Under the pieces are notes generated by a model. The model did no database searches. It was not told the origin of the DNA and saw only the letters and a list, made by a program, of their open reading frames with translations. Positions 1 to 48,412 of a stretch of 48,412 nucleotides of DNA are shown piece by piece; within the stretch, counting starts at the first letter, position 1; the number at the start of each line of letters is the position of its first letter. Location: positions 1 through 48,412 of the forward strand of contig JAGVKG010000063.1 of the NCBI GenBank assembly GCA_020050685.1, read 5' to 3'. A program made the translations under genes and the position numbers. Source of the DNA: Candidatus Obscuribacterales bacterium (GTDB lineage: Bacteria; Cyanobacteriota; Vampirovibrionia; Obscuribacterales; Obscuribacteraceae).

Positions 1-80
1 CAACAGGTTCACTCCTTTTGCTGCCTGACTGCACAATGGTTTAACGTGCTACGGTCATTTGGCTGGGCTTGACAAATCGG

Positions 81-100
81 GCGCTTTCATGGAAGCGCTC
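81..100 (-). terminator. Possible weak terminator hairpin at the ndk 3' end
   Basis: An inverted repeat GCGCTT/AAGCGC (81-86 and 93-98) with a 6-nt loop abuts the ndk stop codon. On the minus strand it is followed by CCCGATTTG rather than a clean T run, so it may be an RNA-stability hairpin instead of a terminator. Confidence 0.3.
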
Positions 101-573
101 TATTTGGTTACGAGCTCTGTGAGCCAGCTGTCGAGGTTGCGTGACCAGCCACTGATTAGCTCGTTTTCCGAGAAGAAGATGCCGATTTCGCGCGAGGCAC
201 TTTCCGGACCGTCGGAGCCGTGAACTACGTTTCTGCCAATTTCAATCGCTAAGTCACCTCTGATAGTACCAGGGGCGGCACTAGCCGGGTTGGTGGCGCC
301 AATGGTGGCACGGGCGATGGCGATGGCATCTTTGCCTTCCCAAACCATTGCTACGACTGGTCCGGAAGTGATGAACTTGACCAAGCCATCAAAAAACGGT
401 TTGCCTTTGTGCTCGCCATAGTGTGTTTCTGCCATTTGACGAGTGACTTGAAGCAGTCGCAATCCGACCAACTTCAATCCGCGCTTTTCGAAGCGACTAA
501 CGATTTCTCCGACCAGACCGCGCTGCAGACCGTCCGGCTTAACTGCTACAAATGTTCTTTCCATTTCTGCCAC
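100..573 (-). CDS. ndk: Nucleoside diphosphate kinase
   Basis: Transfers the gamma phosphate of ATP to NDPs through a phosphohistidine, balancing cytosolic NTP pools. The protein begins [12 protein letters not shown] after three extra residues and carries the active-site histidine in NVVHGSD, followed by the conserved [11 protein letters not shown] block; about 157 residues is near the usual NDK length (about 140-150) with a short C-terminal extension. Start choice: AGGAG at 582-586 lies 8 nt from GTG 573, 5 nt from TTG 576 and 17 nt from ATG 564, so GTG 573 fits best, although ATG 564 would give the classical N-terminus. It lies about 100 nt downstream of the helicase gene on the same strand and may share its transcript. 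Confidence 0.95.
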
Positions 574-678
574 CAATGTTACTCCTAGAGATGTTTTCCC
601 AATTTACTTCTACCAAATTGCCTATATCCATATATATTGATAGCACGCCTATATGATTATCAGCCCGCCGTTCAATTT

Positions 679-3066
679 TTATTTCAGTTTGACCAGCTTG
701 GCAAAGCGCGGATCCATCAAACGCTTGCCGGCTGTCTTGAAATCTACGTTGTAAAGCTCTTTGTCGCCTTCACCAATCACTTGCGTAATTGTGCCGATAC
801 CAAATTTGACGTGTTGCACAGTGTCGCCGGCTTGCAAGCGATCAAAGTGAATGGTTTCTTTCGGCTCGGGCTTGGTGAAGAAGTCTTCTCTTGCGGCCGG
901 TTCTCGCGACATGCCCTTGGCTGATTTGGACGTCTCAGCAAAGCGTGATCCAGAGCCAAAATTACGATTGCCAGCAAAACCAGATGTGCTGGCTCTGTCG
1001 GAATTAGAACCAAAAGGAGCATCGGCAAGATTGGCTTCCGGAGAAGGATAGAAGCCCATCATCAAATCAGGTGTAATTTCTTTGAGGAAGCGGCTGGGAA
1101 TTGTGTAATTAGTGGTGCCAAAAGATCCACCCATAAAATTCTTGCGCTGTCTGGCATAAGTGAGATAGAGCATGTCGGCTGCCCGTGTGACACCGACATA
1201 CATCAAACGGCGTTCTTCTTCCAGTGCAGAAGGCGAATTGAGTGAACGGATATGCGGGAAAAGACCTTCCTCCAGTCCCATCAAAAAGACAATTGGAAAT
1301 TCCAAACCTTTGGCCGAGTGCAGAGTCATTAAAGTGACGGCGTCTTGTTCCATATCGGCTTGATCAAGATCTGATACCAAAGAAATGCGAGTCAAAAATG
1401 CTTCCAGAGTTGGCTCGTCGGCAATCGATTCGAATTCTCTGGCTACGCCAACAAATTCGTTGATGTTTTCGATGCGTCCAAACGCCAGTTCATCGGTGCC
1501 GGCATTGGCTTCTTCTTCCAGTTTCTCCAAATAACGAGTGTCTTTCAAGACAAGCTCAATCAATTGAGATATAGGAATGACATTCAAAGATGACTGCCAG
1601 CGTGCCACCATGTTGGCAAATTCTCTCAGAGTCTTTTGGGTTTTGTCCGAGATAGACGAGACTTTATCGCAAGCAGCAATTGCTTCAAAAAGACTGCAGT
1701 TTGATTCGAAGGTGTAGTCAACTAATTTGTCTAAGGTGGTTTTTCCTATGCCGCGGCGCGGTGTGTTAATCACGCGCAATAACGATTGACTGTCCTGATT
1801 GTTATAAATCAGTTTCAGATAGGCAATCATGTCTTTGATTTCTTGGCGATCATAAAAACGCGTAGCACCAACCATGATGTAAGGCTGATGGGAACGCACC
1901 AAGACTTCTTCCAAAGCCCGGCTTTGCGCATTGGTGCGATAAAGAATCACACAATCGGCAAGCGATTTGCCGCGTGCCACCAAGCGTTTCAATTCTTCTA
2001 CTACATAATAAGACTCATCAATTTCGTCTTGTGCTTCGTAGCATCGTGCTTTTGCGCCTTGCCCGCGGTTAGAACGCAAGACCTTTTCGATCCGCTCAGT
2101 ATTATTTTTGATAATCGAATTAGCGACTTCCAAAATTGTTGAAGAAGAGCGATAGTTTTCTTCCAACTTAATCAGTTGTGCGCCTTTGAAATCGTTTTCA
2201 AATCCAAGAATGATTTTGTAATCGGCTTTGCGCCAAGAATAAATTGATTGGTCGACATCACCGACAACCATCAAACTGCGGTCTTGCCAAAAACTTTCGC
2301 TTGGTTGGTTGGCGTCCGGCAAACAAAGCAAACGAATCAATTCGTATTGTGCTTGGTTAGTATCTTGAAACTCATCAACCAGAACGTGACGATATTGATC
2401 ACGCAAGCGCCTTTGCACTTCCGGGTTCTTGCGCAAGACTTCGCAAAAGGTACCAATCAAATCATCAAAATCAAATGCATTGTTGCGCGCCAATTCTCTT
2501 TGATAGTTTGTAAAAATCTCCGCTTCGCGAATTTGTTTATAGGATTTCGCTTCGCTTTGATAGCTGGAACTTGTCCAACCATCGTTTTTTAAGGCAGAAA
2601 TAGCGTGGCGGATCTTGCGCGGTTCAAAGACCTTTTCATCCAAGTTTAGGCGGCTGATCACGCCTTTCACCAAGCTGAGACTGTCAGTTTCGTCATAAAT
2701 GACAAAGTTGCGTTTCCAGGCATAGCCTTCCGGACTGACATACGATTCAATTTCTTGCCGCAGCAAGCGAGCACAAACCGAGTGGAAGGTGCCAATGGCT
2801 AAAAATCTTCCGGCGCTTTCGCCAATTAAGCCAATTACCCGGCTCTTCATCTCGGAGGCTGCTTTATTGGTGAATGTCACCGCCAAAATAGATGAGGCAT
2901 CGCAGCCTAGTTCAGTAATTAAGTAGGTAATCCGCCTTGTCAAGACGGTGGTCTTGCCGGAACCGGCACCGGCAATCACTAGGGCTGGACCCCAGCCGGC
3001 GATGACTGCGAGCTTTTGCTCTTGATTAAGTCTGGCTAAAATATCTTGGTTAATCGTCAAATTCAC
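679..3066 (-). CDS. pcrA: ATP-dependent DNA helicase, UvrD/PcrA family
   Basis: A superfamily 1A 3'-5' helicase, likely acting in nucleotide excision repair and displacement of RecA or RNA polymerase. Visible motifs: Q motif near residues 13-21 (LNQEQKLAV), Walker A GAGSGKT at 33-39, motif II VDEFQDTN, motif III GDVDQSIYSWR, motif V TLHSAKGLEFP and motif VI EERRLMYVGVTRA. The 795-residue length and the C-terminal segment (GDTVQHVKFGIGTITQVIGEG) are typical of PcrA/UvrD and correspond to the region that binds RNA polymerase in PcrA. The start is GTG at 3066 with no obvious Shine-Dalgarno site. Upstream is a divergent intergenic region shared with the DprA-like gene. PcrA and UvrD cannot be told apart from sequence alone. 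Confidence 0.95.
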   Translation of the reverse strand: MNLTINQDILARLNQEQKLAVIAGWGPALVIAGAGSGKTTVLTRRITYLITELGCDASSILAVTFTNKAASEMKSRVIGLIGESAGRFLAIGTFHSVCARLLRQEIESYVSPEGYAWKRNFVIYDETDSLSLVKGVISRLNLDEKVFEPRKIRHAISALKNDGWTSSSYQSEAKSYKQIREAEIFTNYQRELARNNAFDFDDLIGTFCEVLRKNPEVQRRLRDQYRHVLVDEFQDTNQAQYELIRLLCLPDANQPSESFWQDRSLMVVGDVDQSIYSWRKADYKIILGFENDFKGAQLIKLEENYRSSSTILEVANSIIKNNTERIEKVLRSNRGQGAKARCYEAQDEIDESYYVVEELKRLVARGKSLADCVILYRTNAQSRALEEVLVRSHQPYIMVGATRFYDRQEIKDMIAYLKLIYNNQDSQSLLRVINTPRRGIGKTTLDKLVDYTFESNCSLFEAIAACDKVSSISDKTQKTLREFANMVARWQSSLNVIPISQLIELVLKDTRYLEKLEEEANAGTDELAFGRIENINEFVGVAREFESIADEPTLEAFLTRISLVSDLDQADMEQDAVTLMTLHSAKGLEFPIVFLMGLEEGLFPHIRSLNSPSALEEERRLMYVGVTRAADMLYLTYARQRKNFMGGSFGTTNYTIPSRFLKEITPDLMMGFYPSPEANLADAPFGSNSDRASTSGFAGNRNFGSGSRFAETSKSAKGMSREPAAREDFFTKPEPKETIHFDRLQAGDTVQHVKFGIGTITQVIGEGDKELYNVDFKTAGKRLMDPRFAKLVKLK

Positions 3067-3246
3067 GGCTGGCTGGGAATTTTTGAGGGGAGAGAAGATT
3101 ACAACTTGTAAATAGACAGTTCAATCGATTGCCCGAAGAACTTCTTTGCAGGTACTCTAGACTAGATGTTTTCCTGCCCGGAAAAATCATATCAAGATAT
3201 GGGACAGGATTCTCACAAGCGAGCCTAACTTTGTCTTCACTTGTCG

Positions 3247-3306
3247 ATATACTTTAGATCGCTCTGCATATTTTAGATTGCCCGGCATATTTTTTAGAGG
3301 ATTGGT
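3247..3306 (+). repeat. Three degenerate direct repeats upstream of the DprA-like gene
   Basis: Three imperfect copies of a 19-20 bp unit of the form ATATTTTAGATTGCCCGGC start near 3247, 3268 and 3287 and end just before the ATG at 3316. The spacing of about two helical turns would suit a protein binding one face of the DNA, but the AT-rich core could equally be promoter sequence. Confidence 0.45.
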
Positions 3307-3315
3307 ACCAACTTA

Positions 3316-3834
3316 ATGAGTTCTACAGAACGTGGTGCACTAACCGTTCCAACAGTGGATGAGCTGGCTCAAGAGCTTCTGCTCATTCAGCAGTCTGGTC
3401 CGCGAAGAGTGGCGATAATCGGCACCCGTAATTTGCCGCTTACTCATCAGCAACTGGTGGAAATGCTTTCCTATGCGCTGGTTTTGTCTGGCAATCAGGT
3501 GGTCACCTCAGGTGGTGCTAACGGAACGAATATGGCTGCAATTCGCGGCGCGCAACGGGCTAATCCAGATAGACTGGAAATTATTTTGCCGCAAACAATC
3601 GGCCAGCAGCCATCCGAAGTGCAGGATTTGCTAATTGGGATCAAAAACATTGTTGAATATCCAGAGCGCCGCACAATGACTTTGGCGGATGCTTCTAAAC
3701 TTTGCAATCACGAAATCATCGATCGCTGCCAACAAATAATTTGCTTTCTTTACCACACAAGTCATACTCTACTTGAGTCTGTTAACTACGCCAAAGAGCA
3801 TCGCAAGATAGTCACTAGCTTTTATCTAGACTGA
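3316..3834 (+). CDS. DprA/SLOG-like nucleotide-binding protein
   Basis: A 172-residue Rossmann-like protein resembling the short 'DNA recombination-mediator protein A' proteins known from cyanobacteria. Visible features are RVAIIGTRNLP (about residues 31-41), a glycine-rich SGGANGTN followed by MAAIRGA (compare the SGxAxGID loop of DprA), a central IILPQTIGQQ strand, and a C-terminal HEIIDRCQQIICFLYHTSH segment. It lacks the extra N- and C-terminal domains of full DprA, so a role in natural transformation is not assured; nucleotide or ligand binding as a stand-alone SLOG domain is equally possible. The ATG at 3316 has only a distant GAGG. mraY starts 10 nt after its stop, so the two are probably cotranscribed. 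Confidence 0.7.
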   Translation: MSSTERGALTVPTVDELAQELLLIQQSGPRRVAIIGTRNLPLTHQQLVEMLSYALVLSGNQVVTSGGANGTNMAAIRGAQRANPDRLEIILPQTIGQQPSEVQDLLIGIKNIVEYPERRTMTLADASKLCNHEIIDRCQQIICFLYHTSHTLLESVNYAKEHRKIVTSFYLD

Positions 3835-3844
3835 GAAGAACGAT

Positions 3845-4948
3845 TTGTCGGACATGAATACTGTTAAGCTCGCAAGTTACGCACCAATTTTTCTTGCTGG
3901 TTTTGCTTTGTCTTTGTGTTTCTTTCCTTTCTATATTTCCTTTTTGCGCAGAGCACATATTGGGCAGTTCATTCGCGAAGAAGGGCCGAGCGCCCACAAA
4001 ACAAAATCATCAACTCCCACTATGGGTGGCGTTTGTTTCATCGTCGCCTTTTTTATTGCCTCTTGCCTTTCGCTTTTGCTTGTCGACAGACTGAACTTGG
4101 TGGCGATTTTTGTACCGGCAGTGGCTATCTGTGCTGGTTTAATTGGCTTAGCCGATGATTTGGCTAAGCAAAGACACCTCTCTAATGTCGGGATTTCTGG
4201 TTGGGCCAGGCTTTCTGTAGAATTTTTGTTGGGCGCATTTTTGGCCGGGTTTTTGCTCATGCAAGGAGTGCAGCCGGAAGTGATGCTTGGCTTTGCTGAC
4301 GGTCAGCCAGTATTTTTTGCCTTACCAATCTGGTTCTATTTTGCTTTTGCTGCATTTATCATGGCAGCCACGACAAATTCCTTGAACATTCATGATGGCA
4401 TGGATGGTTTGGAGGCAGGCACGGCACTGCAGGTTTTTGTGGCCTTGGCGGCAATGTGTGCGGCAACCGGGCAAATTGAACTTACCTACATTTGTCTGGC
4501 TGCCGCCGGATCGCTTACCGGTTTTCTAATCTTCAACAAACACCCAGCCAAAATATTCATGGGTGATACTGGCAGCCTGTTCATTGGTGGATTGATGGCC
4601 TCAGTGGTGCTGGCCGGCAAATTGGAGCTTTGGTTCATACCGCTTTCTTTGATTTATATTTTGGAGACACTTTCGGTATTCGCTCAAGTCATCTGGTTCA
4701 AGCTAACCAAACCCTATAAGCCGGATAAGCCTATGCCGGTCTGGAAAGTCGTCTGGTTAAAGCTCACTTGTAAATTGCCTGGGGAAGGTAAGCGTTTGTT
4801 ACGCATGGCACCCTTGCATCATCACTATGAGGCACTGGCGGCCGATCGTGGCATAACTGAATCAGGAGTGGTAGGCAGTTTTTGGATAGCTCAATTTGTC
4901 ATTTGTGCTTTGGTTCTCTTAACTTTCATCCTCTGGTTGCGTGCTTAA
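3845..4948 (+). CDS. mraY: Phospho-N-acetylmuramoyl-pentapeptide transferase
   Basis: An inner-membrane enzyme that moves phospho-MurNAc-pentapeptide from UDP to undecaprenyl phosphate, giving lipid I. Diagnostic motifs are STPTMGG, the GLADDLAK Asp pair, HDGMDGLEAG, NKHPAKIFMGDTGS and PLHHHYE, the last separating MraY from WecA-type transferases; about ten hydrophobic segments are present. The 367 residues match the family. TTG 3845 lies 6 nt after GAGAAG; ATG 3854 is the alternative, giving 364 residues. Unusually it stands outside a division/cell-wall cluster: no murE, murF, murD or ftsW flank it, only a DprA-like gene before and a TPR gene after. Confidence 0.95.
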   Translation: MSDMNTVKLASYAPIFLAGFALSLCFFPFYISFLRRAHIGQFIREEGPSAHKTKSSTPTMGGVCFIVAFFIASCLSLLLVDRLNLVAIFVPAVAICAGLIGLADDLAKQRHLSNVGISGWARLSVEFLLGAFLAGFLLMQGVQPEVMLGFADGQPVFFALPIWFYFAFAAFIMAATTNSLNIHDGMDGLEAGTALQVFVALAAMCAATGQIELTYICLAAAGSLTGFLIFNKHPAKIFMGDTGSLFIGGLMASVVLAGKLELWFIPLSLIYILETLSVFAQVIWFKLTKPYKPDKPMPVWKVVWLKLTCKLPGEGKRLLRMAPLHHHYEALAADRGITESGVVGSFWIAQFVICALVLLTFILWLRA

Positions 4949-4996
4949 ACCTGATAATTGAAAGATCTAAACCCCAACAGGAATCTGTAATCAAGT

Positions 4997-6847
4997 ATGT
5001 CGGCCAAGGTTATGCAGATGGTGAACGATCTTATCGGTCAAGGCCGATGGGAAGAAGCGCAAGCTGTATTGACGCGGCTAGCTGATCAAAGCCCCGGCGA
5101 TCCGGAAGTAGACTTTCAGCTGGGAGTCTTGGCTTATAGCGGTGGCAATTATGAGGAAGCCGAGCGCCATCTGAAAAAGGCACTTGAGTCGTTGTCTGAT
5201 AAAGTGGAAGTCCACTACTATATGGGCTTGGCGCTGCTTAAACTTAAGCGGCCGGCAGAAGCTCTGGTTTGCTTTCGTGATGCTTGCGAGCGGCAAGCTG
5301 ATTCTGCTTGCAGTCATTTGTATTGGGGAATGTCGCTTGCAGATATGGGATCGTATCGTGGTGCTATCGGTCAATACAATCAAGCAATCAAACTCAAGCC
5401 AAATTTCGTTTCGGCTCAGTATGCGGCTGGTCTGGCTTTTCACAAGCTCAATCAGTATGAGGAAGCACTCAATTATTTTCAAAAGGCAATTGATTTAGAT
5501 CCAAATTTTGCTGAAGCATATAATGGACTGGCCTTAATGCAAATGGCTTTGCATCGCGAGTCTGATGCGCTTTCCAGCTTTGCCCGTGCAGTACAGCTCA
5601 ATGATAAGTTAGTAGTTGTACAAAAGAATTGGGCATCAGCCTTAAGTGCAATGGGACGTTTTGCTGAAGCAACAGAGCGCTATCAGGCGATTGTCGCATC
5701 GGGTGCAAAGACGCTTAGCGCGCGTGAACGTGCGCAGGTCTTTTCTGATTGGGGCGTGAATCTTTTTTACTTGGAGCGCTATGAAGAAGCTTGCGAAAAG
5801 CTGATTCAAGCTGTTGATATAGACCCGGGTTTAGTGGGTGCTCGTCTAAATTTGGGCATGGTGCAGCACGTGCTGAAAGAATACGAGCAAGCCGCTGGTG
5901 TTTTTGAAAAGGCATTGGAAACACATCCGCAAATTGCGGAAGTGCGATTGTTTTTAGGTATTGCTTACTTTTTTGCTGGGCACTATCAAGAAGCTTTGAA
6001 CATGCTTTTGGAATCTAAAGACATGCAATTGCATCATCCGGACTTGGATATGTGGATTGCCTATTGCGAAGCTGCGTTGAATCATCATGAGTTGGCGGAA
6101 ACATATTTTGCTCAAGCAATCAAAGCAAACGATAAGAATTTTTTGGCGTATGATGGCTGGGGATCTTGCTTGATGCTCAATGGCAAATACGAAGATGCTT
6201 TGAGCAAGCTGAGTAGTTGTATTCAAATCAATCCCAATTATGGTTTGGGGCATTGGCATTTGGCTCGTTGTTTGGATGCGCTTGATCGCAAAGAAGAAGC
6301 AAACAAACATTTTCATTATGCGGTGGAGTTTGATCCACGTTGTTTAGAGCCAGAAAAGAAAGCTTTAGAAAAACTTTTGCGGCAAAAAAATTATGCACTG
6401 GCGGTAGAAAAAAGTAAGAGACTGATGGAAGTGGCGACAACTGATCCGGAAGTGAAGGTTTTGCAAGCCAGAATCTTGCTTTCGCAAAACAAGCTTGAGG
6501 AAAGTGAAACGCTCTTGCAAGAAGTCTTAGCCGATCTGCCCGAGCATGGTCCTGTGAATGAAGTGCTGGGCGAAGTTTATCTTTCGGCCGGTAAACTTGT
6601 GGAAGCTGATGAACAATTTCGCTTGGCTTGCGAACGAGTGGACGGCGATGTTCCCTTGTACATTGCTTGGGGCAAGACTTTGCTCTTGCTTGGTTTCCAC
6701 GAACTGGCTTTGGAAAAATTTGCTTATGCCTCAGAGCTGGACCCATACGATGTCGACACATATGAAATTTGGGGCACGACGCTGAAGACACTGGGACGCT
6801 ATCAAGAATCAGCCGATGTCTACAAGCGGGCTCAAGCGTATCTTTAA
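4997..6847 (+). CDS. Large tetratricopeptide-repeat protein
   Basis: A 616-residue soluble protein made almost entirely of TPR units from about residue 15 to the end; examples are EAERHLKKALE, GAIGQYNQAIKLKPNF and EALNYFQKAIDLDPNF. No signal peptide, membrane segment or catalytic domain is visible, so it is probably a cytoplasmic scaffold. It follows mraY by 48 nt and may be cotranscribed with it; no partner can be named from sequence. Dispersed repeat copy R1 begins 3 nt after its stop codon. Confidence 0.85.
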   Translation: MSAKVMQMVNDLIGQGRWEEAQAVLTRLADQSPGDPEVDFQLGVLAYSGGNYEEAERHLKKALESLSDKVEVHYYMGLALLKLKRPAEALVCFRDACERQADSACSHLYWGMSLADMGSYRGAIGQYNQAIKLKPNFVSAQYAAGLAFHKLNQYEEALNYFQKAIDLDPNFAEAYNGLALMQMALHRESDALSSFARAVQLNDKLVVVQKNWASALSAMGRFAEATERYQAIVASGAKTLSARERAQVFSDWGVNLFYLERYEEACEKLIQAVDIDPGLVGARLNLGMVQHVLKEYEQAAGVFEKALETHPQIAEVRLFLGIAYFFAGHYQEALNMLLESKDMQLHHPDLDMWIAYCEAALNHHELAETYFAQAIKANDKNFLAYDGWGSCLMLNGKYEDALSKLSSCIQINPNYGLGHWHLARCLDALDRKEEANKHFHYAVEFDPRCLEPEKKALEKLLRQKNYALAVEKSKRLMEVATTDPEVKVLQARILLSQNKLEESETLLQEVLADLPEHGPVNEVLGEVYLSAGKLVEADEQFRLACERVDGDVPLYIAWGKTLLLLGFHELALEKFAYASELDPYDVDTYEIWGTTLKTLGRYQESADVYKRAQAYL

Positions 6848-6850
6848 TAA

Positions 6851-6942
6851 GTGCTCCGTCGCCGATGCTTCACATCGGCTCCTCCGCACGAAAAGACGCT
6901 GCACTGCGCACGGCTCCTCGCCGCGCTGCGTTACGCTGATGG
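6851..6942 (+). repeat. Dispersed structured repeat, copy R1
   Basis: Head GTGCTCCGTCG just after the TPR stop, then a hairpin GCCGATG-cttca-CATCGGC (6861-6879), a GGCTCCTCCGC block, AGACGCTG, a second hairpin CGGC-tcctc-GCCG (6911-6923) and the tail CGCTGATGG. It shares this architecture with seven other copies in the window. It separates the convergent TPR and GT9 genes. Confidence 0.8.
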
Positions 6943-6992
6943 ATCGGCTTCGCAGCTTCGCTTCACGGGCGCGGGAGGTCCGCTGCGTTTCT

Positions 6993-8042
6993 TTAGAGCA
7001 TTTTTTCTATGGCTTGCATAACATCGGCGAGTGAAATAGCGACACCTGTGGCAGTGGCTTTGCCTGTTAGGGACACAAAGCGATCTTCGCTTGGCAAAAG
7101 TTTTTTTGGATCGGTGGGGCCGAAGAGTGCCACTAGTTTTTTCTTTAGGCCGACTGCTAGGTGCATCGGGGCGGAATCGACGCAAACGATCAAATCGGAT
7201 AATTCCATCAGTCCGGCAAGTTGCGAAAGATCTTTGGTCTTGCCGGCGGCAACCAGTAAGTTGGAATTTGCAGGTAGCTTTGCCAAAATCGCGGCAATTG
7301 TTTCAGTATCGTCGGGCCCGCCGGCAAGAACTACTTGAACATCTTTGCGGGCAAGCAGTTGATTGATCAAGCTTGTCCAGTTATCTGTACTCCAAGTTTT
7401 GATAATTCCTTTTTCGATCGCCAGGCGACTTGTGCCCGGATGAATGAGGATCAAATTTTTGTCCTTGATTTGTTTGTCACCAGGGGTGGTGGCACTACCG
7501 TTTTGGGTCAGTTGATCAAGCAAATGTGCGGAAGCTTCTCGCGCTTCGCGAGAAAGAATAATTGCCGGGACGAAATTGTTGGATTCGGTCGCATCTGAGT
7601 TCTGCCAAGCAACCAAGTCGTGATACATTCCGCCTGCATATTGATTTTTGTTAAGAGGCACAGCTTTGGTTAAAAGAATCTTGGAGAGTGGACCAGAATC
7701 GTAACCTATGCGCTCTCTTATGCCGGATAAGAATAAGAGCAAAGCCACCATCTTGGAGCTTCCCGAGGAAATTACACAATCAAAATCGCCATCACGAATG
7801 AGGAAAAGCAGATCGACCAGGTCGGAGAGATAAAGAGGTCGCTTCTTTATATCGAAGCAGGCAATAGCATCGACAAGATTAGTTACCTGAGTAACGGATT
7901 TTGAGCGGGGCTCCAGCAAAAGGGTTATGTGAAAGTTAGGAAATTCTCTTCTTACGGTCTCCAAAACCGGCAAAAAGAGGATTTCGTCGCCAATTCCTCC
8001 GAAGTTGATTGCCAGAAGTTTTTTTCTTTCCAAGGATGACAT
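6993..8042 (-). CDS. Glycosyltransferase family 9 (heptosyltransferase-like)
   Basis: A 349-residue GT-B fold enzyme of the ADP-heptose:LPS heptosyltransferase superfamily. It begins LLAINFGGIGDEILFLPVL, the GT9 acceptor-domain start, and carries LILIHPGTS in mid-protein, VVLAGGPDD, then SDLIVCVDSAPMHLAVGLKK and LVALFGPTDPKKLLP, the nucleotide-sugar-binding signature. The family adds heptose or related sugars to lipid A-core or other surface glycans on the cytoplasmic face. The exact donor cannot be set from sequence. It is divergent from the LCP gene with 74 nt between, so the two surface-glycan genes may share a control region. Confidence 0.85.
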   Translation of the reverse strand: MSSLERKKLLAINFGGIGDEILFLPVLETVRREFPNFHITLLLEPRSKSVTQVTNLVDAIACFDIKKRPLYLSDLVDLLFLIRDGDFDCVISSGSSKMVALLLFLSGIRERIGYDSGPLSKILLTKAVPLNKNQYAGGMYHDLVAWQNSDATESNNFVPAIILSREAREASAHLLDQLTQNGSATTPGDKQIKDKNLILIHPGTSRLAIEKGIIKTWSTDNWTSLINQLLARKDVQVVLAGGPDDTETIAAILAKLPANSNLLVAAGKTKDLSQLAGLMELSDLIVCVDSAPMHLAVGLKKKLVALFGPTDPKKLLPSEDRFVSLTGKATATGVAISLADVMQAIEKML

Positions 8043-8067
8043 AAAGCAAACCCAATAAGACTTTCCG

Positions 8068-8073
8068 TATAAT
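8068..8073 (+). promoter_or_regulatory. Candidate -10 element of the LCP gene promoter
   Basis: A perfect TATAAT lies 44 nt upstream of the TTG start at 8117 in the divergent GT9/LCP intergenic region. No convincing -35 hexamer sits 16-18 nt upstream, so the call rests on the -10 alone. Confidence 0.35.
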
Positions 8074-8116
8074 AGCTTACTGTTTCAATTGGGCAGTTGC
8101 CAGTGGGGTTTGAACT

Positions 8117-9334
8117 TTGCGGTCTCGCAATTGGTTTCTGATTTTTCTAATTTCTGCCATAGCCGGTATTCTTGTTGGCTACCTCGTAACTTTAATAGTT
8201 CGCCCCGGTCTTCTGCCGCCGCAATTCCGCCTTGGTGGGCTGACACGCCCGATGACGGTTTTGCTTTTAGGCACTGATATCGTCTATGCGGACAATGGTG
8301 GCAGCAAATTGAACGCCGACCCGGCATCCTTCCGTGGTCGAGCCGACACGATTTTGCTGGCGCGGCTTGATCCGATTCGCAACACAATTTCCGTACTCTC
8401 CATACCAAGAGATACGGAAGTGGAAATTTCTGGCTATGGTGTTCAAAAGATCAACGCCGCTAATGCTATTGGTGGACCGGTGATGGCGCGCGATGTTGTT
8501 TCGGCTATCTGTGGCATACCAATTGATCATTATGTAGTTCTCAATGTTCATGGCTTGGTGGAATTTGTCGATGAGCTTGGTGGTATTACTGTTGACATAC
8601 CTAAGCCCATGCGTTACATGGACTGGACCGCTAAACTGAAAATCGATCTTGAGCCAGGCATGCACACGCTAACCGGCAATCAGGCGATGGGTTTTGTGCG
8701 TTTCCGTCATGATGCTTTGGGAGATATCGGACGTGTGCAAAGACAAGAAATATTTTTGCGAGCTGTAATGGAAAGAGCAATGCGACCAGAATCGCTACAG
8801 CATATTCCCGCTTTGTTGAACATTGCCAAGAGCTATGTGCTGACTGATATGAGTGATGCAGACATCTGGACGACAGTGAATTTTGTCAGAGCTGTTCCGA
8901 GAGAGAATCGCCACCTGGTGATGTTGCCCGGACGATTTGCTGGTGGTTCGGGCAATTGGTTGGTGGATGAGAACGACATGCACCAAGTGGTATCACGCAT
9001 GGAAGGCAACAACTGGCCGGAAGCGACCAAGGCAGAGGTGAAGTTGGTAATCCAAAATGCTTCGGGCTTGCCGAATCTTGGTGGCAAGTTGGCCAAGCTT
9101 CTGCGGGAAAAGGGCTACAGTGTGGTGGCAGTTACCGATGCCAGTCAGTCTGCCGGAAAGACTGCTGACTCCTCGCATGTGACCAAGATAATTGCTCAGA
9201 GAGACAATCCTGAAGATGCTGCCATGGTGAAAGTCGACTTGGCTGACCACGGACAGATTGTCAATGCCTCCGTTGGGGACATTCAGAGTACGATCACGAT
9301 TATGGCCGGTGATGACCTTGCCGGATTATTTTGA
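8117..9334 (+). CDS. LytR-CpsA-Psr family cell-wall glycopolymer ligase
   Basis: A membrane-anchored enzyme family that transfers undecaprenyl-linked glycopolymers to peptidoglycan or another acceptor. Domain order: one N-terminal membrane segment (residues 5-27), the LCP domain from about 48 to 230 with LLLGTD, RADTILLARLD, SIPRDTEVEI, KINAANAIGG, the conserved Arg/Asp residues and FRHDALGDIGRVQRQ, then a LytR_C domain from about 310 (VKLVIQNASGLPNLGGKLA). The TTG start at 8117 is nearly forced: an in-frame TGA occupies 8111-8113 and the next ATG would remove the membrane anchor. The length of 405 residues is normal. LCP proteins occur in cyanobacteria as well as Gram-positives. Confidence 0.9.
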   Translation: MRSRNWFLIFLISAIAGILVGYLVTLIVRPGLLPPQFRLGGLTRPMTVLLLGTDIVYADNGGSKLNADPASFRGRADTILLARLDPIRNTISVLSIPRDTEVEISGYGVQKINAANAIGGPVMARDVVSAICGIPIDHYVVLNVHGLVEFVDELGGITVDIPKPMRYMDWTAKLKIDLEPGMHTLTGNQAMGFVRFRHDALGDIGRVQRQEIFLRAVMERAMRPESLQHIPALLNIAKSYVLTDMSDADIWTTVNFVRAVPRENRHLVMLPGRFAGGSGNWLVDENDMHQVVSRMEGNNWPEATKAEVKLVIQNASGLPNLGGKLAKLLREKGYSVVAVTDASQSAGKTADSSHVTKIIAQRDNPEDAAMVKVDLADHGQIVNASVGDIQSTITIMAGDDLAGLF

Positions 9335-9374
9335 TCCGCTCTGCCGCCTTGTGGCTCGTCGGCTAGTTTCGATA

Positions 9375-9400
9375 AATCCCCTTAATAAGGATGGATTTTC
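9375..9400 (+). terminator. Candidate intrinsic terminator after the LCP gene
   Basis: A compound stem AATCC/GGATT (9375-9379, 9393-9397) enclosing CCTT/AAGG with a 3-nt loop ends in TTTTC, 40 nt downstream of the LCP stop codon. Confidence 0.5.
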
Positions 9401-9481
9401 GTAATTGGGTTGCAAAGCTTTAGACATTGTTATTTTTACTTTTGATTGGGGGCTTTGCACATACGATTGCATGTTGTAAAG

Positions 9482-9512
9482 TTAGTGTCGGCAACAAATT
9501 ACAGGACACTAA
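9482..9512 (+). promoter_or_regulatory. Hairpin in the presumed leader of the small basic protein gene
   Basis: A perfect 8-bp inverted repeat TTAGTGTC/GACACTAA (9482-9489, 9505-9512) with a 15-nt loop lies 37 nt upstream of the ATG at 9550. TTGCAC (9455-9460) with TAAAGT 16 nt later could be a weak promoter whose -10 adjoins the repeat. It could be an operator or an mRNA hairpin. Confidence 0.4.
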
Positions 9513-9549
9513 TAAACCCAAGATTTTTTGAACGGGAGGCGGCGACAGG

Positions 9550-9795
9550 ATGATCCATTATTTATATGCAACTCGGGGTGGATACCTTTATTTAGTTGGT
9601 CGTTATAGCGAAAGACCAAAGGCAGAAAAAATGGGAGAGTTCATTCTCTCAGTGCCAGAAAAAACTCCGCAGGCTGCTATAGATACGTTGGCTCATCGTC
9701 GTTTCATGGATCATTTACGCAAGCCACGCAAGCCAATTGCAGCGCAACAACAAAAACGCCACCACAAAGAAGAAAAGCAATTGGTCACTGTCTAA
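9550..9795 (+). CDS. Small basic hypothetical protein (81 aa)
   Basis: Not recognised. The gene is supported by a strong GGGAGG Shine-Dalgarno sequence about 10 nt before ATG 9550 and by a textbook terminator 40 nt after the stop. The N-terminal half is compact and mixed (MIHYLYATRGGYLYLVGRYS, then EKMGEFILSVPEKTPQAAID), while the last 25 residues are very basic and His/Gln-rich (QQQKRHHKEEK), which would suit nucleic acid binding. There is no signal peptide or membrane segment. It stands alone between the LCP and pilin genes as a monocistronic unit. Confidence 0.65.
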   Translation: MIHYLYATRGGYLYLVGRYSERPKAEKMGEFILSVPEKTPQAAIDTLAHRRFMDHLRKPRKPIAAQQQKRHHKEEKQLVTV

Positions 9796-9835
9796 GAACA
9801 GATCAGATCGAATTTGCTTGATTGAGTAATATAGG

Positions 9836-9864
9836 AATGCCGAGAGCAACACTCTCGGCATTTT
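9836..9864 (+). terminator. Strong rho-independent terminator
   Basis: An 11-bp perfect stem AATGCCGAGAG/CTCTCGGCATT with the 5-nt loop CAACA is followed by a T run (ATTTTC), 40 nt after the stop of the small basic protein gene. Confidence 0.85.
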
Positions 9865-9869
9865 CGCCT

Positions 9870-9911
9870 GGCACCAGATTCCCAAACCTATTATCGGCAA
9901 TAGGTGGTGCC
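9870..9911. other. Two-level stem-loop of unknown role
   Basis: An outer stem GGCACCA/TGGTGCC (9870-9876, 9905-9911) encloses a hairpin CCTATT-atcggc-AATAGG (9887-9904) with a one-sided 10-nt internal loop. It lies immediately after the terminator at 9836-9864, outside any gene. It could be a small RNA element or a remnant of a mobile repeat. Confidence 0.4.
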
Positions 9912-10177
9912 TGTATGGTGCTGATAAAGTTTAGATCTATATGTACTTATAGTTGAATTTTGATTTCGCCAACATTTAATTTTGGTGCTGCGTTATTTTC
10001 GTTATGGGCGAGGGCAAACCATATATGACATTAGATTGGGCTGGGCGAGGCAAGACAATACAACGTCTTAAGCAAATAAGCTGGCGTGTCACGGCACCAC
10101 AATAGTGTTATAAACCGGGATCAAAAATTTCCTTGTTCGCTTTTCCAGGAGTTAATCACTCTGGCGGGGGATAAGGA
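9912..10177. other. Intergenic stretch upstream of pilin 1, no gene recognised
   Basis: About 265 nt without a credible reading frame, RNA gene or long repeat. It probably holds only spacer and any upstream control sites for the promoter at 10178. A GTTATAAACC motif and AT-rich tracts are present but match nothing specific. Confidence 0.5.
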
Positions 10178-10206
10178 TTGGATAAACGCATCGTTTGTTT
10201 TATGAT
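10178..10206 (+). promoter_or_regulatory. Sigma-70-type promoter of pilin gene 1
   Basis: TTGGAT (10178-10183), a 17-nt spacer and TATGAT (10201-10206), about 45 nt upstream of the chosen ATG at 10252. The hexamers are close to consensus and the spacing is ideal for a housekeeping-type sigma factor. Confidence 0.65.
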
Positions 10207-10238
10207 ACAGGCGGTTTGGAAGAACGAGTCAATAATAT

Positions 10239-10244
10239 GGAGGA
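10239..10244 (+). promoter_or_regulatory. Shine-Dalgarno site deciding the pilin 1 start
   Basis: GGAGGA lies 7 nt before ATG 10252. An upstream in-frame ATG at 10237 overlaps this site and has no ribosome-binding site of its own, so 10252 is preferred. Confidence 0.7.
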
Positions 10245-10251
10245 CGCGGCA

Positions 10252-10785
10252 ATGATAAATAAGATGTTGAAGTCGAGAAAGCAGAAAGGCTTCACACTGG
10301 TTGAACTCTTGGTTGTTGTGGTTATTATTGGAATCTTGGCAGCTATTGCTCTGCCAAATTTCATATCTGCTCAAAGTAAAGCCAAGGAATCATCAGTGAA
10401 AGGCAATATGCGTACATCGCAAATTGCGGCTGAATCGTATGCTACAGATTACGGCGGTGCCTATCCTGCTACCGTAGGAGCAGCATATGAAAGCTATTTC
10501 CCAGGTGGTGGTAACGATGGAGCGACAGCAGGCAATCCTCTGACCAATCCGTTCACCAACAAAACAGGATTCCCACAAGCTGGTTCCGCTATGGCACCAA
10601 CAGATATCGTGACCAACAGAACAAAATCTGGTGTTGCGATAACTGGCGGAGATTCCGGTATCCAGTACAGCATTATCAACAGTGGTTCGACACAAGTTGG
10701 TTATGCCATCATGGGAGCAAAAGCCGATGGAACTGGTGTGTCTAGCACATCACCAAGTACAACATTGGTACTCTCCAACATGTAG
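10252..10785 (+). CDS. Type IV pilin/pseudopilin, copy 1
   Basis: A 177-residue prepilin, the structural subunit of a type IV pilus or related pseudopilus. A short basic leader (MINKMLKSRKQKG) is followed by the prepilin peptidase site G|FTLVELLVVVVIIGILAAIALPNF, including the Glu at mature position 5. The globular domain holds AESYATDYGG and a Gly/Ser/Thr-rich C-terminal half with DSGIQYS and GYAIMGAKADGTG. It has its own promoter (10178-10206) and terminator (10823-10848). The next gene is a clear paralogue. Its processing enzyme is probably the prepilin peptidase encoded at 43380. Whether it is the major pilin or a minor one cannot be settled here. Confidence 0.9.
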   Translation: MINKMLKSRKQKGFTLVELLVVVVIIGILAAIALPNFISAQSKAKESSVKGNMRTSQIAAESYATDYGGAYPATVGAAYESYFPGGGNDGATAGNPLTNPFTNKTGFPQAGSAMAPTDIVTNRTKSGVAITGGDSGIQYSIINSGSTQVGYAIMGAKADGTGVSSTSPSTTLVLSNM

Positions 10786-10822
10786 GTTAAATCAACCCGG
10801 GGCCCTCGGGGCGTGAAGCATC

Positions 10823-10848
10823 AAAGGGGGCAGCGATTGCCCCCTTTT
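10823..10848 (+). terminator. Rho-independent terminator after pilin 1
   Basis: Stem AAGGGGGCA/TGCCCCCTT with the 5-nt loop GCGAT is followed by TTTT, about 40 nt after the pilin 1 stop. It should isolate pilin 1 as a monocistronic message. Confidence 0.85.
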
Positions 10849-10879
10849 GCCTTTGGTACTAGCCCCGGGAAAACGTATC

Positions 10880-10907
10880 TTTTCAACCGGCAGACCTGTA
10901 GTATAAT
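10880..10907 (+). promoter_or_regulatory. Candidate promoter of pilin gene 2
   Basis: TTTTCA (10880-10885), a 16-nt spacer and a perfect TATAAT (10902-10907). It would leave a leader of about 130 nt before ATG 11046, containing a GAAAGC/GCTTTC inverted repeat around 10940-10963. Confidence 0.5.
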
Positions 10908-11045
10908 TAAGGATAGTTTATGTCGGGGGACCGTTAGATAGAAAGCCGAGTAGGGCAGCTTTCAGATACTGGGGATAGCGGGCTGGGCGGTTAACGATTC
11001 TCGAGTGGACTCTAACCACAGAGAAGAAGGATTCCTCGGATTAAA

Positions 11046-11699
11046 ATGGGCGGGCGACTATACTCTGAAGAGTTTTTCAACAAGCCAAAGCAAGACCATA
11101 GGGTGCATAGCTTTGGGTATTGTTTTGTGTACACCAAGCGCGCCAAAAAAAATGCCAATCACTTTACCAGTTCTAATAGAAAGTACAAGACAAATCTTGG
11201 ATTTACACTAGTTGAACTTTTGGTTGTGGTGCTTGTGATTGGGGTTCTGGCAGCAATTGCTTTGCCAAACTTCATTGCTGCTCAACAGAAGGCTAGGGAA
11301 ACGGCTGTAAGAGGAAACATGCGTACTGCCCAAGTGGCAGCCGAATCGTATGCTACAGATTATGGCGGCCTTTACCCGAGTAGCGTGGATGCGGCATACG
11401 AAAGCTATTTTCCTGGTGGTGGCTCAGATGGTGCGACTGCCGGCAACCCACTGGTTAATCCCTTTAACAGCAAGACAGGTTTCCCCAATACCGGATCAGC
11501 CATGACTTCATCGGACATCACTACCATTCGTGGCTCATCTGGCAGCGCGGTTTCCGGTGGGGATTCAGGTGTTCAATATAGTAGCGTTACAGGCGGTGCT
11601 ACGTCCGGCTATGCCATCTTGGGAGCCAAGGCTGATGGTACTGCTGTTTCCGGTACCAACGTAACCAATACTCTTGTTCTTTCAAACTTTGGCAGTTAA
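11046..11699 (+). CDS. Type IV pilin/pseudopilin, copy 2
   Basis: A paralogue of the preceding pilin: GFTLVELLVVVLVIGVLAAI, then AESYATDYGG, ESYFPGGGSDGATAGNP, DSGVQYS and GYAILGAKADGTA align along the whole mature domain. From ATG 11046 it has 217 residues with an unusually long leader of about 51 residues before the cleavage glycine. In-frame GTG codons further in would give a shorter leader, but none has a clear ribosome-binding site; an AAGGA lies about 14 nt before ATG 11046. The different leader and separate promoter suggest independent expression from copy 1. Confidence 0.85.
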   Translation: MGGRLYSEEFFNKPKQDHRVHSFGYCFVYTKRAKKNANHFTSSNRKYKTNLGFTLVELLVVVLVIGVLAAIALPNFIAAQQKARETAVRGNMRTAQVAAESYATDYGGLYPSSVDAAYESYFPGGGSDGATAGNPLVNPFNSKTGFPNTGSAMTSSDITTIRGSSGSAVSGGDSGVQYSSVTGGATSGYAILGAKADGTAVSGTNVTNTLVLSNFGS

Positions 11700-11821
11700 G
11701 CAAGCTTTGAATGGTTGCTTCGTGCCTCATATATGGCATCATTGATGTTTGGCTGTGAGCTAGCTAGATAGGGTGACATCATTTTGAGTGATAGAAAACT
11801 TGATACTGAGGAGCAAAACAG

Positions 11822-12577
11822 GTGGTGCCCGTCATAAGAAAGCAAACGATGTGGCAGATTTTTGCGCTTTTGGCTTTGGCTCTCATAATTCAGGCAAGTC
11901 ATGCTCGACTGATTGCTAAGCTCGGCATTAAGCAAGCCGAACCAACCCTCGTGGCGCTGCCAAACAAGGAAGTGGCCAGGCTTATGAGCCTCGGCAATCA
12001 GCAATTTGTTGCTGATTGTTACTGGCTTTCTTTTATCCAGTACCTGGGAGATGTAAAAGTTCGGCGCCTCGATCATTACCGTTCTTGTTACAACTTTTTG
12101 GATTTAATTACTTATTTGGACCCCCATTTTGTGCAGCCGTATTGGTTTGCGGCATTTGCGGTAGGAGCCGATCAAGGACGTCCGGATCTGGCAGCCAAAT
12201 TGATTAATCGCGGGCTGGCTTTTAATCAAAACAATTGGTATTTGCCTTGGATTGCCGGATTTAATCAGTATTTGTTTGCTCATGATGATAAGGCGGCAGC
12301 AAATTTTTACCGCATGGCTGCAAAGTATCCTGATGCGCCAGAGTGGCTGGAGCGACAAGCCGTAGTTCTCGAATCTAAAGTGCCAACTCTAATCAAAGAA
12401 ATTCGCACCTGGGGACTGATTTATGTAAACTCCAAAGATCCTATGGTGAAAGAAGCAGCCCGTAAACGTTTAGTTTCGCTCTGGCTTACCGTCTTTCATC
12501 AGGCACCGAATTTGCAAGTGAAGCGCGGTGCTGCCGATATGCTCAAAGGTTTGGGAGTGATTGTTGACGTAAAATAA
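11822..12577 (+). CDS. Membrane-anchored TPR-like protein
   Basis: A 251-residue protein with one N-terminal hydrophobic segment (about residues 10-26) followed by helical TPR-like repeats, for example LITYLDPHFVQPYWFAAFA and AAKLINRGLAFNQNNWYLPW. GAGGAG lies 8 nt before a GTG GTG pair at 11822. No catalytic motif is visible. It lies 53 nt upstream of the large membrane/spermidine-synthase-like/TPR gene and probably forms an operon with it, suggesting a shared envelope role. Confidence 0.75.
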   Translation: MVPVIRKQTMWQIFALLALALIIQASHARLIAKLGIKQAEPTLVALPNKEVARLMSLGNQQFVADCYWLSFIQYLGDVKVRRLDHYRSCYNFLDLITYLDPHFVQPYWFAAFAVGADQGRPDLAAKLINRGLAFNQNNWYLPWIAGFNQYLFAHDDKAAANFYRMAAKYPDAPEWLERQAVVLESKVPTLIKEIRTWGLIYVNSKDPMVKEAARKRLVSLWLTVFHQAPNLQVKRGAADMLKGLGVIVDVK

Positions 12578-12630
12578 GAACGACTGCCGAAAACTGATAA
12601 CAGAAGTTATATAAAGGACAAAAGCAACTC

Positions 12631-15600
12631 ATGGATAAAAATCCAAAGCGCAAAGGGAAAATCGGTCAGAATCCCAAAACCGCTTTGCCTCTTGGTACTA
12701 AATCTCTAACAGCTTTTGTTTTTGTCGCACTTTTGTTTTTGGCCTCGGGATTCTCCAGCTTGATTTATCAAGTGGTCTGGACGAGATTCCTTGTTTTGGT
12801 TTTTGGCTCGACAACCTTTGCCACATCAACGGTGTTGTCGGTCTTTATGGGCGGCTTGGCGCTGGGCTCTTTTGTTGCCGGCAAAATGGTGGACAAAATC
12901 AAACGCCCATTTTTGCTCTACGGAATTTTGGAAGGCATAATTGGAATTTGGGCCTTAGTTGTCCCTTTTCTTTTTGAGGCAGCCGTACCGCTATATAAAG
13001 TAATTTGGCTCAATTTCCATTTGGACCTTTTGTCTTTTGGTTTATTGCGTTTTATTGTTGCTTGTGCAATTTTGATTTTGCCGACCACTTGCATGGGTGC
13101 GACGTTACCGCTTCTGGCCAAATTTGTTACCACTAGTTTGAAATTTGTCGGCGAACGTGTTGGTACCTTGTATGCGACCAACACTTTGGGAGCCGTGTTT
13201 GGCGCGGGCTTGGCTGGTTTTATTCTTTTGCCGGTGTTTGGTTTGTATGTGACGACTATACTGGCCGCTTTGATCAATTTGGCATTATTGGCCGCAGTAG
13301 TTATCGGTGGACCAAAAATTGAACAAAAGTTTGAAAACAAGGCGCAAGAAAAAGGGCAAACCGATAAAGAATACGAGACAGCTGGCGGGATGTCTTCAGT
13401 TAGCAAAGTCTTGCTTGTAGTGACGGCCTGTTTTGCCACATCCGGGGCTGCGGCTATGGTCTATGAAGTAGCATGGACCCGTACGCTTTTAATGGTGATA
13501 GGATCGTCCACCTTTGCCTTTAGTGTCATGCTCGTGACATTCTTGACAGGAATTTTTTGTGGCAGTTATCTTTGTGCCCGCGTTGTGGACAAAGCAAAAG
13601 AGCCATTGATTTGGTTTGCCGTGTTGGAATTTTTGATTTGTCTTTTGAGTTTTGTTTCTATGCACCACTTCAATTATTTGCCTTGGTTCAACTTGGTGGC
13701 AAATGCGCAAGTGCCGAAAGACCCAAATATTGCTTTGATAATTCGCTTTTTATTGGCAGGCAGTTGTTTGTTGCCGCTGACAGTTTGCTTGGGGGCAATA
13801 TTTCCGATTGTGGTCAAGACTTGCGCGAGAGATCTGGCCTTAATTGGCCGCTCAGTCGGTAACTTGTATTCGGCAAATACACTGGGGGCAATCGTCGGTT
13901 CGTTTCTGGCTGGATTTGTTTTGGTGCCGGCAATGGGAGTGGAGAAGACACTTTTGGTGGCAGCGGCCGTCAATTTGGTAATTGGCGTTGTCTTGCTTGC
14001 CATAACCCCTAACATCAAGGTTTCCATCAAAGCACTATCTGTGGTGGCAACCTGTGTGGTGGCAGCTTGGCTTTGTTTTGGTCCAGGAATCTGGGACAAA
14101 TTGATCTTGTTAAACGCGCAAGCCGCTCGGCGTAATCTCTCGACAATGCCACTTTTCTTCAATTCTTTTGAGCAATGGCGCAATGCCCAACATGACACGG
14201 ATAGATTATTGTTCTGGCAAGACGGATTATCATCGACAGTCGGTGTTCGGCAACAAAAGTTCTCCGGCTTCCGTTCCTTGGTGACAAACGGTCACGTCGA
14301 TGCCTCCGATGCCGGTGACATGACGACACAAATTCTCCTTTCTGCTTATCCGCTTTTGTGGAAACCGGAAGCGCAAGATGTTTGTGTGATTGGTTGGGGC
14401 TCCGGGGTAACAATTGGCGTGGCTGGCACGCTCAAGCCCAAAGAAATTGTGGCTGTAGAACTTGAACCGGCAGTTATTGAGGCTGGTAAGTTTTTCCATC
14501 ATGTTAATCATCACCCAGATGAGAATCCCATTGTCAAAAAGGAAATTAACGATGGTCGTAATTTCTTATTGGTCACGGATAAGAAATTCGATGTGATTAT
14601 TTCTGAGCCATCCAATCCCTGGCAAGCCGGAGTTTGCAATCTTTTCACCAAGGAATATTTTGAAATTTGTCACCGAGCACTCAAGCCAGGCGGTGTATTT
14701 TCTTTGTGGCTTCAGACACTGGAAATTTCACCGGAAAATGTACGCGGCATATTGGCTTCATTGCATGACGTTTTCCCCTATGTCATGGTCATGCGCGCAG
14801 ACATGGGTGATGTAACAGTTTTGGCATCAGATCAAAACTTGAAATTTGATTTGGCAAAATCTGCCAAGCTTTTCAAAAACGAGGAATTCCTCAGCGATTT
14901 GAAGCGAGTCAAAATAGATACACCGGAAAAGGTTATGGCCAGAATTGCCATGGCTCCCGACGGTATTGAGGGGCTAATCGGCAATTCACCACGTAACGTT
15001 GATGACACTAACCGCTTGGAATACTCAGTTGGTAAAACATATGAGCATAGTTTTTATCCGGAAGAAAACATCAAATTGCTCAAGGAAAATGTCGGGCATC
15101 CGGCAGAATATATCGAATTTGCTGAGACAGATGCAAAAGCCCGATCCGAACAATTGGCCAGTGTGGCTAAGGAAGCCTTGAGTGATAGAAGTTTGGGACC
15201 GGCAAGTGTCTGGACAGACAAAGCCCTAGCCTTGGTACCACAACCAAACACTCCTAAGGAAGTGTTGAGAGTGGCAGGCATAGTCAAATATGAGCAAGGC
15301 AAGAAGGACGAAGCTTATAAATTCTGGGAAAGAGCAATTGAACTTTATCCGAATGACAAAGACACTCTGATGACCCGAGGTCTGACAGCCTTGCAAAATG
15401 GTGATACCGATGCGGCACGCGCGGATTTTATGAGAGTGATCAAAATTGAGCCAGGCAATTTGGATGCCCGCTTTGATATGGCTTGTACATTTTCCAGTCT
15501 TTATTGCCATGTTCCTGTTGGAGGTGGCGGCAAGAACGAATTGTTCCCTAAAGCATACGCCGACTCAGTACTTAAATATGCGGGCGACTTGACCAAGAAT

Positions 15601-16398
15601 GCCGATTTTGTCCGCAAGCATCCGGATGTCTTGGTAATTGCCGGTATCGCTAATTATCAATTGAATAATTTGAAACCAGCAACTGAGCTTTTGGAGTCCT
15701 ATCTCAAACTTGAGCCGCATTCGGTCGCAGCCCAGCGCTTGCTTGGCTCTATTTGTCTGGAAAGTGGGCGCATGCGAGATGCATCTGCTTGGTGGTATGT
15801 TTCGTTCTTAGAAGGCCAGAAGGCGGCCAATCGCATGTTGCTTGATATTTCTGAATTGATGCGGGCCGGCAAGTCACAAGCAGCTTTAGATGGCTTGACA
15901 AAGTTAGTGGAATTTTGGCCAGGCGAGCAAATGACTTACAACTTTTTGACACAGCTAAGTAAGGAAAGCAGCCCGCAAGGAAAGCAAGCCGGAGAAATTC
16001 TTGCCAGTGTGCAGGGTATTTCTAACAGCACGAAGGATGCTGTCGGCACAAAAGCAATTTTTGACGAGAGAGCGCAAGCCTCAAAAATGTATGTACAAGG
16101 AAAAGGACGAGAAGGTGCGACACTCTGGTATGTTTCGTTTTTAGCCGGACAGAAAGAAGCCGAACCATTGTTCAAAAAGGCTAAAGAAGAAATGAAAGAG
16201 AAGAATTATCCTGAAGTGGTCAAGACACTTTCGCAGGCAGTAGAACTTTGGCCGGCAAATTTTGACGCTTATCTTGCTCTGTCCGACATTGCCAAGTCCG
16301 AGAACCCGGCAAAATCAGAGGCCTCTGCTCTACTTTCTTCCATGAATATGGTAAAACAAGCTTTGCCGAAGCCCACTGATCCAACAAACACGCGTTAA
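12631..16398 (+). CDS. Membrane/spermidine synthase-like/TPR fusion protein
   Basis: A 1255-residue three-part protein. Residues 1 to about 500 form a polytopic membrane domain with two similar halves, each opening with SGF/GAAxxxYQVVWTR-type motifs (residues about 40-50 and 273-283). Residues about 520-740 form a Rossmann methyltransferase/spermidine synthase-like domain with VCVIGWGSGVT, AVELEPAVIEAG, NDGRNFL and EPSNPW. Residues from about 870 to the end carry TPR-like repeats such as YKFWERAIELYPNDKDTL. The EPSNPW motif replaces the catalytic DxxD-type motif of true SpeE, so the substrate is probably not putrescine, and the reaction is unknown. Fused membrane-spermidine synthase proteins are a known widespread family; the long TPR tail is the less usual part. 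The MBL gene follows by 36 nt. Confidence 0.8.
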   Translation: MDKNPKRKGKIGQNPKTALPLGTKSLTAFVFVALLFLASGFSSLIYQVVWTRFLVLVFGSTTFATSTVLSVFMGGLALGSFVAGKMVDKIKRPFLLYGILEGIIGIWALVVPFLFEAAVPLYKVIWLNFHLDLLSFGLLRFIVACAILILPTTCMGATLPLLAKFVTTSLKFVGERVGTLYATNTLGAVFGAGLAGFILLPVFGLYVTTILAALINLALLAAVVIGGPKIEQKFENKAQEKGQTDKEYETAGGMSSVSKVLLVVTACFATSGAAAMVYEVAWTRTLLMVIGSSTFAFSVMLVTFLTGIFCGSYLCARVVDKAKEPLIWFAVLEFLICLLSFVSMHHFNYLPWFNLVANAQVPKDPNIALIIRFLLAGSCLLPLTVCLGAIFPIVVKTCARDLALIGRSVGNLYSANTLGAIVGSFLAGFVLVPAMGVEKTLLVAAAVNLVIGVVLLAITPNIKVSIKALSVVATCVVAAWLCFGPGIWDKLILLNAQAARRNLSTMPLFFNSFEQWRNAQHDTDRLLFWQDGLSSTVGVRQQKFSGFRSLVTNGHVDASDAGDMTTQILLSAYPLLWKPEAQDVCVIGWGSGVTIGVAGTLKPKEIVAVELEPAVIEAGKFFHHVNHHPDENPIVKKEINDGRNFLLVTDKKFDVIISEPSNPWQAGVCNLFTKEYFEICHRALKPGGVFSLWLQTLEISPENVRGILASLHDVFPYVMVMRADMGDVTVLASDQNLKFDLAKSAKLFKNEEFLSDLKRVKIDTPEKVMARIAMAPDGIEGLIGNSPRNVDDTNRLEYSVGKTYEHSFYPEENIKLLKENVGHPAEYIEFAETDAKARSEQLASVAKEALSDRSLGPASVWTDKALALVPQPNTPKEVLRVAGIVKYEQGKKDEAYKFWERAIELYPNDKDTLMTRGLTALQNGDTDAARADFMRVIKIEPGNLDARFDMACTFSSLYCHVPVGGGGKNELFPKAYADSVLKYAGDLTKNADFVRKHPDVLVIAGIANYQLNNLKPATELLESYLKLEPHSVAAQRLLGSICLESGRMRDASAWWYVSFLEGQKAANRMLLDISELMRAGKSQAALDGLTKLVEFWPGEQMTYNFLTQLSKESSPQGKQAGEILASVQGISNSTKDAVGTKAIFDERAQASKMYVQGKGREGATLWYVSFLAGQKEAEPLFKKAKEEMKEKNYPEVVKTLSQAVELWPANFDAYLALSDIAKSENPAKSEASALLSSMNMVKQALPKPTDPTNTR

Positions 16399-16434
16399 GC
16401 TTAAGATAGGCGAGTAAGTGAGAACTGAAACGTT

Positions 16435-17334
16435 ATGAAAAAATCAATGTCCTTGCAGTTTGGTAAATTCCGCCTCTCGGTAATCAGGGAGTGTACATTC
16501 AAATTGGATGGCGGTGCCATGTTTGGTGTGGTGCCAAAACCTTTGTGGGACAGAGTTAGTCCTGCTGATGAACTGAATCGCATTTTGCTTGCTTGTAATT
16601 TGCTTTTGATTGAAACGCCAAATAAGCGTGTGCTGGTGGAAACCGGCATGGGCTCTCGCTGGAGCGAGCAAGATAAGGAAAGGTATGAAATCAAACCTTT
16701 AGTGCAAGACGACAATGTTTTGGCAGCCGTCGGCTTAAAAAACGAAGATATTGATTGTGTGATCATTTCGCACATGCACTTTGATCATCTTGGCGGGGCA
16801 ACACGATTTGAAAATGGCCAATTGGTGCCAACATTTCCGCGGGCAAAATACTACATGCAAAAGGGAGAATGGGACTTTGCGCACAAAGCTAATGCACGTG
16901 CCAAAGCCAGCTATCGTCCCGATGACTTTTTGCCCTTAAAAGAACACGGTGTTTTGGAAATTATCGAGGGTGATCAGGAAGTTGTCCCCGGCATTTGGGC
17001 AAGAGTGACTGGCGGGCACACAAGCCACCACCAAGTTGTTGCCTTTGAATCAGAAGGCAATCACGGTGTCTACTTCGCTGACATCATTCCGACAATTGCC
17101 CATCTTAGTCCACCTTGGGTAATGGGTTATGACCATTTTCCGCTGACAAGTTGTGATGCTAAATCAACTTGGTTAACGCGCGCGGCTCAAGAAGATTGGC
17201 TAGTGGTTTTTGATCACGAGATGGGCATTCCCTGGGGTCATGTAAAACTAGACGCCAAAGGCAAATTTACATTTGATCCATTAGCAGAAGATGCCAAACT
17301 TTTTGAATCTGCTAAAAGGACAATTGCTAAATAG
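16435..17334 (+). CDS. Metallo-beta-lactamase fold hydrolase
   Basis: A 299-residue MBL-fold enzyme with the zinc motif HMHFDH (H113, H115, D117, H118), a later GGHTSHH supplying the next metal ligand, FADIIPT with the bridging Asp, and FDHE near the C-terminus. The overall layout resembles N-acyl homoserine lactonase-like and related broad hydrolases; the actual substrate is not predictable. There is no signal peptide, so it is probably cytosolic. It follows the large fusion gene by 36 nt and converges on the mgtC-like gene. Confidence 0.85.
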   Translation: MKKSMSLQFGKFRLSVIRECTFKLDGGAMFGVVPKPLWDRVSPADELNRILLACNLLLIETPNKRVLVETGMGSRWSEQDKERYEIKPLVQDDNVLAAVGLKNEDIDCVIISHMHFDHLGGATRFENGQLVPTFPRAKYYMQKGEWDFAHKANARAKASYRPDDFLPLKEHGVLEIIEGDQEVVPGIWARVTGGHTSHHQVVAFESEGNHGVYFADIIPTIAHLSPPWVMGYDHFPLTSCDAKSTWLTRAAQEDWLVVFDHEMGIPWGHVKLDAKGKFTFDPLAEDAKLFESAKRTIAK

Positions 17335-17338
17335 TCAA

Positions 17339-17370
17339 AGAGTCATGAATTGGAGTCACGACTTGACTCT
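17339..17370. terminator. Possible shared hairpin between convergent genes
   Basis: AGAGTCA (17339-17345) and TGACTCT (17364-17370) form a 7-bp inverted repeat between the convergent MBL and MgtC genes. The loop is 18 nt and neither side has a T run, so termination is uncertain. Confidence 0.25.
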
Positions 17371-18034
17371 AGAGCCCACCCTTTTCGCTGAGGACTTGGA
17401 CGGAGATGATGTCCGGGTTGTCGACGACGCTGGTAACTAGTTGGTCCAATTCTGCCCAGCTCAAGTCGGCAAAGTGCATGTTCATTTCCGTGCGGTCTTG
17501 GTGCTTGACGATGGAATTCAAACGCACGTTGGGAAACAGTTGTCTAACTTGTTGTACTTTGTCTTTGGGGCAGGAGATTTTTAGATCTTTTCCCGGTAAT
17601 TCTTCTTGCGGGAAAAGATGTTCGGCTAAACGCAAGCCGATGACAATCATCAAAGTAGAAATAATCGCAAAGGCATGAAAGCCAAGACCACAAGCAATAC
17701 CGACGCCGGCAGCGAAAAATATTGTTGCGGCTGTGGTCATCACGCCGACACCGCGGCTGATGATTACGCCAGCACCAATGAAGCCAATTCCAGCCAGGAT
17801 TTGCCCGGCTAGTCGTGTAGCGTCACCGGAGCCGACAGCACCATGCAACAAATCGGCACCGCAAGCCGATATTAGACATGAGCCGGCAGCCAGGATCATA
17901 TGCGTGCGCACACCGGCAATTGGTTGCTTAGTGGTACGCTCCATACCGAGAACCGCGCCGAGGAAAAATGCCAATAAAAGCTTGGCACAAAACCACATGA
18001 TCCAGGTCAAGTTACCATTCATCATTGGGTCCAT
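17369..18034 (-). CDS. MgtC/SapB family membrane protein
   Basis: A 221-residue protein with four or five hydrophobic segments in the first 140 residues and a soluble C-terminal domain. The MgtC signature is visible: LGAVLGMERTTKQPIAGVRTHMILAAG with the conserved Glu/Arg, GxGFIGAGVIIS and GVMTTAATIFFAAGVGIACG. In other bacteria MgtC helps adaptation to low magnesium, partly by inhibiting the F1Fo ATP synthase; here the role is inferred. The gene starts 6 nt after the rlmN stop and is probably cotranscribed with it. ATG 18025 is an alternative start. Confidence 0.85.
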   Translation of the reverse strand: MDPMMNGNLTWIMWFCAKLLLAFFLGAVLGMERTTKQPIAGVRTHMILAAGSCLISACGADLLHGAVGSGDATRLAGQILAGIGFIGAGVIISRGVGVMTTAATIFFAAGVGIACGLGFHAFAIISTLMIVIGLRLAEHLFPQEELPGKDLKISCPKDKVQQVRQLFPNVRLNSIVKHQDRTEMNMHFADLSWAELDQLVTSVVDNPDIISVQVLSEKGGL

Positions 18035-18040
18035 AAATCT

Positions 18041-19135
18041 CTACTGCTTTCCTTGTTGATAAGCGTTGTGTAGTTGTCCGCAGGCCGCATCAATGTCGGT
18101 GCCGCGTTCAAGGCGAATTGTTACTGTTTTGCCCGTCTTTTCCGCCAAGCGTCTAAAGCGTTGTTGCGCATCTATCGATGGTCGCTTGTATGGCACGACA
18201 CCTTCGGGAGACAAAGTGGGATTGTAAGGAATGAGATTGACCATGCAGGGTAGATCGGCTACCCAGTATGCCAGTTCTCTTCCTTGTTCTTCCGTATCTG
18301 TTACTCCAGCCAGAAGCACATATTCAATGGTGATGCGTCGGCCGCATTTGTCCGCATAGTCCTGCAATGCTTTCATCAGTTCAGGCATTTTCCACTTGCG
18401 GCTGATGGGTACAATTTCTTCTCTGGTTTTTGCATCGGGTGCATGCAAGGAAAGTGCCAAAGTAATCTGCAAGCGTTCTTCGGCAAGACGATTAATTCCC
18501 GGCACAATACCGGAAGTGGAAACGGTGATGTGCCTTTGTCCGATGCCAACGGAATACATCAAAGTTTTAATTGAGGCAATTACTTCCTCTGCGTTTAAGA
18601 GAGGCTCACCTTGACCCATGTAGACAACATTGGCAACGCGCTGTCCTGATTCTCTCTGAATGGCCATCACCTGGTCGACAATTTCTTGACTTGTTAAATT
18701 GCGTGTGAAGCCAAGAAATCCGGTGGCGCAGAAGGTGCAGCCGACAGCACAGCCGACTTGGGAAGATAGGCAAGCAGTCAAGTTGGGGCGATCGGCAAAG
18801 CTCATTAGCACTGCTTCGACCAGCTTGCCATCAGGTAATGCAAAAAGATACTTACGAGTGCCGTCCTTGGATACTTGTAAGTGAGCAAGCTTGAGATTGC
18901 TTATCTGCGCCACTTGATCGAGCTTTTTGCGCAAGCCGGCAGATAGGTCCGTCATCTCCTCAAACGTCGTTGCACCCTTGGCATAAATCCAGGTATGCAG
19001 CTGTTTGGCGCGGTAGGCGGGCAAGCCCAATTGACGCACGAATGCCTCGAGCTCTGGCAGGGAAAGCCCAGACAGGGCGATTTTCTCCGCTTTGCTTGCA
19101 GGTAGATTTTCTTCAGTTGTTTTTTCTTCAGCCAT
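18041..19135 (-). CDS. rlmN: Dual-specificity RNA methyltransferase RlmN
   Basis: A radical SAM enzyme that methylates C2 of A2503 in 23S rRNA and A37 in some tRNAs. The iron-sulfur motif CxxxCxxC is C129, C133 and C136 in GCAVGCTFCATGF. The two cysteines of the methylation mechanism are present as C122 (seven residues upstream, as in the E. coli enzyme) and C352 in TDIDAACGQL. VVYMGQGEPLLN and the HAPDAKTREEIVPISRKW region also match the family. The 364-residue length is normal. The short Glu/Lys-rich N-terminus (MAEEKTTEEN) is probably disordered. Confidence 0.95.
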   Translation of the reverse strand: MAEEKTTEENLPASKAEKIALSGLSLPELEAFVRQLGLPAYRAKQLHTWIYAKGATTFEEMTDLSAGLRKKLDQVAQISNLKLAHLQVSKDGTRKYLFALPDGKLVEAVLMSFADRPNLTACLSSQVGCAVGCTFCATGFLGFTRNLTSQEIVDQVMAIQRESGQRVANVVYMGQGEPLLNAEEVIASIKTLMYSVGIGQRHITVSTSGIVPGINRLAEERLQITLALSLHAPDAKTREEIVPISRKWKMPELMKALQDYADKCGRRITIEYVLLAGVTDTEEQGRELAYWVADLPCMVNLIPYNPTLSPEGVVPYKRPSIDAQQRFRRLAEKTGKTVTIRLERGTDIDAACGQLHNAYQQGKQ

Positions 19136-19181
19136 CTTGATAACACCAAATCACTGACAAGCATAAACTAAAAGAGTAATG

Positions 19182-19213
19182 TTGTCATTGGTACTTTAGT
19201 AAAATGCTAAAAT
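19182..19213 (+). promoter_or_regulatory. Possible secA promoter
   Basis: An extended -10 like TGCTAAAAT (19205-19213) lies about 100 nt upstream of the secA ATG; the nearest -35-like TTGTCA (19182-19187) is 20 nt away, longer than usual. Confidence 0.3.
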
Positions 19214-19295
19214 TGATACCTTGTGGGCACTGCCGGTAGGCAATTTATTCCTCGCCCCCGATATTTTGGTTTTGGTAATTGATTTTGGTTGTGCC

Positions 19296-19301
19296 AAGGA
19301 G
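19296..19301 (+). promoter_or_regulatory. Shine-Dalgarno site deciding the secA start
   Basis: AAGGAG lies 9 nt before ATG 19311. The frame is open 90 nt further upstream, but the extra residues (hydrophobic, not SecA-like) and the strong site show that 19311 is the start. Confidence 0.8.
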
Positions 19302-19310
19302 AGAGTCGTA

Positions 19311-22300
19311 ATGTCTGAGACCTGGGAGGAAATATCAAGGCGCTGGGTTAAGCAGCTCTTTGGTGATACCAATGAGAAAAGAGTAAAGCTTTTGCAGGAC
19401 TATGTGACAAAAGCTAATTCGTTCGAGCCGGAGATTTCTGCTCTCAGTGACGATGACCTCAAGGGAAAGACTGGGCATTTTAAGCGAATTATCGACAATG
19501 CCTTGTCTGGTGTCGAAGATGTTCGCCTTTTGCCTCCTGATGCGCCGAAGATGCCTGGGCAGATGCGCACGCAGCACGACAAGGTTCTAGCCGGAGTGCT
19601 TGAAGAACTTTTGCCTGAAGCATTTGCCGTTGTCAGAGAAGTTGGTAAGCGCACGCTGAACATGCGGCACTTTGATGTGCAGCTAATGGGTGGCGCGGCT
19701 TTGCACTTTAACAAGATTGCCGAAATGCGTACCGGTGAAGGTAAGACTTTGGTGGCAACTTTGCCGGCTTACCTGAACGCTTTGTCCGGACGCGGTGTGC
19801 ACGTGGTGACAGTCAACGATTATTTGGCTCGCCGTGACGCTGAGTGGATGGGAGCGATTTACAAATATTTAGGACTTTCGGTTGGTTTGATTTATTCGCA
19901 CCAGCCGGATACGGAAAAGTATCAAGCTTATCGCGCCGATATTGCTTATGGCACAAACCACGAATTTGGTTTTGACTACTTGCGCGATAACATGGCGACG
20001 TCGCTCGAGAATCTTGTGCAACGTCCTTACTACTATGCGATTGTCGACGAAGTAGACAACATTTTGATTGACGAAGCTAGAACGCCTTTGATTATTTCTG
20101 GTTTCCCTTCTGAATCGTTTGTCGAGCTTTACAAACGCATGTCGCAGTTGGCGCCACTTTTAGAGCGTGGTCGCGATAAGGACGATGAGGAGTGCGATTA
20201 CTTTGTTGATGAGAAAGCGCACAGCGTACTTTTGACTGAGCGTGGCATCGACAATGCAGAAAGAATGCTGGGAGTGAAAGACCTTTATGAGGTCAACCTC
20301 AATTTGGCGCATCAATTGACTCAAGCCTTGAAAGCCAAAGAGCTTTATAAGATTGACACCGATTATGTGATTCGTCCGAATGAAGAAGGCAAGTTGGAAG
20401 TTGTCATCGTCGATGAATTCACCGGACGGATGATGCTCGGCCGCCGCTGGAGCGAAGGTTTGCACCAAGCAGTGGAAGCAAAAGAAAATGTGCCGATTCA
20501 AGAAGAGACGATGACTTATGCATCGATCACTTATCAAAACTTGTTCCGTCTCTATCCTAAATTGTCTGGTATGACTGGAACGGCTATGACTGAAGCATCT
20601 GAGTTCCATAAGATTTACAACTTGGATGTGGTGGCAATTCCGACCAATCGTTCCAATATTAGAATTGATAATGCCGACATTATTTACAAAAATGAGCCGC
20701 AAAAGTTCTATTCGGTTGTGGAAGAAATTGTCGACATGTACGAGCTTGGGCGTCCAGTTCTTGTGGGAACGACAAGCATCGAGAAATCGGAAATTGTCGA
20801 TGAGCTTTTGAGCAAGCCTCATAAAATGGGTGAGTATCTCAACGTTAAGATCAAAAAGACCGTGGATGTAATTAAGCGCAATAAGTTTAGCGGACCACAG
20901 ATTGATGCCTTGATCAAGATTTTCGAAAGACCCGGCGCCATTGATTTGGAGCACCTGGAGAAAACTGTCAATCAAATTGAAAAGGACTTTCCCAAAGCCG
21001 ATGAATTGCTTGAACGCTGCTATTCGCTTTTGAAAACAGCCAAAATTGTGGCAGTGATTCGCCGCGGTATCGGTCATAGCGTCCTCAATGCTAAGCATCA
21101 CGAGAAAGAAGCGATGATTATTGCTCAAGCCGGTAAAAAGGGTGCTGTGACAATTGCCACCAACATGGCCGGTCGTGGTACTGACATTTTGCTTGGTGGT
21201 AATGCTGAGTATCAGGCTAAAGAAAAGCTCAAGAAAGAAGGGCTTGAACCAGAGGATCCGGCCTATCAAGAACGCTACAACGAGATCTTTAAGAAAGCCA
21301 AGCAAGAAACAGATGCTGAGCACGATGAGGTTGTGAATCTCGGCGGACTGCATATCATTGGTACCGAACGCCACGAATCAAGACGTATTGATAATCAGTT
21401 GCGTGGTCGTGCTGCTCGTCAGGGTGATCCGGGAACGACGCGATTCTTCTTGTCGCTGGAAGACAATTTGATGCGTATCTTCGGTGGTGAAAAAATTACT
21501 GGCTTGATGAATCTCCTGAAAGTTGATGAGGAGATGCCAATTGAATCAGGTCTGGTGACCAAGTCAATTGAAGGCGCTCAAAAGAAAGTTGAGTCATATC
21601 ACTTCGATACACGTAAACACGTTTTGGAATATGATGATGTTTTGAATACACAGCGTGAAGTGATTTACCGCGAGCGTCGCCGTATTCTTGAACGGGCCGA
21701 ACTCAAGCAATCAATTGCCTCCATGTTGGAAGAGCATCTCGATATCCTTTTAGGAAATTACATTGATCCAGAGACTCCGGCAGAGATGTGGGAAGAGGAA
21801 TCGCTGCCCAATCTCATGGCAGTCTTGGTCAATGATATTCCGGTGCTCGGAGATTTGAAGATTGAAGAGCTGGCAGGATTGTCCTACGACGAGCTGCGTG
21901 GCAAACTGGTTGAATCAATTAATTTAGCTTACGAAGTGAGAGAGCAACACATAGGTGTTCAGACCATGCGTGAGCTTGAGCGGCAAATATTGCTCAGAAC
22001 AATTGATACTAAGTGGGTTGACTACTTGCACAATATCGATATCTTGCGCCAAGGTATTCACTTGCGTGGCTATGGACAACGTGATCCGTTGCAAGAATAT
22101 AAGCGTGAAGCTTTTGAAATGTTCAATCAACTTCTACGCTCAATTCAGCATGAATCAATTCAGCTTCTTTTCAGGGCGCAGCCAATTGTTATGGACATGG
22201 AGCAATTGCACGAATTGATGCCTGATGATGATGAGAGCGATGACGACGATGATGACATTAGTGAAGATGATTCATCAAATGGTTCTAACTTAAGCGCTCT

Positions 22301-22343
22301 TGAAACATCTAAGGGAGAACCAAATCCTCCAGTCACCACTTAA
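19311..22343 (+). CDS. secA: Preprotein translocase ATPase SecA
   Basis: A cytosolic/peripheral ATPase that drives unfolded precursors through SecYEG. Motifs in order: MRTGEGKTL (Walker A), VTVNDYLARRDAEW, GTNHEFGFDYLRDNM, VDEVDNILIDEARTPLIISG, PPXD region, GTTSIEKSE, NMAGRGTDILLGGN and RGRAARQGDPG. From ATG 19311 it has 1010 residues, longer than the usual 800-900. Two oddities: about 84 extra residues (502-585) sit in the second nucleotide-binding fold between KSEIVDELLS and GIGHSVLNAK; and the C-terminus is a highly acidic tail (MPDDDESDDDDDDISEDD) with no Cys-rich zinc-binding motif for SecB/ribosome contact. tsaB follows by 14 nt. Confidence 0.97.
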   Translation: MSETWEEISRRWVKQLFGDTNEKRVKLLQDYVTKANSFEPEISALSDDDLKGKTGHFKRIIDNALSGVEDVRLLPPDAPKMPGQMRTQHDKVLAGVLEELLPEAFAVVREVGKRTLNMRHFDVQLMGGAALHFNKIAEMRTGEGKTLVATLPAYLNALSGRGVHVVTVNDYLARRDAEWMGAIYKYLGLSVGLIYSHQPDTEKYQAYRADIAYGTNHEFGFDYLRDNMATSLENLVQRPYYYAIVDEVDNILIDEARTPLIISGFPSESFVELYKRMSQLAPLLERGRDKDDEECDYFVDEKAHSVLLTERGIDNAERMLGVKDLYEVNLNLAHQLTQALKAKELYKIDTDYVIRPNEEGKLEVVIVDEFTGRMMLGRRWSEGLHQAVEAKENVPIQEETMTYASITYQNLFRLYPKLSGMTGTAMTEASEFHKIYNLDVVAIPTNRSNIRIDNADIIYKNEPQKFYSVVEEIVDMYELGRPVLVGTTSIEKSEIVDELLSKPHKMGEYLNVKIKKTVDVIKRNKFSGPQIDALIKIFERPGAIDLEHLEKTVNQIEKDFPKADELLERCYSLLKTAKIVAVIRRGIGHSVLNAKHHEKEAMIIAQAGKKGAVTIATNMAGRGTDILLGGNAEYQAKEKLKKEGLEPEDPAYQERYNEIFKKAKQETDAEHDEVVNLGGLHIIGTERHESRRIDNQLRGRAARQGDPGTTRFFLSLEDNLMRIFGGEKITGLMNLLKVDEEMPIESGLVTKSIEGAQKKVESYHFDTRKHVLEYDDVLNTQREVIYRERRRILERAELKQSIASMLEEHLDILLGNYIDPETPAEMWEEESLPNLMAVLVNDIPVLGDLKIEELAGLSYDELRGKLVESINLAYEVREQHIGVQTMRELERQILLRTIDTKWVDYLHNIDILRQGIHLRGYGQRDPLQEYKREAFEMFNQLLRSIQHESIQLLFRAQPIVMDMEQLHELMPDDDESDDDDDDISEDDSSNGSNLSALETSKGEPNPPVTT

Positions 22344-22357
22344 TTGATTTAGAACCG

Positions 22358-23086
22358 ATGCGAATTTTATCGTTTGACACCAGTACGCAGGCCTTACACC
22401 TTTGCCTTTGGCAAGATGATAAACCTGCTTTGGCAAAAATCTGTTATCCGGAAAGTGCTAATCGACAAGAAGTAGCCTCACTGGTAATACCAGAAATTGA
22501 TGCGGCAATTTCGCAAGTCGGCTGGGCCAAACAGGAACTTGATCTGATAGTGGTTGGTCAGGGTCCGGGCAGTTTTACAGGCATACGCTCGGCTGTTGTT
22601 TCGGCTCGCACAATTGCCCAAGCTCTCCGCCTCCCGCTCATCGGTGTTTGTCGCCTGGAGGCATTGGCAGCTTTCGCTTGTAAAAAAGCAATTGGTGGCA
22701 AAGTGGCGATTGTTCTTGCTGCTAGTGCTGGAAGTTATTTTGTGGCGGCCTATGAACAATCCGGAAATAACTTAGTCTCAGTTATAGATCCTGCTTGGGC
22801 AAATCAAGACGAGCTTGTCGAACAATTGAAGAATCTTCCTTCGGTGGTGGCAGATGAGACAGCTCAAACATCGTTAAGCACTTGTGGTATTGCCTGCCAG
22901 GTAATGGCGACTGATGAAAACCTTGCCTTTGCCCAGGCAGAGATTGCCGCAAGGCGATTTGAAGGTCAGTCTACGCAGGCAGAAAAGTTTCACTGGAGCT
23001 CAGTAGAGCCCCTGTATTTACGCGGTCCGTCGATTACGTTGAAAAAGAGTTATGGAGATTCAAATCAGACCACTTATGCTCGCTGA
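22358..23086 (+). CDS. tsaB: tRNA threonylcarbamoyladenosine biosynthesis protein TsaB
   Basis: A partner of TsaD and TsaE in forming t6A37 on ANN-decoding tRNAs. The ASKHA-fold N-terminus (MRILSFDTSTQALHLCL) and GPGSFTGIRSA (residues 69-79) followed by ARTIAQALRLPLIGVCRLEALA are diagnostic. At 242 residues it has the usual TsaB length and lacks the TsaD metal-binding histidines. The rimI-like gene starts 35 nt before its stop in another frame, the classical tsaB-rimI pairing. Confidence 0.92.
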   Translation: MRILSFDTSTQALHLCLWQDDKPALAKICYPESANRQEVASLVIPEIDAAISQVGWAKQELDLIVVGQGPGSFTGIRSAVVSARTIAQALRLPLIGVCRLEALAAFACKKAIGGKVAIVLAASAGSYFVAAYEQSGNNLVSVIDPAWANQDELVEQLKNLPSVVADETAQTSLSTCGIACQVMATDENLAFAQAEIAARRFEGQSTQAEKFHWSSVEPLYLRGPSITLKKSYGDSNQTTYAR

Positions 23087-23687
23087 CCTCGATGAGGTTA
23101 TGCAAATTGAACCATTGGCCTTTGGTAACCACCATTGGTCACGGCAGTCCTTTATCAATGAATTGAATAACCCTTCTGGTCGCTACTATGCTGTTTGTAT
23201 CGGTAAAGAAAAGAAATTAGTTGGTTATACTGGTTTTTGGTTGATTGGTGAAGAAGCGCATATCACCACTTTGGCAGTGCATCCAAGTCAAAGGCGCAGA
23301 TATGTTGGCGAGCGACTGTTGATTCACGTCATTCACGAAGCCGGTAAATTGGGCGCCAAGTGGTTAACGCTGGAAGTGCGCGTCACCAATGAAACGGCTC
23401 AGCAACTTTATTTCAAGTATGGCTTCAAGAGTTTGGGCATGCGCCAAAGCTATTATCAAGACAATTCAGAAGATGCTTTGGTTCTCTGGTCCGACAATAT
23501 TGAGACACCAGAATTTAAAGAGCTTTTGAAAAAGCGCATGAACCATATTCGTGCCTTAACTATGATGAGTGATACCGGTACTTTTAGTTTGGAAGAGTTG
23601 CGCAAAAGAGAGGCTCAAGAAAAAGCTGCCGAATCATCAGGAGAAGGGCGAAAATCGGCTGACGATCAAGATGAATTTTGGAGGTAA
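23052..23687 (+). CDS. rimI: RimI-like ribosomal-protein alanine N-acetyltransferase
   Basis: A GNAT acetyltransferase, expected to acetylate the N-terminus of ribosomal protein S18 or similar substrates. The acetyl-CoA-binding region reads TTLAVHPSQRRRYVGERLL (motif A, Q/RxxGxG/A type), with VRVTNETAQQLYFKYGF and the YYxDNxEDALVLW end typical of RimI. At 211 residues it carries an unusual 45-50 residue C-terminal extension, charged and probably disordered (EELRKREAQEKAAESSGEGR). It overlaps tsaB by 35 nt, supporting translational coupling. Confidence 0.88.
   Translation: MEIQIRPLMLADLDEVMQIEPLAFGNHHWSRQSFINELNNPSGRYYAVCIGKEKKLVGYTGFWLIGEEAHITTLAVHPSQRRRYVGERLLIHVIHEAGKLGAKWLTLEVRVTNETAQQLYFKYGFKSLGMRQSYYQDNSEDALVLWSDNIETPEFKELLKKRMNHIRALTMMSDTGTFSLEELRKREAQEKAAESSGEGRKSADDQDEFWR
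23680..23684 (+). promoter_or_regulatory. Shine-Dalgarno site deciding the BioY-like start
   Basis: GGAGG lies inside the last codons of rimI, 8 nt before GTG 23693. An in-frame TTG at 23678 overlaps it and is therefore less likely. Confidence 0.65.
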
Positions 23688-23692
23688 GACGA

Positions 23693-24499
23693 GTGCAATT
23701 AACACTTGTTGGTAAAATCCAGTCTCTCAAGCGAAATTCGCGCGTTGGCCAAGTAATCGTTATATTGCTGATTGCCGAACTGCTTTTTCTCGCCTGCTTT
23801 GCTTCCATTCCTTTGCCAGTTGCCACCCAAGGCAATATCGTTCATGCAATTGCCAACCAGGCTGATCGCGTGGTTGAAGCCCTGCCTAGTCGCTGGCAAG
23901 AAAAGTTAGGCAGGCTGAGCGCAAATGATGATTCTGAACAGAAACCAGTGCGGATATATCAATACTTTCCTCAAGCACCATTGGTAATTTTTTCTGGCTA
24001 CGTGCTTGGACCAATACTGGCACCGATTGCATGTCTTGCCTTTTTGATTATTGGTTTTGCCGGGCCGGTTTTAGGCTTTCATATTTTTTCTAGTGGTGGA
24101 CCGTATTTCCTTCAGCCTGGTTTTGGTTATCTGCTTGGTATGCTGATTGCCTCATGGGCTTGCGGTTATCTCACCAGCAAGACGCGAACATCCTTTCGCC
24201 AGTGTCTGGCTGTGCTTGCCGGTCTTGTTTGTATTCATATAACTGGGCTGATTTATTTGTTCTGCATAAGTTTGTTCAATGCCTTTGGTGAGGCACCACA
24301 TGTACTTTGGAAGCAGTGGGTCTTTGAAGAAGCGCGCAATTTGAGCTGGTATCCTCTGCCGTACGATCTTTTGTTTGCCACCATTTTGATTGGCATTGGT
24401 TTCCCCTTTCGTTGGCTGGTCGATACGCTCTGTGCTCCTGATATTGCCTTTAGGGGCAAGTCGCAGCCAAACATGGAAGAAATCGAAAGTGATGACTAA
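23693..24499 (+). CDS. BioY-like membrane protein
   Basis: A 268-residue polytopic membrane protein with about six hydrophobic segments. The central region resembles BioY, the substrate-binding component of ECF biotin transporters: PLVIFSGYVLGPILAPIA, then LIIGFAGPVLGFHIFSSGGP and a PGFGYLLGMLIASWACGYL stretch. An insertion after the first segment (residues about 35-85, soluble) and a soluble tail are atypical. No ECF ATPase or EcfT gene is nearby, as with solitary BioY in other bacteria, so the substrate is uncertain. It follows rimI by 5 nt and overlaps the next gene by 8 nt (ATGACTAA). Confidence 0.65.
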   Translation: MQLTLVGKIQSLKRNSRVGQVIVILLIAELLFLACFASIPLPVATQGNIVHAIANQADRVVEALPSRWQEKLGRLSANDDSEQKPVRIYQYFPQAPLVIFSGYVLGPILAPIACLAFLIIGFAGPVLGFHIFSSGGPYFLQPGFGYLLGMLIASWACGYLTSKTRTSFRQCLAVLAGLVCIHITGLIYLFCISLFNAFGEAPHVLWKQWVFEEARNLSWYPLPYDLLFATILIGIGFPFRWLVDTLCAPDIAFRGKSQPNMEEIESDD

Positions 24500-25418
24500 A
24501 TTGACAATCACAAAAAACGAAACCAAGGACAAGCTAATCACCGCCGCTGGCATTGCCTGCGGAGTAGGCTTTGTTGCTGCCTTGGGCGCCTTTTGGTATG
24601 GCACACGCGTTGAGTCGCGCCGTTACAAAATTGAAGTTGAACGGATCAAAATTGGCAGCAATAACGGCAAGGCAGCTAAAGCAAAAAAACCGCTGCGCAT
24701 TTTGCATATTTCCGATCTGCATCTTTGTTATCCCGAATCGCATAAGATCGAATTTCTTAGACGCGTAACTGCCAGTGACTATGATCTGGTCTTTTTGACA
24801 GGTGACATCTTCGAGAACCTGAGCGGACTTTCCTATGCTCAATCAATTCTTGCTAAGCCACCACGGCTAGGTGCTTATGCAGTCTTGGGTAATCATGATT
24901 ATTATGATTACAACATGTTCCATAAGGTTTTTGGCAGGATAGTGCGCAAATTTAGACACCCAGAAAAAATGCGCGATGTCACGCCACTTGTTGCTTGCTT
25001 GGAAAGATCCGGTTTCCACGTTCTGCGTAATCAAGCCGTGAAGTTGCCCGAACATCAATTGCACATTGTCGGAATTGATTATCCGGGTATCGCCAAACAC
25101 AAGCTTGATGAGCTAGTAGAACAAGCTGAGGACGAAGACTCAGTGCTTGTATTATTTCATTTGCCGCGTAATCTGCAGCATATTGCCGATTCTGGTGCGC
25201 ACCTGGCTGTTGGTGGACACACTCACGGTGGACAGATTCGCATTCCTGGATACGGAGCAATAATCACCGATTCTGAAGTACCACGTTCGCAAGCTTCAGG
25301 CGTTTTTTGGAAAGAGAACACTGCTTTCCATATCTCTCGTGGCGTAGGAGCGGATCCGAGAACAAACATTCGTCTTTTCTGCCCACCTCATGCCACGATT
25401 ATCGAATTGCATAGATAG
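24492..25418 (+). CDS. Membrane-anchored metallophosphoesterase (YkuE/YaeI-like)
   Basis: A calcineurin-like phosphoesterase with one N-terminal hydrophobic segment (residues about 17-37) and the full metal-ligand set: HISDLHL, TGDIFEN, LGNHDYY, LFHLPRN and GGHTHGGQ. Relatives act on UDP-2,3-diacylglucosamine or other membrane-linked phosphates, but the substrate here is only inferred. ATG 24492 overlaps the BioY-like stop by 8 nt; the frame is open further upstream inside that gene, but the overlap arrangement and MTKLTITKNE start fit better. It ends the secA-led cluster. Confidence 0.85.
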   Translation: MTKLTITKNETKDKLITAAGIACGVGFVAALGAFWYGTRVESRRYKIEVERIKIGSNNGKAAKAKKPLRILHISDLHLCYPESHKIEFLRRVTASDYDLVFLTGDIFENLSGLSYAQSILAKPPRLGAYAVLGNHDYYDYNMFHKVFGRIVRKFRHPEKMRDVTPLVACLERSGFHVLRNQAVKLPEHQLHIVGIDYPGIAKHKLDELVEQAEDEDSVLVLFHLPRNLQHIADSGAHLAVGGHTHGGQIRIPGYGAIITDSEVPRSQASGVFWKENTAFHISRGVGADPRTNIRLFCPPHATIIELHR

Positions 25419-25425
25419 TGAATAA

Positions 25426-26031
25426 CTATTGCTTGCGCTTGCCTGACGGATGCGCCTTCGGCCATGAAGTGTTTAGGATGTAGTCGAAGTAACCATGGAA
25501 AGCAGTACCGCGCGGTGCAGTCGAATTAGATGGCGATGTAATCGTCACATAAGGAATGTGTGATTGCAGCTGCCGGAAAAGCGAAGCTAAGGGATCGCGC
25601 ATCAAAGATAAATTGATGCTTGATTGCGGCAATTGCAAGATACCGGCTAAGCGATCATCTTTCAGTTGTCCCTTGAAAAAAAGTGCGTCTACACTGCCAG
25701 GCAATTTGGAGTGAAATTCCAGAGCCATATTCGGACCATGAATGTCGCTTTTTGCCAGCTTGAATGTTGAGCGGTTGCCGATTGTCAATTCGCCATCGTA
25801 TGAAGTGGCACGGCGGATGATGGAGAGATTTATGGATCCGAGTTCTGGCGTGTTGCCAAAATACTCGCCGCTGGAATCCGTGGTCAGCCAATAAAGTCCC
25901 ATGATGCCGCAGACGATTGTAAAAAGCAAAAGCAAGAACTGACTGGCAATGGTCAAGACACCAGGCCTTTTGGATTCGTCCAAGTCCATTGGTTCTGATG
26001 ATGAATCTTTTGGTGGGCGAATGCCTCTCAT
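25426..26031 (-). CDS. Hypothetical membrane-anchored protein (201 aa)
   Basis: Not recognised. It has a short charged N-terminal cytosolic segment, one membrane helix (about residues 27-48, IASQFLLLLFTIVCGIMGLYW) and about 150 residues outside, rich in beta-type patterns (SINLSIIRRATSYDGELTIGN and DDRLAGILQLP), ending in a basic tail (SGKRKQ). It converges on the phosphoesterase gene with 7 nt between stops and is 58 nt from the protease gene, whose stop lies upstream on the opposite reading direction of its own start. Confidence 0.6.
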   Translation of the reverse strand: MRGIRPPKDSSSEPMDLDESKRPGVLTIASQFLLLLFTIVCGIMGLYWLTTDSSGEYFGNTPELGSINLSIIRRATSYDGELTIGNRSTFKLAKSDIHGPNMALEFHSKLPGSVDALFFKGQLKDDRLAGILQLPQSSINLSLMRDPLASLFRQLQSHIPYVTITSPSNSTAPRGTAFHGYFDYILNTSWPKAHPSGKRKQ

Positions 26032-26089
26032 TGGATTTTGTTTGTTTCTCCTGATGGCTGTTGTTGCCGTATTTTATAGTGTACTCGTC

Positions 26090-26968
26090 TTATGGGATCA
26101 AATCTGGTGTCACGTGATACAAGTAGCGAATTGTTGCTGCATCATTTGGCGAAATTACTTGATAGCCGTAATTGATGTTCATCAGATCGCCTGGGTTTGG
26201 ACTGTGGCCTTCTATTCCTAAAGCATGGCCGAATTCATGGGCTGCTCCTGCTTGTACCCATTTGAAAGTTTGAGGTTGGCCCATGGCACCGGTTACTCTC
26301 ATTTGGATCACAACTGGTCGGAAATCCACTTGCTGACCAGATAGTACTGCCTTGAGGGGAAAGCTTCGTTTGGCTGTGTAACCACGAATATCATTGGAAG
26401 TCAGACCAAATCCAATTTTGTTGACGAAGTGGTTGACAAAGAAGACATAAATGTCAGCCTCGCTTGGATCGTCCGTGAAAGCAAAAGAAAAAAGCCCTTC
26501 CTTTTCAAAAGGCTTCCAGGCTGAGATTCCCGCAGTCACAGCTTGGTAATGCTCTTCGCTATATCCCTGGGCAATCGGTAGTTTGCTTATGCCTTCTGGA
26601 TCTTGCAAGAGATTTGCCACCACATCCGGCCAATGGGCAAGATTGTCCACGTTGCAAATTGGCGCACCGGCTTCTTCATCCAGAATTGCATCAAGAGTTT
26701 GACCGTGTGCCACGTAAACTTTCAGGGGCATCTGCTCGGATATCCAACGAATCACACCATACTGGCTGCGAAATTGACCGTAGACCACACCTTGTGTGCG
26801 AGCTTGCGGGCGGGCGGCAATTTGGCCTTCTGTCTTGATTTCCTTAGCCAAACTTTCTGTGCCTTGCAACAAAGTACAGACAATCAGCGTCAATACCAGA
26901 CCAAGCTTGTCTAGATTGAGCCTTTCTAAATGAATGTTTAAAAGGAGGTGGCAAACAAGATATTTCAT
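26090..26968 (-). CDS. Matrixin-like secreted zinc metalloprotease
   Basis: The C-terminal part carries the metzincin zinc motif HEFGHALGIEGH (HExxHxxGxxH, coding around 26210-26250), followed by GDLMNINYGY, consistent with the Met-turn of matrixin-type peptidases. A hydrophobic N-terminal segment (LGLVLTLIVCTLLQG) suggests export. ATG 26968 gives 292 residues; the frame is open to 27055, but those residues look non-coding and no good ribosome-binding site marks either start. The domain region FSFAFTDDPSEADIYVFFVN matches the matrixin substrate-binding strands. No inhibitor or propeptide is obvious. Confidence 0.8.
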   Translation of the reverse strand: MKYLVCHLLLNIHLERLNLDKLGLVLTLIVCTLLQGTESLAKEIKTEGQIAARPQARTQGVVYGQFRSQYGVIRWISEQMPLKVYVAHGQTLDAILDEEAGAPICNVDNLAHWPDVVANLLQDPEGISKLPIAQGYSEEHYQAVTAGISAWKPFEKEGLFSFAFTDDPSEADIYVFFVNHFVNKIGFGLTSNDIRGYTAKRSFPLKAVLSGQQVDFRPVVIQMRVTGAMGQPQTFKWVQAGAAHEFGHALGIEGHSPNPGDLMNINYGYQVISPNDAATIRYLYHVTPDLIP

Positions 26969-27005
26969 AGTACAAATTCTACTGTATCGCAGACACTCCA
27001 GTTTG

Positions 27006-27060
27006 AGGGGTACGAGGGATCGAACCTGTTGGGGCAGCACCAACACTGCGACCACTTCAT
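27006..27060 (-). pseudogene. tRNA-like 3' fragment
   Basis: On the minus strand GTTGG-tgctgcc-CCAAC is followed by a T-loop-like GGTTCGATCCCTCG and an acceptor-like TACCCCT. Only three of five T-stem pairs form and no matching 5' half is present upstream. It may be the remnant of a long-variable-arm tRNA, or chance. Confidence 0.25.
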
Positions 27061-27061
27061 T

Positions 27062-27149
27062 TAAGCGCTCCGTTACCTATCGGCTCCTCCGCGCGTCAAG
27101 ACGCTCCCACTCCGCATTGCTCCTCGCAATGCTGCGCTTCGCTGATTTT
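27062..27149 (+). repeat. Dispersed structured repeat, copy R2
   Basis: Head TAAGCGCTCCGTTACC, block CGGCTCCTCCGCGCGTC, AGACGCTC, then a perfect 7-bp hairpin GCATTGC-tcctc-GCAATGC (27114-27132) and a GCGCTTCGCTGATT tail. It is the best-preserved hairpin of the family and sits in tandem with R3. Confidence 0.85.
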
Positions 27150-27157
27150 TCGTCATC

Positions 27158-27246
27158 TTTACGCTCCGTCGCCTATCGGCTCCTCCGCGTGGCAAGACGC
27201 TCCGCTCCGCATTGCTGGTTTTTTGTCCACGGCGTTACGCTGGTTA
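27158..27246 (+). repeat. Dispersed structured repeat, copy R3
   Basis: Head TTTACGCTCCGTCGCC and CGGCTCCTCCGC are nearly identical to R2, followed by AAGACGCTC and GCATTGCTGG. The 3' half of the terminal hairpin is lost and replaced by GTTTTTTGTCC before GTTACGCTGGTTAT. Confidence 0.8.
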
Positions 27247-27312
27247 TCCGCGGTCGGTGCCTTCGTTTTAGGGATTTCATCATCGGTTCGTAGTTTTCCC
27301 ATTGGCTGGAGG

Positions 27313-27341
27313 TTGACTGGCAGTTAAAATTCGCCAATATC
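27313..27341 (+). promoter_or_regulatory. Candidate promoter of the Tyr/Gln-rich protein gene
   Basis: TTGACT (27313-27318), a 17-nt spacer and AATATC (27336-27341), 44 nt upstream of ATG 27385. The -35 is strong and the -10 poor. Confidence 0.35.
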
Positions 27342-27384
27342 CCAAAAATCTCTTTTGAGAACTTAGTACCACCCGGGTCAAGCC

Positions 27385-28467
27385 ATGAACAACACGTACG
27401 GAATCGAGTCCACAGGCTTCAATCAAAGACCAGACGCGGCGCAACAAGCGGCATCCGATGCCTTGCTAGCTCAAGCGAATTCCCTCAGGCCGACCAAACG
27501 TGTTACCTTGCAGGCCAGCCTTACGGAATTGCAAGTCGATCCCCAGTTGGCTCAATCAGGTCTCTTTGGCAAAGATATGTCAGCCCAGTGGCAAGTTCTG
27601 CAAGATCAAAGAACCGGGCAGAAATACATTGATTGTGGTGGTAAACCACAAGCGCTTGCCTATAATCCGCAAGACAACACTTATTCCTTTGATTATTACG
27701 AGCAATCCCGCATCGGTAATGTCCATAAAAGTTTCCGTATGCGTCCGACAGGCGCCAATAGTTTTGTTGGCTATGAGGATATTGACCAAGTCGGTGCCAA
27801 TGGTCAGGTAGTCGGGCATGTCCGCTATAGCTTAAATGGCTATTCGCAACCATATTTTGAACAAAATGCTTATTCGGCTTATCCCGTTGGTATTAACCAA
27901 ATTAGCCGTTTTCCAATCAACCTTCCGAACCAACCGCAATATGCTCATCAGCTCCGTCAATTGATGAAGATGCCATATAACCAGTTCGAGAGCCATGTGC
28001 AGTATCCTCGAGCCATGGGCACTGTATGTTTTGACCCACAACAGCAATCAAGGTACATGGGCTATCAATTTGCCAGACCACATACCTACAATGTGCAAGG
28101 TGCTCAAGGCGTTCAGGGCTATGAAGTACAACAAGCCCCCTATGCGCAACAACAAGCTCCGTATGCGCAGATCATGCCGCAGTACATGGGCTATCAAAAT
28201 GGTATGCCGAGAGACTATCAAGGCAATTATCCTGATTATCAGGGCTATGAAATGGCTAAGCCACGCGGATTTTTTGGCAAGCTCAAGGATTATGTCGGTT
28301 ACAAACTTGGCATTGGTAGACCAACCACTTATTACCCGCAGCTGGGTCACTATATGGGCTATGTGAATGGTCGACCAAGAAACTATGTCCCGATGCGCGG
28401 ACCGGCTCATCCCCCAGGTTATGATGCAAGAAACGTGCAACAGCCCCAAGAAGTCATGACAACCTGA
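27385..28467 (+). CDS. Tyr/Gln/Pro-rich protein with YMGY repeats
   Basis: Not recognised. The 360-residue protein has no signal peptide or membrane segment. Residues about 35-160 look folded, with a repeated beta pattern (YIDCGGKPQALAYNPQDNTY, then SFRMRPTGANSFVGYEDID). Residues about 225-350 are low complexity and contain three spaced copies of a motif YMGYxxxxPRxY (SRYMGYQFARPHTY, PQYMGYQNGMPRDY, GHYMGYVNGRPRNY) plus QAPYAQQQAPYAQ. Aromatic Gly/Gln-rich repeats of this kind suit adhesive, phase-separating or spore/wall-coat proteins, but that is speculation. It is flanked upstream by repeats R2/R3. Confidence 0.65.
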   Translation: MNNTYGIESTGFNQRPDAAQQAASDALLAQANSLRPTKRVTLQASLTELQVDPQLAQSGLFGKDMSAQWQVLQDQRTGQKYIDCGGKPQALAYNPQDNTYSFDYYEQSRIGNVHKSFRMRPTGANSFVGYEDIDQVGANGQVVGHVRYSLNGYSQPYFEQNAYSAYPVGINQISRFPINLPNQPQYAHQLRQLMKMPYNQFESHVQYPRAMGTVCFDPQQQSRYMGYQFARPHTYNVQGAQGVQGYEVQQAPYAQQQAPYAQIMPQYMGYQNGMPRDYQGNYPDYQGYEMAKPRGFFGKLKDYVGYKLGIGRPTTYYPQLGHYMGYVNGRPRNYVPMRGPAHPPGYDARNVQQPQEVMTT

Positions 28468-28562
28468 TATTATTCTTCTGGGTATTATTCTTTTCTAAGA
28501 GCGAGCGATGGATTAAGCTTGCTCAAGGAAGTTGTCAGCCGCTTCCGTCACAATCATATTTG

Positions 28563-28584
28563 AGCACAATATATTGATTGTGCT
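28563..28584. other. Hairpin upstream of the SGNH-like gene
   Basis: AGCACAAT-atattg-ATTGTGCT forms a perfect 8-bp stem, extendable by flanking TTGA/TCAA with one bulge, ending 35 nt before ATG 28619. It is followed by TTTC, so it could be a terminator for the preceding gene or an operator. Confidence 0.4.
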
Positions 28585-28618
28585 TTCAATGGTCGCAATT
28601 GGGTGATAACGTAACAGA

Positions 28619-29914
28619 ATGAGGCTTTGGGAAAAGCTCTGGGCAAATGGTGGCCGTTGTGCACGGTCGACCGTGCTTTGGCTTTTAGTTCTGCTCTTAG
28701 TTTGCGATCTTGCATCCAGTGCTTTTGCGCCCTTGTCCATGGTGCGCCATGAAAAACTCGAGCCAGGACAAATTGCTTTGAGTTCGATTGCCTATAAGGC
28801 AGAACAATTGAAGAGCATGCCAAATAGCCCCGACATTTTGGTTCTCGGATCGTCATTGCCCATGTCTGCTATAAAGTACGCAGATACTTTGGCGGATTTG
28901 CCAGGCTTGCTTGCTTTTGAAGCTAAGGCAAAAGCAGTGGGGTTGAATCCATTCCAATCCTATTGTGGTGCAAAATATCTCGAGTCGACTTTGGCTAAAA
29001 CTAGTGGTGTCAAGGCGTCTGCCTTTAACTTCACTTGTGCTGCTTGCATGGTGTCGGATGCGTATTTGATTCTTAAGCAAGCTTGCGCAGAAGGCAAAGC
29101 ACCAAAGATAATTTTCTATGGCATTGCACCGCGCGACTTCGTCGATAATTTGGTGCCAGAAGTGGGAACGACGCCAAGCTTTACGGTTTTAGCCAATGCC
29201 ACCACACTGCCTGAGCGGTTGACGTGGCAAACACCACCAAACTTAGCTTTTGATCTGGTGGTTTCTTCGCTTTCGCAATACTGCCGCGATCGCAGCAATT
29301 GGAAGATGTTGTGCATGGATTGGGCTTCGCGAATTTTTGACCATCCAGTTAACTTGCGCGACAGTGATAACCAGTCTGCAAACAATAAGTCAATTGATTC
29401 CAATTCTCAAAAAACAGATATGGCAACTGGTGAGTCACAATTGCCTGGTTTGTCTCGCAATTTAGCGGCTGGCAATTCGGCCCTCCAAGAATTTCGCATG
29501 GATGAAGATCATTTGCGTGATTACAGAAAGCGCTACAATCCGGCAAATTTTGCCCGGCTGAAACAGGAAACCGCATACTTTGCCAAGTTGCTTGACTTGT
29601 GCCGACAAAACAAAATTGTTTGCGTGGTTATCAACATGCCGATTACAGACATAAATAGAACGATGATTCCACCTGACATATACAAAAAATACGTCACTCA
29701 AGTTCTCAGTTTGCCTAGTGAATATGGCGCCGAGATGATTGATTTGGACAGCCCGAGAGATTTTGTTCAAGGAGATTTTTTGGATTCCGTGCACACAAAT
29801 CCACGTGGTGGCAAAAAGCTTTTGGACAAATTAGGTGTTGCCTTGCAATCGAGCTTGGCTGCCAACCAATCTGGTCTTACGAATCAGCTTGGTGTAAGAT
29901 TGCAAACGAAATAA
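28619..29914 (+). CDS. SGNH-like/DUF1574-like membrane-anchored protein
   Basis: A 431-residue protein with one N-terminal membrane helix (about residues 18-37) and an exported SGNH/GDSL-type fold. Block I is LVLGSSLP with the candidate nucleophile Ser, and the C-terminal DSVHTNPRGGKKL supplies the DxxH pair; an Asn/Gly block is less clear. The general arrangement resembles DUF1574 and DltD-like proteins of cyanobacteria and Leptospira, some linked to acylation of exported polysaccharides. The substrate is unknown. There is no strong ribosome-binding site before ATG 28619. glmU follows by 43 nt, which fits a surface-polymer role. Confidence 0.65.
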   Translation: MRLWEKLWANGGRCARSTVLWLLVLLLVCDLASSAFAPLSMVRHEKLEPGQIALSSIAYKAEQLKSMPNSPDILVLGSSLPMSAIKYADTLADLPGLLAFEAKAKAVGLNPFQSYCGAKYLESTLAKTSGVKASAFNFTCAACMVSDAYLILKQACAEGKAPKIIFYGIAPRDFVDNLVPEVGTTPSFTVLANATTLPERLTWQTPPNLAFDLVVSSLSQYCRDRSNWKMLCMDWASRIFDHPVNLRDSDNQSANNKSIDSNSQKTDMATGESQLPGLSRNLAAGNSALQEFRMDEDHLRDYRKRYNPANFARLKQETAYFAKLLDLCRQNKIVCVVINMPITDINRTMIPPDIYKKYVTQVLSLPSEYGAEMIDLDSPRDFVQGDFLDSVHTNPRGGKKLLDKLGVALQSSLAANQSGLTNQLGVRLQTK

Positions 29915-29957
29915 GGATTAAGAGCCAATCAGGCAGCGACGGAGCGAACTTTTACTA

Positions 29958-31370
29958 ATGGCAGAGAAATACACGGGAAAACGCGCGATTGTCCTGGCTG
30001 CAGGTTTGGGCAAGCGGATGAAGTCTCAGCGCCCCAAGGTCTTGCATGAAGTTCTGGGCAAGGCAATTATCACTCGTGTTTTAGATGCCTTGGATGATAC
30101 CGGTGTCGAGCATATCCATATTGTGCTTGGACATGGGCGCGCGCAAGTCGAGGAATTTTTGCAAGCTAATCCGCCAAAGACAAAATACTCCCTGCATGTG
30201 CAAGAACCGCAATTGGGCACAGGACACGCAGTCATGCAAGTGGCGGATGCCTTAGCGGGATTTTCCGGGACCTTGTTAGTCTGTGCCGGTGATACACCAC
30301 TTCTATCCTCAATTACATTGAGCCGCCTGATTGACGAACATGAAGGGCAGAAAGCATCTGTCAGTTTGCTCAGCACAATTGTTGATGATCCAAAAAATTA
30401 TGGACGGATTGTTCGTGATACCACAGGCAGGGTCACGCATATTGTCGAAGACAAAGATGCTAATGAAAGCGAAAAGAAAATTCCGGAAGTAAACGCATCT
30501 ATTTACTGCTTTAGCTGGCCACAAGCAGCTGATGGACTTGGGCAGCTGAAAAATGATAATCGCCAAAAGGAATATTACCTTACTGATTTGGTTGGCTGGG
30601 CTGTAGGCAAAAGGTTGCCGGTCTCAGCGGTGATTACTTCTGACTGGCAAGAAGTTTGTGGTATCAATTCACGCTTGGAACTTTCCGAGGCAAACGAACT
30701 TTTGAAAAAGAAAGTTTTGAAAAAACTAGCCTTGGAAGATGGCGTGACAGTTTTGGATCCAGCTTCCAGTTGGATTGCGCCGGAAGTAAAAGTAGGACAA
30801 GACACAACCATATTGCCCGGTTGCTTAATCATGGGTGATGTGACAATTGGCTCAAATTGTTTGATTGGCCCCAATGCCGTGATTCACGGACCGACGCGTA
30901 TCGGAAATGATACAAAGGTAAGTCAATCGTTAGTGGTTCGCTCTCAAGTAGGCGCCAACTGTCAGGTAGGGCCATTTGCGCACTTGCGAGATAATGCAGA
31001 AGTTGGTGATTCGGTGAGAATTGGTAATTTTGTTGAAGTGAAGAAGAGCGAAATTGGCAACCAAACCAATGTCTCTCACTTAAGTTATATTGGTGATGCA
31101 GAAATTGGCACCGGGGCAAATATTGGTGCAGGCACCATTACTGCTAATTATGATCACATCACTAAACGCAAAGAACGCACCATAATCGGCAATAACGCAT
31201 CTACGGGATCCAATTCTGTTTTGGTAGCGCCAGTAAATGTTGGCTCTGGTGCTGTTGTGGCTGCTGGCACCGTGGTGACTAAAGACGTACCAAATGATTC
31301 TTTGGCAGTCGGCAGGGCCAGGCAAGAAAACAAAGAAGGCTGGTCGCAAAGCAAGCGCCGCACTAAATAG
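29958..31370 (+). CDS. glmU: Bifunctional GlmU (UDP-GlcNAc pyrophosphorylase/GlcN-1-P acetyltransferase)
   Basis: Makes UDP-GlcNAc for peptidoglycan and lipopolysaccharide in the cytosol. The N-terminal uridylyltransferase begins RAIVLAAGLGKRMKSQRPKV with the LxxGxGxRM...K signature, then QLGTGHAVMQ, CAGDTPLL and the Asn/Asp metal site near ASIYCF. From about residue 255 the left-handed beta-helix hexapeptides appear (VTIGSNCLIGPNAVIHG), then KSEIGNQTNVSHLSYIGDAEIG and GAGTITANYDH, the acetyl-CoA active-site region. At 470 residues it is full length. Repeat copy R4 lies 12 nt downstream. Confidence 0.96.
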   Translation: MAEKYTGKRAIVLAAGLGKRMKSQRPKVLHEVLGKAIITRVLDALDDTGVEHIHIVLGHGRAQVEEFLQANPPKTKYSLHVQEPQLGTGHAVMQVADALAGFSGTLLVCAGDTPLLSSITLSRLIDEHEGQKASVSLLSTIVDDPKNYGRIVRDTTGRVTHIVEDKDANESEKKIPEVNASIYCFSWPQAADGLGQLKNDNRQKEYYLTDLVGWAVGKRLPVSAVITSDWQEVCGINSRLELSEANELLKKKVLKKLALEDGVTVLDPASSWIAPEVKVGQDTTILPGCLIMGDVTIGSNCLIGPNAVIHGPTRIGNDTKVSQSLVVRSQVGANCQVGPFAHLRDNAEVGDSVRIGNFVEVKKSEIGNQTNVSHLSYIGDAEIGTGANIGAGTITANYDHITKRKERTIIGNNASTGSNSVLVAPVNVGSGAVVAAGTVVTKDVPNDSLAVGRARQENKEGWSQSKRRTK

Positions 31371-31382
31371 ATATGGGATTAG

Positions 31383-31462
31383 ATTTAAATGCTCTGTCGT
31401 CGCCTTTGGCTCCTTCTCCGCATTGATAGACGCTCACTTCCGATTGCTCACCGCAATCGTTT
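31383..31462 (+). repeat. Dispersed structured repeat, copy R4
   Basis: Head ATTTAAATGCTCTGTCGTCG, block TTTGGCTCCTTCTCCGC, AGACGCTC and a perfect hairpin CGATTGC-tcacc-GCAATCG (31441-31459) followed by TTTGTT. It is nearly identical to R5 and may act as the glmU terminator. It lies between the glmU stop and the convergent LSm-like gene. Confidence 0.85.
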
Positions 31463-31463
31463 G

Positions 31464-31739
31464 TTAGCTTTCTAGCTCTGCTAAATAATTTAGGCGGCTT
31501 CTTTCTGCTTCAGCAAAGGCAGTCGATTCAACGGTTATGAATTTAACCAAATTCATTGGTACGAGGTGTTTGGCATAGTCACGCGCGCCAGGCTTATCCG
31601 CTTCGCCATAACACTCCATTTCAACGTAGTCATGACCGACTCTGAGAATGCGGCCAGTCAGCGATGTCCCGTCGGCAAAATGCAGTCTTGCCCAGGATTT
31701 GCTGTCGCATAAAGCTTCTAGCCGCATTTTTAAGTGCAT
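31464..31739 (-). CDS. Small LSm-like protein (91 aa)
   Basis: Not a recognised named family. Residues about 15-42 (WARLHFADGTSLTGRILRVG, then HDYVEMECYG) follow the Sm1 pattern of a short strand, D/N-G turn, hydrophobic-x-G-x-hydrophobic, then an acid-hydrophobic strand; HLVPMNLVKFITVES near residues 59-73 suits an Sm2-like strand. This suggests a five-stranded LSm/Hfq-like barrel, possibly RNA binding, but it is inference from pattern. GAGGA lies 8 nt before ATG 31739. ATG 31727 is an alternative. Its 3' end abuts repeat R4. Confidence 0.65.
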   Translation of the reverse strand: MHLKMRLEALCDSKSWARLHFADGTSLTGRILRVGHDYVEMECYGEADKPGARDYAKHLVPMNLVKFITVESTAFAEAERSRLNYLAELES

Positions 31740-31842
31740 TTTCTGATTCCTCGGTTAATTAAGGGGACCAGACAGGCATGAGCCCATATTTTGATTTTAA
31801 CACCTTACAACCTGTGCCAATGTCCAATCTTCACTAATGCAA

Positions 31843-31848
31843 TATAAT
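31843..31848 (+). promoter_or_regulatory. Candidate -10 element of argS
   Basis: A perfect TATAAT lies about 140 nt upstream of the argS ATG and just before the structured leader. No good -35 hexamer is visible at 16-18 nt, so an activator or a different sigma factor could be involved. Confidence 0.4.
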
Positions 31849-31871
31849 TTACAGGGCCACAGCCGGTCTCA

Positions 31872-31960
31872 TGCTACTGAGCTCAGCCAGTAGTGACTGC
31901 CAGAGATACAATTGGCAGCCAGTGGCAGCGAGCGTCGTGAAGTGCTAAGAGCCTGACGCT
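31872..31960 (+). promoter_or_regulatory. Structured leader of argS (three hairpins)
   Basis: Three consecutive perfect 6-bp stems: CTACTG/CAGTAG (31874-31893), CTGCCA/TGGCAG (31897-31918) and AGCGTC/GACGCT (31931-31960, 18-nt loop). They fill most of the leader and end 26 nt before the start codon. No T-box sequence (AGGGUGGNACCGCG-like) was found, and no leader peptide with Arg codons was seen. It could be a new cis-regulatory RNA. Confidence 0.45.
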
Positions 31961-31986
31961 AATGTCTGTGATGGAGTGTTTGAACA

Positions 31987-33747
31987 ATGTTAGACCTAGT
32001 TGATACCTTGAAACTTAGATTTGAAGAAGCCCTGAAGTCCGCATATGGCAATGGGTCTGACTCGTATGAAGTGGCAATTTCTCCTGCTTCTAATCCGCAG
32101 TTTGGAGATTATCAGACCAATCTGGCTTTGACGCTGTCTAAGCAACTGAAACAGCCACCGCGAGCCATCGCCGAAGCAGTGATCGGAAAAGTTGATTTGA
32201 AGGATATTTGCGAAAAACCAGAAATTGCCGGACCTGGTTTTATCAATCTGAAAGTTGCAACCTCTTACTGGGAAGAGAAAATCAACGCAATCAAATCCGA
32301 TCCGCGATTGGGAATTGCTAAAGCTAAACACCCGCGTAAAGTCATTGTTGAACTTTCCAGTCCCAATATGGCCAAGGAAATGCATGTGGGGCATGTGCGC
32401 ACGACAATCATTGGTGACTGTCTGGCGCGCGTTTATGAATTTGCCGGACACGATGTTACGCGACTAAATCACGTTGGTGATTGGGGCACGCAATTTGGTA
32501 TGTTGGTGGCATATTTGCGGGAAGTTTGCCCTGATGCATTGACCAAACCGGACGCGATTAGTTTGGGAGATCTTGTTTCCTTTTATAGACAAGCAAAAAA
32601 GCGCTTTGATGCAGATGCGGAATTTCAAAACATATCACGTCAGGAAGTGGTGAAATTGCAGGGGGGTGATCCGGATACGCTGAGGGCCTGGAAATATCTC
32701 TTGGAACAATCACGGCATGAAGCACAGATTGTTTACGATCTTCTGGATGTTCATAATTTGATTGAGCGTGGTGAATCGTTTTATAACGAACAGCTGCCGG
32801 AAGTGGTGCGCGATCTGCAAAAGGCTGGATTGTGTGTGGAAGATCAAGGTGCAAAGTGCGTGTTTTTGGAAGGTTACAAAAATGAACAAGGCGGGCCATT
32901 GCCTTTGATTATTCAGAAAAGCGATGGTGGTTATAACTATGCTACTTCTGATTTGGCTGCCTTGCGTTATCGAGTAACTGTGGAGCGGGCCGAAGAAATT
33001 CTCTATGTCGTGGCAGCGGACCAAGCTGATCACCTTGGACCTGTATATCAAGTAGCAAGACGGGCAGGCTGGGTACCTGATAATGTTCGAATTGAGCATG
33101 TGCAATTTGGCGTAGTGCAAGGTGAAGACGGCAAAAAGCTGAAGACACGAGCCGGCGAAACGATTCGTTTGAAGGATCTTTTGCAAGAAGGGATGGATAG
33201 AGCCCGTGCGGAATTGGAATCGCGCCTGGCGCAAGAAGGTAGAACAGAATCGGAAGAGTACAAACAACAAATGGCGCGTGCCATTGGTATTGGTGCAGTC
33301 AAATATTTTGATCTGAGCCTGAATCGGATCACGAATTACGTATTTAATTTTGACAAGATGTTGTCGCTTTCCGGCAATACTGCACCATATATGATGTATG
33401 CCTATGTGCGCATCCGCGGCATTGAGCGCAAGGGCGAGATTGATTTTAGTAAGTTGCCAGCCTCAGCTAAGGTGATTCTTGGTGAGCCGGTGGAGTTGGA
33501 CTTAGCTAAACAGCTTTTGGCTTTTGATGAAATGATTGAAACTGTGACAAGAGATCTTTTGCCAAACCGCATTTGCGAATATCTTTTCGAACTTTCGCAA
33601 AAGTTCAATCAGTTTTATGAAAAGGCACAAGTACTTTCCGCTCCGGAGCCTGTGCGGACTTCGAGGCTAATTCTTTGCCATCTGACTGCAGAAGCTATTA
33701 AAACGGGACTGTCGCTCCTGGGCATTTCTGTTTTAGAGAAGATGTAA
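31987..33747 (+). CDS. argS: Arginyl-tRNA synthetase
   Basis: A class I synthetase charging tRNA-Arg. The order is: an N-terminal additional domain (residues 1-115), the HIGH-type motif HVGH at 133-136 in [26 protein letters not shown], the connective region ([13 protein letters not shown]), the degenerate KMSKS site as [14 protein letters not shown], and the helical anticodon-binding domain ending ISVLEKM. At 586 residues it is typical. The gene follows a structured 140-nt leader and has its own promoter candidate. Confidence 0.96.
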
Positions 33748-33877
33748 TTTAGAAAAAAAGTCAAGGCTTGTAGTTTTACGCTAAGTTACTAAACTTAAGA
33801 ACGAGACAGCTAAGATCACCAAAGTTGCCATAAATTGTTGCTTGATGCAAGGGACTAACACTAGAACCGGGGACCAA

Positions 33878-34057
33878 ATGGAAGATTTATTGCCTTCAAA
33901 CCTGATTAAGAGACTGGAAGATTTGGTGGGTCGTGAACATACTTATTTAGAAGATGAGCTTTACTCCCAGGAAGCTCTGACAAATTTAAAGTATCGAGCT
34001 GAACTTGAGAAACTCTTTAAATTAGATCCTTTGGGCCCCTTGCCACCCCGCGTCTAA
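33878..34057 (+). CDS. Small acidic hypothetical protein (59 aa)
   Basis: Not recognised. From ATG 33878 it reads as a predicted helical protein rich in Leu and Glu (LIKRLEDLVGREHTYLEDEL) with a Pro-rich end (LDPLGPLPPRV). GGGGA is 4-5 nt before ATG 33878; ATG 33845 and TTG 33842 are in frame but lack a ribosome-binding site. The gene sits alone between argS and the repeat-rich gap before the amidase. Its reality depends on conservation. Confidence 0.45.
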   Translation: MEDLLPSNLIKRLEDLVGREHTYLEDELYSQEALTNLKYRAELEKLFKLDPLGPLPPRV

Positions 34058-34090
34058 GCAATCGCGCCGATCATTTGTCATTCAAGCTTT

Positions 34091-34160
34091 CTGTCATCCT
34101 GGGTATTCTGTCATCCGTAGGGGCGAGGCATGCCTCGCCCGCATTGCGACGAAGGATCTC
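34091..34160. repeat. Composite dispersed repeat (TGTCATCC plus GGGCGAGGC palindrome)
   Basis: Two direct copies of CTGTCATCC (34091-34099 and 34108-34116, period 17) are followed by a 20-bp perfect palindrome GGGCGAGGCATGCCTCGCCC (34121-34140) and then GAAGGATCTC (34151-34160). TGTCATCC...GAAGGATCT pairs occur as intergenic repeats in many bacterial genomes. It lies just downstream of the amidase gene on its strand, but has no T run. Confidence 0.6.
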
Positions 34161-36041
34161 TCATGTTCCCTTCGAGCCCGTCTCCAACAGATATTTCTCG
34201 ATTCCCCTTTCGATAGCCTCAGCTGCTTTTTCTTGTATCTCCGGGCGGATTAGTTCCGAATATTCATCCGGATTGATCATGAAGCCAACTTCTATCAAAC
34301 AGGCTAAAAGCTGTGATGGTCTGGCTAATGCCAGGTTGTCATAAAATACGCCAAAGTCCGGAAAGCCTAGTCCGCTGACTGTCGATTTTTGCAATTGACG
34401 TGCCAGAGCTTGCGATTGAGGTTGGTACCAATACGCAGAAGTGCCGCGTGCGCTCCAAGGATCGCGCCCATCGGGTAAGGCATTGTTGTGAACGGAAATC
34501 AGTAAGTCTGCCTTGCTGGTAACAGCAGTCTTGACGCGATCGGCAAGCGATACGTCTTGATCTTCTCGCAGGCGCGTCATGATCACGCGCGCGCCTTTTG
34601 CTTCCAGCAAGTGTGCAAGTTTAATTGCAATGCCCAAGTTGATTGCTGATTCGTGAATGCCGGATGGACCAATGGCACCGGTCTCTTGCCCGCCGTGTCC
34701 CGGGTCCAAACAAATGCTCACGCCCTTTAATCGAGAGGCATCGTTTGTCTCACTTGCTTCCATTTTTGGTGGTGATTTTATATGTAAAACGAGATTGGTG
34801 CCTTCGTAAGAACCATAATATCCCCACTGATTATTTGATTTCAGTTTGACCTTAAGCTCATAGACTTTGTCTTCTGCCTGATTCCAGACTACTTGATCAA
34901 TCATATGAGTTGGTCTTTGTGTCTCAGCCGGACAGATCCAGTCTGTGTCCGACGTTGCACCATAGATACTGAGGGAAAGGCGTCCGCCCGCAGCTTGTTG
35001 TATCTTATAAGGTAATCTTTGATTTAAGGGAACGACAATGCGATCGCCATATGCATCGGCTTCCAGATTGACAGTGCGCACCACAGAGTGCGGGATTTGT
35101 CCGGTTTGATCATTTAAAACCAAATCTTCTTTGGCAATCCAAACATGATGATTGTTAGAAAGAAGTGCACGCATGGAATTTCCTTGCCAACCATCAATTA
35201 AATAGGCAACGCCTGACGGCATGGGAGTGGTGCGGGCTTGACCAGGGCCGAGACGTACGACAGTTTCATCATGTGCTGTGTAAGCAGGCACAGGTTGGTC
35301 GACAGTTGAGATGCGACATGGCGCCGGCAACTGAATTTTTTTGCCGGATTTTTCGCAAACAAAGCGAGGATGAATTTGCGAAAAATGATCATGGGCCGAA
35401 ACTTGATAATAGCCTATGTAATAATCCGGCCTGTTTTGTCCCCACCAATGCAACGTGATACCAAAGGCGGCATCGAGTCCGCGATTTACCGGTCGAACGG
35501 AAGTTCCAGCAGACTGTTCGCGCAAGATAATTTTATGATTGGCTAACTCAACCGTTACTTTGGATTTTGCTTGCGCGCGAACGGCAAAACCAATCAGATC
35601 GCCTGCTGTCACGCCCAAATCTTCCTTTGGTTCAAGAGAATCTTTAGCAAACTTAGGTAAGGCACCGCTCAATACCGGTTGGGCTTGTGGCCTTCTGACT
35701 GTGACTGATGTGCTCAAGCCTTTGGCTGCATCTGTTGCATCTTCTTCTGTTAAGATGAATGTATTTGTACCAGGTTTTAAGGCAACAACATGGCCAAAAA
35801 ATCCATCGCGGTTGGTTTTAACCGGCAAGCCGTTGCAAAAGATTTTGTGATTGGCAGTAGCAGCACCGACCAAAAAAGTTGAGGCACAGTCAATTTCGGC
35901 GCCTGCTTTCGGATAAACGACAGATACTGGTGCCTGCGGTTTGCCTTCGGCTGCCTGTACATTTGATTGATTGCCATAACTGCCGAGCAAGGCGCTTGAA
36001 AGTAAGCAAGCTAAGATTCTTCCTTGCACATTTTGCTGCAT
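34161..36041 (-). CDS. N-acetylmuramoyl-L-alanine amidase
   Basis: A secreted amidase_3 zinc enzyme cleaving peptidoglycan between MurNAc and L-Ala, for cell separation or remodelling. A signal peptide (residues 1-30, ending VQAA) is followed by about 400 residues of beta-rich N-terminal domains with an SH3- or AMIN-like pattern (VSVVYPKAGAEIDCASTFLV, YTAHDETVVRLGPG), then the catalytic domain from about 435. The zinc ligands are H in CLDPGHGG, E in IHESAIN and H in ISVHNNA; the catalytic Glu is in LIEVGFM. At 626 residues it is large because of its N-terminal part, which may bind a wall polymer. It starts 4 nt after the DUF547 stop. Confidence 0.92.
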   Translation of the reverse strand: MQQNVQGRILACLLSSALLGSYGNQSNVQAAEGKPQAPVSVVYPKAGAEIDCASTFLVGAATANHKIFCNGLPVKTNRDGFFGHVVALKPGTNTFILTEEDATDAAKGLSTSVTVRRPQAQPVLSGALPKFAKDSLEPKEDLGVTAGDLIGFAVRAQAKSKVTVELANHKIILREQSAGTSVRPVNRGLDAAFGITLHWWGQNRPDYYIGYYQVSAHDHFSQIHPRFVCEKSGKKIQLPAPCRISTVDQPVPAYTAHDETVVRLGPGQARTTPMPSGVAYLIDGWQGNSMRALLSNNHHVWIAKEDLVLNDQTGQIPHSVVRTVNLEADAYGDRIVVPLNQRLPYKIQQAAGGRLSLSIYGATSDTDWICPAETQRPTHMIDQVVWNQAEDKVYELKVKLKSNNQWGYYGSYEGTNLVLHIKSPPKMEASETNDASRLKGVSICLDPGHGGQETGAIGPSGIHESAINLGIAIKLAHLLEAKGARVIMTRLREDQDVSLADRVKTAVTSKADLLISVHNNALPDGRDPWSARGTSAYWYQPQSQALARQLQKSTVSGLGFPDFGVFYDNLALARPSQLLACLIEVGFMINPDEYSELIRPEIQEKAAEAIERGIEKYLLETGSKGT

Positions 36042-36045
36042 GTTC

Positions 36046-36894
36046 TTATTCGCCTTTCTGATTGAGATCGTTCAATTGCCAATTGAAATTGATCATGTAA
36101 CTTTGTTGCACGGCTGGATTGTGCAAATCTACTCGCTCGTTTGGAGCGAGTACCGCATTGACGAATACAAATGGCGAACCATATTCGCGTTCAAACAATC
36201 CCTCATACCATTTAAAAAATGGCGACAGTGAAAACTTATTAGTATCAACATTCACCAAGACATTGTCCTGATTTGCGACAAACTTTTCGGTATTGTTTTT
36301 CATGTCCTCGATTAAACTTTGGGCGCTAATGACATGATTAATCAATGGCGGAAAACCACGTGCACCACCGCAGACACAAAATATGGCTTGAGTATTTTCG
36401 CCGACAAGGCGAGGTTTGATTTGATTATCCATGATGTCGGAAGCTGAGTAAGTATGCCCACCAATGACAAACTTGCGCATGCTCAGCTCTCGCCCAATCT
36501 TCATTATCGAACTGACGGGATAGTGGTCAACCACGTTTTTGATAATCAGTAAATTGTAGGTATTAATCCAAAATGTAAGTTGTTCTTTGGGATTGACGAT
36601 TTTGTTGGGACTAATGTGTTCAAGTTCGGCAAGCTGCCTGTCCAGTTCAGTAGAACTGGCAATTTGTCGATAATCAACCAGATCGTTTTTGACTGAGGCC
36701 TTGAGGATTTGATCGTAAGTTGTAAAAGCATAAGAAAGCGGCTGGCTGGCCGGGGTCAGTATGGCTTTGAAATAACTGCCTAAATTCGTCGTAAATTCCA
36801 GAGCGATGAATAAGAAACCAGCAATCATCAAGAACAAAGGAATGACATTGCGCTTCGTAAATACTTTGGCTTGGAAACCCTGCAAGTTTTTCAC
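36046..36894 (-). CDS. DUF547 membrane-anchored protein
   Basis: A 282-residue protein with one N-terminal membrane helix (residues about 18-36) and a DUF547 domain from about 55 on. Signature patches are YDQILKASVKNDLVDYRQI, EQLTFWINTYNLLIIKNVVD with HYPVSS following, and FCVCGGARGFPPL, whose Cys/Gly pair suggests a papain-like or transglutaminase-like fold, though activity is unproven. GTG 36894 is the start, preceded by GGAAAG. It forms an operon with the amidase, hinting at a wall-linked role. Confidence 0.85.
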   Translation of the reverse strand: MKNLQGFQAKVFTKRNVIPLFLMIAGFLFIALEFTTNLGSYFKAILTPASQPLSYAFTTYDQILKASVKNDLVDYRQIASSTELDRQLAELEHISPNKIVNPKEQLTFWINTYNLLIIKNVVDHYPVSSIMKIGRELSMRKFVIGGHTYSASDIMDNQIKPRLVGENTQAIFCVCGGARGFPPLINHVISAQSLIEDMKNNTEKFVANQDNVLVNVDTNKFSLSPFFKWYEGLFEREYGSPFVFVNAVLAPNERVDLHNPAVQQSYMINFNWQLNDLNQKGE

Positions 36895-36901
36895 GTTTGT
36901 C

Positions 36902-36930
36902 TTTCCATCAAAACCCGACCCTGGGATAAT
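36902..36930 (+). promoter_or_regulatory. Candidate promoter of the CpdA-like gene
   Basis: TTTCCA (36902-36907), a 17-nt spacer and GATAAT (36925-36930) lie in the 103-nt divergent region between DUF547 and the phosphoesterase gene. Confidence 0.45.
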
Positions 36931-36997
36931 TGTAGCTGGCTCCCATCATTTATTTTTATCGGGATTGATGAACTAAGGCAAGAGTAACTGGAAAAAA

Positions 36998-37837
36998 GTG
37001 CCAAGCAACGAGAGTAATGCCAAGAACACAGGCGAACCCATAAGGGTTTTGCAGTTGTCAGACACGCATTTGTTTGGCTCAGAAGACGGTCGGCTCTTGG
37101 GCGTGGACACTTTTGCAAGTTTGCAAGCTGTGATTGAACTGGCTCAGAGCTGTTATAAAACTGCTGATTGCATTTTGCTTACAGGCGATCTGGTACAAGA
37201 GGATCCTGACAAGGCATATCATCGTCTGGCTGAGGTGTGTCAGGACCTGAAGCGGCTCTACGGCAGAAAAATCTACTGCATACCAGGCAACCACGACGAT
37301 CCGGCAATCATGCGCAAAGTTTTGTCGCAATATTCGGACTTGTTTGCTTTCGGCCCGTCAGTTGTTTTTGATTCTTGGCAGATTGTGCTTTTGAGTTCGG
37401 CGAAAGAAGGATACGTCTCTGGGCGACTTGGCGATCCACAGCTAGCATCGCTGGATATGTTCTTGACGGAACGACCGGATCATTTTTCTTTGCTGACAAT
37501 GCACCATCAACCAATGCCTGTCGGCTCATATTGGATCGACAGAATTAGTTTAGAGGACAACGATAAATTTGCTCGCGTGATTGCGAGACACAAAAACGTG
37601 AGAGTAATTGCCTGGGGCCACGTGCACCAAGAGTTTTCCCATGAGCAAGATGGAATTATTTGGCTGTCTTGCCCCTCCACATGCGTGCAATTTAAACCTG
37701 CAAGAGAATTTGCGCTAGATGACAAACTCCCCGGCTTCCGTCTAATCGAATTATTTTCTGATGGCACAATCCAAACAAAAGTCCACCGCCTAGAAAACTA
37801 CAATCTCGGCCTCGACCTAAACGCCAAAGGCTATTAG
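36998..37837 (+). CDS. Metallophosphoesterase, CpdA/GpdQ-like
   Basis: A 279-residue cytosolic calcineurin-type phosphoesterase with a full ligand set: LSDTHLF, TGDLVQ, PGNHDD, MHHQP and WGHVHQ. The overall length and order match cyclic nucleotide (CpdA) and glycerophosphodiester (GpdQ) phosphodiesterases; the substrate cannot be decided. The start is GTG 36998 after a weak GGAAAAAAG. It is divergent from the DUF547-amidase operon. Repeats R5 and R6 lie after its stop. Confidence 0.85.
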   Translation: MPSNESNAKNTGEPIRVLQLSDTHLFGSEDGRLLGVDTFASLQAVIELAQSCYKTADCILLTGDLVQEDPDKAYHRLAEVCQDLKRLYGRKIYCIPGNHDDPAIMRKVLSQYSDLFAFGPSVVFDSWQIVLLSSAKEGYVSGRLGDPQLASLDMFLTERPDHFSLLTMHHQPMPVGSYWIDRISLEDNDKFARVIARHKNVRVIAWGHVHQEFSHEQDGIIWLSCPSTCVQFKPAREFALDDKLPGFRLIELFSDGTIQTKVHRLENYNLGLDLNAKGY

Positions 37838-37866
37838 AAACGAGTGCACAATCAAACTATGCGCGT

Positions 37867-37959
37867 CCATCAAGCGAACGAACGATTGCGGTGAGCAATC
37901 GGCAGTGAGCGCCGTCAATGCGGAGAAGGAGCCAAAGGCGACGACGGAGCATTTAAATC
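37867..37959 (-). repeat. Dispersed structured repeat, copy R5
   Basis: On the minus strand it reads GGATTTAAATGCTCCGTCG, TTTGGCTCCTTCTCCGC, GGCGCTC, a perfect hairpin CGATTGC-tcacc-GCAATCG (stem at 37883-37889 and 37895-37901) and a TTCGCTTGATGG tail. It is almost identical to R4 some 6.5 kb away. Confidence 0.85.
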
Positions 37960-37966
37960 CAAACTG

Positions 37967-38060
37967 CCCATCAAGTGAGGCGAAGGACCGCGATGAGCTG
38001 TCCGCAGCCGAGCGTCTACAGCACGGAGGAGGTGAGGAACGAACCGACGGAGTGCTTAAA
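37967..38060 (-). repeat. Dispersed structured repeat, copy R6
   Basis: On the minus strand: TTTTAAGCACTCCGTCGG, CACCTCCTCCG, TAGACGCTC, a one-mismatch hairpin GGACAGC-tcatc-GCGGTCC and a CTCACTTGATGG tail. It is in tandem with R5 and begins 4 nt from the 3' end of tRNA-Ala. Confidence 0.8.
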
Positions 38061-38063
38061 ATA

Positions 38064-38136
38064 TGGAGCGTACCGGGTTCGAACCGGTGACCTCTTCAAT
38101 GCCATTGAAGCGCGCTACCAACTGCGCTAACGCCCC
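38064..38136 (-). tRNA. tRNA-Ala (anticodon GGC)
   Basis: A complete 73-nt cloverleaf: acceptor GGGGCGT/ACGCTCC with the G3:U70 wobble that identifies alanine tRNA, D arm GCGC/GCGC, anticodon arm CTTCA-ATGGCAT-TGAAG (anticodon GGC, reading GCC/GCU), T arm ACCGG-TTCGAAC-CCGGT and discriminator A. CCA is not encoded. It is isolated, with repeats R5/R6 just downstream. Confidence 0.97.
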
Positions 38137-38432
38137 TTATCCACATAGACTTATATCATATCTTCCGACATTTTTACAGGCTTGTCAGGAGAGGCTTGGA
38201 GGCTGCTTTTCGCACGACCCTTTGCAGCCGCACGCAGCCGATATTATTTCCACTTTTAAGTGAGCTAATAGTTAAACTTGCGCATATGTTGTGGAAACCA
38301 GGAGCACTGCCTGTTTAGCGCAATCGTGCAGTCTTTAGATTAGCTCTCAGTAATCGTTGCTGCTCTGCTTTTAGCTATATTGCTTCTAGTTATATTGGTA
38401 TTTGAATTTTAGTATATATATCTGAGGTCGTG
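38137..38432. other. Intergenic stretch between tRNA-Ala and the isochorismatase gene
   Basis: About 295 nt with no recognisable gene. It must hold the divergent promoters of the tRNA (minus) and the isochorismatase gene (plus). Two near-repeats, CTATATTG and TTATATTGG around 38375-38400, lie near an AT-rich tract TATATATA before the start. No terminator or RNA gene was seen. Confidence 0.5.
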
Positions 38433-38987
38433 ATGCGTCACCCCAATCTGTTGACAGCCGAGAATTCCGTTTTGTTAGTAGTTGATTTGCAGGAGTCATT
38501 TCGCAAGCACCTGCCCGACATTGCCAACTTAACGCGCAACGTTTCCATCCTGGTTGAAGCAGCCAAAATTCTCAAGTTGCCTGTGATTGTGACTGAGCAA
38601 TATCCACAAGGGCTGGGAAAGACATTGGCGGAGATTACTGCTTGCATGGGTGATCACCAGTATTTTGAAAAAACAGCATTCAGCTGTTGTGGTGCTTCTG
38701 GTTTCATGGAAGGACTGAAGGAACTCAATCGCAAACAAGTAATCGTCTGCGGTATCGAAGCACACGTATGCGTAAACCAGACAGTACATGATCTTATACA
38801 AGACGGGTATCAAGTTCATGTGGTGGCTGATGCCATTGCCAGTCGTGCCTCAAAGAACAAAGAATATGGCTTGTCGAAGATGCTTTCTTCGGGAGCAATT
38901 GGTACTTGTTTGGAAACAGTACTGTTTGAGCTTCTCTATGAATCAGGTACTGAACTGTTCAAATCCGTCCAAAGACTGATTCGATAA
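38433..38987 (+). CDS. Isochorismatase-like cysteine hydrolase
   Basis: A 184-residue cysteine hydrolase of the isochorismatase/nicotinamidase superfamily. The catalytic triad is visible as Asp in LLVVDLQESF, Lys in FEKTAFSCCG and Cys in CGIEAHVCVNQT, the last preceded by the non-prolyl cis-peptide region. The smaller size and sequence resemble the YcaC/hydrolase subgroup more than PncA, which has metal-binding Asp/His residues not seen here. GAGGT precedes ATG 38433 by about 5 nt; GTG 38430 is possible. It precedes tolC by about 70 nt. Confidence 0.85.
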   Translation: MRHPNLLTAENSVLLVVDLQESFRKHLPDIANLTRNVSILVEAAKILKLPVIVTEQYPQGLGKTLAEITACMGDHQYFEKTAFSCCGASGFMEGLKELNRKQVIVCGIEAHVCVNQTVHDLIQDGYQVHVVADAIASRASKNKEYGLSKMLSSGAIGTCLETVLFELLYESGTELFKSVQRLIR

Positions 38988-39059
38988 AAACTTGGGAGCA
39001 AACGGGGCACTGAAGAATTGGTATTGAACAGTAAAGATGAAAACAAATTTGAAAGTAGT

Positions 39060-40847
39060 GTGAATAAACTTTCAATACTTGTTTGTCTTCGCTTCGTGCT
39101 GATTTTGGTTTTGGTGACGCAGAATTTTTTCTCAGGCCAAATGGTTGACGCTGCTCAAACGGTTGATGAAAGTCAACAGTTAGTCAGCGATCCTGAAGCC
39201 AAGAAATTTGTTAGTCAGTCGATCAATCAGTCAACTAGCACTGGTTCGTTTGGCAAGTTGCCCTCGATAAACACTTATCCTTTTGCTACACCAGCGGAGG
39301 ACATTACGCTCCAGCTGCCTCGCTCAAGCGAACTCTTGCCGGTGGGACCGAATATGCCACCCATCCGTTTGGAGGCAAACTTTACGGAGCCAATTACCTT
39401 GCGAGAAGCGCTGGTTTATGCCCTGGATCACAATTTGCCGATTAATATCAATCGCGCCAATGTGCAAGTGCAAAGGTGGACATGGCTCAGTGCGATGGGT
39501 AACTTTCTCCCCAACTATGTCAGCAGCTACACGCAACAACATCTGAGCGGCGCTACTTTGGTTGGTGGCATTATTCCTGTGACATTTAATACACCCAACG
39601 TGCAGGCGCAAGCCGGCTTTCAATACTATGGTTTTCAGGGCGGCAGAGTCATGTTCACGATGCTGCAGAACAAACACAATTGGCAGGCTTCAAAGCAACA
39701 GTTGTTTGCCAGCGTCAACGATAATTTCTTGGCCGTGGCCCAGGCTTACTACAATTTGTTGCGCGCGGAAGCCGTTTTGACGATTCAAATTCGTGCTGTC
39801 GAAACATCCAAAACACAGGTTGATTTGAACCAAAAATTAGAGCGTGCCGGAACAGGCACACGTTTCAATGTTTTGCAGTCACAAACTCAGTTGGCCACTG
39901 ACGAGCAAAATCTTTTGAACGCGGAAGTTGCTTTGCGTCAAGCAGCACTTGCGCTTGGTGTTTTGCTCAACCAAGATTTGTCCGGCAATATGATTTGCGT
40001 GGAAAATGTGGTCAAGAAAGTTCGTTTAATAGATCCCAGGCTAAACATCAACGATTTGATCAATATTGCTTGTGCCCATCGCCCGGAATTGAAGCAATAT
40101 GAACAATTGCGTTTGGCTGCCAGGCGCACCATTCAAGTGCAAGCTGCCCCACTTTATCCTCAATTCCTTTTTTATGGCAATATCAATGGCAATGGCCAGA
40201 CATTGGGCAATAGCCAACAATTAGTGCCGGGCAGTTTTAGTACGGTTTTGTTGCAAGGACCAGTGGCTGGACCGCCAATTCCGTCGCCCACCTCAAGAGG
40301 CACACCAATTGTTGAGGGTAACAATAATGGATTTAGTGGCACTGCCACACCATTTCTGCAGATGTTTCCGACTGCCGATGTTTGGACGCCACCATCGTTT
40401 ATCTCCCGGCAAATGCGTGCTTCGTACACAATTGGTATGCAGTTGATATGGAATTGGACCGGATTGGGTGCTCCGGCAGCTGCCAATATTCAAGCCGCCA
40501 AGGCTCAAGCTCGCCTGGTTTCTCTACAAGAAAATCAACAATTGCTCAGTGTGCTCAATCAGGTGCGGAATTCTTTCATTAATTCCAACCTGGCAGAAAA
40601 ACAAATTGATGTGGCATCGGTTGCCGTTTTGTCCTCATCAGAACAGTTGCGTTTGGCCCAAGTGCGATTGGCAAATGGCGTTGGCACCAATTTGGATGTG
40701 GTGGCGGCACAGCAAGCCTGGGTTCAGGCGCTTGTCAACAAAGCCAATGCCATTATTCAATTCAATGTCGCCCAAGCGCAATTGCTTCGGGATTTGGGTG
40801 TAATTAATATTGAAACCCTAACTTCTGGGCGCCTGTTGAATAAATAA
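39060..40847 (+). CDS. TolC-family outer membrane efflux protein
   Basis: An outer membrane channel for type I secretion or multidrug efflux. GTG 39060 gives a classical signal peptide (NKLSILVCLRFVLILVLVTQ, cleaved before VDAAQ); TTG 39018 or 39024 would add an acidic, unlikely leader, so the start is uncertain. Two OEP domains follow: ITLREALVYALDHNLPINI opens the first, with long coiled helices (AEAVLTIQIRAVETSKTQVD) and, about 200 residues later, the second repeat (SVLNQVRNSFINSNLAEKQI). A Pro/Gly-rich insertion (VAGPPIPSPTSRGTPIVEGN) sits between them. About 595 residues is longer than the E. coli protein. No MFP/RND genes are beside it; an ABC pair lies 1 kb downstream. Confidence 0.9.
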   Translation: MNKLSILVCLRFVLILVLVTQNFFSGQMVDAAQTVDESQQLVSDPEAKKFVSQSINQSTSTGSFGKLPSINTYPFATPAEDITLQLPRSSELLPVGPNMPPIRLEANFTEPITLREALVYALDHNLPININRANVQVQRWTWLSAMGNFLPNYVSSYTQQHLSGATLVGGIIPVTFNTPNVQAQAGFQYYGFQGGRVMFTMLQNKHNWQASKQQLFASVNDNFLAVAQAYYNLLRAEAVLTIQIRAVETSKTQVDLNQKLERAGTGTRFNVLQSQTQLATDEQNLLNAEVALRQAALALGVLLNQDLSGNMICVENVVKKVRLIDPRLNINDLINIACAHRPELKQYEQLRLAARRTIQVQAAPLYPQFLFYGNINGNGQTLGNSQQLVPGSFSTVLLQGPVAGPPIPSPTSRGTPIVEGNNNGFSGTATPFLQMFPTADVWTPPSFISRQMRASYTIGMQLIWNWTGLGAPAAANIQAAKAQARLVSLQENQQLLSVLNQVRNSFINSNLAEKQIDVASVAVLSSSEQLRLAQVRLANGVGTNLDVVAAQQAWVQALVNKANAIIQFNVAQAQLLRDLGVINIETLTSGRLLNK

Positions 40848-40889
40848 GCCCTGGCAACCGGTAGCCAATAGAACCTCTAATAATTCATC

Positions 40890-40914
40890 TTAGCTTTGGA
40901 TTACCCAAAGCTAA
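40890..40914. terminator. Perfect 10-bp hairpin between tolC and the sigma factor gene
   Basis: TTAGCTTTGG-attac-CCAAAGCTAA is an exact inverted repeat with a 5-nt loop, 43 nt after the tolC stop and 41 nt before the sigma factor start. There is no T run on either side, so it could be an operator or RNA-stability hairpin instead of a terminator. Confidence 0.45.
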
Positions 40915-40954
40915 CTCAAGCAGTTACAATATTATTAAAGAAGTGAGGCTTTGA

Positions 40955-41821
40955 GTGGTGTCTGGAAGTTTGCAAGAAAAATCTATACCCGAAGGCGCAG
41001 ATGTATCCGCCTGTGATAACAAAGATAGGGGCCAAGACCAAATTCATGTCTGGCTCCAGATCTACGCTGAGACCCGGGACCCTTCGGCTCGGGATTCGGT
41101 AATTCAGGCAGCATTGCCCTTAGTGAAGCGCATTGCCTATGGTCTGGCACGACGCTCGACTGACCCTGTGGAAGATCTGATTCAAGTTGGTTCAATTGGT
41201 CTGATTAAGGCTGTTGACCAGTTTAAGCCAGATGCTGGGGCTAAGTTCCAGACTTATGCCACCCACCTGATTACTGGTGAAATTCGTCACTACCTGCGTG
41301 ATAAGACGGCCATGATCCGTGCGCCACGCGAGCTGCAAGAACTTTCCTTCCGTATTAATCGCTTGGTGCAGAATTTGACTTTGCGCCTTGGTCGGGAGCC
41401 ATCAGATGTGGAAATTGCCAACGAATTGCAAATCCCTGTGGCGCGTGTCAATGAAGCTTATGAAGTTGATCGCCGCCGTACGATGATCTCGCTTGACCAA
41501 GCTTTGACTTCGGAAGCTGGCGGTGAACAATCGCTGGTTGATACTCTCGTTGACGGCAAATATCAAAGCTATCAAATTGCCAAAGAAGATCGCTTTATGT
41601 TGGCTGAGGCAATTAAACAGTTGCGAGACGGTTTGCGAGAAGTGGTCGAGCTGACCTTTTATGAGGATTTGAGTCAAACAGAGGTAGCCAGGCGTCTGGG
41701 CATTTCGCAAATGCAAGTTTCGCGTCGCCTTAGAGCTGCAACTAATGAGCTCTATAAGATTATTACTCAGAGTAAAAAGAACGCGGCACAAAAAGCAAAT
41801 CATGACCAACTACGTCATTGA
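40955..41821 (+). CDS. Group 3 sigma factor, SigF/SigB type
   Basis: A 288-residue alternative sigma factor. Region 2 reads DLIQVGSIGLIKAVDQFKPD then KFQTYATHLITGEIRHYLRD; region 3 includes LGREPSDVEIANELQI; region 4 includes ELTFYEDLSQTEVARRLGIS with the QMQVSRRLRAA recognition helix. It lacks region 1.1 and is of the SigB/SigF/SigG class. Cyanobacterial SigF controls pilus and motility genes, so a role in transcribing the pilus genes below is plausible but unproven. Start GTG 40955 (or GTG 40958) follows GAGG by 6 (9) nt. No anti-sigma gene is adjacent. The ABC gene starts 20 nt before its stop. Confidence 0.9.
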   Translation: MVSGSLQEKSIPEGADVSACDNKDRGQDQIHVWLQIYAETRDPSARDSVIQAALPLVKRIAYGLARRSTDPVEDLIQVGSIGLIKAVDQFKPDAGAKFQTYATHLITGEIRHYLRDKTAMIRAPRELQELSFRINRLVQNLTLRLGREPSDVEIANELQIPVARVNEAYEVDRRRTMISLDQALTSEAGGEQSLVDTLVDGKYQSYQIAKEDRFMLAEAIKQLRDGLREVVELTFYEDLSQTEVARRLGISQMQVSRRLRAATNELYKIITQSKKNAAQKANHDQLRH

Positions 41822-42569
41822 GACTTCTGACCTTATAAAAGATCATACAAGTCCCTTTTTACGCAAGAAATTTCGTGCGCTCGATCGCGTTACGATTCGC
41901 GTGCCTGAAGGTCAAACTTATGGTCTTTTGGGCTTGAATGGGGCAGGCAAGACTACTTTCCTCAAATTGTTGCTTGGACTTTTGAAAGTCACCGATGGCC
42001 AGGTCTCAGTTTTTGGGCACGAGCCCGGCAGCCCGAAAGCCCTGGCAAGAATTGGTTTTCTGCCGGAAAGTCCCTATTTTTACTCGCACCTGACGGCGCA
42101 AGAATTTTTGGATCTGGTGGGCAAGCTTTTTGGCATGAATGGCAAAACCCGGAAGGCAAAATCGCTAGAATTGCTGGCAATGGTTTCAATGGCCGAACAT
42201 GCCAAACGTCCTTTGCGCAAATATTCCAAAGGCATGTTGCAAAGGCTTGGTTTGGCTCAATCCTTAATGAATGATCCGGACATTCTCTTTTGGGATGAAC
42301 CAACCTCTGGGCTTGATCCGATTGGCCGCCGGGATGTGCGGCAAATTATTCTCAAACTAAAGTCGCAAGGCAAAACTATTTTCTTCAATTCGCATCTTCT
42401 GCCGGACGTGAACGAAGTTTGCGATCACGTAGGCATTTTGCATCGCGGTCGCTTGATTGGTGAGAAAGCAATTACTGATTCGGCAGGAACCGGGCGTTAT
42501 CAAGATTTAGAAAAATATTTCTTGGAGACCATTGCTCAAGCCGATCAGTCAAGATCGGCAAATAGCTAA
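41802..42569 (+). CDS. ABC transporter ATP-binding protein
   Basis: A 255-residue ABC ATPase with Walker A GLNGAGKTT (residues 44-52), Q-loop near GFLPESPYF, signature YSKGMLQRLGLAQ, Walker B ILFWDEPTSGLDP and the switch His in FNSHLL. The type is that of ABC-2 exporters (CcmA/NatA-like). ATG 41802 overlaps the sigma factor gene by 20 nt; the frame is open further upstream inside that gene, but there the residues do not match the family. It pairs with the permease gene that follows. Confidence 0.92.
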   Translation: MTNYVIETSDLIKDHTSPFLRKKFRALDRVTIRVPEGQTYGLLGLNGAGKTTFLKLLLGLLKVTDGQVSVFGHEPGSPKALARIGFLPESPYFYSHLTAQEFLDLVGKLFGMNGKTRKAKSLELLAMVSMAEHAKRPLRKYSKGMLQRLGLAQSLMNDPDILFWDEPTSGLDPIGRRDVRQIILKLKSQGKTIFFNSHLLPDVNEVCDHVGILHRGRLIGEKAITDSAGTGRYQDLEKYFLETIAQADQSRSANS

Positions 42570-42573
42570 GGAG
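42568..42573 (+). promoter_or_regulatory. Shine-Dalgarno site deciding the permease start
   Basis: AAGGAG lies 6 nt before ATG 42580, selecting it over an upstream in-frame ATG at 42532 inside the ATPase gene. Confidence 0.75.
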
Positions 42574-42579
42574 AATTGG

Positions 42580-43383
42580 ATGTTTTCTGGTCTTGGTGCA
42601 ATTGCACTGAATACATTTCGCGAAACCGTGCGTGATCGTATTTTGTATGCATTTGTTCTTTTTGCCTTTCTTTTTACGCTGGCAGGAATAATTTTGGGCA
42701 GTCTTTCGATTGGTCAAAACGAACGCATCTTGCAAGATATGGGTTTGGCAGTAATTTCCATGATTGGTGGCATTATTGCCATATTTCTCGGCACAAACCT
42801 TGTGTATAAAGAAATAGACAGACGCACCATTTACCTCATATTGACAAAGCCAATTGCTCGCTGGCAATTTGTCCTGGGGAAATATTTAGGACTTTCATTT
42901 TGTATTTTTGTGGTTACAGGTCTGATGGGTATTTTTCTCGTTGGACTTTTGGCTGTTTTTGGCGCTGAAGTGAAAGCGCTTGTCTTGGTTGCTCAAGCTA
43001 TTGGCTTGATTTATTTGGAGCTGCTTTTTGTCATTGCCGTGGCCACCTTTTTCTCCACCTTTGCCACACCACTAATGAGTGTTTTGTTTACTTTGGCAAT
43101 TTGGCTGATTGGTCATATGAGTCAGGCATTGCTTGAGCTTTCCAAGCTTTCGCAAGCAAATACATCCGACGCCGCATGTATCCCCTCGTGCACCAAACTT
43201 GGTCAGGTAATGTATTGGATTGTGCCGGATTTGGCCAAGTTGACACAGGTACGTTATGAACTAATTTCGCTTCGACCGGTAGATTGCGAAATCCTCTTTT
43301 ATCTAATTACCTATATACTGGCGTATATTATTTTTCTTTTGCTGTTGTCGACTTTGGTAACTGAACAAAGAGAGTTTTCTTGA
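42580..43383 (+). CDS. ABC-2 type exporter permease
   Basis: A 267-residue membrane protein with six hydrophobic segments: an N-terminal amphipathic TFRETVRDRILYAFVLFAFL, EIDRRTIYLILTKPI after the second segment (a hallmark of ABC-2 permeases), then four further segments ending in LAYIIFLLLLSTLV. It forms the membrane half of an exporter with the preceding ATPase. The cargo is unknown. A TTGA or two-base junction joins it to the prepilin peptidase gene, so the exporter is in one operon with the pilus genes. Confidence 0.88.
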   Translation: MFSGLGAIALNTFRETVRDRILYAFVLFAFLFTLAGIILGSLSIGQNERILQDMGLAVISMIGGIIAIFLGTNLVYKEIDRRTIYLILTKPIARWQFVLGKYLGLSFCIFVVTGLMGIFLVGLLAVFGAEVKALVLVAQAIGLIYLELLFVIAVATFFSTFATPLMSVLFTLAIWLIGHMSQALLELSKLSQANTSDAACIPSCTKLGQVMYWIVPDLAKLTQVRYELISLRPVDCEILFYLITYILAYIIFLLLLSTLVTEQREFS

Positions 43384-44381
43384 GCATGCCACCACTTCCA
43401 GATCTGACAATATACGTTTTGGTATTTGTGGTTGGAGCAGTAGTCGGCAGCTTTTTAAATGTATTGGCTCTTAGAACTTTAGAGGGGCGTTCTGTTATTT
43501 GGCCGCCATCTTCCTGCCCGGCTTGCGGAAAGCGCATCGCCTTTCAAGACAATATTCCAATCCTTTCCTTTTTCCTTTTGCGCGGGAAGTGTCGCGCTTG
43601 CCAAGCGGTAATTTCTTGGCAATACCCTTTGGTAGAGCTGGTGACGGCAATTTTGGCCGTGGTTTTATTCTTTCGCTTTGGGCTAAGTTGGGAATTTGCC
43701 GGTATGTGCATACTGGGCTCTTGTCTAATTGCAGTTACAGTGACGGATTTACGCGAAAAACTAATTCCGCATGATATCACCTATCCGACAATCGTTTTGG
43801 GGTTGATTTATTCTGCTTTTGTCCGCAATGATTTAATGGGCGCTTTGGCTGGTATTGGTGCAAGCTATTTGATTTTTGATTTCTTAGCGCACTATGGCTT
43901 AGTAATTTACCAAAAGCTCAAACCGGAATCCGTTGGTGAAGACATCGACGTTATGGGTGGTGGCGATGCAGTATTATCGGCGGTGATTGCCGCTTGGCTG
44001 GGTTGGCAAAGATTGGTTTTGGCCTTGGCTGTCGGTTTTCTGATTGGCACCATTATCGGCATGATTCTCTTGGTTAGAGAAGTGATGCAAGCGGGGCTTT
44101 TGGCTGATGCGCTGAAGAAGGCCGTGATTGGTGCGGCAGGTGGTGCTGTCCTCATGGCAGTCACGGCACTTGTGATTAACCTGGCAACCGGCCCATTAAA
44201 CGTCAACATTTCCTGGCTGGTTTTTTCCGGCTTGGGTGCTGTCTGCGGGGGGCTTCTAGGGTTTGTCCTAGTTGGCACTCAGGTCTCCAAACCTTTTCCC
44301 TTCGGCCCGGCTCTTGCCTTAGGCGCCCTAGTGGCAATTTTTATAGATCCTGTTGCTACCTTCTTATCTGGTGGGGCATAA
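43380..44381 (+). CDS. pilD: Prepilin peptidase (leader peptidase/N-methyltransferase)
   Basis: An inner-membrane aspartyl protease that removes leaders from type IV prepilins and N-methylates the new N-terminus. The cytosolic zinc module has two CxxC pairs (SSCPACGKR and GKCRACQAV); the protease aspartates are in VTVTDLREKLIPHD and MGGGDAVLS. About nine hydrophobic segments give 333 residues, longer than the usual 230-290 owing to extra C-terminal segments. Start: TTG 43380 overlaps the permease stop (TTGA) with GAGAG 5 nt upstream; ATG 43386 is a close alternative. It probably processes the pilins at 10252 and 11046. Confidence 0.93.
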   Translation: MSMPPLPDLTIYVLVFVVGAVVGSFLNVLALRTLEGRSVIWPPSSCPACGKRIAFQDNIPILSFFLLRGKCRACQAVISWQYPLVELVTAILAVVLFFRFGLSWEFAGMCILGSCLIAVTVTDLREKLIPHDITYPTIVLGLIYSAFVRNDLMGALAGIGASYLIFDFLAHYGLVIYQKLKPESVGEDIDVMGGGDAVLSAVIAAWLGWQRLVLALAVGFLIGTIIGMILLVREVMQAGLLADALKKAVIGAAGGAVLMAVTALVINLATGPLNVNISWLVFSGLGAVCGGLLGFVLVGTQVSKPFPFGPALALGALVAIFIDPVATFLSGGA

Positions 44382-44430
44382 TAAAAAGGCAGCGTGAAGT
44401 GTGGGAATAATGAGATACAAGGCAAGTGTC

Positions 44431-44520
44431 AAACCAGCGAGCGAAGGATTGCGAGGAGCAGTCTGCAGCGAGCGCCAAAAGAGCGGAGCAATTGGTGCTC
44501 CGCACCAACTGCGGAGCGTA
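44431..44520 (-). repeat. Dispersed structured repeat, copy R7
   Basis: On the minus strand: TACGCTCCGCAG, hairpin TTGGTGC-gga-GCACCAA (44492-44508), CTCCGCTC, GGCGCTC, GACTGC-tcctc-GCAATCC and CCTTCGCTCGCTGG. Reversed relative to the pilus operon, it ends 6 nt before the pilMN start codon. Confidence 0.75.
44513..44516 (+). promoter_or_regulatory. GGAG of repeat R7 as putative pilMN ribosome-binding site
   Basis: GGAG, the complement of the conserved CTCC head of R7, lies 10 nt before ATG 44527 and is the only Shine-Dalgarno-like site there. The hairpin at 44492-44508 is just upstream. Confidence 0.5.
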
Positions 44521-44526
44521 TAGATA

Positions 44527-46302
44527 ATGTTCTCCTTCGGTAAAAAAGCTGGTCCCAGTCTTGGTCTCGACATTAATAGTCAGTCGATCAACCTGATTCA
44601 ACTGGAAAAGACAAAGCGAGGAATGGAAGTCGTTGGCTTTGCTTCCATGCCTTCCGTTGCTAGTGCGGTGAAGGAAGGATTGATTATTGATCCGGAAACG
44701 ATTGGCCAGCAAGTTGCCGATTTGTTTGCCGAACTAGGATCGAAGATCCCTAAGAACCGTTGTTTTGTGAATGTGGCAGTACCTGGGCAATCGGTAATTA
44801 TCCGCCTCTTGCCCGTGCCAACTGGTATGCCGGAAGATGAACTGGCTGACGTGGTGCGGCAAGAGGCAATCAACCACATTCCCTTTCCCTTGGAAGAAGC
44901 GAACTTGGATTGGGCAGTGATGCCGGCAACCGAGCGCACCGAACCTGATGGTGTTGTGCGTGTTGATGTGATTTTGGCGGCTATGCAAAAGTCTTTAGTC
45001 GATTCCTACTGGCGTGTGGCTGAAGTGGCCGGATGCCGTTTGGGTTCCATTTCCATTTCTTCTTTAGCGGCAATAAAAGCATTGGCGCTGGCTGGTTATT
45101 TTTTGCAGGATGACAAATTGACTATGTCTGTCAACTTGCGCCAAGAAGGCACAGATATTTCTGTGGTGAAAAATGGCATGCCGTTATTCAGCCGCTCTGT
45201 GGTGCTCGGCATCGATTCACTTTCTGAATCGATTTCGCGATCACTCGACATATCGATTGACGAATCGCGCGAACTAATTCCGCAAGCACCAATTTTGGGA
45301 GTGAGCTTGGCGGATCAAAAACTCTTGCAAGTGGCACAAATTGCCCGCACCGTACTTGGTGACATTACAGATGAAGTTGGCCGCTCACTAGATTTCTATC
45401 GCTCGCAAGTTGAAGAAGTGAACATCAGTCAAATAGTGCTTTCTGGCATTGGTTGCGAAGTGCCGACGGTTGATCGGTTTTTCCAAAACCGCCTGAACAT
45501 CGATACCGTAGTTGGTGATTCCTTCCGGGAATTTATTGACTCCACGCCTTTGATGGAAGCCAGAAAGACTAGTTGCACAACAGCCGTTGGTTCTGCAGCA
45601 GAAGCAACTTGGTTGCCGATCGCCACTGTAGATGTAGATTTGAATCGAGAAGGTCCATCAGGAGCCGCCTTCGAAGGTGGCGAGGGTGGTCTTCCTGCTA
45701 TTGAAGTTGATACTCCTTGGTTTAAACCAGCCCTAATTGTTGGTGTAGTTGCCCTTGTTGCCGTCCTTGGTGTCTGGGTTTATATTTCTCAGGTTGATAT
45801 TCCCAGGAAGCAAGCAGAGATTCAGCAGTTAGAAGCAGACAATCAAATTGCCCAAAGCAAGTTGAAAAACCTGCCGCGCTTGATCGAAGAAAGAGATGGC
45901 TTGTTGAGAAAGAAACATGTTCTGCAAGGGATCGTTAATCACTTGAGTCCATGGCCGCAAGTCTTGTCTGCTGTAAGCGACAGCTGCCCGGATGGGGTGC
46001 AAATCAAGAAATTAGAAGTGTCTCCGGCTAAAATTACGGTCACCGGCACCTCTACCGATTTTGCTAAGATATCGCACTTTGCCATCAACCTTAACGGCAC
46101 CAATTTGGCAACATCAACGAATATTGAAATGGCCAAACGTGAACAAACCGATCCGAGAATTATTGACTTTGAATTGAATTCACTGATCAATCCACAAGCT
46201 GCCAGCCAAAGCCCAGCCAATCTAAACCCGGCTCAGCCACAAGTAAGCGCACGGCCTGCAGCAATACCTGGAAAGACTGCCGGATTAGCGCCGAGCAATT
46301 GA
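44527..46302 (+). CDS. Fused PilM-PilN type IV pilus assembly protein
   Basis: A 591-residue fusion of two normally separate proteins. Residues 1 to about 365 are PilM, an actin-like cytosolic ATP-binding protein: MFSFGKKAGPSLGLDINSQS, VNVAVPGQSVIIRLL, QEAINHIPFPLEEANLDW, SRSVVLGIDSLSESI and IVLSGIGCEVP. Residues about 370-580 are PilN: a short VDVDLNREGP segment resembling the PilM-binding motif of PilN, a membrane helix at about 401-422, a coiled coil to about 475, and a ferredoxin-like end. It therefore puts PilM and the PilN periplasmic part in one chain across the inner membrane. The C-terminal 40 residues are Ala/Pro/Gln-rich. pilO follows by 25 nt. Confidence 0.9.
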   Translation: MFSFGKKAGPSLGLDINSQSINLIQLEKTKRGMEVVGFASMPSVASAVKEGLIIDPETIGQQVADLFAELGSKIPKNRCFVNVAVPGQSVIIRLLPVPTGMPEDELADVVRQEAINHIPFPLEEANLDWAVMPATERTEPDGVVRVDVILAAMQKSLVDSYWRVAEVAGCRLGSISISSLAAIKALALAGYFLQDDKLTMSVNLRQEGTDISVVKNGMPLFSRSVVLGIDSLSESISRSLDISIDESRELIPQAPILGVSLADQKLLQVAQIARTVLGDITDEVGRSLDFYRSQVEEVNISQIVLSGIGCEVPTVDRFFQNRLNIDTVVGDSFREFIDSTPLMEARKTSCTTAVGSAAEATWLPIATVDVDLNREGPSGAAFEGGEGGLPAIEVDTPWFKPALIVGVVALVAVLGVWVYISQVDIPRKQAEIQQLEADNQIAQSKLKNLPRLIEERDGLLRKKHVLQGIVNHLSPWPQVLSAVSDSCPDGVQIKKLEVSPAKITVTGTSTDFAKISHFAINLNGTNLATSTNIEMAKREQTDPRIIDFELNSLINPQAASQSPANLNPAQPQVSARPAAIPGKTAGLAPSN

Positions 46303-46317
46303 GCGCCGAGCAATTGA
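46288..46317 (+). repeat. 15-bp tandem duplication at the pilMN stop
   Basis: GCGCCGAGCAATTGA occurs twice without a gap (46288-46302 and 46303-46317). The first copy encodes the last four residues and stop of pilMN; the second repeats them in frame after the stop, then GAGAGGAAAGAG leads to pilO. Confidence 0.9.
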
Positions 46318-46327
46318 GAGGAAAGAG

Positions 46328-47032
46328 ATGAGCTTAAGAGACAAAATTTTAGTTTGCTTGGTGCCATTCTTATTGGCGGCTATTCTCTGGTTTGGTTTGG
46401 CTAGTCAGGCATATGTAGACTGGCAAGAAAAAGACAAACAAATTGAAGAGAAGAATCAAGAGCAAACCCAATTGAAAACCAAGCTGGCCAACTTAGCCAG
46501 AGTGGATAAGGAAAGAGCAGCGCTGAATCTGGATATCGAAGCTCTTCGATCTGCTGTTCCGAAAAGTCCGGACTTGGATATTTTGCTGATTGATTTGGAA
46601 AAAATGTGTTTGGATTCAAGCATGGATTTAGTGTCGGTAGATAAGCCGGATGCTAAGTCTTTGTCAGATACTCAAGCGCAAGACGCGGAAGCAAAGGAAC
46701 TGGCAAGTGCATCTGGCAAGCTGAGTGTTGGTGCAAAAAGCAAGGATGTTGCTTTGGGTGCAAAGGCAGACAAATCAAAAACGCCAGGCGGAAAGAATGA
46801 AGTTAAGAGTGCGGAAGAAGAAGCCGGGCTCAACAAACAAGTCTTGAGTGTAACCGTGATTGGTGATTATCCCTCCTTGATTGAATTGATGAAGAAGTTG
46901 CAAGGCTATGAAAGAGTGACCGGAATAGGAAAGATCACCATCGGCTTGCCTGATGCAAAGGACAAAGGAAAAGGAGATCCGTCCAAGCAGCTAAAAATTA
47001 GTTTTCTCCTAACGGCGTATTATCTTCCGTAG
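46328..47032 (+). CDS. pilO: Type IV pilus assembly protein PilO
   Basis: An inner-membrane alignment-complex protein that pairs with PilN. The N-terminal membrane helix (residues about 7-27), a coiled coil from about 30 to 75 (EEKNQEQTQLKTKLANLARV) and a C-terminal ferredoxin-like domain (VLSVTVIGDYPSLIELMKKL, ITIGLPDAKDKGKGD) follow the PilO order. A Lys/Ala-rich charged linker of about 60 residues between them (residues about 115-165) is an extra. The 234-residue length is usual. GAGGAAAG precedes the ATG. The pilP-like gene starts 8 nt after the stop. Confidence 0.9.
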   Translation: MSLRDKILVCLVPFLLAAILWFGLASQAYVDWQEKDKQIEEKNQEQTQLKTKLANLARVDKERAALNLDIEALRSAVPKSPDLDILLIDLEKMCLDSSMDLVSVDKPDAKSLSDTQAQDAEAKELASASGKLSVGAKSKDVALGAKADKSKTPGGKNEVKSAEEEAGLNKQVLSVTVIGDYPSLIELMKKLQGYERVTGIGKITIGLPDAKDKGKGDPSKQLKISFLLTAYYLP

Positions 47033-47040
47033 AGGCATGT

Positions 47041-48249
47041 ATGAACGATTCACAACGAACGAGATTGATGCTTTTGTTTATGTCCGGGATTTTGTTAATC
47101 GGCGGAGGTTTGCTTTGGGTTCATACTCAAAGACAGCCAGCTGAAGATACTACCTACCAAGAGCAGCTCGCCGCGTTGCAGAAGTTGAAAAAAATCAAGA
47201 AGCATCATCCGGCAGCGGAAATGTCCCAACAAGTGTCTCCGGTCGGTCAGCCCGGGACCGCACCGCTAAATGTATCGGCTCCTGGTGAAAAGACTGCTGT
47301 TGCTAAGCTGCCAGATGCTACGCCCACTATGCCTTCTGTGCCTACTGGTACATTTACGAGTACCGCAACCAGTAGCGCGTCCAATTCGCGTGGCACAACA
47401 ACCGCTACTACTCGGACGACCGTTGCCGGAACTAAGACCACTGTTGTGACTAAGGCGACAACTGTACAAAGTGCGCTTCTGCCAAATCAAGTAGCGCAAC
47501 AGCCAGTTGTTCCGGTGCAGTCCTCAACAATGGCTCGTTTGTCCGGCAGTGCCCAGCCGATGAAACAAGGTGTCGCGCCAGTGCAAAATGTACCGTTTGG
47601 CAGCAAGCTCAGTGCGCAACAAAATATTCAACAGTCCGGTGGGCAGGCTGCGGCCCCTCAAGCAGTTGCTCCGCAACCTAACAAGAATGTTGCCGCTACA
47701 AATCCGCAGCAAGCGCAAATTGCTGCCCGTGAGAATGCCGGACGACAGGATCCGTTTAAGTACGTTTCCGGGTACAAACCATTTCCACGCGCCTCGAAAG
47801 AACAAGTCGATAGCCTGGGAGATGATACGATGTCCGGTGACGATTCGGGCGGGCCTAAATTTCAGAATTTTATTCAGCATACCAAGAACAAAATTGCTCA
47901 AGCGTCTAAAAAACAAAACATGCTTGTGCCACCACCCCCACCCATGGGAGAAAGTCTGGCACCATCATCAAGTGGTTATTCATCAGGATTGCCTATTGAC
48001 GAGTTGCCTGCTCCACCCACCAGACCTTCGATTGCCGATAAGATGAAGTTGGTCGGTGTGATTGGTGACCGAGCCATATTCAAATTTTCTGATAACAAAT
48101 CACGCATGGACAATAAATGGCCCAAGACAATTACCTTGGCGCCTGGTCAAAAATTTGAATCAGTAAGCTTAGTGAATGTAGCCGACACGTCTGTCACTCT
48201 CGACGAAGACGGCGAACGCTCCGTGAAGAGTTTGGATCCTATCAAATAA
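47041..48249 (+). CDS. PilP-like type IV pilus assembly lipoprotein analogue
   Basis: A 402-residue protein with one N-terminal membrane helix (residues about 8-25), a long low-complexity linker (residues about 60-325, rich in Thr, Ala, Gln and Pro, with TTTATTRTTVAGTKTTVVTK), a GRQDPF patch near residue 236 like that linking PilP to the complex, and a C-terminal beta domain from about 330 (MKLVGVIGDRAIFKF, LAPGQKFESVSLVNVADTSV) as in PilP, which connects PilN/PilO to the PilQ secretin. It lacks a lipobox, so it differs from classical PilP. The name rests on order after pilO and the C-terminal pattern. Confidence 0.7.
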   Translation: MNDSQRTRLMLLFMSGILLIGGGLLWVHTQRQPAEDTTYQEQLAALQKLKKIKKHHPAAEMSQQVSPVGQPGTAPLNVSAPGEKTAVAKLPDATPTMPSVPTGTFTSTATSSASNSRGTTTATTRTTVAGTKTTVVTKATTVQSALLPNQVAQQPVVPVQSSTMARLSGSAQPMKQGVAPVQNVPFGSKLSAQQNIQQSGGQAAAPQAVAPQPNKNVAATNPQQAQIAARENAGRQDPFKYVSGYKPFPRASKEQVDSLGDDTMSGDDSGGPKFQNFIQHTKNKIAQASKKQNMLVPPPPPMGESLAPSSSGYSSGLPIDELPAPPTRPSIADKMKLVGVIGDRAIFKFSDNKSRMDNKWPKTITLAPGQKFESVSLVNVADTSVTLDEDGERSVKSLDPIK

Positions 48250-48316
48250 ACGCTCCGTCGGCTGGCGCCTCCTCCGCGCGTCAAGACGCTTCCATGATGC
48301 GCCGCCATTTGTTAAG
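48250..48316 (+). repeat. Dispersed structured repeat, copy R8 (truncated)
   Basis: Starting at the base after the pilP-like stop: ACGCTCCGTCGG, CGCCTCCTCCGCGCGTC, AAGACGCTT, then CATGATGCGCCGCC. The head is as well conserved as in R2 and R3, while the terminal hairpin is missing. Confidence 0.8.
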
Positions 48317-48371
48317 GCCGGAAATTTCTCAATTTTTCGTTAGGCATTGACGGGGATAGAGATAAGAAAAC

Positions 48372-48391
48372 AGTAGATTGGTAAATCTACT
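48372..48391. other. Hairpin near the window end
   Basis: AGTAGATT-ggta-AATCTACT is a perfect 8-bp stem with a 4-nt loop followed by TTTGC. It lies after the pilP-like gene and R8 and may be a weak terminator or part of the leader of the next gene outside the window. Confidence 0.4.
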
Positions 48392-48412
48392 TTGCAAAAG
48401 ACAAAAATTGTG

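Follow-up and report, generated by a model that had tools for sequence, protein, structure and literature searches.

Proteins that join an MFS domain to a spermidine synthase-like (SpdSyn) domain are already known as a family (NF037959, "fused MFS/spermidine synthase"), and a search of the accessible literature turned up no paper in which a function had been tested for it. A described protein of related layout is the fungal NHMT (AN4663), which combines a 7TM domain with a SpdSyn-like domain and methylates the N-terminal histidine of secreted enzymes (LPMOs); according to the accessible parts of its report, this is a eukaryotic protein of the ER, its 7TM domain is reported as unique to filamentous fungi, it is devoid of the GxG(D/E)G acid (an absence that its authors use to exclude a spermidine synthase), and the authors raise the matter of how SAM reaches the ER (PMC10349129). 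PRK03612 (NF002956), a membrane polyamine aminopropyltransferase, likewise has its SpeE domain after a set of N-terminal helices. Here we compare with these systems a 1255-residue protein of a Candidatus Obscuribacterales bacterium, encoded at positions 12631-16398 (forward strand, as are all features below; exact ORF ends) of a contig stretch of 48,412 nucleotides, here called the window. The protein passes the NF037959 model (114.4 bits against a cut-off of 40), so the MFS-SpeE fusion is of a known kind, and it shares the MFS and SpdSyn architecture of that family but differs by its long TPR tail, the motif EPSNPW, the site-loop cysteine C669 and the presence of pilin genes in the locus. Its likeness to NHMT, compared by description only, lies in an odd helix number and a SpdSyn-like domain from which the GxG(D/E)G acid is missing (S591 in the window protein), whereas its membrane part is a 12-TM MFS domain plus one helix instead of a 7TM domain, and neither MFS nor TPR is reported for NHMT in the accessible text (PMC10349129). 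The match to NF002956 is weak (112.9 bits, cut-off 472), and a PRK03612-type relative (L206) keeps GGGDG, YHE and VDFPDP. With SpeE itself the protein shares the fold and nucleoside-binding positions, and differs in having the polyamine and dcSAM residues replaced and membrane and TPR parts added. What is new is that the catalytic domain is predicted to be extracytoplasmic and that in some genera the gene lies in a pilin locus.

The sequence-only reading had described a two-half transporter-like membrane domain, a spermidine synthase-like domain and a TPR tail in one protein, and this fusion was borne out by Pfam, by the predicted structure and by fold matches. Pfam recognised MFS_1 (best stretch, residues 35-367), Spermine_synth at residues 569-721 (61.4 bits, cut-off 22.9) and several TPR families at residues ~863-1096. 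In the predicted structure (m19d8652fce99, residues 1-1120, mean pLDDT 86.8, pTM 0.81) the membrane part consists of both MFS halves and one further hydrophobic helix. The MFS domain (residues 23-461, positions 12697-14013) adopts a 12-TM MFS fold, its top match listed by VIA-align 2 being SLC37A4 (9w1r; Z 34.2, rmsd 3.2, 375 residues aligned), with SotB, VMAT and NorA next among the matches listed. It is followed by the hydrophobic helix 13 (residues 464-483, positions 14020-14079), recognised from the model and from hydropathy, and by a SpeE-type SAM-fold domain (residues 495-823, positions 14113-15099) that matches 1uir_B (Z 27.6, rmsd 3.3, 285 aligned, model residues 495-804), 1jq3_A (alignment spanning model residues 495-823) and E. 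coli SpeE (3o4f, the top Foldseek row). The TPR tail (residues 835-1255, positions 15133-16395) is assigned from Pfam families and from the model, which covers it to residue 1120. An alignment of 18 sequences chosen by similarity and not by motif (A1; the window protein and 17 others from 14 loci) contains Spermine_synth in all 18, TPR_2 in 16 and MFS_1 in 13 (E <= 0.001), and since the domain architecture is shared across these sequences it is not a product of chance.

12-TM MFS proteins have both ends in the cytoplasm, and this homology, together with model-based charge counts and the odd number of helices preceding the catalytic domain, suggests that the SpeE-fold domain and TPR tail probably lie outside the cytoplasm. 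In loops derived from the model the density of lysine and arginine was 0.150 inside against 0.031 outside, the inside value being higher in all 26 rows; a cruder way of defining the loops showed no such difference (0.100 vs 0.097, with 15 of 26 rows higher inside). The best 19-residue Kyte-Doolittle mean within residues 462-488 was at least 1.35 in 25 of the 26 full-length rows and 1.11 in the other. At a fixed threshold, 35 of 61 proteins have 13 helices before the domain, six have 12, four have 14 and three have 11, the remaining 13 being fragments or other layouts; the counts for Aliivibrio and Comamonadaceae were 11 and 10, respectively. Among the paralogues of the same genome, two show 13 helices ahead of the domain, and in three SpdSyn is flanked by seven helices on each side (counts partly adjusted by eye). 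The same enzyme might instead keep its catalytic domain in the cytoplasm, with the helix at residues 464-483 not crossing the membrane and cytosolic SAM used at the inner face. SAM is indeed cytosolic, the helix of the window protein contains a lysine and is followed by positive charges, the cruder charge count is flat and one row has a weak helix 13. Against this stand the hydrophobicity of the helix in nearly all rows and the 7+7 layout, in which a domain placed between the MFS halves is accompanied by an extra helix on each side, an arrangement that cytoplasmic insertion does not need; we thus regard a cytoplasmic domain as unlikely. We know of no SAM in the periplasm, and an outside enzyme would therefore need a route for its donor.

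Two type IV pilin-like genes precede the fusion gene, one at positions 10252-10785 (N_methyl PF07963, 42.3 bits, match from 10243; start chosen from sequence within an ORF from 10195) and one at 11046-11699 (28.3 bits), and they make up two of the three PF07963 places detected across the genome of 4.2 Mb. Between them and the fusion gene, positions 11822-12577 encode a 251-residue TPR-like protein. The earlier reading of this gene as a second, membrane-anchored TPR gene is a reasonable one, judging from its sequence and model, as the prediction has one long, hydrophobic N-terminal helix and then a helical solenoid; the TPR assignment itself is less firm, with no Pfam match over cut-off (TPR_14, 19.6 of 23.5 bits) and a fold search that returned nothing at E <= 0.001 and weak TPR-type rows including BamD, MamA and PilF. 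Of 53 genomes of the order, 35 contain a homologue of this neighbour. Nine genomes, belonging to six genera, have the fusion gene itself at the pilin-TPR locus, and in seven of them a pilin ORF can be seen; of 20 other pilin-TPR loci viewed, 19 are without the gene. Among 31 close homologues, 21 had no pilin within 6 kb, some of these being on short contigs. The first split of a midpoint-rooted tree leaves pilin-linked copies in both branches, and the clustering of this label did not exceed that of shuffled labels, 132 of 500 shuffles scoring as low. An alignment of the pilins, inspected by eye, brought out no residue that separates loci carrying the enzyme from those lacking it. A scan for promoters and terminators was near chance, PHROGs and phage searches gave weak matches only, and the words spermidine, TPR and tetratricopeptide are absent from the main text of a Desulfuromonadales pilin paper, as far as its accessible part goes (PMC5174107).

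Because the catalytic domain is predicted outside and some genera carry it in a pilin locus, an exported protein is indicated as the substrate, a view to which we give a nearly even chance; that the substrate is a pilin is a good deal less likely. Alternatively, the SpeE fold could alter a metabolite or lipid moved by the MFS domain, i.e., a transporter coupled to modification. The MFS domain matches drug and metabolite transporters (SLC37A4, SotB, VMAT and NorA) along its whole length, the next gene downstream (positions 16435-17334) has a metallo-beta-lactamase fold and is lactonase-like (225.4 of 425 bits for the NCBIfam model that comes nearest, YtnP lactonase), and some members of the family lie away from filament or secretion genes. 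However, a shared fold does not show transport, TPR tails usually bind protein, and the lactonase-like gene is kept at loci where the enzyme is absent (L127, L129, L130 and others) and so is not tied to it, all of which leaves such coupling a doubtful explanation. The sequence-only suggestion that a lipid or exported molecule is modified thus survives in part: an exported molecule is plausible from the predicted outside domain and the pilin locus, whereas no sign of a lipid was found.

When the domain is aligned to E. coli SpeE (3o4f, E 4e-14), IISDCTDP is replaced by IISEPSNP, the first aspartate becoming a glutamate, still acidic, and the second an asparagine, so the DxxDP pair is not kept (E659 and N662 in EPSNPW, residues 659-664, positions 14605-14622). 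Two changes beyond those pointed out earlier were seen: GGGDG is GWGSG (residues 588-592, positions 14392-14406), and the tyrosine of YHE is a threonine (T566), at a position that varies among relatives. The catalytic motif had been taken as altered, which is true of the polyamine-site residues; the change is not peculiar to this gene, since PSNPW occurs in all 18 A1 sequences, with residue 659 a glutamate in 17 and a glutamine in one. This conservation also rejects a lone degenerate copy. All 18 carry S, C or T at the S591 position and none has the GxG(D/E)G acid, which is likewise missing from every one of 31 genes, the window gene among them, that were selected for [EQ]PSNPW. Wider relatives have QPAEPW, QPSDPW, EPPPPS and others in this place, and a diverged tandem copy (L055, 5609-7603) has NSGNPQ. 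On sequence grounds the nucleoside-binding positions of the SpeE fold are conserved: E610, E612, D641 and G642 are invariant in A1, the two glutamates, which stand where an equivalent of the SAM-binding E340 of NHMT would be expected, being candidates for it. A dead domain that senses SAM or a nucleoside and regulates the MFS or TPR part would fit the loss of both SpeE-motif aspartates, the glutamine at position 659 in class II relatives and the low model confidence (< 50, the lowest of the domain) of the site-loop residues 666-669 just after EPSNPW, but it is improbable given that S658, P660-Q665, G667-L671, W693, Q695 and E698, all around the site, are invariant in the 18 A1 sequences.

The gene product is very probably not a spermidine synthase, owing to the absence throughout A1 of the acid that a spermidine synthase requires for decarboxylated SAM (dcSAM) and to a separate protein of the same genome (on C53) that has GGGDG and YHES and lies one gene from speD. 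The SpeE model TIGR00417 was likewise not reached (79.2 bits, cut-off 249.55), and with the site residues, the model cut-offs and the separate GGGDG protein we reject ordinary spermidine synthesis; GWGSG, T566, E659 and N662 do not make an intact polyamine site. A membrane aminopropyltransferase with a diverged site, making polyamine at the cell surface, could draw on the SpeE fold, the joining of helices to an intact GGGDG in the PRK03612-type relative, the two speD genes of the genome and PA4773/PA4774 of P. aeruginosa, reportedly linked to surface spermidine, but with the GxG(D/E)G acid, the YHE tyrosine and both aspartates replaced and both TIGR00417 and NF002956 far from reached, it is improbable.

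NF037959-type relatives without the GxG(D/E)G acid were found in Cupriavidus, Sinorhizobium, Caballeronia, Aliivibrio, Comamonadaceae and two Bacillota. Overall, MFS-SpdSyn proteins were met in Melainabacteria, Pseudomonadota and Bacillota. Cupriavidus metallidurans CH34 has a homologue (L176), and a table row of PMC10599522 lists one in Geobacter sulfurreducens, GSU2502, beside omcT/omcS. The PRK03612-type L206 has about seven helices (six at threshold, seven by eye), and as it keeps GGGDG, membrane layout alone does not mean a methyltransferase. In the same genome as the window, the C11 paralogue and a Tad (PF13400) gene are 14 bases apart; other paralogues are mostly beside SbcC-like and response-regulator genes. 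Five relatives assigned by eye to the C11 class (L196-L200) lie among different genes, and response-regulator and/or SbcC-like genes accompany most of L181-L195 (C26 class, by eye), which rejects a general rule that the family always sits beside filament genes; flags of a pilin-motif regular expression ("PILINmotif") in the response regulators of L181, L183 and L184 were false matches.

Taken as a whole, we tentatively read the protein as a membrane-embedded, extracytoplasmic SAM-type transferase that modifies exported proteins, possibly pilins, a reading that we hold somewhat short of even. The 12-helix MFS domain, its N terminus inside, and helix 13 would bring the SpeE fold and TPR tail to the outer side of the cytoplasmic membrane, where the TPRs would hold an exported protein, the pilins of the same locus being candidates. 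The SpeE fold would transfer a group onto the held protein, most likely, by analogy with the fungal NHMT, a methyl from SAM. The MFS part may supply the donor, remove the product or only anchor the enzyme. We further postulate, as a distinctly speculative extension, that the MFS-SpdSyn class consists of transmembrane group-transfer machines, in which the MFS part moves SAM or another adenosyl donor out and the outer SpeE fold acts on exported proteins that the TPRs hold, these being type IV pilins in the present case.

If the domain lies outside the cytoplasm and is without a polyamine site, the name "spermidine synthase" is misleading for this branch. An outside SAM enzyme, if true, raises the question of a SAM export route, just as the NHMT authors ask for the ER in the accessible part of their paper (PMC10349129). 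Should the group-transfer reading hold, the protein would be a bacterial counterpart of the fungal NHMT and would open the extracytoplasmic side to SAM chemistry.

The coordinates that the sequence-only reading gave for a membrane-spermidine synthase-TPR fusion (12631-16398, + strand) are exact, i.e., they delimit a single ORF of 1255 aa, in which Pfam recognizes MFS_1, Spermine_synth and several TPR families. Its NCBIfam match is to NF037959, where the family is already named "fused MFS/spermidine synthase" (114.4 bits vs. a cut-off of 40), and the spermidine synthase models score far under their own cut-offs (TIGR00417, 79.2 vs. 249.55; NF002956, 112.9 vs. 472). A literature search found no paper on the fused MFS/spermidine synthase, on its TPR- or prepilin-associated forms, or on spermidine in Obscuribacterales. 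Related loci recovered by a pattern scan of GTDB genomes (n = 29) are titled Candidatus Obscuribacterales, Obscuribacter or Melainabacteria, with the single exception of an "uncultured bacterium"; the order Obscuribacterales is placed in the Cyanobacteriota/Melainabacteria group. A structure model of residues 1-1120, built from 30 sequences (mean pLDDT 86.8, pTM 0.81), divides cleanly into an MFS part, one helix and a SpeE part. In structure comparisons of this model, residues 23-461 correspond to an entire MFS transporter (SLC37A4 with Z 34.2 and rmsd 3.2 over 375 aligned residues; SotB, VMAT and NorA among the matches that follow), residues 495 to ~820 match SpeE enzymes (1uir, Z 27.6; 6qmm, Z 27.2; 3o4f as the top Foldseek row), and an extra hydrophobic helix is predicted between them (464-483). 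Neither transport nor catalysis is shown by a shared fold.

Aligned to E. coli SpeE, the protein retains the nucleoside-binding positions (E610, E612, D641, G642), and has S591 in place of the GGGDG acid, T566 in place of the YHE tyrosine, and E659 and N662 in place of both aspartates of SDCTDP; for residues other than the GGGDG acid, these are the roles that we take the SpeE positions to have. Across 18 sequences picked by similarity and not by motif (the window protein and 17 from 14 loci), the four retained residues and PSNPWQ are invariant, position 591 is Ser in 16, Cys in one and Thr in one, and position 659 is Glu in 17 and Gln in one. C669 (14635-14637), in the site loop GVCNL, is also Cys in all 18, and Val in wider relatives, e.g., L176-L178. 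In a set of 31 genes that were selected by [EQ]PSNPW and include the one in the window, GxGxG reads GWGSG (26), GWGTG (3), GFGSG (1) or GWGCG (1). The acid is likewise missing from the wider membrane-fused relatives, except the PRK03612-type L206, and the region of position 659 varies among them: QPAEPW, QPSDPW and similar in class II (relatives with Gln at 659), EPPPPS in Cupriavidus, Sinorhizobium, Caballeronia and Aliivibrio, and Asp at 659 in Comamonadaceae and two Bacillota relatives; a diverged tandem copy has NSGNPQ in place of EPSNPW. In our residue table GGGDG is carried by the two SpeE yardsticks, L206 and one further protein of the own genome, encoded on contig C53. According to PMC10349129, spermidine synthases require D or E at this GxGxG position to bind decarboxylated SAM, and its authors use the absence of D/E to argue that NHMT, a fungal 7TM and SpdSyn-like N-terminal histidine methyltransferase, is not a spermidine synthase.

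The window protein is unnecessary to account for spermidine synthesis in its own genome (98.7% complete), where seven PF01564 places reach E <= 0.001 and six of these pass the cut-off. One, a 910-aa frame on C53 (L050 4724-7456), carries GGGDG, YHES and SDLTVP and lies one gene from speD; in the remaining six, which read as membrane proteins, the motif is GWGSG, GFGAG, GYGSG, GAGTG (twice) and GSGGG. A second speD, on C35, stands near an agmatinase-like gene (by translation reading), a deoxyhypusine-synthase-family gene (PF01916) and a membrane SpdSyn gene of 7+SpdSyn+7 layout (L051 9281-14821). Further along, the C53 frame encodes a TM helix and a glycine-rich segment; the gene that separates it from speD is GNAT-like (by eye), and several relatives matching its SpeE part have frames of 823-969 aa. 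On C11 (L048 6085-11422), another MFS-SpdSyn gene and the gene of a 985-aa Tad (PF13400) protein share a strand and are 14 bases apart.

Both termini of MFS proteins are cytoplasmic, and thus a 13th helix would carry the SpeE fold and TPR tail to the far side of the membrane; we consider a location of both outside the cytoplasm fairly probable. The best 19-residue hydropathy within 462-488 is at least 1.35 in all but one of 26 rows, where it is 1.11 (the stretch used earlier for helix 13 was wider and in some rows ran partly into helix 12). With loops limited by the helix ends of the model and the variable central linker omitted from the inside count, K+R density is 0.150 in predicted inside loops vs. 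0.031 outside, and higher inside in 26/26 rows; with the cruder loops defined first, the values were 0.100 vs. 0.097, and inside was higher in 15/26. Exactly 13 helices precede the domain in 35 of 61 proteins (12 in 6, 14 in 4, 11 in 3, the other 13 being fragments or other layouts), and as a hydropathy threshold can miss or split helices, such counts support, and do not prove, an odd parity. Thirteen are also seen in relatives from Cupriavidus, Sinorhizobium, Caballeronia and Bradyrhizobium and in two own paralogues (a borderline 14th segment of C11, 1.35, was set aside). Three own paralogues read as 7+SpdSyn+7, with segments within the catalytic domain set aside as core strands and a sub-cut-off helix of C4 added by eye. 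Rossellomorea and Cytobacillus have 7, Aliivibrio 11, Comamonadaceae 10 and L206 6 (7 by eye).

Upstream of the enzyme gene are, besides an LCP gene, two type IV pilin-like genes, which make up two of the three PF07963 places found in the 4.2 Mb genome, and a TPR-like gene (11822-12577, + strand); downstream are a metallo-beta-lactamase-fold gene and three genes named from their translations (MgtC-like, rlmN and secA). Homologues of the TPR-like gene occur in 35/53 genomes of the order and 120/292 drawn from the phylum. At 20 such loci viewed, a pilin-like ORF is directly upstream in 19, and the fused enzyme is absent from 19, its sole bearer (L132) showing no pilin. Downstream of the pilin and TPR-like pair, the metallo-beta-lactamase-fold gene, rlmN and secA are often present, whether the fused enzyme is there or not (10195-22343 in the window). 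The enzyme stands at the pilin-TPR locus in nine genomes of six genera (the window, L054, L055, L056, L057, L060, L061, L063 and L132); a pilin can be seen in seven of these, and five have a second enzyme copy nearby. Of 31 close homologues, 10 lie within 6 kb of a pilin (for L076 a weak one, encoded on the other strand), and 13 lie within 8 kb of the TPR-like gene. In a tree of 27, the first split under midpoint rooting has linked copies on either side, and well-supported branches force at least five changes of linkage, but the clustering of the linked label does not exceed that in shuffles. In our reading, the enzyme joined an old pilin-TPR locus at an early stage and was subsequently both copied to other places and lost; the tree is no proof of this.

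In the reading that we favour, the window protein is an anchored, outward-facing SAM-type transferase whose TPRs would hold an exported protein. Against this, SAM outside the cytoplasm needs a route, and class II copies mostly adjoin unrelated genes. The substrate may instead be a metabolite, as the gene just downstream of the enzyme is lactonase-like. In other branches, a SpeE fold that faces outward could make polyamines at the cell surface, given that L206 has a comparable membrane part and its polyamine site is intact; P. aeruginosa reportedly offers a precedent. The QPAEPW/QPSDPW-type class (L049, most of L181-L195) has a response regulator and/or an SbcC-like ATPase as repeated neighbours (translation reading). 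A Comamonadaceae plasmid copy (L204 3926-9521) belongs to a gene run that, by annotation, also encodes a peptidylprolyl isomerase, HupE/UreJ, a 2OG-Fe(II) oxygenase and a PCu(A)C copper chaperone, and Geobacter GSU2502, a "spermidine synthase", adjoins omcT and omcS by locus number (PMC10599522). In the wide family, such neighbours that are exported proteins (the isomerase and the copper chaperone, and the products of omcT and omcS) are no more than leads.

The TPR-like part of the enzyme's upstream neighbour could be outside too, but with positive charges next to both ends of its helix, either orientation may apply. The usual N-methylation of pilins, a role of the A24_N domain, is probably covered by a prepilin peptidase with A24_N and peptidase domains, encoded at 43380-44381. 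This opposite end of the window (43380-47032) continues with an ORF with PilM and PilN domains and a PilO-like ORF (by eye). In a pilin alignment no residue distinguishes the pilins of enzyme-bearing loci from others. Owing to the shared locus, we nevertheless regard the pilins as candidate substrates of the transferase.

Follow-up and report, generated by a model that had tools for sequence, protein, structure and literature searches.

Does a single gene in a member of the Obscuribacterales encode both PilM and PilN of the type IV pilus, and what would such a chain mean for the inner-membrane part of the machinery? The question is raised by a stretch of DNA of 48,412 nucleotides from Candidatus Obscuribacterales bacterium (hereafter the window), which is an entire contig and ends at position 48412. 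An earlier reading of this DNA, made from the letters alone and called here the sequence-only reading, had proposed a natural fusion of the two proteins. The gene, the parts of its product and the genes beside it are laid out as follows.

43380 to 44381, forward strand: pilD, prepilin peptidase (PF06750 and PF01478 above cut-off); it adjoins most fused loci with enough flanking sequence
44527 to 46302, forward strand: fused pilMN gene, 591 amino acids (single open frame; PilM and PilN families both above cut-off)
44557 to 45588, forward strand: PilM domain, residues 11-354, actin-like fold (PF11104 at 13-354, TIGR01175 at 11-336; model nearest to PilM crystal structures)
45625 to 45654, forward strand: kept PilN N-terminal motif TVDVDLNREG, residues 367-376 (conservation; gapless match to split PilN N-termini)
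45658 to 45717, forward strand: variable linker, residues 378-397, partly predicted to be disordered (low conservation; pLDDT <50 at 385-393)
45721 to 45789, forward strand: PilN transmembrane helix, residues ~399-421 (hydropathy peak at 402-420; modelled helix 399-471)
45790 to 45939, forward strand: PilN coiled-coil helix, residues ~422-471 (helix in the model)
45958 to 46179, forward strand: PilN periplasmic domain, residues 478-551 (PF05137 above gathering score)
46216 to 46299, forward strand: P/A/Q-rich disordered tail (pLDDT <50 at 564-591); the thioredoxin domain of 11 of 41 relatives sits here
46328 to 47032, forward strand: pilO (PF04350, 27.8 against 22 bits; syntenic in relatives)
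47041 to 48249, forward strand: putative membrane-anchored PilP/GspC-like protein (pattern and position only)

Translation of positions 44527-46302 on the forward strand gives one uninterrupted open reading frame of 591 amino acids and a stop, and the source genome has one copy of the fused protein. In profile searches, the N-terminal half is identified as PilM by TIGR01175 (191.5 bits against a cut-off of 133) and by Pfam PilM_2 (PF11104, 127.1 bits against 27, residues 13-354), and the C-terminal half as PilN by PF05137 (36.6 bits against 22.8, residues 478-551). The strongest hydrophobic stretch starts at residue 402 and peaks at 402-420. In the predicted structure, one long helix runs from residue 399 to 471. 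Thus, the fusion itself, the PilN identity of the C-terminal half, and the membrane helix with its coiled coil are all as the sequence-only reading had described them. The fused gene's stop codon falls within a 15-base tandem duplication, gcgccgagcaattga, at window positions 46288-46317.

The fusion is a property of the whole group. A PilN domain was found in 43 of 50 genomes of Obscuribacterales, and each of the 43 has it in the same open frame as PilM, the fused frames being 578-772 codons long; the other seven genomes gave neither a PilN match nor a full PilM match. In a set of 35 relatives, the PilN domain was recognised in every one at E<=0.01. The 43 genomes were independently assembled and span about 20 genera, and none has a stop inside the fused region (one TAA reported in the survey falls beyond the end of the fused open reading frame). 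The lone free-standing pilN in the family is an extra copy in genome G126 (L090:8066-9768), located beside a stand-alone PilM. Its motif, ILINLLPHR, looks proteobacterial, as do the gene order and the other genes of the contig, so this stand-alone pilM/pilN contig is likely to be contamination.

Elsewhere the two genes are mostly encountered in split form. In the rest of the phylum, PilM frames above the cut-off have about 360-420 codons. In the Cyanobacteriia, pilM and pilN are two adjacent genes in all 30 loci that were read; a single query with the window protein matches both adjacent frames in 28 of these, and a pilN frame is present in the other two. Two relatives from outside the class (L098 and L100) share the same block of genes, comprised of an ABC transporter, a permease, one further gene, pilD, pilM, pilN and pilO; in it, pilM and pilN occupy the position of the fused gene and share 4 bases. 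Such an overlap could be converted into a fusion by one small indel. When the fused chain is aligned with PilM and PilN placed end to end, there are almost no inserted residues; at the junction, ...GLAIRGVQGV followed across the boundary by MKAININLLGDRP is set against ...GSAAEATWLPIATVDVDLNREGP. The fusion leaves PilN whole, with the start methionine alone being lost. Although a single indel at a 4-nt overlap of the kind seen in the two genomes outside the class would join the genes, the possibility that an assembly or sequencing frameshift merged them, which the sequence-only reading had itself raised, is practically excluded by the recurrence of the open frame, free of internal stops, in all 43 PilN-bearing genomes of the family.

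Related arrangements occur beyond this family. Within the class, four further families (f3, f4, f5 and f7) have a PilN domain at the C-terminal end of frames of 444-569 amino acids; the PilM match in these frames is above the cut-off in f3, weak in f5 and absent by Pfam in f4 and f7. The split arrangement, with pilMNOPQ-like genes, is seen in one family, f9 (L088). A tree of the PilM domain that includes the other fused families is unrooted and has long branches, so that fusion may have occurred once or several times within the class. A second, divergent PilM-PilN-like fusion of about 525 amino acids occurs in the phylum outside the class (L097:6069-7649 and L106:4283-5854), and G220, one of the genomes that have it, also has split pilM and pilN.

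Given that both proteins are made as one chain, a fixed 1:1 ratio of PilM to PilN follows, as had been predicted. The ratio would not be fixed if internal initiation yielded some free PilN beside the fused chain. In-frame TTG codons do exist at positions 45613 and 45640. However, on inspection neither is preceded by a Shine-Dalgarno-like stretch, and residue 363, which corresponds to the TTG at 45613, is not conserved in the clade; internal initiation is therefore considered extremely unlikely.

The genome as a whole contains a gene set for a retractable T4aP: PilB, PilC, PilD, PilT, a pilin, PilO and a secretin. PilT is well above its cut-off (488.6 against 319.1 bits), and a PilC-like protein is present. 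There are two PilB-like ATPases, which are nearest to PilB at 587 bits, below the equivalog cut-off of 675.65. The secretin is nearest to PilQ, also under the PilQ equivalog cut-off. Pilins are encoded on the same contig as the fused gene, at 10195-10785 and 11046-11699; these neighbouring genes are similar, with a class III leader and mature parts that are free of cysteine. On contig C21 of genome G000, two adjacent and similar PilB ATPase genes lie beside pilT and pilC (L124:9096-11177 and 11474-13543, reverse strand), and one of them has a c-di-GMP-binding MshE-type domain above the cut-off. The product of 47041-48249 has 402 amino acids, with one N-terminal hydrophobic helix and a long middle region rich in proline, threonine and glutamine. 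It gave no Pfam match in the profile search; eight sequences, when aligned, show a DPF(L) motif and, towards the C-terminus, a conserved pattern resembling PilP/GspC.

A chain of the same architecture is also found in type II secretion, where it is called GspL, and the small gene adjacent to the fused one matches T2SSM models weakly, under the cut-off. It is nevertheless very unlikely that the fused chain is a GspL-type secretion protein instead of a pilus protein. Firstly, the PilM and PilN models both score above their cut-offs, and the T2SSL/GspL model gave no match to the chain at E<=1 in the profile search. Secondly, the best fold matches are to PilM. Thirdly, the genome has PilT and pilins, and the locus is syntenic with split pilM-pilN. 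GspL identity was rejected on the family models and the fold, and the fused gene belongs to a T4aP module, not to a type II system.

What has become of the N-terminus of PilN, now inside the chain? Conservation was measured as mean information per position in 28 non-redundant fused relatives. The 9-mer at residues 367-375 reaches 3.69 bits, the highest of all 9-mers after residue 340; the corresponding means are 3.24 bits for PilM, 2.27 for the PilN domain and 1.95 for residues 377-396. V368, L372 and N373 are invariant in the 28 proteins, and L372 and N373 are also kept in two distant members of another family that were aligned. The consensus TVDLDLNKEG aligns without gaps to the N-terminus of cyanobacterial split PilN, MYSLDVNFLKDR, and to that of L100, ININLLGDRP. 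The start of Thermus PilN, M-I-R-L-N-L-L-P-K-N, which was translated here from a printed cloning primer (PMC6325625), has the same pattern. As in PilN proteins, the putative PilM-binding motif precedes one membrane helix. The sequence-only reading had correctly noticed a DLNREGP-like motif but regarded it as a remnant. Because the stretch is the most conserved one after residue 340, and matches split PilN N-termini without gaps, that term is wrong: judging from the alignments, the motif is a retained and selected PilN N-terminus. It is not identical to INLLP, since Asn is replaced by Asp and the second Leu by Asn (consensus DLDLNKE), and this departure could mean a weakened or altered binding.

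Most likely, PilM still docks the PilN N-terminus, which is now tethered to it. An AlphaFold2 model built with 35 relatives has a mean pLDDT of 82.9 and a pTM of 0.63; a single-sequence prediction of residues 1-385 (mean pLDDT 32.8) was set aside. In the model, the PilM C-terminal helix occupies residues 348-357, the motif region is ordered and non-helical (blocks 361-370 and 371-380 have a mean pLDDT of 88 and 78), and residues 385-393 fall below 50. The best matches among solved structures are all PilM: 5EOU, which comes first, 5EQ6 and 2YCH. The first of these is P. aeruginosa PilM:PilN1-12 with ATP, and a sequence search labels its chain as PilM plus PilN, that is, a chimera. The fold matches and the predicted order of the motif fit docking, short of proof.

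The contact need not be permanent, contrary to the sequence-only reading. A tether raises the local concentration of the motif, and since the segment after it (385-393) is predicted to be disordered, docking could be reversible or could take place on a neighbouring subunit. In the latter case, each motif would sit on the next PilM subunit of a ring, and the stator would be domain-swapped. The small number of residues between the PilM C-terminal helix and the motif at 367 limits its reach, which speaks for such docking in trans. This possibility deserves to be kept in mind, even though we lean against it, and it would be a variant compatible with the preferred explanation set out below.

The preferred explanation starts from direct observations, namely the fusion, its conservation across the clade, the conserved motif with its match to split PilN, and the T4aP gene set. 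It is very probable that the gene encodes a T4aP inner-membrane stator subunit that arose by the end-to-end joining of pilM and pilN. These genes would have been ancestrally adjacent or overlapping in a pilM-pilN-pilO cluster. On the cytoplasmic side, the actin-like PilM part would provide the socket for the motor ATPases, to which it is presumably coupled. The old N-terminal motif of PilN would dock in the PilM groove, either of its own chain or of a neighbouring subunit in a putative ring, while the helix and the coiled coil would carry the link across the membrane to the periplasmic domain that pairs with PilO. PilM and PilN would be expected at a fixed 1:1 ratio, and a soluble PilM pool would be absent, as in GspL. 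For P. aeruginosa, McCallum et al. (2016, cited in PMC8389850) reportedly proposed that PilN binding changes the partners of PilM. A clade that lives with fused PilM-PilN suggests that a T4aP gene set can persist without a pool of free PilM, and its natural single-chain stator should be useful in structural studies. In Thermus, the motor ATPase is stimulated only by the PilMN complex, and not by free PilM (PMC6325625). Given that both proteins are needed there, the fused chain would always be coupling-competent.

Some relatives carry a third part. In 11 of 41 family members, a thioredoxin domain with WCxxC is located C-terminally to PilN, giving a PilM-PilN-thioredoxin triple fusion (for instance L002:1195-3261, L003:1180-3246, L005:1183-3195, L009:1192-3288, L020:1195-3273, L050:481-2535 and L054:1471-3549), and one more relative (L012) has a version of the domain that lacks the CxxC pair. 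From the topology, the domain is predicted to be periplasmic. On the tree, thioredoxin-bearing members are scattered over three or more positions, one of them being the group that is sister to the window protein, and the similarity of their sequences suggests that the domain may have been gained early and lost repeatedly. A role in pilin disulfides was considered but found no support: pilins from genomes with the thioredoxin are not richer in cysteine (0-1 residues) than those from other genomes. A thioredoxin after PilN is not described in the open-access literature searched, and these relatives raise a new question on redox chemistry at the pilus base. The fusion is established in all the PilN-bearing genomes surveyed from a large non-photosynthetic group related to the Cyanobacteria, and the motif is still strongly conserved there. 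It is tempting to speculate that the motif is therefore required for more than holding the two parts together, perhaps so as to dock in trans within a swapped ring, and that an ancestral PilM-PilN-thioredoxin chain made the pilus base redox-active before the thioredoxin was lost in the lineage of the window. This combined scenario is, in our opinion, doubtful.

The arrangement has precedents, and the novelty implied by the sequence-only reading does not hold. A natural fusion has been published for PilMN of Clostridioides difficile (PMC6916266, which cites Melville and Craig 2013; also listed in PMC6143707 and PMC7057214), and type II secretion has an equivalent in GspL. This is a known arrangement in a new lineage, and possibly its first description in a diderm T4aP within the open-access literature searched. 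Compared by description, C. difficile PilMN is alike in that a single gene combines pilM and pilN and lies in a T4aP cluster that also has pilO, pilD and pilT. It differs in having a monoderm host without a secretin, for which a review proposes a different PilN motif, RD(MILF)N(FYW)FS (PMC6916266); inspection of the translated fused chain did not reveal this motif. GspL, which is described as the equivalent of PilM plus PilN (PMC4471445, PMC3815138), is also a single polypeptide, whose actin-like domain in the cytoplasm is joined by one membrane helix to a periplasmic domain, but the fused chain matches the PilM and PilN models and not T2SSL, and its genome has PilT and pilins. In Cyanobacteriia and other diderm T4aP systems, where PilM and PilN are two polypeptides, the domains, the gene order and the N-terminal PilN motif (MYSLDVNFLKDR) are shared. 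The P. aeruginosa PilM:PilN1-12 structure likewise has PilM joined to the N-terminal motif of PilN; it is apparently a construct made for crystallography and contains only residues 1-12 of PilN.
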